Source of the DNA: Chrysophaeum taylorii
Lineage: Eukaryota > Sar > Pelagophyceae > Pelagomonadales > Pelagomonadaceae
NCBI GenBank assembly: GCA_029834535.1
Contig: JAQMWT010000267.1
Coordinates: 1-41,823 of the forward strand
DNA length: 41,823 bases
Direction: 5' to 3'
Part shown: one piece after another, positions 1 through 41,823 of the stretch
Numbering within the stretch: the stretch's first letter is position 1
Layout of the letters: each line of letters begins with the position of its first letter
Translations under genes and position numbers: made by a program
Notes under the pieces: model-generated
Told to the model about the DNA's origin: nothing
The model's input: only the letters and a program-made list of their open reading frames with translations
Database searches by the model: none

Positions 1-472
1 GCCACCAGTTCTTGCTTTCGAATACTTGTCTTTCAAGAGCGACGACCGCCGTCGGCTTGGACATGGAAGGCCGCCATTTCGCTCCGCTCGACGGCATCCA
101 AGATTTTAATGCGGAGTTTTCTTTGGACGCCCCCGCGATCGTCCGTCGCGATACAGGGCACGCACCCGCCGTGATCCACGGCAATGGCCGCCGTGGCAAG
201 GAGCTTCTCGCGTCCCGCGTCTACCCACACCTTTTTTCTTGCGAAATGAGGAGTGGCGAGCGTCGCGACATTCTGCCCTGTTTCGGAGACCTTGCCGACG
301 GGGTCCTCGATGCGATCTTGGCTCGGCTACGCGTTTTCGCGACGCTGACCTTTCTCGAAATCTAAGGCTTGCCGACAATGTCATTTCCAATCTTTGAGGA
401 GAACATCGGAATCATCTGGCATCCTTCGCCACATTGACCTACGCAAAAAAGAGAGTCTGAAAGCGGTGGACG
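1..472. other. Left edge, no confident gene
   Basis: No complete gene is recognised upstream of the cyanase start. On the minus strand at about 33-230 there is a short open stretch with a loose resemblance to an RNase H-like fold, as found at the end of plant-type non-LTR retrotransposon polyproteins (a DDRGG segment followed by an AVERSEMAAF segment). The similarity is weak and the stretch is closed by stops on both sides, so it could be a decayed element or chance. The cyanase promoter must lie in or overlap the last few hundred bases. Confidence 0.2.
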
Positions 473-1165
473 ATGTTCGTCACTCGCCAGGGGGTTGTGT
501 TCGCACGCCACGGCTTACGCGTGGGCCCCCGGAGCTTCTCGTCGGGTTTGGCTGACAGGGTGCTTGCCGCCAAGCAGGTAGTCAGTGTGTTGCAACCCAG
601 TTTTTTTCAAGTGTTCGCTGACTACGAGAGGCAGGCATCAGGCAAGACGTTCGACGAGCTCGCGGCTTCGCTCGGATACACGAACGCCTACACGTGCGGC
701 CGCTTGGGTCCTTTACCTGATGAGTGCGCAGGGCACAGCTGCTGATGGGCCAGGCTCAACTCAAACCTGGAGCACGTGACAAGCTAGCGGCGCTCCTACC
801 CACAATCACTGCTGAGGACCTTGACGCCATGATGGCGCCACCCTTCCGAACTTTCGACAGCGACGTCCTCAAGGAGCCCAATGTCTACCGGACCTACGAG
901 GCCATCACGCACTATGGGCACGCGATAAAGGCTCTTGTCAACGAAAAGTTTGGGGATGGCATCATGTCGGCCATCGACTTTTATCTGACGGTCGGCGAGA
1001 CTACGGGCAAGAGCGGCGAACGCCGCGTCGTTGTCACGGTGAGACCTGCGCCCGTGGATTCAATCTTTACACTATTATTGATATCCCCTACAGTTCAACG
1101 GCAAGTTCCTGCCTTTCATCGAGCAGCTGGCTTCGGACAACTCTGCCCCAGCTCCGGACAAGTAG
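473..1165 (+). CDS. cynS: Cyanate hydratase (cyanase), four exons with three tiny introns
   Basis: Cyanase converts cyanate and bicarbonate to ammonia and carbon dioxide through carbamate, detoxifying cyanate and releasing usable nitrogen. The exons read from the sequence are 473-577, 635-693, 732-1038 and 1094-1165, giving 180 residues and a stop at 1163-1165. The introns are 578-634 (57 nt), 694-731 (38 nt) and 1039-1093 (55 nt), all GT-AG. Splicing restores the helical N-terminal domain (LAAKQ joined to ASGKTFDELAASLGY) and the catalytic domain. The family's catalytic Arg and Glu are in VYRTYEA and the catalytic Ser is in GIMSAIDF; the C-terminal FNGKFLPF motif follows intron 3. About 25 residues ahead of the conserved domain are rich in Arg and Ser and poor in acidic residues, so they may be an organelle-targeting peptide. 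The family is usually about 155-170 residues. The identification is very strong; only the exact start is uncertain. Confidence 0.94.
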
Positions 1166-1552
1166 AACCTCGCTCGGTAGTTAACTTTGGGCATAGCAGC
1201 TAGAGGTCACCTTGCTCTCGAACCCAGAACAAACTTCCTTCTCGAGCCGACCCTACTGATCCGGGCCTCTCCTTCTGCGCGCGTTGGCCCGAATGACGCT
1301 GTACATACCCCTTTGACTGTTTTCGCAGTTCATTACCCTGATCGCTAACCGCACCGTTGAATTGCAGGACGGTGCCTTCTGAACATGCGCCTTGCAAGGG
1401 CATCCGTCCTCCCGGCGTAGGTTGGCACCTTTTCGCGCCCCCCGGGCGGGCAGGTTGGAAGCCGGAATGGTTGCAGCGGGACGGGTTATGTCCGGGGGGC
1501 GCCAAGGGAAAGTTTAACGACGAGACGGTTTTCAGTCAAATGATCGGGTCCC
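1166..1552. other. Intergenic stretch downstream of cyanase
   Basis: No gene is seen. At 1334-1353 the sequence resembles the left end of the dispersed element at 32515 (ACCCTG, then ATCGCTAACCG, differing by a two-base gap). It may be a third, strongly decayed fragment of that family. Confidence 0.3.
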
Positions 1553-1764
1553 GCACGCACCCCACCCCCCCCCCTCATAGCAGTCGACCTTTAAAACCTA
1601 GGTTCGGACTAGGGAGTCGCTTAGAAGGTGCAAACCTCGGACAATTGATAGCGATCTCTCATAACGGGTCGTTAAAAGCGCAAATTCTAAACAAACCAGC
1701 CAGGTTTAGGTTGTTTTTAAAAGTCGACTGCTAAGAGGGGGGTGGGGGTGCGTGTGGGTGCTTG
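1553..1764. mobile_element. MITE-like element with C/G-rich terminal inverted repeats
   Basis: The left arm (about 1553-1597) reads CGCACCCC, a C-run, AGCAGTCGAC, then a TTTAAAA block. The right arm (about 1714-1764) is its reverse complement with a few mismatches: TTTTAAAAGTCGACTGCT, a G-run, then GTGCGTGTGGGTGC. The arms are about 45-50 bp and enclose about 115 bp with no coding potential. The size and structure fit a non-autonomous DNA transposon. A copy of the right arm alone lies at 30211-30257, so the sequence is dispersed. No clear target-site duplication was found. Confidence 0.6.
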
Positions 1765-1783
1765 TATGTTTAGGAGTAAACTC

Positions 1784-1950
1784 AAAGGTTAAAAGGCGGA
1801 GCGTGCTCGGAGTAAAAGCAGTTTAGATTGGCGGGAGTCCGAACGTCAAAAAGGAGAACACGCTGTGAAGGTCAAAGGGCGGAGCGTGCGATGTTCAAAG
1901 CAGCTTAGATCGGCGGGGCGTCGAGCAGAAAGGAGAACTGGGGTGGGTTT
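1784..1950. repeat. Two diverged tandem copies of an 83-bp unit
   Basis: The unit starts near 1786 and again near 1868-1869. Both copies share GGCGGAGCGTGC (1795 and 1878), an AAAGCAG-TTAGAT block, GGCGGG and AAAGGAGAAC. The terminal AGGAGAACTGGGGTG recurs once more at about 2057. No function is apparent. The repeat lies between the MITE-like element and the sulfotransferase gene. Confidence 0.5.
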
Positions 1951-2184
1951 GTGGGATAGGAGGGATGTGCCCGACGGGCGGAGATAAGTACGCGGGACCT
2001 AGTCGGGGTCATCGCCGAGTCGTGGGGCAGGCGAAGAGAGGACGAGCCCCGCCCGTAGGAGAACTGGGGTGAGTGGAAGGACGTTGACGCAAGGCGATTA
2101 TAGGGGTAAGGTTAAAGTGGTTCGTGATTTCGGATCGAGATTGACGAAGGAAGACGCGCCGCGCCGTTCTCGCAGCGCACTGCC

Positions 2185-3063
2185 ATGAGCGTGATGATGT
2201 GGTTTTGCGTTTGGGGCGCGCGGGCCAGCTTGACGAGACCTCTCTCGGACGATGAGATGCTGAGCTATGTCCACATTCCGAAAGCAGCCGGCGCAAGCTT
2301 CGTCGCCGATGGGCATCGCCTGTTCACAAAATTCTACCCCAAAGTGGCGCAGGGCCAGGAGCACGGTAGTCTCTACGATCGGAAGAGGCGTCCCGAAGCC
2401 GCGCACCTCGTAATCTTGCGGTCGCCCCGAACACACGTTGTCTCGCAGTATGCCGAGTGCCGGTACGACGCGTGGGGTCGCAAAGTGACGGCCAGTACGT
2501 CCTTCCCTCGGAACGGCTCGTTTTCCGACGATTTGCTTGCGTGGGTTAAGTCCCGCGACGACTTCAACTGCTACGACCCCCGGAATATGCAGGCGAGGTA
2601 CCTTTCTAGCGACAAACAAAGCGCCCACGCCTTCGCGGCCGTCGACATGGATGTTGCGCTCGAACAGCTGGACTCGATGAGTTGGATTGGCATCGTCGAG
2701 TTCTATCACGCGTCGCTCTGCTCCCTCGTGTTCAGGAAACGCGCTCTGGTGGACTACGCCACCTCGTGCGATTGTGCCGCGCCGAAAACTGCCGCGGACA
2801 CGCACAAGAGACACTATCACGGCGACGTGCCCCCCAGCGCCAGCGCGCTCCAGGATCCGAGCCTTATCGCCCAAATTGATCTCATAACCAACCTCGACCG
2901 CATCGTTTATCGACGCGCGTTGTCACTTTTTTTTTGGCAAGTGAAGTGGATCGAGCGGCACGCGGGGGTCCGATTCTTGTGCGAGGACGCGATCGCAGCC
3001 GCGCAGCCCGATCTCGCGTACATACACCACAATCTCACCCGCCTCTACGAACATCAGGAATGA
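2185..3063 (+). CDS. Carbohydrate-type sulfotransferase, PAPS-dependent
   Basis: The 292-residue product carries the two PAPS-binding signatures of membrane/Golgi carbohydrate sulfotransferases. The 5'-phosphosulfate loop is HIPKAAGASF at residues 30-39. The 3'-phosphate site is VILRSPRTHVVSQY at about 76-89, with Arg79 and Ser87 in the expected places. Such enzymes transfer sulfate from PAPS to sugars or proteoglycan-like glycans in the Golgi lumen. The N-terminus before the loop is short (29 residues, partly hydrophobic), whereas Golgi relatives usually have a signal anchor and stem, so an upstream exon is possible. Substrate cannot be predicted. The ATG at 2185 is the first in frame that leaves the loop intact. 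No partner gene lies nearby. Confidence 0.8.
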   Translation: MSVMMWFCVWGARASLTRPLSDDEMLSYVHIPKAAGASFVADGHRLFTKFYPKVAQGQEHGSLYDRKRRPEAAHLVILRSPRTHVVSQYAECRYDAWGRKVTASTSFPRNGSFSDDLLAWVKSRDDFNCYDPRNMQARYLSSDKQSAHAFAAVDMDVALEQLDSMSWIGIVEFYHASLCSLVFRKRALVDYATSCDCAAPKTAADTHKRHYHGDVPPSASALQDPSLIAQIDLITNLDRIVYRRALSLFFWQVKWIERHAGVRFLCEDAIAAAQPDLAYIHHNLTRLYEHQE

Positions 3064-3814
3064 CGGAGCGTAGCGCATTTTGTGTTCGCACTTCCCCAGA
3101 GACCGTGGGTGACGCACGAGAGGTTGTACACAGTGGGCTTCCTTCTCACTTCTAAGAACCACAATATGAGCTTGAGGAGGGCACAAAGGCGCACGCTATT
3201 TCCCAGCTCCGAAGGTTCAGCGGCATCGCGGGCGCAAACTCCGCCGAAAAAACTTGACTAGGTCCTTCGGAATGTTGTTGAACAAAGCGGCATCTCCGCT
3301 GGGCATGGAGCTCATAGTTTCGACGTCGCTGGCCTGCTGATGAGCGCGCAGTTGATCTGACGGCAGGGCAATGAAGAGGGAGCAGTTCGTCGTGAGAACG
3401 CGCTGTGGCGTCTCGATTGGCGGCGTCGACGCCTTCGTCCCGACATCATGCTAATGTGTGCAGACGGAGAGATGGCATCAATTATCGGCTCGACCGGGTC
3501 CGGGGAAACCAAGCAGCTGAACTGTCAAAGCCCATCGTGAGCCTTTGAGCCGCGGATGAGTGCTGTACGATGGCTTTCCGCGCACCAAGCGGCTTCAGCG
3601 GCTCGTCGTGTTAGTACCCCAGGATATCCTCGTCCGCGGCAACTTGACTGTTGGGCAGGGGGTCGGTGATGTTTAAGATGAAAGGCACCGCTCAGTGTTG
3701 GCCTCGCCAGCGTTCGCGAGAGCGCATAGTACCTACCGTTACGCTTGTAGTGGCGAAAATGGGCTCATCAGTTATTTTCTCGGATTCACGAATAATAATT
3801 ATTAGGGATCCGTC
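3064..3814. other. Intergenic, nothing recognised
   Basis: Short open frames on both strands show no recognisable domains. Base composition falls towards AT at the right end, where the repeat array begins. Confidence 0.4.
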
Positions 3815-4050
3815 AAGTTTGGTCAAAAAGTTTGGTGAATTTTTTTCATGTTTGCTCGATTTTGATGTATGATTAAGGAAAAACTCACATGTGTGGTCAC
3901 TTTCCATAGAAGTTAGGTCAGTTAAGTTTGGTCACTCCGAAGTTGCATTAAGTTTGATCAATCAACCCTTCAAGTTTGATTAATTTCCTTGTAAGTTTGG
4001 TCAACAAGTTTGATCACTACTCCTCAAACTTCCACAGTATTGACCAAACT
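3815..4050. repeat. Array of the AAGTTTGGTCA motif, left group
   Basis: AAGTTTGGTCA or a one-base variant occurs at 3815, 3828 (variant), 3924, 3950 (GATCA), 3972 (GATTA), 3993 and 4006 (GATCA). An inverted copy, TGACCAAACTT, is at 4040-4050. Spacing is irregular. The surrounding DNA is AT-rich compared with the rest of the window. Further copies at 4933-4993 and 6145-6220 suggest subterminal repeats of a larger element or a cluster of protein-binding sites. Confidence 0.65.
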
Positions 4051-4276
4051 TCGGCTTTTTAAGGGGGCGCGTGAGCGCTTTTGGTGCGAAAATGCTTTAA
4101 AAACGAGAGCTAGGTGCTGCAGCTACGCAGAATCTACCGTGGCGTTACACGCGCGGCATGGACACCCCCCCATGACCGCCTTAGAAGGAGGTCCGTCCTA
4201 AGACAGCACGGCGATACGCAAGGAGAGCGGGCAGCGACACGCGGCCCCGAGAGCAGATTCCCACGGCTTGGCGTAC

Positions 4277-4665
4277 TTAAGCTGGGCCCATTCTCATACC
4301 TTCCATCGTTCGTAGAAGCCACCCAAACCGCGACTCACCACGGTGGTGTTGCCGTGGTTGTGCGTCATTCTTCAACAACAAGCGGACATAGGACACCAGA
4401 CTTACACGGTCTGCGTGAGACGGATCACCCCATTCTGCATCCCAAAACTCGAGAGGGAGCGCGTCTTTGATAATCGACTCGGGGTTGAGAACGCGAAACT
4501 CGACGACCTCGAGAAACTGCGCGAGCAACGCCCCTCGAGCACCCAAAGATTGTAGTCCCACACTTGTGCGGGACCGTACAGGACCACGTTCAGGAGTTCC
4601 TCACCGTCGCGTACCCGACCCGGAGTTAGCTGTCCAGCTTGATCATGGGACGGCAACGCGAGCAC
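4277..4665 (-). pseudogene. Degraded protein-coding remnant, one-base frame break
   Basis: Two overlapping minus-strand frames look like parts of one protein. The upstream frame (from 4665) contains ELLNVVLYGPAQVWDYNLW. The downstream frame (to 4277) contains LLAQFLEVVEFRVLNPESI and continues through FWDAEWGDPSHADRVSLV. They meet at a short G-run near 4535, where a single-base difference would join them. No family was recognised. The location between groups of the 11-bp repeat suggests the decayed cargo of a mobile element, but that is inference, and the frames could be chance. Confidence 0.3.
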
Positions 4666-4932
4666 GTGCCGTTACGCCAGCATAAACAACTCGCACGACC
4701 GTAAGAGAACACCTCCTTATCCTCCTCCTCCTCGCGCATCTCGACAACCCCGCCCTGCCGCAAGATCTCCCCGGGAGCTGCTGCTGCACCGTCGAGCACT
4801 GTACGAGAAAGTCGGCAAATACAAGCTGCGGCGCGAAGGGATGTCAAGACGTCGACAGCCTCGTTCCGGAAGATCGCCGACACCACCCCTGTAATTCTAA
4901 CCCTGTCATCCAGTACGAGTCTAAAATATGAC

Positions 4933-4993
4933 AAGTTTGATGTGATTGTTCGAAATTTGATCACACCAAATTGAATGCCTCCAAGTTTGACCA
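4933..4993. repeat. AAGTTTGGTCA motif, middle group
   Basis: Three diverged copies occur: AAGTTTGATGT at about 4933, AAATTTGATCA near 4953 and AAGTTTGACCA at 4983-4993. They belong to the same family as the arrays at 3815-4050 and 6145-6220. Confidence 0.5.
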
Positions 4994-5239
4994 TACACAC
5001 GCATCAACATGCGAACACTCGCAGAACAACATATACAAACAAGGCCTGCGCAAGACAACGCTGATACCACGCTGTTTCGTCGCCCAAGATTATTCGGATG
5101 CGCCTTATTAGTTCGATGTTTATGACAGACTACAGCGAACGATCCCGGTTCGTCATCTCGTGCCTTTAGCGGATGACATTGTTGCAGATGTCTATCAAAC
5201 GCATATGCCGAGAAGAGCCGCCTGACTGACTAACTAACT

Positions 5240-5512
5240 AACTTCAGACCTCTCCCGAGCATGGGAGCCAGGCCGGACCGGCAGGAGCCGGTACGGAATC
5301 ACGGAGGAAAATCACGCAGTTGGGGCAGAGGCGAGGGACGAGGACGGACTTGTTGATGGTGGACCGCCACTGCGCCGTCTTGTGCGAGGTCGTGCAAAAG
5401 CGTCGCAGGCCGCGGACGTGTTGGTCCACGAACAATCGACCTGTCCGTCGCGCTCTGCCCAACCGAGCGAACCCCATCCCAACACGGACTTTCCGGGTGC
5501 TAACCGGCCAGC
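5240..5512 (-). mobile_element. Dispersed repeat, copy A (truncated)
   Basis: This segment is nearly identical, in reverse complement, to 32627-32904, with only scattered substitutions and small indels visible by eye. One end is followed at 5221-5243 by a short CTGA/CTAA tandem tail. The other end stops matching copy B just after the CCGGCCAGC at 5504-5512, so this copy lacks about 110 bp present in B. In the orientation of B, both copies keep a frame containing GRLFVDQHVRGLRRFC and ending in PAWLPCSGEV. No known domain was recognised in it. Confidence 0.7.
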
Positions 5513-6144
5513 GAGCCGCCTGACTTGCCCTCCATAAAGCCCTTGATGAGGACCGACACGGCCTCGCAGAAGTGCTTCGCGCGATAGCTGGATCTTTGTC
5601 GGCAAGAAGGTTCGGAGCAGGTGTGCCTTTTAGCACACGCGACGGTATTTTCTACTTGCACATCACAACGAGCAGCACGCACATAAACGCTGCATCTTGC
5701 ATATAGCACTTGAACGACAGCGCTGTCGCGCTGTAGACCATGTTGTACACGCCGTCAACTTGCCGCCCGTGTCGAACATCATCTGCTGCAAGTCGGCCTC
5801 GAGAACACACCTGCTGAACTTGGCATCTTGGTCAGATCGAGTAAAGTGGAGCCTCGTATTTGCGCGCTCTGAGCTGCGACAGCGTACTCGGCGATCTCTC
5901 ATAGTCGTTTACCTTCGCCTGGGCACGCGACTTCTTGTTTTCTTTCTCGGCGTCGTGGTCAACCGACGTCGGCGTGTTACCACCACGCTCCCGCTCGACC
6001 TGAGCGAAGCCCGCATCGATACCGTGTTCGTTTCGAAGTCGAAGGACGATCCGGAGTCACAGCGCGACGTGCAGAACCGCTGAAAGCTTGATCACGGCGG
6101 GCCTTGTTTTGTCATCGAACCGTATGTTTGCTCTCTGAGAGTAC
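5513..6144. other. Gene-poor segment with scattered coding-like fragments
   Basis: Several short frames on the minus strand look protein-like, such as one at about 5660-5760 with VYNMVYSATALSF and one at 5525-5600 with HFCEAVSVLIKGF. None extends more than about 40 residues before a stop and no family is recognised. Remnants of mobile-element proteins are the likeliest explanation. Confidence 0.3.
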
Positions 6145-6220
6145 AAGTTTAGTCAACCAAGAGACGGATTGACCAAACTTAAGTGACCAAACTTGTTGAA
6201 GGTTTACGGTGACCAAACTT
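6145..6220. repeat. AAGTTTGGTCA motif, right group, mainly inverted
   Basis: One direct variant (AAGTTTAGTCA, 6145-6155) is followed by three exact inverted copies, TGACCAAACTT, at 6170-6180, 6184-6194 and 6210-6220. The left group at 3815-4050 is mainly in the direct orientation, so the two groups face each other across about 2.1 kb, as subterminal repeats of one DNA element would. Confidence 0.6.
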
Positions 6221-6501
6221 ATATGGTGGTTGGAAACTTGACTTTTCCCTAATTGGGAATTAAGTCTTGCTTGGTCAGAATAACGACGCAGCTCCAGCTC
6301 AATGGTACGGACGAGGTGCGACCTCGTAGCTGCTGAGGCGCTGCAGATGATTCGATTCGAGGACCGCCGCGACGAGCGTCGGACCTCAATATGGACGCCC
6401 TCGCCTGTGGGATAATTTAACTTTCTGGCGGCGAGCGAAGGACATCGTGCGTCGATCGCTAAGCAGCTGCTGACCAATCCACACGCGTGCTTCCTCGACG
6501 A

Positions 6502-6594
6502 GCCGACCTCTGCTCTTGGCTCGCCGACCTCTGCTCTTGGCTCGCCGACCTCTGCTCTTGGCTCGCCGACCTCTGCTCTTGGCTCGCCGACCTC
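6502..6594. repeat. 21-bp minisatellite, four full copies
   Basis: The unit GCCGACCTCTGCTCTTGGCT plus a final C repeats without change at 6502, 6523, 6544 and 6565, with a partial fifth copy at 6586. The length is a multiple of three, so a minus-strand frame reads a 7-residue repeat (EVGEPRA), but there is no sign that this frame is a gene. Confidence 0.9.
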
Positions 6595-7797
6595 GCGTTT
6601 GCGCATGTCGCAAACTAACGCTGCCTCGATCCACCACCTTGGTCGCAGACGTTCTTCGCGCTCTCGCGCCTCGCGTTGCTCGATGCCGGCCGCGCGTGTA
6701 TAATTCGGCGAGTGCACCGCGGAGACGGACGCGTTTCCCACGGCATAATTCCTGTCGTCGGCTGGAGAGTCCGCGACTTCTTGTTGCGGTTGGTCGCCAG
6801 ATGAAGCGACCGAGACGACAATGCTCTCCGTTTTTGAAACGATACGTCGTCGACGGTGGTATCTCCCCGCAACGATAGCGGCAAGAAGGCCGTTGGCTAG
6901 ATGGCGCCGTTTTTTAAGCAGCTTTGGATTCTAGCGGTGCGCGCGAGCGTCGAACGCGGTGGCAGCATCGTCGAGCTTAACGACTGGTAGCAAAAAAGAG
7001 AGAGACGCGTGCCTTTAGTAGTGGCTCGCAAGAGCGGTATCTCTCTTAGCGCCTCACGGCCACACTCTCAACATCATGATCGTTTGGGTCTTTTTTTTGT
7101 CCTCGAATGTCTCCGGGCGGCGCGAGCTCGCTTAGGGGCTCGCTTAGGGCGGCCTCCCGGCGTAGTTCCTCGACGACCTCTTTTCAAGGCGACGACGAGC
7201 TTGACCAATCATCTTGGTGCCTGGCTTGGTATCTATGCGATAGAAATCCCCGGCTTGGTTGTCTTAATAGGTTATTGGCGTGCTCGTCAGCACGTCGACG
7301 CCCCCCGTGTCCTGAGCGTCGGTCGTCGCCATGCTCTTTCTCGCGCGTGCTCGCGCGTTTGATGCCATTATGTTTCCGGGGTTATGAATGCTTCCTTCCT
7401 TGTCACCAGAATCATCACACGGCTTGAAGACATTCTGGGTTCCGATAGATAGAAACTCGCTCAACCACCTCTTCATCGTGATACCGTGCGTCACCTTCAC
7501 CGTCGAAGAAGCCAAGACCTTCCGCTTCTCTTATTTATCTCCATTGCCGCCAAAGTAGCTCATGCTCATGTTCGCAGCGGCGTGTTTCCCCGGCGACACC
7601 AAGGGAGGAGATCGCGGAGCTTCTTCTTTTTTGGAGGGAATTCGCTTCCATTTCGCCTCCATGCTACTAGAACTGTTAACAGCGATGTAACTCCGCGCGT
7701 GCAGGCGGGGTTGCACCACGCGGCGCACACACAACCCCTACTTCACCAGTTGGGAACTCATGAGTCGAGACTCCCCATCCTGCTGCAATACGCACGG
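6595..7797. other. Intergenic, nothing recognised
   Basis: Short frames on both strands have no recognisable domain or signal. The stretch ends at the stop codon of the convergently read exopolyphosphatase gene. Confidence 0.4.
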
Positions 7798-9150
7798 TCA
7801 TTGAAGTTGTCCGCAAAAATAGAGGAGGGTCGGGAGGACGGTCTTGCGCGTGACCTCGCAGGGGACGAGGGAGAAACGAAGACCATCGTTGTCAAGATCG
7901 GCGAAGTGGGCTTGGAAGCCTTGCTCGACGATCCGCTGGGACTGGAAGAGCGGCAACTCGGCGAGATCGGGCGGGAGGTCGCGGGGAAGCCTTTCGAGGT
8001 TTTGTTCGAGAACGCGGGATTCGCGGAGGAGGCCGTTTCCGACCGGCAAGTACACGATCGCCTTGCGCTTGCGGTCCTTGGGCTCCCCGGTCTTGGCGTC
8101 GCGATGCGAAGCCAAGGTCATCGCAAACATGATGTCCACGCGTCGCGCGGCGGCCATCTCGCGCAGCACCTCGGGGAGGCGGCCGTCGGCGCGCGAGAGG
8201 AGCTCGTAGAGGTCGACGAGAACGCCCGCGCAGCCGATCTCGAGGTGGCCACCCTTCGCTTGTTTGTAGTCCATGCGCAGGAGCTGGGCGGCATCGAGGT
8301 CGGCGACGTCCTTGCGTGCCTCCAACAGCGCCTTGGAGAGGTCCACGACCGTCTTCGCCCCTCCGAGGTCGAGGCTCGAGGGCAGCGGACGTTCGCGGAG
8401 TTCGATAAACCTGGCTCCCCCTGTCAATCGGTCGAGGATGGCCGTCGCGACGCGGATATCGCGCTCCGAGTACTTGCGCTGCTTGGGGTCGAAGCCGCGC
8501 GTGTCGAGGGCGATGGCCGCCAGCAGGAGCGCGATAAGGTCGTCGGGCGCGTCGCCGACGTCGAGGATACGCTCGGCGACGATCGAGCATGCCGATCCGC
8601 AGCCCGGGTCGACGACTCGCGTCGGCGCGTCGGCGTACCGACCCTCGTCGGCGTGGTGGTCGAGCACGGCGATAACCGGACACGCGGCGAGCGGCCCCAG
8701 TACGCGTTCGTCGGCGACGTTATGGTCGACGAGGGCGAGCTTCTTCGCGCCGCGACACGGTCCGAGCTCGTCGACGTACGCCAGCTCGGCAATCGAGCCG
8801 TCGGCCCTTGTTGCGATCCCACAATGCGCGAACAGAAGCGCGGCGTCCCGCCGCAGCGCCAAGTCGGCCGAGCCAAAGGCCGCGAGGGCAACGCCGCCGA
8901 CCAAGTGCGCCGTCGCGATCGCCGACACGATCGAATCGAGGTCGCCGCCGCTGTTACCGACCGCAATCACGCTCGCCTCACCCCCCAACCACTTCTCCTT
9001 CCTACGCACCAGCGCCTCGCGCCACGGCGCCGTCGTCATGCCCCGGGCCGGCGACCACGGCAACAGCGCGAGCCAACCTAGACCTCGTCTCATTTTGCCT
9101 CTTATCTTACTTACCCTCCTCCTTGTTGTGTGGGACGTACTCTTTTTCAT
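7798..9150 (-). CDS. PPX1: DHH/DHHA2 phosphoesterase, PPX1/prune-type exopolyphosphatase
   Basis: This family of metal-dependent phosphoesterases removes terminal phosphates from polyphosphate; prune relatives also act on small phosphorylated molecules. The 450-residue product has all four DHH-domain metal motifs: GNSGGDLDS (Asp70, Asp72), LVDHN (Asp142, His143), VLDHHADEG (Asp164, His165, His166) and AIALDT (Asp216). A C-terminal DHHA2 domain follows, with the MDYKQ segment expected near its start and the remaining part extending to the C-terminus. All predicted Mn-binding residues are present. The family is usually about 390-450 residues. Met at 9150 is first, but Met at 9093 begins a hydrophobic stretch and Met at 9039 lies just before the domain. 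Either could be the true start, so targeting is unsettled. It is divergent from the gene at 9248, across 97 bp. Confidence 0.9.
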   Translation of the reverse strand: MKKSTSHTTRRRVSKIRGKMRRGLGWLALLPWSPARGMTTAPWREALVRRKEKWLGGEASVIAVGNSGGDLDSIVSAIATAHLVGGVALAAFGSADLALRRDAALLFAHCGIATRADGSIAELAYVDELGPCRGAKKLALVDHNVADERVLGPLAACPVIAVLDHHADEGRYADAPTRVVDPGCGSACSIVAERILDVGDAPDDLIALLLAAIALDTRGFDPKQRKYSERDIRVATAILDRLTGGARFIELRERPLPSSLDLGGAKTVVDLSKALLEARKDVADLDAAQLLRMDYKQAKGGHLEIGCAGVLVDLYELLSRADGRLPEVLREMAAARRVDIMFAMTLASHRDAKTGEPKDRKRKAIVYLPVGNGLLRESRVLEQNLERLPRDLPPDLAELPLFQSQRIVEQGFQAHFADLDNDGLRFSLVPCEVTRKTVLPTLLYFCGQLQ

Positions 9151-9247
9151 TCTTTACCAACAACGCCAGCCGCGCTGGCGACCACACGACTTATTATTTT
9201 AGGGGGCGTAGCGTTTTGATCTCGCGCAGGCGCTGCGCCGTACGGTG
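9151..9247. promoter_or_regulatory. Shared bidirectional promoter region
   Basis: Only 97 bp separate the start codons of the exopolyphosphatase (-) and the proline-rich membrane protein (+). Unless either gene has an upstream exon elsewhere, both 5' untranslated regions and core promoters must fall in this interval or overlap the opposing coding sequence. It holds a short AT-rich stretch (TTATTATTTTA) at about 9190-9200. Confidence 0.5.
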
Positions 9248-9874
9248 ATGGGGAAGAAGATCGAGTTGCTGGTGGCGGGGATCCTGGGACTCGTGGTAGG
9301 GGGTGTCGTCTTCGGGCTGGGGGTGAAGCGCGGGGTGAGAGAGGCGCAGATGAAGCACCCCGCTTCGACGGAGATGCACTCCTCTGCTGAGGTGCCGAAG
9401 AAGCCCGTAGCGATGGCGCCGCCATTCCCGCCGCCGCCGCCGCCGCCGCCGCGCGTGAACACGACCGCGCGGCAACCGGCGCCGCGCCAGAACTCGACTC
9501 GTTCCAGATTCCGCCAGCAACGGACGACCGTCTCGCGGAACGCGTCGGTCCAAATCGAACGAATTCGTGAGCGGCTCGAGCAGCAGCGCGAGCGCGATCC
9601 GATGCGCAGGCCTCGGATGCGCGGCGCGGCCGCCCGCGCCCGCGCGCAGATGAACGCGCGACGCCCGCCCGGAGCGACCAAGCCGCCGCTACCTTCCAAG
9701 CTCGGCCCCCCGCGCCGCGACGCCTCCTTGCGGCACCCGATCGACAAGGCCAAGCCGCCCTCGCTTGGCGCAAAACTCGCAGCGACCACGAAACACCCGC
9801 CCGTCGCCAAGACCCCGGACTATCTCGCGCGCCGCCCCCCCCCCGAGGAAAAGCCGGCAGGCGTGACGGCGTAG
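9248..9874 (+). CDS. Small single-pass membrane protein with a proline/arginine-rich tail
   Basis: This 208-residue protein belongs to no family I recognise. The ATG at 9248 is followed at once by a hydrophobic helix (about residues 5-26, LLVAGILGLVVGGVVFGLG) with glycines spaced like a glycine zipper. A run of prolines comes at about residues 55-65, then a long basic, disordered tail rich in Arg, Pro, Ala and Gln. An N-terminal anchor with the tail facing the cytosol or an organelle matrix is the simplest topology. The proline run could bind SH3, WW or profilin-type partners; this is inference. It reads divergently from the exopolyphosphatase. Confidence 0.65.
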   Translation: MGKKIELLVAGILGLVVGGVVFGLGVKRGVREAQMKHPASTEMHSSAEVPKKPVAMAPPFPPPPPPPPRVNTTARQPAPRQNSTRSRFRQQRTTVSRNASVQIERIRERLEQQRERDPMRRPRMRGAAARARAQMNARRPPGATKPPLPSKLGPPRRDASLRHPIDKAKPPSLGAKLAATTKHPPVAKTPDYLARRPPPEEKPAGVTA

Positions 9875-10333
9875 CACACGGGCATGCATGCGGCGACCCT
9901 TTTCCTTTCGATGTCGGCTCTTCCCTCGCGTTCTTCCTCCGAGCGAGCATATCCTGTAGTAGGAGTTGTTTTTGTTGTTGTGTCCATCCCCGGAATTTAC
10001 TGCTAAGAAGATTAGCTCATTAAATAAATATAACCTGGTGTTCGGAAGGGGCGTTGGAGAGGAAGGGTGTTGGCAAATGTCGCCACGCGACGCGGAGACC
10101 GCTGCAGACAACCATCTCGCCGTTTACTTCTCCATGTGCGAGGCCATGCTGCGAACGTTCCGGCTTGGATCCTCCAAGGGAACGAACGGGCGAGGCTCCC
10201 GCTGCTGCTGCTGGTGCTGCCTGAGGGACGGCTCCATCCAAGAGGCGGTTAGCGAAACACACAACGGAACCTTTGTTGTTGTGAAAAAAAAGATGGTGAG
10301 GGTTCGCACGGCGTCGAGCCGCCCTATGGCGTG
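9875..10333. other. Intergenic, 3' region and promoter
   Basis: No gene is seen. It holds an AT-rich patch at about 10010-10035 (TTAAATAAATATAA) and a short CTG repeat at 10201-10215. It should carry the 3' end of the upstream gene and the promoter of the transporter gene. Confidence 0.4.
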
Positions 10334-11617
10334 ATGTACCCACGCGTTCGGTGGCGCGCGACGACGCCCGAAGCTCGGGGTTGTGGCGTGCGGCGCGAAT
10401 GCGGCCGGTTGTTCGATGCCGTGCGGCGGAGCTCGGCGGTGGAGGTGTGTGGGTGGTGCGCGCTTGTGGCGAGCCTCGCGGCGGAGCGGACGTCGCTCAA
10501 GCTCGCGGTGGACGCGGCCGCTCACCGCGTCTCGCACGAGGTTTTCCTCGCGATACCGTACATCGCGCTCCAGGCGCTGGGCTTGCTCGCGGGAACGATG
10601 ACCGTCGGGGCGTTCCGGTGCCTGGTCGAGACGGTCGCGTGGCTGTGGCGCAGCGACCAGCCGAAGGACGCGGGCCATCTGATGGCGCTCGACGGCGCGA
10701 ACGCGTTTCCGAGGACCCAGCTCGCCGCGGCGGCGGCGATGGACGTCTTGCAGGTGGGACTCGTTCTCTCGACGGCGCGTTCGGTTCCGGCGACTCACGT
10801 CGTCCTTCTCGCGCACGCGGCCGTGCCGTTCGAGCACCTGCCGTGGGCCTGGGACGACGACGCGCCCCCCACACCGACGCGACGACCCTACGCCCGCGCC
10901 GCGACACTCGTGGCAATCGCCGCTGCGCTCCTCGTTTTCTTCCCGCCCCTCGGCGCGGCCGCCCTGTCGCTCTCGCTCGGTCGCCGGGACCGAGCGCTCG
11001 CCCACCTCAGGTGCCTCTCGGTGTCGGTCGTCTACGCCGCGGCTTCCATACCGGCCCACCTCTCGACCGTCTACAAAGAGCGCGCCCTCGAGGCCCACGC
11101 GTCGCCCGTCTCGTACGCTCACCTCAACCTCGCCCTCGCCGCCTGGCAGTTCGCCGTCGTGATGCTCTGCCTCGCGCCGACCTACTTGGTGACGGCCGCC
11201 GCCTACCGTGCGGACGGCGACGACGACCTCGCTTCGGCCCTTCCCGACGCCTGGCTCGCCGTCTTCGAGCCCCGCCACGCCTCCTCGACCCTCTTCCTCG
11301 TCCACTTTGCCGCCGGCGCTTCCGCGAGGCTCGTCCCCGCGGCGGCCGCCCACCTCTCCTCCGCGCCCACGGGCCGCCGCCTCCTCGTCATCGATGCGGC
11401 CGTCGCCGCGAGCGTCCCCTTCGCCGTCGTCCTCCTCGTGATCCTCGTCGACCGGGACCGCCCCCCGCTCCTCCTCGCCGCCGACCTCCTCGCCACGCTC
11501 TGCGTCGTCGCCGAGCTTCTTCTCCAGGGTAACCGTCCGACGCGCCAGTTCCGCACCGACATCCGCCGCACCAAAGACGCCTACCACCCCCTCGCCCCCC
11601 TCCCCGACAGCCCCTAG
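10334..11617 (+). CDS. CRT-like transporter (drug/metabolite transporter superfamily)
   Basis: The 427-residue product has about nine or ten hydrophobic segments spread along its length, as in the family of the malaria chloroquine-resistance transporter and the plant CLT thiol transporters. The family signature appears as a VYKE motif (STVYKERALEAH) at about residue 250, followed by a conserved WQ (NLALAAWQFAVV) in the next helix. Relatives export small peptides, glutathione-like thiols or amino acids from digestive vacuoles or plastids; the cargo here is unknown. The first 45 residues are basic and Ser/Thr-poor and could target an organelle. The protein is unusually rich in Ala and Leu, in keeping with the high GC content. 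It converges on the RWD-protein gene. The ATG at 10334 is the first in frame; the Met at about residue 90 falls within the hydrophobic part. Confidence 0.78.
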   Translation: MYPRVRWRATTPEARGCGVRRECGRLFDAVRRSSAVEVCGWCALVASLAAERTSLKLAVDAAAHRVSHEVFLAIPYIALQALGLLAGTMTVGAFRCLVETVAWLWRSDQPKDAGHLMALDGANAFPRTQLAAAAAMDVLQVGLVLSTARSVPATHVVLLAHAAVPFEHLPWAWDDDAPPTPTRRPYARAATLVAIAAALLVFFPPLGAAALSLSLGRRDRALAHLRCLSVSVVYAAASIPAHLSTVYKERALEAHASPVSYAHLNLALAAWQFAVVMLCLAPTYLVTAAAYRADGDDDLASALPDAWLAVFEPRHASSTLFLVHFAAGASARLVPAAAAHLSSAPTGRRLLVIDAAVAASVPFAVVLLVILVDRDRPPLLLAADLLATLCVVAELLLQGNRPTRQFRTDIRRTKDAYHPLAPLPDSP

Positions 11618-11682
11618 CAACGAAACAAAACGAAACGAAACAAAACAAAACAAAACGACACGACACGACACGACACGACACT
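11618..11682. repeat. Pentanucleotide microsatellites between convergent genes
   Basis: A run of AAAAC/GAAAC pentamers at about 11622-11656 passes directly into five CGACA pentamers to about 11681. It begins at the stop codon of the transporter gene and would form the start of its 3' untranslated region. Confidence 0.85.
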
Positions 11683-11775
11683 CATCATCCAAGCCGCGGC
11701 ATCGATCGCGCTGTTGTACATATTATTCTCCTCCTCCTCCTCCTGTGACAAATTTTAATTAATGAAATACGCTCC

Positions 11776-12558
11776 TCACGCGGCGCCGTCGTCCTCGTCG
11801 TCGTCGTCGTCATCAAAGTCGAGGTCGTCGAGGTCCAGGTCGTCCTCGTCCTCGTCGGCGCCCGGTTGGAAGAGGGACGCGTCGCCGACGTTCGCCGGAA
11901 GTACCTCCTCCTCCTCCTCCTCGTCATCGACCGCGTCCTTGGCCGCGCCGCGCTGGAAGAGCTGCTTCCCGGTGGGTTTTGAGGATGATGATGATGCTGT
12001 TCCCGGCGCCGACGTCTCCTTGGCCATCTCGGCGACGAAGGATAGCCGCCACTTACGGAAGGTTTCGGGCGTGCAGGGCGTGCCGTCCCGGAGGCGCTCC
12101 TGGCGTCTCACCTCCTCCTCGTCCTCGTCGGCCTTGGCCTCCTCGGCGACGCGCGCCTGCTGCGTCTCGGTCTCGCGCCGCAGCATGTTGGCGTACATCG
12201 AGTCGTCGGCGAGACCCGGGACGTTGTGGTCGCCGAGCCAAGCTCTCACGGCGCTCGCGACCTCGAAGCCGCAAACGGCGCCCTCGGACTCGGCGGCGGT
12301 CGATGCGGCGAGGGCGAGGAGCTCCTCGAGGTGCGGCTTGGCCAACCCCTCGCTTTCTTGAATCTCGAACCGCGGCCGCGACCGAGATGGGTAATACTCG
12401 TCGCACCGCACGACCAAAGTCGCGCGGACGTGCGCCGTCCCGGCGTCCTCGGGTGCGAGCCTCAGCTTGAAGCAATCCTCGCACACCTCGAGCTCCTCGA
12501 AGAAGATGGCCCCGAGCGCCTCGAGTTCCATCTCGCGCTCGTCGCCATCGTCCGCCAT
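11776..12558 (-). CDS. RWDD1: RWD domain protein, RWDD1/Gir2 (DFRP2) family
   Basis: This 260-residue protein matches the family that binds and stabilises DRG/Rbg GTPases and, through its RWD domain, binds the Gcn1 activator of the eIF2-alpha kinase Gcn2. The acidic RWD domain spans about residues 1-115 (the MELEALGAIF start and the YYPS-RP motif are typical). A charged helix follows at 120-155, then the DFRP segment GTPCTPETFRKWRLSF at 159-174, the TGKQLF motif at 196-201, and a highly acidic tail containing DASLF. The order and length match animal RWDD1 well. The likely site is the cytosol, on translating ribosomes. It is divergent from the Myb protein gene with only 32 bp between start codons. 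Confidence 0.93.
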   Translation of the reverse strand: MADDGDEREMELEALGAIFFEELEVCEDCFKLRLAPEDAGTAHVRATLVVRCDEYYPSRSRPRFEIQESEGLAKPHLEELLALAASTAAESEGAVCGFEVASAVRAWLGDHNVPGLADDSMYANMLRRETETQQARVAEEAKADEDEEEVRRQERLRDGTPCTPETFRKWRLSFVAEMAKETSAPGTASSSSSKPTGKQLFQRGAAKDAVDDEEEEEEVLPANVGDASLFQPGADEDEDDLDLDDLDFDDDDDDEDDGAA

Positions 12559-12590
12559 GTCGTCGTAATAGTTACCCCGAAGGACACATT
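12559..12590. promoter_or_regulatory. Ultra-short divergent spacer
   Basis: The 32 bp between the start codons of the RWDD1 homologue (-) and the Myb protein (+) is too short to hold two separate promoters and leader sequences. Promoter elements or leaders must overlap the opposing coding sequences, or one gene has an unseen upstream exon. Confidence 0.45.
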
Positions 12591-13550
12591 ATGAGCAAAA
12601 AGCGTGGGAAATTCACCAAGGAGGAGAGCGCCACCGTCGTCGCGGCCGCCGAGCGCGCCGCCGTGGCGCTCGGGTACCGGAACGCGGCGGAAATGATGGA
12701 GCGGCGGAGCGCCCGAGACGGGCCCCGCGACAAGAGCAAGATGGCGCCGTTTCGCGAGCTCGCGAGTTCACAGTTTCCCGACCGGTCGCCGCTCTCGTTG
12801 TATTCGCACGTCAAGCGGCAGTGCCACCCCTGCGCGATGAAGGGCCCGTGGAGCGAAGAGGACACCGAGCGGTTGCGCGCGTTGTTCGACGAGAACGGCC
12901 CCAAGTGGTCCGACGTCGCGGAGGAGCTCGGGAGGACTGCCGAGAGCTGCCGCGACCACTTCCGCGCCGTCTTCGGCGACGACGACTTCCTCGAGAAGCA
13001 GCCGAAAGCGGTGCGCCTGCGGAAACGCACCGCGTGGAGCGACCTCGAGCTCGAGCGCTTGGAATCGGCGACCGTTGACGGCGTGCCGGTCCTCGACGTC
13101 GACGACGCCTCCAAGATTAGCTTCGTCTCCCTCGCACGCCGCGTCGGAACGCGGGGCAAGTCGCAGTGCCAGCGCAAGTGGCGCAAGCTGCGGGCCACCG
13201 CGCACGAGGGTGACGAGGACCTCGTCGACCAGAGGGCCGCGCTCCTCGCGCACCCTGCCCACCAGCTCGAGTTGTGCGAGAAACTCCAGGCGCTCGACCC
13301 CCACGTCGAGAGCGACGTCGTCTGGACCTCGCTGGGCTACGACCCCATCGGCTGTGGCTCGACCCGCGCCCGGGCCTGCTTCAACAAGCTCCGCGCCAAG
13401 TACCCGGCCTCCGACGGGTTCACGATGAGAGAGGCCCTCGCCCGCATCATCCCCGATCTCCAGGAGCAGGTCCACACCGACCTCCTCCTGCGGTGGGCGA
13501 GGGAAGATGCGACGACGACTCGTGTTGGTTGTTGTGTCCCAGGGGTCTAA
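12591..13550 (+). CDS. Myb/SANT DNA-binding protein, TTF1/Reb1-like
   Basis: The 319-residue protein has tandem Myb-type repeats like those of the RNA polymerase I terminators TTF1 and Reb1. A Myb-like segment starts at GKFTKEE (residues 6-75). The clearest repeat is at about 85-128 (GPWSEEDTERLRALF, then GPKWSDVAEELGRTAESCRDHF), with the spaced tryptophans expected. A further repeat at about 147-200 (RTAWSDLELERL, then KSQCQRKWRKL) follows. Members of this group bind specific sites in ribosomal DNA or act as general transcription regulators. The nuclear role and target here are inference. The C-terminal 100 residues, rich in Leu and Ala, are not recognised. It has no hydrophobic segment. The gene is intronless. 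Confidence 0.8.
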   Translation: MSKKRGKFTKEESATVVAAAERAAVALGYRNAAEMMERRSARDGPRDKSKMAPFRELASSQFPDRSPLSLYSHVKRQCHPCAMKGPWSEEDTERLRALFDENGPKWSDVAEELGRTAESCRDHFRAVFGDDDFLEKQPKAVRLRKRTAWSDLELERLESATVDGVPVLDVDDASKISFVSLARRVGTRGKSQCQRKWRKLRATAHEGDEDLVDQRAALLAHPAHQLELCEKLQALDPHVESDVVWTSLGYDPIGCGSTRARACFNKLRAKYPASDGFTMREALARIIPDLQEQVHTDLLLRWAREDATTTRVGCCVPGV

Positions 13551-13628
13551 CTAATTATTATTACGAGACTTCGGCGGGTTCCCAAACCCGTTGAGTCGCA
13601 TCTTTCAATATGTTGAAGTAACGGAGGC

Positions 13629-14741
13629 ATGCGAGTAGTGGCGGCGGCGGCGACGTCGCATCAGCGAAGCGAGGCGCAACGCGTCCCAATATCAACAATG
13701 CCCACGCGACGACGACGACGACACCAAGAGACCTCGCTCTCAACCGATGTCATCCTGCGCATCCTCGACTTCGTCTTCGCCAAGCCCAGGCCCGAGGACG
13801 TGAATGTGTGGCCCGTCGTTAACGCGCTGACGGTAGGGACGACCCCGCATGTCCGGCGCGAAGACGGTCTCTTCGCGATTCGCGACGAGTGTCAGTTCGA
13901 CTCGCGCTCGCGCGGTCGGCTCGAGGGCTACTGGGCCGACCGCGCGGACCGCGCGTTCCTCTGCGTCTCTCCCCTCGAGACTACCGATCTCGCCTCGGCT
14001 TTTTCCCTGCTGTATACAAACCGCGCCTACTGGTTCCAACGCGCCGAATACCTCGATGACGAGAGCCGTCGGCTCGTCTGCTGTTCGGTTTCGCGAGACG
14101 CGATCAGATTACTCGCTTCTTCCGCAGACGCGTCTAACGACGACCGAAAGCACGCCGTCGACGTGGACACGATCGGCATCGATTATCCGAATGGGAAGCG
14201 CTTCGTCTACCGCCCGGCGGGATCGCGCATCACCAGGGCCTTGGCGGCGCGCTACACTCACTCCGTCCGCGTCGCTCACGTCTTTGCTGATTTTGTTTAC
14301 GGCTCGCGCAATGGCGTCGAGAACGCCTCGACCGAGTACGGCTTTTGGGTCACCACCAACACGAGAGCCGACGTCCTCACGGATGTCACCCCCGACGAGG
14401 AGGCACGCTACACGGAGCAACACTCCTCCGTCCTCTGCGGCGAACTCGACTGCCCTCCTGCCGCCAGCCCGATCTCTTCTTCTCCTCCGCACGCCGCTCA
14501 TGCTGCTGCGGCGCTCCACTACCAGGGGGACAACGATGACGATTCGCGCCCTCTCGATCCTCTCACCAAAGACGCTTTTTGCCCTCCCCATCTCGAGGAG
14601 ACTCTTCCTCGTCTCGCGGCCGTACCACTGCCTACCATCCACGGATCGGCCAATGGTGATGATGATGACTACTACGATTATGACCATCATCATCATCATC
14701 ACGATCCCGACCCGCCGTACCACAACGACCTCTTGAGCTAG
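13629..14741 (+). CDS. Unrecognised protein, possible F-box-like N-terminus, His/Asp-rich tail
   Basis: I do not recognise this 370-residue product. The segment LSTDVILRILDFVFAKPRP (about residues 37-55), followed by a WPVV motif, weakly resembles an F-box, which would make it a substrate adaptor for SCF ubiquitin ligases; this is tentative. The middle part (70-280) contains many aromatic and charged residues and seems globular. The C-terminus is disordered, with an NDDDD stretch, a DDDDYYDYD stretch and a run of six histidines encoded by a CAT microsatellite near 14684. The start may be the ATG at 13629 or the one at 13698 (MPTRRRRR). It lies 78 bp after the Myb gene, on the same strand. Confidence 0.6.
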   Translation: MRVVAAAATSHQRSEAQRVPISTMPTRRRRRHQETSLSTDVILRILDFVFAKPRPEDVNVWPVVNALTVGTTPHVRREDGLFAIRDECQFDSRSRGRLEGYWADRADRAFLCVSPLETTDLASAFSLLYTNRAYWFQRAEYLDDESRRLVCCSVSRDAIRLLASSADASNDDRKHAVDVDTIGIDYPNGKRFVYRPAGSRITRALAARYTHSVRVAHVFADFVYGSRNGVENASTEYGFWVTTNTRADVLTDVTPDEEARYTEQHSSVLCGELDCPPAASPISSSPPHAAHAAAALHYQGDNDDDSRPLDPLTKDAFCPPHLEETLPRLAAVPLPTIHGSANGDDDDYYDYDHHHHHHDPDPPYHNDLLS

Positions 14742-14988
14742 CTCGAGTGTTGTTGTCTCCGACCTTCACTCCCTGCGCGTGCCCCTCGAACGGTGTGAAT
14801 GTCGCGGGGGTCTGGTCCATCTTGTAGCACGATGTAGAGAGACCTAGAGGCCGTGGTTTCCGATTCTTGAAAACTAAGAAATCGAGGGTTATCGTGATTA
14901 TTTTATCACTGGTTTTCTTTAGAATTTATTCAATAGGTGAAGGGTAACTACTACCTACATAAGTGTGTCAACAAAACTAGACGTCGTC
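14742..14988. other. Intergenic spacer with promoter of the next gene
   Basis: The right half (14860-14960) is markedly AT-rich. It contains a small inverted repeat at about 14898-14913 (GTGAT, six bases, ATCAC). No gene is seen. Confidence 0.35.
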
Positions 14989-15483
14989 ATGAAGGGGGCG
15001 TTCGCGCTCGCCTTGGTCGCCGCGACAGCCTTGGTTGTCCCCTCGCCGTGTTCGTCCTCGCCGCGGCGAGACGTGCGTCGGTTCGAGAGCCCGCGCGAAA
15101 GGGCTCAGCGACGGCAAGCCGTAAAGGAGGCGGCGGCGAGGGCTGAGGAAGAGGCGAACGCGCGGACACGGCTCGCTTTTGAATACGCCAAGTACAAACA
15201 AACGAAAAATTTCGCCGGTGAATCGCTCGAGGCCTTCGCGGCGCGCCGGGCCAACGTCGGCACGACGCCCCGGCGCGTTGGCTACGGGGCTTTGGCCTTG
15301 GTGTTTTTGCTCAACGTGAAACTTGCCCTCGCACCCGCCGAGATCAAGGCCGTCGCGACCGATCCCAACGGCATCTGCGTTGCCGCCCGCGGTGACCGCC
15401 TCCGCCCGGGCCAAGAGCGACTCAACTCCAACGGCACCCCGTGCATGAAATTCGCAGACTTCGCCCGCCAGCTTCTTTTGTAG
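14989..15483 (+). CDS. Small secreted or plastid/ER-targeted protein with one membrane helix
   Basis: This 164-residue product belongs to no family I recognise. The ATG at 14989 starts a signal-peptide-like stretch (KGAFALALVAATALVVPSP, about residues 2-20) with likely cleavage near residues 20-24. A charged, probably helical segment rich in Arg, Glu and Ala follows (28-72), then a hydrophobic helix at about 98-118 (YGALALVFLLNVKLALAP). The C-terminal part contains Cys130 and a second Cys in NGTPC and may form a disulfide. A signal peptide followed by one helix would suit a plastid or secretory membrane protein. Its stop lies 18 bp from the stop of the dynein gene on the other strand. Confidence 0.65.
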   Translation: MKGAFALALVAATALVVPSPCSSSPRRDVRRFESPRERAQRRQAVKEAAARAEEEANARTRLAFEYAKYKQTKNFAGESLEAFAARRANVGTTPRRVGYGALALVFLLNVKLALAPAEIKAVATDPNGICVAARGDRLRPGQERLNSNGTPCMKFADFARQLLL

Positions 15484-15501
15484 TAGCACGTCGCCTTCTA
15501 C

Positions 15502-18500
15502 CTACGCCGCACCGTCGAGGAAGAGCGCACACCCGCGCAAAGCCCAGTGGTCTGGCGATCGGTGTGTCGGAAGTCGGAGCATTGCGAGAAGGTCCGCGCG
15601 AGACGTGTCGCGATAGAGCGGGCATTCGTAGGTGGTCGACTTGGACGCCGCCGGGGATGATGTAGTATTCGATGGCGGCACGAAAATCGGCCGCTCGAGC
15701 AACATGGCCCCGAGATCGTCGACCGTCGACGCGGGCGGTACGCTGCACTCCTCGTCAACCCAGACCCACAAGGCGAGCAAGTCGCGGCCCGCAGCATCCT
15801 GTGGCTCCATCTCGTCGAGAAAGCCGGATTCGCCAAGGGCCCCGGCGCCACCAAGGTGAAGACCGCAGATGCGCACAGCACCAGCGTGTGCGGGCTCGTG
15901 GAGGGCGCACGCAAACGAGCCCAGCGAACCCCCGGCGGCGAGGCGGAGCGCGACGAAGAAGCGCTCCGGTCTCGCGAGCCGCGCCAGAGGCAGCCCTTTT
16001 TCCGGAAAACCGCCGTGTCGTGGCCAGGTGGCCACAAGCACCTCGTGCTGTGCCTCGCTCACCAGATCGCCGGCTGCGTAGGCGTGGCCCAGGTATTCGA
16101 GCTCTTGGCGCCAGAGCGCCGCGCTCCAGCCCGTCGCCCGGCACGCCTCGGCGAGCCTCGCGGAGACCTCGGACAGCCGCGCGGAGACCTCGGCGATTCG
16201 GTCGACGACAACACTGGGGCGATGCTTCTCAGCTTCTGCGGGGCTCTGCGACACGGGAATTGCGCGCGCCACAAGCCCATTCGCGTCGTCGTTGTCGTCG
16301 TCGTAGTTGGGCAAGCCGCAGACGTAGTCCTTGACTGCGTTCACGTCGCGGTACGACGGCGCGGTGAGCCAGGATGGCGACGTGCCGGCAGTCTGCGCGG
16401 CGTCCAGCGCGCGCTTACCCAACGCACTGAGCGCCGCGATGTTCGGAGCGTGCCGCGCGAGCTGTGGCGACGCTAGGTTAGGTTCCTGCGATTGAAACAA
16501 AACGAGATGTGCGCGACGGCACGCGCGCGCGAAGACCAACTCGTCCGAGAGGATCGAGGCGCCGGGCGAGGGCTCGCTCTCGGTTGCCGCGAAGCCGCAC
16601 CACGTGACCAGTGCGCTCGGCGCGAGGTCTTCGCGGCCCGCGGCCAGGGCCCGCAACAGGGCTTGCGCGTAGAACGCTCGCTGCTCGACATCGAGGAGTT
16701 GCGGAAATATCGAGGGAGCGAAGACACCCCCATCGTCGGCGAGCGAGACCGCGAGCCGAGCGCGGGGTGTCGACGGCGCCTCGAGGACGACGGTGGCGCC
16801 GCAACGCGACACGATGTCAAACGACACCTGGTCGGCAACGACGAAGAGCCGGTGCGAAGGTATGAGCGGGTGCTTGGTGGTGGCGGCGACGACGTCGGCG
16901 ACATCGAGCTGTGCCAAGAGCGTGGGCATCCAGCACGATCTCGCGGCCCGTACGACGACCCAGTCGCCCGTCTCGAAGGCTGCCGCCAGAATCGCGGCGC
17001 AGGCCTCATCGTTTGCCTCGGCCGACGGAAACCCGACCGAAACGTCGACGACGTTCGGCTGTCGGAGCCACTGCATCTGTCGCGCCGCCGTCTCGAGCAC
17101 CGCGACGAGTGGCGGGCCGGTTCCACCAACACACCGTACCACAACGGGCGCCGCAGGGCCTGCCGCTTCGGCTGCGTGCTTGAGGACTGCCACGGCAAAC
17201 GCGGCCGTGCCGCGTTGCTTCTCTGCGACGTACCGAGGTGCGAACCGGCTGTCGGGTGCGACAGGCGGCCATTGGTCAACGGGCTGCACGAGGAAAATGC
17301 GGTCGTCAACCACCTCCTGACCCAGGACAGCGGCTACGAGCGCCCTTGCCACGCTGACAAAGCGCTCGGGCCGCAGTACGCGCGCGACCATGAGCTTAAC
17401 AGCGGGGTGCAGCGCATGAAAAAATGCGCGGACGGCGGCGGGGGCGCGCTCGGTCGCGAAGAGCCACGTTTCCGGCGCGTCGTCCAAGGCCGCTTGCCAG
17501 GACGCGTCGCTCGCGACGACCGAGAGCCCCCGAAGCTCTGTGGGGAGCTCGGCTTCCAACTCCTTCGCGAGATGAGGTGGGTGGCAGAGCAGCTCCTCGC
17601 GGAAGGCACCGTGCGTGCGTTGCGAGGTTCGGAGCGCCGTCGCGAGAGCCTGCGGCAGCACCTGCTCGGCAGAAAGCGACGGGCGTTCGAGGAGCCACGC
17701 GGCAAGCGCTGCTTCGCAGGGGTCAAACTCCGGGCGAGTCAAGCCGTCGCAACTCTTGCAGGCGTGGCGTACGACAGCCGCAAACCTCGCGACGTGCGAA
17801 GACAGAGGGCACGTGTCGACGACGTCTGCGGTCGCCTGTGCCGAAGGGACGAGGTCCCGGCGCGCAGCATCGAGAGCGTTGATCGTCTTCGCGAGATCGC
17901 TCACGGCGGCCGCGGCTTTGCGCTCGAGCCCGAACCGAAGCCGCGCCGCAGCTAGGAGCGGCGGCGTGTTGCTTTCGCCCGTCTCATTGTCGGGTAAGAC
18001 GAAGATCGCACCTGGATCTTGACGTGCCGCGAGCTCTAGCAACGCGTCGTCCTGCTCCCTCGCGGCGATGGTCGCGAGCAACGCGCCTTCCGTGAAGCGG
18101 CGCTCGGCAGCAACGAGCCCACCATACGGCGGCTCGACGGGCGGCAAAGCCTCCAAGGCGCCCTCCACGAGACGCGTCGCAACATTGGACGCGGTCTCCA
18201 CGAGGCTCAGGGCTGCCGCGACGCTGCTCCCTTGTGAAACTTCTCGAATCGTCTCGGCTGGCACGGCCGCGCGAAGCACGAGGCGCGACCGGCTGCAATC
18301 TTGTTCAGGATCGTTCACGATGTCACTGGTGCCAAAATGGTTTTTCAACACGCGACTGAGCGGCGGGTCGGTTGTAGCTGCAAGCTCGCGGTCGATTCTA
18401 GCGCGGAGTAATGGTTCGAGGGGCTCGAAGAAGGCTCGGAAGGCCGCTGGCGATGCAAAGAACGCGTCAGGCAGCTCGACGAGAACCACTGCGGCACCGA

Positions 18501-21500
18501 TTGTGAGCGCAGCATGGAGAGCCGACACAACGGGCGCGACCTGCGTCTCGAGCTTGGGCATTTCGCTACGTTGCGCCGCGGCGCGACGCGAAGATACGCG
18601 ACGCCGACGACTTTCGGGCTTGCGTGCTTTCAGCAGAGGCAAGGCCATATAGGCATGCCCTTCCTCGTTCAGATAGACCCGAACAAGCGAGCTACTTGCA
18701 GATGTCCACAATTTCTTGCGGTCGTACGCCCCGAGGAGCCACCGCGCACCGTCGCCGCTGGCGTCGGCAAATAGCGTAATGCGGAGTCGCTCGGTCGCGG
18801 CGGCCGTCGCCGCGAGGGCGAAGTCACCGCAGACGCCGCCAGGCAGGATCCCACGCGCATTCCATGCTCTGTAGGCCAGTCCGCCCTCGCCGCAGCCACC
18901 AAAGTCGCAGGCTTCGTCTTCCGAGAGTGCATCGCACAGCGCCGGCGCAGCCCGAGGGAGTGCGACATAGGTCGCGCGGTTTGTCGAAGGCTCGACGTCC
19001 CAGTGCCATTCAATGTCGACGCACGTCAGTCGAGCGACAGCTCGTAGAAAGTCTTCGCGCATATTGAGAGCGGTTGCATAAGTCGCGGCCGCGGCGGCGG
19101 CCGCCGCGACGTTCGAAAGCCGGGCGTGATCAGCAGCCAATGAAGCCCGTCGAGCATCCCAGCGATTGAATGTCGTTTCGAGCTCCATGAACCTCTCGCA
19201 TGAGACGCGTTGCTTTGCTTGTATAGCGTTGATCTCATTGTCGTTCTCGCCCACGAGCGTCTTCATCAAATTCGACAGCTCTTTGGCAGCCGCCTGCACG
19301 GTTTTCGCGGCAAGGGCGGCATCCGCGGCGAGCAACAGCTTCTCGCGGGCCATATCGTCGGCGACCTTGGCTTTTAGATAGAGCCGCCACTTGGCAACGG
19401 CCTGCTGCATCATAGTTGCGCGAAACAAGTCGATGGCGGCCTGCACCCAGGTGGCAACGGGATAGCCGAGGTTGAGTCCCTGAGATCCGACCCGCTTCAT
19501 CGTCGCCGGAGCTGCGGACGGGTCGCTCATAACGGCCTCGGCCGCGGTCACAATGTCCTTCCACCGCTTCCGAATAGCCTCCGGCGGCTGGTCACTCGAA
19601 GTCGTACCTGCGGCAGCATCAGCGGCCGCGATAGCCCATTTTACAAGCTGGTCAGTCGCGTCGCGCTCACCCGTGTACCGCGCGTAGCCCTGCTCCCATG
19701 ACGGCTTCTTATCCTGAAGCAGAATCGACAGCCCTTCAAGGACGAGCTTGATGGGCCGTACCACCGTGTTCGTTGATGACGACCAGTCGAGTGCATCGTT
19801 GGTGTTGTCGGCGAAAGCTGAGAATAGCCGTTTGAGAGCATCGTCGTATTGGCCGAGCGTCTCGCCAAGTGCACCACGGTACGCGCGCCGCGCCTTATCA
19901 AGGGCATCTCCCGTTAGCTCGATTTCACGTACCGCCGCCTCATGTCGCTCAGAAGCCTCTTTAATCGGAACGCCGGCATGCTTGACCACCCCTGAGATCG
20001 CGATGCTACCCTGGTACGCGGCGTTGGCTCTCACCTTTGCTGTCTCTAAGCGTATCCCAAGCTGTGCTGTCAAGCGCCGGGACTCAGCAACCTTTCCAAT
20101 CGCAAAGTCGATCTGTCGCGTTGCGCTCGTTAGCATGCGCCCACGCCACACGGCTGCGTGTGTCGTCGCGACCAGCAACGCACGGTATGCATACAACGAC
20201 GCCCCCGCGGTGACATGGATTTCGGCACACATCCTTGCGAGCGCGGGTCGACACTCAACGGGAAGCACCTGGCGCACGACAGTGGCCGCCGCCATCGCAC
20301 GGTGCAGTCCGACGCCACCGTGCTTGTCGCCTGCCTTGCCTGATCGCGAGTCATCTTCTAGGCGCGCCAGCCACGCCACCAGCGGTGCGTGGTCCTCCTG
20401 GAGACTGCCAAGGAACCGCTCACCGACGGCGGCGAACGCCTCGACGCCCCATTCGTCGAAGGTGTCGACAACCGCCAAAGGAATGAATGCCTTCAGTGCA
20501 AGCCTCGAAGCTGGCTCAGCTGGCTCAAGCGTGGTTGTGCAAACAACCAGGCGCAGCCCATGACGTACCCGCGCACCGTATGTCAAGAGAGCAGCGTACG
20601 TTTGGTCCTCGCGGGTCTTGAGCTTGGAGTCGTCCTCGAAGTCAGTGACAAGCTTCTGAATGTCCTCTGGTCTGAGCGCGCGTGCGACATATCCGGTTGC
20701 CAGCACCGTCTTTAGGTCGTCAAGCCGGCGCGCAGTCAGCGGCGAGTGAGCCCAGGCCGAGTCGGCGATCACCAGCACTGCGCCGTTCGTGGTGGCCGCC
20801 ATGCTTGCCTTCCGTAAAGTTTCAAGCCAGCCAGCATCGCCGTCTGGTGGTGCTGTGCACCTCGTCGAATCCAGTTGCCCATCCTCCGTTGGCATGTATA
20901 TCATGTCGCCATTCAAGGAGATGGGCGGCGGCGGTGCGTGGAAAACCTGAGAAACCCCGACCAAATGCGCCGCAAGTTGAACGCAACTACGGCGCCCAAT
21001 ACCCTGGGGGCCGACCAAGACCAATGGAGCATCGAGCGCCATGGCACGAGCGGCCAGTGCAACGTGCCGAGCGTGGCCCGTTGCCGGTGACAAAACCACG
21101 CCCGACGGAGGCTGCCGTGTTTCGGCCAAGCCCGCGTTCAGAGACTCAAGACTCGGTCCCACCTGCGCCTCGACGGACTGCGAGCTATCTACGTAATGGT
21201 GGCCATTTACCACCAACAAGCTTTCTTCGACCCTGTTGCCGCCAAATTCCTGGAAGAGTTCGTGTGCCGCGACCCGAGAAAGGGACAAATCCCTCCCAAG
21301 CTCGAGGCCCCGCGCGACACGAACCGCAGCCCTGAGGCTACAGCCCGCGACGACCATCTCCATGATGTGGTTGAAGCCCTGTTTGTGCTTCGCGTCGCCG
21401 CACATGGCGCGGAAGACGGTTCGCAGGTCGTCGGGCGAGGCCGGCGCAACTGGAACCGAGGCAAAGTGTCGGCGCGCGCGGCAAGGTATCGTGGCTGCTG

Positions 21501-24500
21501 ACGTGACACCGAGAATCGCAACTCCGTGCGGTCGCAGGCACACAGGGGGTGCAGACGCATGGACCCGTTTCTGCTGGAGGTCTTTCAACGCAAGCCAACT
21601 CCTATGGTCTGCCAGCGACCTGAGGAACTCGTTTACAGTACAGTCGGTACGCTGGGGCAGCGCAACATCATCAACAATCAAAAGCACGCGGCGGCTCGCG
21701 TCGGGAGGCGCCAAGTGTGCGACACGCTCCAGAGTCCGCAACCTTTTTTGCTTTTTTTTCTTTCTTGACTGGAAGACAAGTCGGCGCCTGAGCGGCATCG
21801 CAACATCGTGGGCTGTCGATGTTGTAACGATTGGCACCTCTAACGGGTAAAGTCGGCCATTGTTGGCCTCACGTGCCGCGAATTCTCTTGCAATCGTCGT
21901 AGCCCCGACTCCGCGAGAGGAGCTCTCTATCAAAGCAACGCCGCCAATCGGTGGCAAACCCGCACCGAATGGCTTGGCGAGCAGCGACAGAGTAAACAAG
22001 GCGCTTTCGTCGCGAGGAGTGGGCACGTACAGAAAATCATTCGAGTAGGACTGCCATGGAATATTATCGTCAATTTCACGCCCAGGTACAAGCCCGGCGC
22101 AGGCAGCCTCGATCTGTGGGTCATCGCCAGCCAACTCTCGAAACCGTGCTTTGAGCCATTTCTGCACATCTTCGACCGCGATCGCGTGGCCGAGGACTCC
22201 CCAGGCGATTGCCCAGGCCACAGCACACGTGACACCAATCTCATCGGGTGGATCAGCATCTTCGTCTTTGCCGGAAGGGTCTAACAGTGCGGCGAGCAAA
22301 GAGCACATCGCCGACACACGCCGCGCGTCATTGTCCTCTAGATACAACTGCGGCTCCATGTCGAGGTCAGCAGGATCAAAATATGTCTGGCAATCAACCC
22401 TTCGTGCAACGGCGAGAGCAGTGTCGAGCGGACATGCAGGGTCTTCGAAAAATCCACGTAAGTTGTCGACAACCTCGTCGAGACCGAACTCACAGAGAGC
22501 CTGCTCCAGTTGCGAGAGCTGAAGCCACGCCAGTGCGCGCATCGCAGCCGGACTTGGACCTTCCCGGAGCGGCCGAGATTCACGAAAGGGCGGGAGCGAG
22601 ATGACACCGAGCCGCGAAATTAATGCCGGAGAGGCAGCAGCAAAGCTATCAGTTTCCACCACGAAGCGGATATCGCTGGCAGACATGCTCGCGCACATGC
22701 CTTCCGCGCGGTCGAAGAGGACCACGAACATCTCGCACGCGAGATGAGCCTCTGTCAGTCCGTCAAAAACGATCCATTGCTCGTGTACCACATCGTCGGC
22801 CGTATTGCGCAGATGGTGGCGGGCGCACGAGATGAAGCGGTGTATGATGCCCGCGCCACATGCGTCGTCGGCCGATCCAAAGACGTCCGCGAGTGTGAGC
22901 GACGCCGCCACCACGAAGTGCACATCCGCGTCCACACTTTCGGTTGCTTGCGCCCTAGCGCTGCACACAGCGCGCAATATGGTAGATTTCCCTGCACCAG
23001 CTGGTCCCACGAGGGCCACGCCGGCTGAGACGACCAGCGCGTCATCTAACGCTAACGCCGCCTCGAGCTGCTGGAAGCTCGGTTCGCCGCCACACACCGT
23101 CACGAATGCCCCGCTCGTCACGCGGCACGTCTTCTGGTCAAGCCCATCGTCGGCAGTCTTGTCACTTGCAGGCAGCGAAGCACTGACGATGTCCCTGAGC
23201 AGGTCGCAGTCCGCGCGGTCGACGAGTGGTAACATCATGATTGCAAGTGCTGCCGCTCGCAGCGCCCTTGCTTCCTGTGCCTCAACGATGGCGAAGTCTT
23301 CAGGCGTTGGTGGCTTACGCTCGTCGTCGTCGTCGTCGTCCAAGCCGAGGCCCGCCACGCACTTCACGGCGACTATGCTCGTGCCCCACTGCTTGCCGTT
23401 GCGAATAACATGGAGGCGTTCCGTGGCATCGCAGACAACAGATCGCACTGTCCGAAGACTCCATCGCGCGTGGACTTCTAAGTCGGTGCCTCCACCAAGC
23501 CTCGCATCGACAGCAAGGCGTAAAATGACTGCGAGTGCGTTCGAGGTGCGGACGGCCGTCGTAATCTCGAACCCACGGACCACAAGCTCCGCACGCGCGA
23601 CAGCGACGACCTCGGGCACCGGCACAAACACGGGCCGCCATGAGGGCACCTCATATGTTGCCGTGATAGCGATAAGTGGCATGCCGGCATGATGTGCATG
23701 TTGATGGTACTCTTCATTCTTGGGGCTCTCAGCACGCGCAAACGGCTTGAGCGGCACAGTCACTCCGCCAGGGAAATACACAGTCGGGGACCTTGTTGCA
23801 ACCGCCACTTGCAACGTGTGCATGTAGGCAGCCAGCGTCTGCAAGACCCGTGGCTCGCGTCTATCGCTGAGAGCTAAGATGAACCAGGCACCTGTTGAGG
23901 CAATTCCAGCGAAAACCCGCCCGAGGGATGCGACGGTGGCCTCTGCTTTGAGCCCAAAGTCTGCGCAGCATCGCTCGACGCATTGGAAGTAAAATGTCGC
24001 CGCAAGACCCTTAACGATCTCGCGCTTACCAACCCCCCGTGGGCCAACCAACGCAATACCTTGGAGTGAGTCCATGACAGTCGCGAGCGCCAACGCGCAT
24101 CGCCCCCCCAGTGGTGTCACAACCACCCTGGTACCACATCCGAGATACTCGGCACCAATTGGGAGCACGGCATTCACTTGGCGCGCGACGACTCCCAGAT
24201 CCGATATGCCCCTCATCAAGTGCGGCGTTTCGGCACTGTTGGTGCTAAGGCTTGATACGACGGCCTCTTCGATCCTTGTCTTGCCTCGAAGCAGCGGAGT
24301 GGCTCGTCGACGCGCCTCGGGGTTTCCCACAACGTAGAACCGAAGCTGCGATTGCCAAGTCCAGTCGTCGAGGCTCGTGAGGTGTTGGGCGGCACTGGCA
24401 ATGGCCGTAGCAGTGTCTCGGTGATGGATCGCCAACACAACCAGGGCTTCTTTTTTGGCGCAGACTGCCGGTTCAGCTTGACCGTTGTGCGCTACACCCG

Positions 24501-27500
24501 AAAAACGGCGATGTCGCAGCTCAGCTGCATATTCAGCGGCGACCGTAGCGCAGTCACGCGCAATTCGCAGCATGGCACCGTCGGTTCCCCCGGGGCGAAC
24601 AGTTGCTGCCAGTGCCTTCCCGACCTCAGCCGTCCAGACCAGGCGCTCGGCAAGCAACGCCGCTTGCAAGGGGATGTCCTCGGCGTCGGCGTCTTCACTT
24701 TTGATAATTGTGAGCTCGGCCGCGAGCGCCAACAGTCGCTTCCCCCCTCGTGCTCGGGAGCGCTGCTTAATAGCGGCGACGAAGGCAGTGCGAAGCGTCT
24801 CGACGATCTCTTTCTCGAGGTGGAGGAGCCAGCCTTCGGGCGGGCCGACGATGGGCACGGGAGAGTCGAGAACTAGCCGCTCTCCGACGGCGTCGACGAG
24901 GATTGCGATGCGCTGCACCGTGGGTGCCGATTGAAGCATATCGACTCCCTCGCTGTCTAGCTCGCCCTCAACCTCGGCAACGGCATTGAAGAGTGACGGC
25001 AAAACGCGCGCGACGGACCCAAGAACGTTCCCGGTGCGCCGCGCACTTGACGACTGAAGCTCGCTCAACGTTTTCAACAAGACACGGTCCGACAAGAAAA
25101 AGAAACGTGGGAAGGCGTCTCGCTTTTGCGCCACGTGCTCATTTAGCTCGCGCCGCAGTTCATCAAGCACTGCGAGGTCCTGTTTCCACGATACGAGTTG
25201 GTCATCGCAGGGGGCAGGTGGCAATGAGGCTGCCACTTCGTCGCACGGTCTATTGTCCAACCGCGACATTTCCAGAGAGTCTCCTCGAGAATGTTCGCCA
25301 CCCGGTGCTGTGACCAGGAGCATGGGCTTGGGACACTTGTGCCAGTACGGCAAAAGAGACTTCCACTTTCCACTGATGTTGGCAAAACGCATTCGTGCGT
25401 GCGCTAGTTGGTCACGAACCTTGAGGTCCCCGAGCAGAGACTCTAACGAGCGAATGAGGCGTGATAGCTCCTCGGCGGTCTGGACGGTCTCAGAGAGCAT
25501 ATCCAGCCGGGCCCGCCATGCGGCGATCAGCGGCCGTAAGGCGGCGCCATGCTCACCTAGCGCGGCATTCCGGAGGAATTCCCGGTGCTCGTTGATGAGC
25601 GCCACGACGTCGTCGAGTGGGCCGAGCTCGAACCGTTCCCTTTCACCAATCTTTGAGTCGTCGCTCCTGATGCTCGTTCCGCAGCTGCTCCGATAGTCAG
25701 GCTGGGACTCGGACATCGTGTCTTCATGTCCCATGATCTTCGAGACATCGCGGCCACCAGCGACCTCGACGACTGGTAAACACATGAGGTCCCACGCGCC
25801 CTCAAGCTCAACGATTGCCGCCTCGAGCTTGGCCTCGGCGGAAGATGCTGTCGAGACATGGTGAATGTAATCGCCGTGGTTCTTGATCCCAAACTCGACA
25901 AGCTCGCCCAGCGAAGTGATTGTTGGATCCAAGGTCAGTGTTGCTGTCTGGTCGGCCATGACCTGTGTGCCAATTTTCGTCCAATGTCTTGATTTGAGCG
26001 AGGGATTTCGGAGATCGACGGCAATTGGCGCTAGCGCCCGGAACTCACGGGTCTCCTTTACTAATGTTTCGGCCGCGCTTCCGTGATGCGCTTCGAGCTG
26101 TGGTGAGCCCGAGATTTTGATGGTCTCATCACCCAGGTCGGCACTGAAGTACACCAGTGTGTCCGCGTGCGGAGGAGCATTCAGTCTCGCTAGCAATTTT
26201 TGGCTCTCAGAAGCAAACCGCAGCGACTCGGCGTCTAGCTCGGCGGCGTCGAGTGCGACCAGCGGTTGCGACAGCCATCTCACGTGCATCTCGGTCCATC
26301 GAGTCACCATTTGCCAAAGAGTGAATGCGCGGGTGAAAAAGACCCGTGAGGCGCGGGTGTCTGCGGTAAAGGTCGTCTCGCTTGCTAGCCGAAGGGGCGC
26401 CTCATCACCGTGGCGCACAAACTCAAGCAAACCCCGCAGCTCGACTAGCTGACAATGCGAGCGTTCCAAGTCGTCCAGGGCACGTTTCGACGACCCCTCT
26501 AGACTTTCAAGCACCGTCGCCGGTTCCTTGAACTGTTCGTCATTCGAGGCCGCCATCTCGGCGAGCGCGGTTGCAAGTGTCGACGCCTGTTTCGCGCATC
26601 GTGTCAGTTCTGCATCAAATTCCTTGAGTACCAACGGTAGCTGCGAGTCACGCCAAATCATGTACGTCGCAACCGCAGATTCCCGTCGAGCCGCTTCGTC
26701 TCTGAGGGCCGAGATGTGTCCCACTGTCTCGATTTCCATCGCATTCGCCACCTCTTTGGCAACGTCGATTGATGTCCGGCTTCGCTCCTCATTATTGATT
26801 TGTTGCTCGTCCATCTCTTCTTGTTCGTAAGCGTCTGGTTGGGGAACGACTGTCTGCAGTTGCTGCTGCTCTCCCAGGACTTGTCGATCAGAGATTGCGA
26901 TCTCGAAGTCACTGTTCAGGACCTCGTGCTTCAACAACCCAACGATGTTCTGTGCGCCGACGGCGAGCAAATCAAGCACAGTCCATACGAACGACCGGAC
27001 AGAGACAACAGTCGCAGCATGCGTCGCGAAGTTGCGGAATGAGTCAGGGTACTGTTCGAGTAGGCGTCTTGCAGCTGTGGCAGCACCCCGTGCGGACCTG
27101 GCGTGCAGTCGCGCTGCGCGACGCGCGTCTTGCCGGATCATCTTGCGACGTGCAACACACGCAAATCCCAGCCGCTGCCGTAGTGGGCGCGTTATGCACT
27201 CGATCGCACCGCAGGATCCACGGGGTAACGCTCGGTTGAGTTCAGTGCGCCAACGCTTAAGCCTCGAAATATCGCGCGAAAGCAGGACCGTGTCACGCGC
27301 AGCTCGTACCGCGAGCGAGCGCCAGGCTCGAGGGTCGGATGCCGACGCGTCAGCTAGCTTGCACAACTCATCATCGTTGCGCGCTATGCCACTCGTCACC
27401 ACAGCCCCTCGTCGGGTACGGGCATCGATGTCATGCAGCGATCGGATTGGATCCAGGACCCCTGAGTACACATCGCCGCGCTCAAACGACGCGGAAATCT

Positions 27501-29997
27501 CAACACCTATCTCCAGCAGCGTCGATTGGTACGAGTCGTCGATAGTGACCAAAGAGTACACGCAGTCGCAGCGGTCTAGTGTTCCCAGGTGCTTCTCGAC
27601 GTTAACCGCGTTCGACTGTCGTCGAATTGAGCGTCGTCTTACTGTCGCAATAGTCTCCGGCTTGTCGTTGTCAGAACTATTCTCCTCTTCTTCCGCCTCC
27701 TTCGCGCGTGGTGTCACTTCTTCGACATCAAGCTCCTCTTCTCGCTGCAGAAAAGTCGACGAGCACATCGAAGACCCGACATCCTCATCTTCTTCCTGGA
27801 GATCAACGAGACGTCCTTGTACGTTGTTGTCACCAGTAGCAGGGAGGCTTCTGCCGTGTTGTTGGTGGTATACATCGACGCTAATTTGCGGCGTGTTCAT
27901 CTCTGCCGTAGCCTCAGTCGTCGCTTGCGTGCCAAGGCGTTCTCTGGCGCGCCGTTTAGCTTCTTTGAGTCTTAAACGCTCGTCGCACTGGGCTTGCTCA
28001 GCCTCGGCCGCCTTAAGTCGTTCTTCACGAACACGAGTCTCATCGAAAGGCGATGCCTCGAGCGCCTTGGCTTCAGCGATGGCTGCGGCCTTGGAGACAG
28101 CGATGTCATCAACGAAAGGCCACATCTCTCGGATCCTTGGCCGGTTCTCTAGGCCGACCACGGCCTCGTGCAAGATGTGTGCGGCTGCCTCAGAGACTTC
28201 ATCAAGGCTTGGCGTGAAATGTGTCCCACCGGCAAGTCGTACTCGTACCGCTGCTTCCGCTTCGCGCCTATTGGCTGCGGCCACATCGTCAGCGATATTC
28301 TCCAACAAAGCGATTGAAGCCTCGACCTGCGCTCCCGACACGCCGCCCGACTTATCAGTCCACTCTTCGTCGTTCCTCGCGTAGAGAGCCGCGGCGGCTC
28401 GTAACGACACTGCCGTGCTGCCAAGCGACGCCTTTCGTCTCTCTGTCGATGTGGACTCTGTGTCGGCGGTTGACAAGTCGTCGCTCGACGAATGCCTTCT
28501 CATGTGTGTCTCTTCGGCGCCCTCTGCGGTCAGCAACAAGGACATCACAGCGGCACCATCTTCCTGGAGTGCTGGTACCCCGCCCTCGCATAGCCCACGG
28601 CTTGTCGGCTCACTCTCGTCCTCATCAAGCTCTTCGAAAATGTCAATGGTGTCGTCGAAGGAGACTGTCACCTCCCACATGCCCTGATGGGAGTCGCGCG
28701 CATATTTGAGGCGCCTCAGCAGCACATGGGCCGCCGTTCTCGCCGATGTGACCAGTGCCTCGACGATGATGGCGTCAGTTAGCAACACGAAAGTGCCAAA
28801 CTCTGCACGTTCTTCGCGCTGTCGTTGACGCAGCTGCCGCCGCCGCCGCGCTTCCGCACGCGCCTGGGTCATCGGCAGATTCTTACGAAAAGCGGCGCGT
28901 GCGTCGATGGTGCCAGGTACCAAGCTGTCCAACCTTTGCTCTTCGCGCGCAGCACATGCTGCATCGTCGTGCTCGACAAGTGCGTGGATAGCCTGCCGTG
29001 CTTGCTGCAAGGCGTCGGCCGCTCGATCGATCGCTCCTGTGATCTCCGTCAGCGCCCATTTTAGCTGCGTCTCCTGTGCTTCCTCGAAGCTCGACAGCGT
29101 CACGGCATGAATTAGCTTTGGCTGTTGCTCATATGGAAAAGGCATCGCCCCCTGCTGCTTGGGGGCAGTCTTCGATGACTCGCGCGAACTTCTCGCGTAC
29201 CGACCTTCGGCACTCCCAGCACCAAACAGCTCGGACACCTGCAGCACGCGCTCCTGTTTCGCTTGAGCGCCGGCGGCCAGTGCCTCGCGGGCTTTGCGCT
29301 TGACTCGACCCACCGGGCACAAATACGAAAACTCCAAAGGCAGATCCTCGCTTGCGTGTGGCCGTTGGGGCAAGCTGCAGACACCCTGCGAGAGATCCAA
29401 GAGCCAAACATCACGGATGCGCGCCGCGCAGGCTGCCACCTCGTGGAGAGCTGCGGTGAACGACTCGCGGCCAATAAATAGTTTCTTCGCCAGCTTGTCT
29501 CGGAGCTTGCGCTGGCGTGATATCCGCGTCATCTTTCGCCATCTCGCAAGACACCGCAGCTCGCGCGCGTGTCGAAACAACTTGAATGATGACCGCAGAG
29601 CACGGAAAGCTGTCGCCTCCCACGTCCACTGCTCCAAATCCGTAACCTCAGCCGGTGGAGGTTCCAGTTTGATCAACGAGCTTGCAGACATAAGGTGTGT
29701 GTACCGGCCCGCGATTGGCGCTCGCCGCAGCGCATAAGCCTCAAACTCACCCAACTGCCCGTCGCGCATCAACGGCATGAACTTTACCCCAGGTTCGAAG
29801 ACCCGGCGCTCGCGAGCAAAGTAGTGCACTACCTCCTCACCCTTCAAAACGCGCTTTGATCGCCGTTTCTCGTAGGCCACCGACCGAGGCTGCCGGCGCT
29901 GCGACACGAGTGAGGGTAGCGACGAGTTTCCGTCGCTCTTGGAGGTGCCGATGCGTTCGGACTGTCGAAGGGCAGGCGTGCTTGCGCTCGACCGCAT
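15502..29997 (-). CDS. Divergent dynein heavy chain with a degenerate AAA1 site
   Basis: A single unbroken frame encodes about 4831 residues covering a whole dynein heavy chain. Residues 1-1480 form the tail, with several disordered acidic/Ser-rich stretches. The linker follows, with FPRFFFLS near 1625 and WTWQSQLRFY near 1878. AAA1 has GPRGVGKR at 1985-1992, where the expected Thr/Ser is Arg; at Walker B the acidic pair is replaced (Ala2042, Leu2043). AAA2 is intact (GPAGAGKS at 2331-2338, WIVFDG at 2408). AAA3 has lost its Walker A lysine (Ala2699) but keeps an LLIVDD motif. AAA4 has Arg3002 for Lys. The stalk coiled coil and microtubule-binding region span about 3290-3650. AAA5, AAA6 and the C-terminal domain follow, ending in the typical LPTHRSPDHWALRG motif. 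The best explanation is a non-motile or regulatory dynein class such as DNHD1-like; class assignment is inference. The first ATG is at 29997, and upstream exons are possible. Confidence 0.9.
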   Translation of the reverse strand: MRSSASTPALRQSERIGTSKSDGNSSLPSLVSQRRQPRSVAYEKRRSKRVLKGEEVVHYFARERRVFEPGVKFMPLMRDGQLGEFEAYALRRAPIAGRYTHLMSASSLIKLEPPPAEVTDLEQWTWEATAFRALRSSFKLFRHARELRCLARWRKMTRISRQRKLRDKLAKKLFIGRESFTAALHEVAACAARIRDVWLLDLSQGVCSLPQRPHASEDLPLEFSYLCPVGRVKRKAREALAAGAQAKQERVLQVSELFGAGSAEGRYARSSRESSKTAPKQQGAMPFPYEQQPKLIHAVTLSSFEEAQETQLKWALTEITGAIDRAADALQQARQAIHALVEHDDAACAAREEQRLDSLVPGTIDARAAFRKNLPMTQARAEARRRRQLRQRQREERAEFGTFVLLTDAIIVEALVTSARTAAHVLLRRLKYARDSHQGMWEVTVSFDDTIDIFEELDEDESEPTSRGLCEGGVPALQEDGAAVMSLLLTAEGAEETHMRRHSSSDDLSTADTESTSTERRKASLGSTAVSLRAAAALYARNDEEWTDKSGGVSGAQVEASIALLENIADDVAAANRREAEAAVRVRLAGGTHFTPSLDEVSEAAAHILHEAVVGLENRPRIREMWPFVDDIAVSKAAAIAEAKALEASPFDETRVREERLKAAEAEQAQCDERLRLKEAKRRARERLGTQATTEATAEMNTPQISVDVYHQQHGRSLPATGDNNVQGRLVDLQEEDEDVGSSMCSSTFLQREEELDVEEVTPRAKEAEEEENSSDNDKPETIATVRRRSIRRQSNAVNVEKHLGTLDRCDCVYSLVTIDDSYQSTLLEIGVEISASFERGDVYSGVLDPIRSLHDIDARTRRGAVVTSGIARNDDELCKLADASASDPRAWRSLAVRAARDTVLLSRDISRLKRWRTELNRALPRGSCGAIECITRPLRQRLGFACVARRKMIRQDARRAARLHARSARGAATAARRLLEQYPDSFRNFATHAATVVSVRSFVWTVLDLLAVGAQNIVGLLKHEVLNSDFEIAISDRQVLGEQQQLQTVVPQPDAYEQEEMDEQQINNEERSRTSIDVAKEVANAMEIETVGHISALRDEAARRESAVATYMIWRDSQLPLVLKEFDAELTRCAKQASTLATALAEMAASNDEQFKEPATVLESLEGSSKRALDDLERSHCQLVELRGLLEFVRHGDEAPLRLASETTFTADTRASRVFFTRAFTLWQMVTRWTEMHVRWLSQPLVALDAAELDAESLRFASESQKLLARLNAPPHADTLVYFSADLGDETIKISGSPQLEAHHGSAAETLVKETREFRALAPIAVDLRNPSLKSRHWTKIGTQVMADQTATLTLDPTITSLGELVEFGIKNHGDYIHHVSTASSAEAKLEAAIVELEGAWDLMCLPVVEVAGGRDVSKIMGHEDTMSESQPDYRSSCGTSIRSDDSKIGERERFELGPLDDVVALINEHREFLRNAALGEHGAALRPLIAAWRARLDMLSETVQTAEELSRLIRSLESLLGDLKVRDQLAHARMRFANISGKWKSLLPYWHKCPKPMLLVTAPGGEHSRGDSLEMSRLDNRPCDEVAASLPPAPCDDQLVSWKQDLAVLDELRRELNEHVAQKRDAFPRFFFLSDRVLLKTLSELQSSSARRTGNVLGSVARVLPSLFNAVAEVEGELDSEGVDMLQSAPTVQRIAILVDAVGERLVLDSPVPIVGPPEGWLLHLEKEIVETLRTAFVAAIKQRSRARGGKRLLALAAELTIIKSEDADAEDIPLQAALLAERLVWTAEVGKALAATVRPGGTDGAMLRIARDCATVAAEYAAELRHRRFSGVAHNGQAEPAVCAKKEALVVLAIHHRDTATAIASAAQHLTSLDDWTWQSQLRFYVVGNPEARRRATPLLRGKTRIEEAVVSSLSTNSAETPHLMRGISDLGVVARQVNAVLPIGAEYLGCGTRVVVTPLGGRCALALATVMDSLQGIALVGPRGVGKREIVKGLAATFYFQCVERCCADFGLKAEATVASLGRVFAGIASTGAWFILALSDRREPRVLQTLAAYMHTLQVAVATRSPTVYFPGGVTVPLKPFARAESPKNEEYHQHAHHAGMPLIAITATYEVPSWRPVFVPVPEVVAVARAELVVRGFEITTAVRTSNALAVILRLAVDARLGGGTDLEVHARWSLRTVRSVVCDATERLHVIRNGKQWGTSIVAVKCVAGLGLDDDDDDERKPPTPEDFAIVEAQEARALRAAALAIMMLPLVDRADCDLLRDIVSASLPASDKTADDGLDQKTCRVTSGAFVTVCGGEPSFQQLEAALALDDALVVSAGVALVGPAGAGKSTILRAVCSARAQATESVDADVHFVVAASLTLADVFGSADDACGAGIIHRFISCARHHLRNTADDVVHEQWIVFDGLTEAHLACEMFVVLFDRAEGMCASMSASDIRFVVETDSFAAASPALISRLGVISLPPFRESRPLREGPSPAAMRALAWLQLSQLEQALCEFGLDEVVDNLRGFFEDPACPLDTALAVARRVDCQTYFDPADLDMEPQLYLEDNDARRVSAMCSLLAALLDPSGKDEDADPPDEIGVTCAVAWAIAWGVLGHAIAVEDVQKWLKARFRELAGDDPQIEAACAGLVPGREIDDNIPWQSYSNDFLYVPTPRDESALFTLSLLAKPFGAGLPPIGGVALIESSSRGVGATTIAREFAAREANNGRLYPLEVPIVTTSTAHDVAMPLRRRLVFQSRKKKKQKRLRTLERVAHLAPPDASRRVLLIVDDVALPQRTDCTVNEFLRSLADHRSWLALKDLQQKRVHASAPPVCLRPHGVAILGVTSAATIPCRARRHFASVPVAPASPDDLRTVFRAMCGDAKHKQGFNHIMEMVVAGCSLRAAVRVARGLELGRDLSLSRVAAHELFQEFGGNRVEESLLVVNGHHYVDSSQSVEAQVGPSLESLNAGLAETRQPPSGVVLSPATGHARHVALAARAMALDAPLVLVGPQGIGRRSCVQLAAHLVGVSQVFHAPPPPISLNGDMIYMPTEDGQLDSTRCTAPPDGDAGWLETLRKASMAATTNGAVLVIADSAWAHSPLTARRLDDLKTVLATGYVARALRPEDIQKLVTDFEDDSKLKTREDQTYAALLTYGARVRHGLRLVVCTTTLEPAEPASRLALKAFIPLAVVDTFDEWGVEAFAAVGERFLGSLQEDHAPLVAWLARLEDDSRSGKAGDKHGGVGLHRAMAAATVVRQVLPVECRPALARMCAEIHVTAGASLYAYRALLVATTHAAVWRGRMLTSATRQIDFAIGKVAESRRLTAQLGIRLETAKVRANAAYQGSIAISGVVKHAGVPIKEASERHEAAVREIELTGDALDKARRAYRGALGETLGQYDDALKRLFSAFADNTNDALDWSSSTNTVVRPIKLVLEGLSILLQDKKPSWEQGYARYTGERDATDQLVKWAIAAADAAAGTTSSDQPPEAIRKRWKDIVTAAEAVMSDPSAAPATMKRVGSQGLNLGYPVATWVQAAIDLFRATMMQQAVAKWRLYLKAKVADDMAREKLLLAADAALAAKTVQAAAKELSNLMKTLVGENDNEINAIQAKQRVSCERFMELETTFNRWDARRASLAADHARLSNVAAAAAAAATYATALNMREDFLRAVARLTCVDIEWHWDVEPSTNRATYVALPRAAPALCDALSEDEACDFGGCGEGGLAYRAWNARGILPGGVCGDFALAATAAATERLRITLFADASGDGARWLLGAYDRKKLWTSASSSLVRVYLNEEGHAYMALPLLKARKPESRRRRVSSRRAAAQRSEMPKLETQVAPVVSALHAALTIGAAVVLVELPDAFFASPAAFRAFFEPLEPLLRARIDRELAATTDPPLSRVLKNHFGTSDIVNDPEQDCSRSRLVLRAAVPAETIREVSQGSSVAAALSLVETASNVATRLVEGALEALPPVEPPYGGLVAAERRFTEGALLATIAAREQDDALLELAARQDPGAIFVLPDNETGESNTPPLLAAARLRFGLERKAAAAVSDLAKTINALDAARRDLVPSAQATADVVDTCPLSSHVARFAAVVRHACKSCDGLTRPEFDPCEAALAAWLLERPSLSAEQVLPQALATALRTSQRTHGAFREELLCHPPHLAKELEAELPTELRGLSVVASDASWQAALDDAPETWLFATERAPAAVRAFFHALHPAVKLMVARVLRPERFVSVARALVAAVLGQEVVDDRIFLVQPVDQWPPVAPDSRFAPRYVAEKQRGTAAFAVAVLKHAAEAAGPAAPVVVRCVGGTGPPLVAVLETAARQMQWLRQPNVVDVSVGFPSAEANDEACAAILAAAFETGDWVVVRAARSCWMPTLLAQLDVADVVAATTKHPLIPSHRLFVVADQVSFDIVSRCGATVVLEAPSTPRARLAVSLADDGGVFAPSIFPQLLDVEQRAFYAQALLRALAAGREDLAPSALVTWCGFAATESEPSPGASILSDELVFARACRRAHLVLFQSQEPNLASPQLARHAPNIAALSALGKRALDAAQTAGTSPSWLTAPSYRDVNAVKDYVCGLPNYDDDNDDANGLVARAIPVSQSPAEAEKHRPSVVVDRIAEVSARLSEVSARLAEACRATGWSAALWRQELEYLGHAYAAGDLVSEAQHEVLVATWPRHGGFPEKGLPLARLARPERFFVALRLAAGGSLGSFACALHEPAHAGAVRICGLHLGGAGALGESGFLDEMEPQDAAGRDLLALWVWVDEECSVPPASTVDDLGAMLLERPIFVPPSNTTSSPAASKSTTYECPLYRDTSRADLLAMLRLPTHRSPDHWALRGCALFLDGAA

Positions 29998-30031
29998 CCC
30001 TGCGATCGTCACAAGTATCCTAACGCAGATT

Positions 30032-30127
30032 GTTTTTTCATTTTTCCCTTTTTTTCCTATCTTTTATTTATTTGTTTTCTCTTTCTCATTTTTTTTATTT
30101 TTTTCTCTTTTTTTCTTTTTCTTGCAG
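30032..30127 (+). repeat. Long pyrimidine tract ending in TTGCAG
   Basis: About 94 bp are almost pure T with scattered C, followed immediately by TTGCAG and then ATG on the plus strand. It begins about 34 bp upstream of the dynein start, where it reads as a purine tract. On the plus strand it has the layout of a very strong 3' splice site, but no coherent plus-strand gene follows. Confidence 0.6.
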
Positions 30128-30210
30128 ATGGTTTATAATAATAACCCGCACCTTGTCTCAAAAGCAAGGGGATATAAGGTATCCTTACTACTAATCGACA
30201 GATGTTTGTC

Positions 30211-30257
30211 TTTAAAAGGTCGACTGCTAAGAGGGGGGGGGGGGCGTGTGGGTGCTT
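30211..30257. mobile_element. Solo arm of the MITE-like element
   Basis: TTTAAAAGGTCGACTGCTAA, a long G-run and CGTGTGGGTGCTTG match the right arm at 1714-1764 closely, in the same orientation. No left arm is found within the preceding few hundred bases, so this is a truncated copy. Confidence 0.65.
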
Positions 30258-30739
30258 GAAGGGTCTCACCGCCTCAAACGCGTACGTACAGTTCGAATAC
30301 AAAATACCTAATGATTGTCCGGGAAACCTGCATTTGGGATTTTAGAGTTTACAGCATTGTACATTGTAGGCTCAACGTCGATTAGTCAAACAGGTTTGGG
30401 GGGGGTGTTAGGAGATACTGTGAATGACGTCATCCGTTCCCGTACCCTAGCGTTGTCTAGTCGTGAATTTCTTCGTAGTTACGTCTTCCGTTGTCTCTGA
30501 ACTTCGTTTATTCGTGGGATTTTTTTTTCTCCTGCTCCTTCGTCTTTCTGCTCATTGTTGCGCTCTGTGCACATGTCGATTCTTCTCATGCCTCTTCAAC
30601 TTGCACTCTGATTCTTTCCATCTGCGCTGTCCTGCTTCTTTCTTTGCTGCCGTCTCCTTGATATCCCTTGGCTCCCTGCATCTCCCGTCCCCGTTGCGAT
30701 TTCGTGATTCTTCTTCGCCCTCCTGTGCTCATCATTCTT

Positions 30740-31252
30740 GCTCTTTGAGCATGGGAGTGGCTGAGCATAATAGCTAACTAGAGGCCAGGCAAATACATGG
30801 GGCGTAGGCTAATTCCAGCGCCAAAATCACGCAATTATTACATAATGGCTCTCATGAGCCTGGGAGTTGCTAACCACAACAATACCTGGCTCTTTGAGCC
30901 TGGGACTCAGTGGGAGTAGCAAACCATAATAATAATGATAATAATAACAACAACAACAATCTGCTCCGACTCTCTTTTCTTCTTTTCCTTTCTCTTGACC
31001 TCTTTTACAGCTCCCTGCGTCACTCCTTCTTGCCCTGCTCTCTTCTCCCTACTTCGACTCTCGATTTGACTTCTTGCTTCACCCTTGTTTCTCTCTGCGA
31101 TCATCTCCCGTGCGTTCTTGCTTCTTCCTTGTTTCCCTCTGCGCTCATCCATTTTGGCTCTTTGAGGTTGGGAGTTGCATACCAACAACAACAACAACAA
31201 CAACATTTAGGGAACAACAATATGGCAAGCAACTCCCAGGCTCGAAGCGCCA
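30740..31252. repeat. Family of GGCTC-loop-GAGCC hairpin repeats
   Basis: A motif of about 35 bp, GGCTCTTTGAGCCTGGGAG then TTGCTAACCA and an AAC/AAT run, occurs at 30740, 30847, 30888 and 31156, with an inverted copy at 31213-31252. The first 13 bases form a perfect stem with a three-base loop. The copy at 30847 keeps the stem but has a different four-base loop (TCAT). The last two copies face each other and form a larger inverted repeat with about a 25-bp spacer. Between the copies lie long CT-rich stretches. This looks like several nested copies of a small element. Confidence 0.6.
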
Positions 31253-32500
31253 GAATGGAGGAGGATCCTGGAGAAAGAAAATAAAGAAGAAAAGACCGAG
31301 AACTACAGCAAAAGTAATAAGTCAAAGCATATAGGAAGGCCGAAGCGGAGACAAGATAAGAACAGAAAGGTGCAAGCAAACGAAGCAGAAGGGCGACGCA
31401 CGAAGACACAGAGATCGGCAAAGGAGCAGCTTGAATAAGGGCGACTGGGAGACAATGATTTTGACGAAGCAAATTAGCAGAGAAAGACAGTGTAAAGGCT
31501 GCGCTATGAAGAGCGGCATGTTAAGAACGACGCTATGATGCGGTCAATTCAAAGTGCCAGCCATCCCAAACAGCCACCATGAACTGTTCCGGGCAAGGCA
31601 GCAGAACGTCTCGAGAACAGATTAACCAAATGTCATCAGCATCCACAGCACAATCGACAAGGATCGCAAGAATATCCGCCGGTAACCGAAAGCGGACGAA
31701 GTTACAAGCAGCGTCAGTTCCTTGGGCAAGTGGGAATACAGAAGAATGTCGCGTCCTAAATCAAGCGCGAGAAAAGTCTGGTGAACAGAGAGACAGGAAG
31801 TCAACCAGTCCCGCAAAGCTGCTCTTGCAAGTACAAGCCGACGAAGCAGCAAAATAGCCATAAAAATCTTTCGGCGCCATCGCTAAAATTGATTGTGGGC
31901 GTGTAGCCAAAGTATGCTGAAGCGATACGGAAGCGATACGGAAGAACCGTGGCAGCGACAACATTGACACTTGCTATCAGGGGCGACGAACCCCAGGCTG
32001 CAGAGCGCTACCTGGTGGTTAATTGCTCCATAAGGAACTTAGTCTGACTGGCGCGTGCGATGACGGACTAAGTCAGGCCTGTAAAATATGTCCGAGCAAG
32101 CAAAGTAAGAGGGTCAACATCCTCAGGCTCAAGTGCACACAGACGCGCAACCCCAAGCTGCGTGAGCAAACTCGAGCAAGCCGCATCAAAAAGACGACGC
32201 CGCTTGAAGGTGAAAATCCTAGCGCCGGCCATGACAAAAGTGCGTGCGAGTGGGTCAGGCGCTCCCGCCCCAACCGACAAAGCGCGGCGAGGCCATCGGC
32301 AAGATGCAGAAGAGACTCGGCAGAGTGAACTTGTGACAGGCTTTGCGGCTTTGGGTATGACCACGCACCCATGTGAGATTATATGAGCCAAAATTCGCCG
32401 CAAGGCTTGACTTGCGCAGTCTCATCCCAAATATCGCCAGATGTAACAGGCGCGCGCTTCGAGAGTCCGGAATGTGCGAGCACGGCGTCTTTCTTGTCAA
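31253..32500. other. Intergenic, nothing recognised
   Basis: The left part (31253-31850) is purine-rich on the plus strand and free of long frames; the right part has only short frames without recognisable domains. No RNA gene was seen. Confidence 0.4.
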
Positions 32501-32928
32501 TTACTTAGTGAGTCCTAACCCTGCGATCGCTAACCGTTGGTGCGACGGAGGACGGCGCCTAACACGCTTGCTCCCTGCGGCGGCCCCGGCCGTCCCGGAG
32601 TGAGACGGTGCCTGCTCGCCTCCCGGGCTGGCCGGTTCGCACCCGGAAAGTCCGCGCTGGGATGGGGTTCGCTCGGTTGGGCAGAACGCGACGGACTGGT
32701 CGATTGTTCGTGGACCAACACGTCCGCGGCCTGCGACGCTTTTGCACGACCTCGCACCACAAGACCTCGGTCCGCAGTGGCGGTCCACCATCAACAAGTC
32801 CGTCCTCGCCCCTCTGCCCCAACTGCGTGAATTTTCTCTGTGATTCGGTACCGGCTCCTGCCGGTCCGGCCTGGCTCCCATGCTCGGGAGAGGTCTGAAG
32901 TTATTAGTACTTAGTTACTTAATGAGTC
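32501..32928 (+). mobile_element. Dispersed repeat, copy B, with target-site duplication
   Basis: The element proper is about 32515-32914 (400 bp). It is flanked by TTACTTAGTGAGTC at 32501-32514 and TTACTTAATGAGTC at 32915-32928, a 14-bp direct repeat with one mismatch that looks like a target-site duplication. The right two thirds (32627-32904) match 5240-5512 in reverse complement. A GGTTCGCACCC at about 32635 resembles a polymerase III B box, but no convincing A box was found, so a SINE assignment is only a suggestion. Confidence 0.7.
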
Positions 32929-33419
32929 GTCTTGGACGCCGACCTCAGCGCACGAACTCAGGTTGACAATCGCAACACAGATCCGCCTTGTTTGAAACAC
33001 TGTCCTAGAGACGGTATAACGGAGAGGATTAGACAGTGAGAGTTAAGCGCGAATATTAATCAGTTTTGAGGTACTTGTGGAGGATCTCGAGAAGATACTT
33101 GCTGCGGGAAAAAAAAGGTGCAGGAGCCAGGCGAGTAGTCGCCGAATCAGAGGGTCATCGTTGTTGCTGCTGTTGTTGTTGTCTTCGTCCTCGAATCCGA
33201 GAAAAATTGGTGACAGTAGCATTTTCTTCGTCCGCTTTAAATCCAGCAGTAGCATGTTGATACGAGGTTCGCGCGGGCACCGTGCACATAACATAGTCTT
33301 TCGTTCTTGCTCTGTAAACCAGGAAGGTGCTTGCTTGCCATAGTAAAATCTTGATGACCATGTTCGGGTAGCCGTGGGCGTGCTTAATGCGGGCTTCAAC
33401 TGGCACCGATGCAAGCATG
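32929..33419. other. Intergenic, nothing recognised
   Basis: This is the downstream side of the beta-helix membrane protein gene. It contains a TTGTTGCTGC-type microsatellite at about 33158-33185 and no gene. Confidence 0.4.
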
Positions 33420-36400
33420 TCAATGGATGTCAGTGATTGCCGCAGCGCGCATGAGCTCATAGAGGTGATGTTGCTTCTTGGAGAGCGTTCGGACTTGCGA
33501 AAACCAGATCTGGAGCTCAACGAGAATCGGGACCGACATGATATCGGTATCAACCACGCAATTGATATGAAAATTGAACGGGATAATCTTGGCCTTGACC
33601 TTGTTCTTGAGACGAACGATCCGCAGCTTGCCACTGGGATCATTACTGAGGGCCTTCCAGGTGTTGAGAAATGTAACGGCATCGTGACAGACGATCGAAG
33701 CCCGGAGCGCGTCGGTGACATGGGCACAGTGTGGCCGCTGGTCAGATCCTTTCTCGAGCTGAAGTTCTTCGACCTTTGCTCGCAAGCGGTTTGTGAGCTT
33801 GAGGGCGATGTCGGGCTTGCAGACAAACAGGGAACCGTCATGAGCGTCATCTGTGTTATCGCTCTCCATTGCAGGGAGAGCCAATGCGACGTCATCATTG
33901 AGCTTGGGAGCGGAAGGCATGATAGTGGCTTTGGTGGTCGTGGGCTTGAGATCTTCAACAGCTTCGAGATCAGGCACGAGGTGTCGGACGAGTTGCACGA
34001 AGGGCTCGTAAGCAAAGGCGGAGACCTGGTGGATGAGCGAAGGGAAGACCTCGGTGTCGAGCGCTTCGAGAAAGGTGTCGTCAGCCGAGAGCTTGGCGAG
34101 CGCACCCCAGAGATCACTGGTTTCTGGCGAGAGTGCGGCGTGTCTGATGTCATCCTCGCGCGCAAAATTGTCGATTTTGAGCAGCTCAGATCCGCCGGGA
34201 TTGTCGAGGATGTTCTCGGTGCACGTGAGCATCGCCAGCCGAATTTCATCATTTCGCGTGAAGGCAATCATCCGGAGACGCTCAAAGTTAGTGACTGTCG
34301 TCGAGGATGTGGTCGCGAGGGCGACAATTGACTCGACTGGTAGCGCTTCAACGTCTTGGATGTGCGCCTCGACAAGCGCCTTTTCGAAGTAATGCGCGAT
34401 AGGCCCAAAGACGTACTCAAGCTTTTTTGAAGAGGCTGAGGAGTCGGCCCACCGAGAGATAATCCAGCGCTCGTGTGCCCGTAGCACCGAGACAAGCGGC
34501 GTGGTGTCGTTCCAATATGCAGTGATTGGGCAGAGGTACTTTGTGAAATACAACCAACAGGCGTTGTGGTTTGCGCCATTGACCGAGCTGGACTTCATGA
34601 TCTTGTCAATCGCAACTTCAACAGCCGATGCAAGGGTCGCAGCCACGCTGCCACCCTGGTTATAGAAGCGACAAAATTCGTCGGAATCAAAAAGCTCCAT
34701 GTCGTGAATGGTCTCAACGAGCGTGGTGAGCACCGCAGCGCGACTGGCACGATACATTTGCACGATGGTTAGGCCGTAAATAAAAGCAAGAGATGAGGAA
34801 AGTTTTAGGTTGTTATCCGAAGACAGCTCGCCAAGCTTAAAGATAGCTCCGACCGTCACAGCCAAGGCGACATTTACGTTGCAAAGCTGAAAAACTTGCC
34901 CGTGGTCGACTTGGTTGCGCAGCGGCTTGCATTCCGCGCAGAGGTACAAATACATGTTGGCCGTGATGACTGAGATAGCTAATCGAAGCTTCTGGTTGCC
35001 GATAATAAGGAGTTGGCCACCACAGCACACTATACGAACGCCAACAACGACAGCCTCCCAGTACCAGTACTGACTAGCATAGCGTGATACGAGAGCATTG
35101 AGTGCACTGCGTTCCCGCAGTATGACGCCAGCATGCCAGAGGTACACAACACACCCAAGCGGCAGAGCGACGACGTGGAGCAAGAGCATAACAAACACGA
35201 AAGGGCGGAAAGCCTTGTACATGTCGCTGTCGCACGAAATGCTGTATTGCGATGCAACCACGTAGTGACTCGAGACACGGCGGGCGGGGTCGTCGCTGGC
35301 CTTTTCATAGGGACCGTCGCAGTTGAAATATTCGATAAGCGTCACACAGATGGGCGTATAGAAGAGGAGCATGAAATAAACAAAACTCGATCGGTATTTC
35401 TGAAGCATCTCTCCCGTATCATCTTCAGCGAGGCTGCGCGCGGCCTTTTCATCGTGCGAGACTTTACCATCCGTGCGAAGCGCGATGCGAGCTTGGTGCG
35501 CCAAGTATGCAAGAGAAACGAAAATAGCCACAACGATAGACACGAGCGCATAGGCTGCAACGTAGTTGTAGTACGAAAATAAGTTGCTCGTACAAACAGA
35601 GACGAGGCCGAACTCCGTCATAAAGGCGAAGATCGAGAGCACTGATCCATAGGGCGATGGGAATACTATTTTTTCCACGCGCGTGAAGATGACAATGAAT
35701 TGCATGGAAAGCCACAAGAAAAGCAGCGTTGTGACCCACCATTTGAGGTGCTCAAAGTGGGACATCAATTTTTCCGTGTTTTCGGCATGGGCTCTTTCGC
35801 GCGCTCGAAGTGTTTTTCTCACCAGCAAGGCGACGGCGATCGCTGCGATAAATAGCAATATCGAGAGGATGATCATGCTTTCTATGCCCGAGCACTCACT
35901 GCACTTGCCTGTCCACGTGAGATAGTAGCCACGCTCGCAGACGTTACAGAGGGTATCCTTGGCATGCGCACCGCAGAGTGCGTCGCCAGATCCAACACCC
36001 CCAGGGCAATTTTCCTCTTGGTAGCACTTTTCGATTTCCGTTGAGTCGACGCGCGCTCGCCAGTACTTCTTATCCACGCGAACAGTACTTAGCAGTCTCT
36101 CCTCGATTGGCGTCTCCAGCTCGCACACCATACCATCGATACACTCGCTGCACTTGCCGATCTCCCCGCTGTCGTCGTAGTAGTGAAACGCGGTGCACGT
36201 CTCACACGTAGTTTCGTCGGTCGACATGATCTCGCCTGGCTGACACGCGCGGAGAGCCAGCCGCACCTCGGTTCTCAGCTCTGTGGACACGGCGCTGATT
36301 GTCACGGTCGTGTCGGGCTTGTAAATAAATCGGGTGTTTTGCGATGTCGTTGCGACACCCATAACAAACGACAGCTTCGAGTCGCCGTCCATGAGTGCAC

Positions 36401-38862
36401 CCTCTTCGACCGGAGAGATTTCAACCACAGTGTCTCCGCCATCCAAAGAAACCACGACTTGTCCCTCGGCATCCCGCGCCTCGATCACAATTGGTGAATT
36501 GAGCACCTTGCCGCTCGCCTCCACACCGCTTTCGCTCGTGATTTCAAGTGCCGCAATGTTTGAGGCAATGATGGGCCCGTACATCGCCTTGTTATCAGTC
36601 ACCGTCGCCCCTGTCGGAATCACTGGCGATGACGTCGTCGTGTGGTCGTAGAAAAGGACACCACCTCCTTCCGACGCTTCGTTCATTGTCATGCTGTCCA
36701 AGTCTCCGAATGAGATGCTTGACGCTGAAGCCAGCGAGCAGACTGCGCCATTCGCGGCCCTATTGCTGACATATGTCGAGTCTTCACTCTTCATCTCTGA
36801 AATGTCATCAAGCATGACAGCACCCCCGTATTCCCGTGCACTATTTTGCTCGATTTGCGTGCCGCTCACATTGATGTGCGAACGCTCGGCATAAAGCGCA
36901 CCGCCCGAGACCGACGCCATATTGTTTTCGAGCTCGGAGTCCTCTAACAGCAGCGTGCCCTCGGCCATCAAAGCCAAGCCACCACCGTATTGTGCTGAGC
37001 AGTTTTCGACAACGATGTGTGCTGCGTGCAAACTCGCACTGCGCGTGATTGCCACCGCGCCGCCGTAGTCTCGCGCGACGCATCCTTGAAAAATAAAGCC
37101 CGAGATATCAAAACTGCCAAGCTCTCCAAAGAGAATGCAACCGCCCGAGCCTTCCGATGCAACGTTGTGTCGGAACCGCACAAATGTTGAGTTCAACGCG
37201 ATTTCGTCTTCGTCTTCGTCTTCGTCATCCTGTACCTCATCCTCATCCTCTTCGTCCGTTTCTTCAAGGCGCCGATCTTCCTCTCCTTCTTTCTCGTCCT
37301 CGTCCTCTTCCTCTTCGTCCTCGTCCTCGTCCTCTTCGTCCTCGTCCTCGTCCTCGTCTTCCTCTTCTCCCTCATTAAAGTCGCTTGTAGTCATTACGCG
37401 CGACGCACTGTCGTAAAGGTAGAGGCCGCCAGCGTCCGAGCCAGCGGTGTTGTACTCAACGAGTGTTTTCCCACCCAGAACCACTGAAGTTCCAACGTCT
37501 GCCCCGATGGCACCCGCTGCTGTCTGCGCCGAGTTGAAGCCAAAGTAGCAGTTCATACGCAGATTCCCGCGGGAGGCGTGTATGCCCCCGCTGCGATACG
37601 CTTGGTTGTGCATAAACGATCCTTCGAACGTCCCAGAGCCCTCGACCACGAACACAGCACCACCATAGCCTCCCGCAACATTTCCTTGAATGCTGGTCTC
37701 GGGCCCGGTTCTCAGATAGGCGGCGTCTTCTTCAAGTTTTAAACCGCCTCCGGAGCCCGCGGCCACATTGTCTCGGATTTGCGCGCGCTCCGTGAGGTCA
37801 ATGTACGCACCGTGAACGTAGAGGCCACCGCCCGATCCATCTTCGGCTTGGTTGTTTTTGATCGTCGAGTCGTCGGTAAAATGCGCGTAGCTGGAAGAAC
37901 CACTAAGACACACCCCCCCACCCTCCTCTGCTCGGTTGTTTGCTATGGTCGAGTAGTCGTGCATGTAGAAGAACGCGGACCTCTCTTCGGAGTCGTCCTC
38001 GAGCAGCACGCCCCCTGCGTAGGAGTAGATTATGAGATTGTCGGACGACGCGGTCCTCACCTCCGCACTCGTCGGCGGTGTTGTCATCAATGCTCGAGTT
38101 TCCACGTAAATACAAGCTCGACTGAATCGTCAACGTGATACCGCCTCCCTGGTCGTCGGCTTCGTTTGCGTAGACCCGGGCCTGGTCGAACATGCGGACG
38201 GTACAGTTTACCGTCCCGAATACGCCCCCTCCGAAGAGGCCCGCCTCGTTGTCGTCGATCGATGAGGATCCGCGCATAACGATCGACGAAGATGCCTCCG
38301 CGTACACCCCCCCCCCACGAACGGCCGTCGATTCTGTGATTCGAGCTGCGTCGTTCATTTCGAGCGACGACGTCGACGTCGCCGCGACACCCCCACCGTT
38401 CTCGCTAGCGGAACATTCCTCAAGCGCAGTATCGCCGGAAATTGCGACGTTGCTTTTGTCTTTGGCGGCGATGCAGCCACCTATCTCAGCTGAACACTCG
38501 GAGATGTGGGCGTCGCGGAGCATAAGATGAGCACCGTCCTCAACAAGGATGCACCCGCCCTCTGTGGCGCTTCCTCCCGACAGCGATACGCCCTCAAGCC
38601 AAAGCTTCGTGCTTGCGCCATTGACTGTGATGAGGCGAGTATCCCCCGAAGCTATGATCGTCCCGGCTCCGCGGATGGTCACACGACGTCCATCACTCAC
38701 CAACAGTGGCGTAGCGAGTGTGAAGCTTTCGCCCTCTTTCAGGTCGATAATGCTGGAATTCCCGTTCCCAATGGCGTCGATGAGCCCTTGGAGATCTTCG
38801 CCCAACACATTCGCAAAGCACGCCAAGATGACGAAAAATCGTATTTGCCGCAACAATGACAT
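33420..38862 (-). CDS. Beta-helix/Cys-rich multi-pass membrane protein, two exons
   Basis: Joining exon 1 (38862-38061) to exon 2 (38014-33420) across a 46-nt GT-AG intron (38015-38060) gives a continuous 1798-residue protein and restores the repeat motif CGGGVLLEDD at the junction. A signal peptide (MSLLRQIRFFVILACFANVL) starts it. Residues of roughly 25-800 form a right-handed parallel beta-helix of short repeats with GGG, NN/DN and small residues, like Pmp-type adhesin solenoids. The repeats are interrupted at about 480-540 by an almost purely Asp/Glu insert. A Cys-rich region (about 850-970, CxxC pairs) resembles growth-factor-receptor-type modules. Multiple membrane helices start near 975 and continue to about 1300, followed by a large cytoplasmic tail. 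This architecture is known in algae and other protists as cell-surface receptor-like proteins of unknown ligand. A role in adhesion or sensing is inference. ATG 38862 was chosen because it begins the signal peptide. Confidence 0.85.
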
Positions 38863-39300
38863 GGCGCCAGATATATCTCCCGCGAATGCTAGGGCAATCG
38901 GTTGTTTGTTCACTTGTTGTCGACTACGACGGTCGTCTTGGTGCTAGCCGAACGCTCGCGTTAATTATTTAACGTGTTGCAGACCTACAAGATACCAAGT
39001 ATTAAAGACTTATTTTCGAAGCTTAGTATGTATCTAAGATATTGTGTGACGTGGTAATTCTATGGGTAAGGCTCAATAAACAACTAACATTTCTGAAGCA
39101 CCAAACGAGTGACCCGGTGAGGGTTTAGGATTTGGTGGTTCGTGGGGTCGACTCGACGACGCTTGGAGGCGTCGCGCTCCGGAGCTGGTCGACTTGACGT
39201 CGTCGTGCACCTGCGAGCGTGGTAAATTTATGATGGAAGAGCGGCGGCTTGAGGGAGGAAGGAAGGAAGGAAGGAAGCGCGGGCAAGGTGGGGTTTTTGT
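38863..39300. other. Spacer between the beta-helix gene and the Fanzor-like gene
   Basis: It is AT-rich at 38960-39060, probably the beta-helix gene's promoter on the minus strand. It then becomes GC-rich with repeated GTCGAC/GACGTC words at about 39148-39210 and a GGAA tetranucleotide run at 39257-39275. The last part is the 3' flank of the Fanzor-like frame, where a guide RNA would be expected by analogy with TnpB loci; no RNA structure was verified. Confidence 0.35.
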
Positions 39301-41823
39301 TCAAGCGTCGGCAGTGGTGGATCGGCGGGATGCTCTCGCAACCAAGGCCTCCTCGACAGACTTTCTTCGTTCTTTGGCAATCTTGCGACGTTTGGTCGAT
39401 AAGTATTTCCCGAGGCCCTTGTCCTTTTTCACGTCGACGTATGGTTCGTTTCCGTCGCCGTCACCACGAAGCGCGTAGCCGGTGTCGTGGGGTTGTGGTC
39501 GCTGGGTGTTCGACCAGCGTCGTTGGACGCCCGTCGCGTTCGCGAGAGCAGTCTGCGCCAGGATCCGAGACGCGAGCACGTCGCGTCGATGCATCACGTG
39601 GCACGACGTGCAGTAGGAAGTGCCGTGTGCCTTCCACGACCCGTGGACGTGCTGCTTCACAACCCCCCCACAAAAACAGCAGGTCCAGTTGGACCGGTGT
39701 TCGTCGGTGTATGCCGACGAGACGTTGTCGCGCTGGGTGATCTCCTTGGCCACCTGCTTCTCGGGCGCGCTGTCAACGCCGACTTTGATTGCTTGCTTCG
39801 GCCCGAGAAACTTCGCGGCACGGTCGCCGTACCCGAGGCTTACCTGCATTCGCAGCGGCGCGACGCGGTTTGCCACGCCCGCCCGCCACGACTGCTTGCG
39901 CTGGATCAGCGCCATGCTCTGGCGCTTGGACCTGCTGCTGTTCTCGATGATGTTGCCTCGGTCGTGGTTTTTGAGGTACGTCTTGAGCGCGTCGAGCACA
40001 TCCTCCTTTGTCCGGGGGTTGCGGCGCCGCTAGTCGTCGATGTCAATTTCCAACGGCGCTTGCATATCGTCTTTCCGAGCTTCTTGCTCCCTTGCCCAGC
40101 GGCTGTTGCGCCTCCTGACGTGATTCTCGATTCGGGCTTTGTTGCGCATGTCCCTCGCAGGAACCTGCAACGTCGTCCACAACGCATTCTGGTCCCGCGG
40201 GTCGCGGAAGTGCGAGCGTATGCGTCGCGATCGACGTCCTTCGGCTCGGGCCTTTTCGTGCAGACGCGCACGTTTCGAGTTGAGCTCGCAATCGGCTCGC
40301 AGGCCAACACCCTCGGCCTTGCCGCGATCGACCACGTGCATGCAGACGGGGTACTTGATCCCCGGATCAATGTCCCCGAAGATGTCGCAGTCGTCGAGGT
40401 TCAAGCCGCCATCGCCGTCCGCTTCCGGCGGTGGCTGTTCGGGCGGCCGGGGTCGCATGGGCGGCTGGATCAGTGGGCGTCCCAAATGGGGGCGTTGCGC
40501 TGACAGTCGCTCCGCGAGCAACTGGTGTTGCGGGAGTTGCTCGTGCATCGGCGTTCTCGCGCCCGCTCGAGGACTCTCGGACTCGCCGGCGTCGGCGTGC
40601 GTGTCGTCCAAGGCTTCTGCTGCCTCCTCGGGCTCTTCTTCGACGGCGACCCCGTCGTCGCTCTCTTGGTCGCCGCTCTCGTGCCCAACGCGACGACGAC
40701 GATCCCTCCGACGACCGACGGGGATCCGGACGCCGATGCCGTCCGTGAAGATAACCTTCTTCATAGTCGGCGCACGGTTCGGGGACTTGTACGCCTTCCG
40801 TAGGTCGTACAGGTCGTCGACGCCAACGGTCGGAAGCGAGTCCAAGTCCACGTCTATGCCCAACCATCACACTATAAACCGTAAGCCCTCCTGTACGATG
40901 GCGTCGGTAACGGGCATGTAGCTGTCTTTGTGCCCTCGCATGAGCGGAAACAGGGTGCCCGGGTCGTACGCCTTGGCGATGACCAACGGATTGTTGGCCG
41001 GATCTTCGCCCGCGCTGTCGTCGCCTATAGACTGCTGTCGCGCAGCCACGCGACTGTACTGGAGAATCTCGAGGGTCGCCTTGATTTTCTGCCGCAGTAT
41101 TTCCAGCAACCGCTGGAGGTCTTCTTTTCGGCCTCTAGCAACTTTGCCGAGTTTTTTTTGCTCTTCGCGGCTCGCGAACCTCGTAGCATGTTCGATCGCG
41201 TAGAGCTTGACGACGAACTGGTAGAGCGGCGAAAGGGCAACACGCAAGTACTCGCGCTTGTCGGGGTCCCACGAGGCCTGGCCGTAGGCTTCGGCCAACA
41301 TTCGCGCCGCCTGACGGTGGCTCACGGGCCTATTGCCAGTAAGCTTCAACGGCACGTCGTAGGGGTTCGGAGGATCCCTCTCTTGCGTTTTTTTTTGGGG
41401 GGGGGTGGATAGCGAAGCGGATCTGCCTCCACCCCGTCTCGTCGAAGTCTAATGCGTCTCGCAGCCTTGCGCCTTCCGACGTGTTTTCCTGCACCATGCT
41501 CCATTTTTGCCTGATGATCTCCGGCTGCGTCATGAAGCGAAAGTGCGCGACGCGCTCTTGGTAGTCGTGCACCACCACCGTCTGTTTTTGGTTTTGCGCT
41601 ACGTTTATAGCGATCTCGGCGTCGATGGGCGCAAAGTCCATCTTCGCTTCGGCAGCGCACATCCTGAGCTCGTCGAAGGTCGTCGGATTCGCGTTTAGAA
41701 CAGACGTAACGGCTTCGACCGTGCCTCGGGATAAAGACGGGCGACAGCGTGAAGTACTCGCGCTGTTACCGTCGAACGCCGCATCGAGGGTCCTGCATGC
41801 CCCGACGTACGCACGTGGCGTCG
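39301..41823 (-). pseudogene. Fanzor1-type RNA-guided endonuclease, interrupted and truncated by the window edge
   Basis: Fanzor1 proteins are eukaryotic relatives of TnpB/Cas12: RuvC nucleases guided by a short RNA. Going downstream on the minus strand the motifs come in family order: a TDG motif (KKVIFTDGIGVRIPV, Asp codon 40743-40741); a RuvC-I Asp in DIDPGIKYPV (40368-40366); a Glu in TDEHRSNWTC (39702-39700), the family's relocated glutamate; a four-Cys zinc finger (CCFC and CTSC, about 39685-39600); and the terminal Asp in HRRDVLASR (39582-39580). The spacing from RuvC-I Asp to the finger is about 225 residues, within the published range. A long charged insert (about 40540-40720) separates TDG from RuvC-I. 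Breaks: TGA at 40869-40867, TAG at 40032-40030, and a frame shift near the C9/A9 tract at 41387-41404. The frame upstream stays open to the right edge, so the N-terminus is outside. Decay or unresolved introns are both possible. Confidence 0.78.

Follow-up and report, generated by a model that had tools for sequence, protein, structure and literature searches.

Organization of the locus

The window, by which we mean the whole 41,823-nucleotide stretch that was analysed (Chrysophaeum taylorii, contig JAQMWT010000267.1), carries at its right-hand end a broken minus-strand gene with Fanzor-like motifs. The roughly 190 nucleotides that follow its stop codon are conserved among copies elsewhere in the genome. 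The gene and this non-coding stretch form the 3'-terminal part of a dispersed element, of which the Fanzor-like gene is the last gene, and the contig ends at 41823, within the element (Table 1). The reading frame is divided by two in-frame stop codons, and a further N-terminal stretch lies in a different frame. In both C36 copies the equivalent of this further stretch reads unbroken into the main frame, and the ancestral protein would have had about 930 residues if the stretch belongs to the gene.

Next to the element, at window 39021-39105, lies another dispersed repeat, about 85 bases long and with 34 more genomic matches, some of them side by side. Two overlapping minus-strand frames at 33420-38913 represent a beta-helix, polymorphic-membrane-protein-like gene, whose probable start codon is some 250 bases away from the element's end, and a minus-strand open frame of 4836 residues at 15502-30012 is dynein heavy chain-like by inspection. 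The 3' end of the element (39111-39135, minus strand) contains CCTAAACCCT, which resembles part of the plant/algal telomere repeat, possibly by chance.

Table 1. Features of the element in the window.
Feature	Position	Strand	Remarks
3'-terminal part of mobile element	39109..41823	-	left end placed from copies with differing flanks
Conserved 3' non-coding stretch	39109..39300	-	element terminus; candidate omega-RNA
C-terminal frame, 242 codons	39304..40029	-	relocated glutamate, C4 finger and RD; stop TGA 39303-39301
RD, residues 591-592	39580..39585	-	putative RuvC-III aspartate D592
C4 zinc finger	39601..39681	-	CCFC (C559, C562) and CTSC (C582, C585)
Relocated glutamate E552	39700..39702	-	6 residues ahead of the finger, within TDEHRSNWTC
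In-frame TAG	40030..40032	-	
Middle frame, 278 codons	40033..40866	-	TDG, acidic/proline-rich linker, DPG
DPG	40360..40368	-	putative RuvC-I aspartate D330
TDG, residue 204	40738..40746	-	
In-frame TGA	40867..40869	-	
N-terminal half	40870..41355	-	in frame with the middle and C-terminal parts
Extra N-terminal coding stretch	41333..41821	-	different frame
C9A9 tract	41388..41405	-	frame change point; length varies among copies

Motifs and spacing of the Fanzor-like gene

Residues are numbered along the minus-strand frame 39304-41355, read through its two stops. In this one frame TDG, DPG, DEHRSNWTC, two CxxC pairs and HRRDVLASR follow each other in the order given by the first-pass annotation. 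The published Fanzor signature is D-X(125,275)-[TS]-[TS]-X-X-[C4 finger]-X(5,50)-RD, with 125-275 residues between the aspartate and the Ser/Thr pair (PMC3627910). Here D330 is separated from the S555-N556 pair by 224 residues, the CxxC pairs are separated by 19 residues, and 5 residues lie between the last cysteine and RD. The full signature is absent from the window copy, in which the second [TS] position is Asn, and the remainder fits; the earlier reading, a match in everything except a Ser-Asn in place of the Ser/Thr pair, is confirmed by the spacing, the E-x6-C, the C4 finger and the RD. The Asn is found in all 19 copies legible at this position, and is therefore a trait of the family.

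In PMC10711439 a DPG combined with a glutamate six positions ahead of the finger is named as the molecular fingerprint of the Fanzors, and the spacing from E552 to C559 is exactly E-x6-C. The relocated glutamate is kept in each of the 19 copies that cover the site. Of 16 copies that match at the DPG site, 13 read IDPG; the C481 copy has NPG instead of DPG, and both C36 copies shift frame after DP. A second DPG lies upstream, at residue 131, and is not the signature DPG. D330, E552 and D592 constitute a putative catalytic triad, which is accompanied by the C4 finger.

A regular expression for the fingerprint (DPG...E-x6-CxxC...CxxC...D), drawn up after the sequence had been seen and with wider gaps than the bacterial expression of PMC10711439, matched the six frames of the window once when internal stops were allowed. 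It had no match in the window when stops were disallowed, since the TAG falls inside the matched stretch, and none in 300 residue-shuffled versions; the chance expectation for the finger part by itself is 0.003 per window. The gaps of the bacterial expression are 120-160 and 12-18 (PMC10711439), and those of the window copy, 219 and 19, are both outside these ranges.

Copies, ends and contents of the element

In the 70.8 Mb of the organism's own genome (697 contigs), 34 DNA matches were found at about 28 places, and 10 of the 27 places other than the window are at least 95% identical. At the protein level there were 54 matches at E values up to 1, counting pieces and the second family described below. 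The C55 and C546 copies extend about 10 kb beyond the part present in the window, the upstream homology continuing also in C398, and from end to end the element measures 12,656 bases in C55 and 13,377 bases in C546. In an alignment of 20 3' ends, a common terminal block is present in 17 rows (15 by pattern, with altered versions in C546 and C393) and lacking in C538, C245 and C328; the 17 rows pass into different flanks beyond it. C55, C546 and C460 have a common 5' terminus next to three different flanks. Carriage by a mobile element, as had been proposed, is supported by dispersed copies with differing flanks.

Queries with the 3' end and the 5' end of the element gave 26 and 7 matches, respectively, with partial matches counted and with contig ends as a possible contributor to the imbalance. 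Comparison of the two ends gave no inverted match in C55 or in C546; the element has no terminal inverted repeats. Searches with single flanks of the window copy and C546 yielded no allelic empty site. The genome also contains 40 matches to Helitron Rep, several of them in open frames of more than 1000 residues.

The large open frames of the element lie on the same strand as the Fanzor-like gene, and three of those upstream of it (L069, L070 and L071) are large orphans. Scanning of the upstream frames against Pfam gave nothing above cut-off, and neither a transposase nor a serine recombinase was recognised; one piece matched a thioredoxin family at an E value of 0.011, below cut-off. The sole PDB match of the first upstream frame, USP21, lies near its Cys and His boxes and is not significant (E 1.3). 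One upstream frame was searched against the protein database, with no homologue among the best 8000 candidates. The orphan frames appear, by eye only, to bear Ulp1-like and USP-like cysteine-protease-like motifs. No description of a comparable element was found in the titles and abstract openings of the literature searched.

Decay of the window copy and substitution pattern of the family

The window copy is broken by the features listed in Table 1 and does not therefore encode a working nuclease; it is also cut off by the end of the contig. Among 16 copies compared, third codon positions show the most change in C36a, C36b and C109 and do not do so in the other 13. dN/dS is 0.54 and 0.48 to the diverged copies C36a and C109, respectively, and 0.71-1.13 to seven other copies compared. 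This pattern fits past selection on the protein, together with near-neutral decay of the recent copies.

The conserved 3' stretch, which includes a variable TTCC tract (39251-39276), may have had a role as RNA, by analogy with characterised Fanzors. Its folding is moderate (z -1.8), compensatory change was seen in 0 of 18 pairs, and there was no match in Rfam.

Similarity to TnpB and a second Fanzor-like family

The Pfam family TNB (Cas12f1-like) matches the window C-terminus at an E value of 0.014, below cut-off. All seven members of alignment A2 match TNB, always below cut-off, and it is the top family for six of them; for the member L042 another family ranks higher. Of six related frames, four matched TNB and two, the full L042 frame and L052, did not. 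The NCBIfam model guided_TnpB matched one of four proteins, at 14.2 bits against a cut-off of 100 (E 0.019). In the profile check suggested by the first-pass annotation, TNB is matched by every A2 member and no library match reaches cut-off.

Among PDB entries, the A2 profile aligns with the mimivirus TnpB-like protein L79 (9b0l; E 0.022) along E-x6-CxxC...CxxC...RD. We take L79 to be a Fanzor2. In the protein database no homologue was found with residues 330-640 of the C546 frame as query, nor among the best 8000 candidates with A2 as query. Searches of viral contigs and of phages gave no relative, and none of the 19 frames read from bacterial loci, sought as pro-Fanzors, carries the E-x6-CxxC fingerprint. 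For the structure check that the first-pass annotation had suggested, two single-sequence fold models were both poor (pLDDT 48 and 47, pTM 0.18 and 0.20), and the RuvC fold is putative.

A six-frame search of the genome with TNB found eight places, none of them above cut-off and none of them the window. Four (L004, L005, L007 and L008) were discarded after their frames had been read. The other four, in C409, C314, C29 and the decayed C9, make up a second dispersed Fanzor-like family (L003:634-1857, L002:1459-2538, L001:1087-1839 and L006:1417-2157), with TNB E values of 6e-4, 3e-4, 9e-5 and 0.026, all below cut-off. C409 and C314 agree with each other at 95% identity, and this agreement extends about 390 bases beyond the stop codon. 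The second family has the DPG (C29 is truncated ahead of this motif) and EFRSS-TC, that is, a Ser-Ser pair, and reads RE at the position expected to be RD. DPG, LGPK, E-x6-C and the finger are common to both families, in identical order.

Profile comparisons with hhalign, whose values are rough with so few sequences in the profiles, gave 95% (E 2e-8) for the window family against the second family, over 136 columns extending well past the finger. Against 13 TnpB-like proteins from bacterial loci, the second family reached 86% (E 5e-6, 67 columns) and both families combined 87%; the window family aligned directly with TnpB gave a weak 12.7%, and a control with reversed sequences 0.5%.

Comparison with known Fanzors and their carriers

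The gene resembles Fanzor1 (PMC3627910, PMC10711439) in its DPG, the glutamate six residues before the C4 finger, the RD and the spacing from the aspartate to the Ser/Thr pair, and also in its long N-terminal part and its carriage by a transposable element outside IS607. It differs in the Asn at the second Ser/Thr position and in scoring below profile cut-offs, and its carrier is assigned to none of the superfamilies named in PMC3627910 and PMC10711439. A Fanzor1 label would rest on the length, the long N-terminal part and the non-IS607 setting. Fanzor2, as represented by L79, shares the alignable stretch of glutamate, finger and RD; the present protein is longer, and the open frames scanned include no recognisable serine recombinase. 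On sequence grounds the gene is a Fanzor by fingerprint, short of the full published signature, and its carrier is unusual.

In contrast to a lone Fanzor gene, the gene described here occupies the 3'-terminal place in an element some 13 kb long. The Helitron2-type elements CRe-1, 2 and 3 of Chlamydomonas (PMC3627910) likewise have a Fanzor-type gene, no terminal inverted repeats, a 5' palindrome, 3' ends commoner than 5' ends, and short copies; the present element differs in its size, in its additional large open frames, in that no ends shared with a Helitron were found, and in that just one of its copies has a border repeat. MCi-2 of Mucor is similarly an unclassified carrier with no terminal inverted repeats and no certain transposase (PMC3627910). 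In MCi-2 the target duplications measure 11-12 bp, and one of its subfamilies carries a partial Crypton transposase (PMC3627910); neither feature is established for the present element.

Interpretation and alternatives

The stretch is probably the 3'-terminal part of an element about 13 kb long, present here as a decayed copy, that is dispersed in the genome and was mobile until recently; its last gene encoded a RuvC-type nuclease of the Fanzor/TnpB superfamily. The gene product appears to be a very diverged relative of Fanzors, the eukaryotic counterparts of the CRISPR-Cas12 nucleases. Directly observed on its behalf are the motifs with their spacing, near-identical dispersed copies in differing flanks, the common 3' terminus and the excess of 3' over 5' ends. 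It is very doubtful that the gene encoded instead a zinc-ribbon protein of the mS66 sort, unrelated to RuvC nucleases, in which DPG and RD would stand beside the finger by chance. The kinetoplastid ribosomal protein mS66 is indeed the top PDB match (E 7.6e-5 with the window C-terminus, 0.003 with A2), the window family by itself matches TnpB weakly, and the fold models lend no support to any fold; however, the mS66 match to the window C-terminus consists of two short finger segments of 11 and 15 bits, TNB is the leading Pfam family in nearly all A2 members, and the second family repeats the four shared features in the same order, with a match far longer than the finger. A protein that belongs to the RuvC/TnpB superfamily on a separate derived branch, and is not a strict phylogenetic Fanzor1, is a possibility of some weight, though we think it the less probable reading. 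It would accommodate the invariant Asn, the RE of the second family, the two gaps outside the bacterial expression and the lack of homologues in the protein database (with A2, among the best 8000 candidates), while the DPG with the relocated glutamate, the Fanzor fingerprint of PMC10711439, speaks against it.

As to the carrier, it could be a non-autonomous Helitron2-like element similar to CRe-1, 2 and 3 and moved by the Helitrons of the genome, which we regard as unlikely. In its favour are the lack of terminal inverted repeats, the imbalance between 3' and 5' ends, a palindrome near where C55 begins at its 5' side, the border repeat of the short copy C177b and the Rep matches in the genome. 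However, a 3' end and a Rep match occur together on only two contigs, where they lie about 135 kb from each other; each of the 14 places showing the terminal pattern matches the Fanzor gene as well, a check that weakly similar ends would escape; inspection revealed no asymmetric inverted repeat at the 3' end; and the 5' end of the element reads GTAC. At C177b the border repeat measures 15 bases, one of them mismatched, and was found in 0 of 194 controls; 6 of its bases fall inside the element and 9 outside. The repeat of C177a (9 bases) was equalled in 5 of 197 controls, and in seven further copies there is none beyond chance. Spread of the copies as segmental duplications, not by transposition, seems highly improbable: the two C177 copies are separated by about 2 kb, the two C36 copies share a contig, the window copy adjoins a dispersed repeat, and C55 and C154 have right-hand flanking sequence in common, but most 3' ends keep the terminal block and then diverge, and the three copies with a common 5' terminus are flanked differently there.

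Returning to the decayed Fanzor-bearing element, the use of RNA by characterised Fanzors (PMC10432273) is the basis for a possible mechanism. The active ancestral protein would have bound RNA from the 3' end of the element, the 190 nucleotides after the stop codon, with a guide portion derived from flanking DNA; the nuclease would then have cut empty sites, and repair would have copied the element back. Both the guiding by RNA and the role in persistence are inferred. Of the proposal that this is an RNA-guided nuclease locus, the Fanzor-like fingerprint and the relation to the second family uphold the affinity, whereas a working nuclease at the locus is contradicted by the broken copy. A bolder reading, which we consider improbable at present, is that of a distinct class of large eukaryotic mobile elements whose sole recognisable nucleic-acid enzyme is a RuvC nuclease of Fanzor-like type, carried alongside giant orphan proteins with cysteine-protease-like motifs (seen by eye). 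If this is true, the nuclease's own cut-and-copy would be the element's means of persistence.

The observations extend the Fanzor fingerprint to a family missed by profile libraries and place two dispersed Fanzor-like families in one genome, the second of which serves as a bridge for spotting very diverged members. The interest lies more in the unusual carrier than in the enzyme: a large element without inverted repeats or a recognised transposase is a place to ask whether such nucleases aid the persistence of the elements that carry them.
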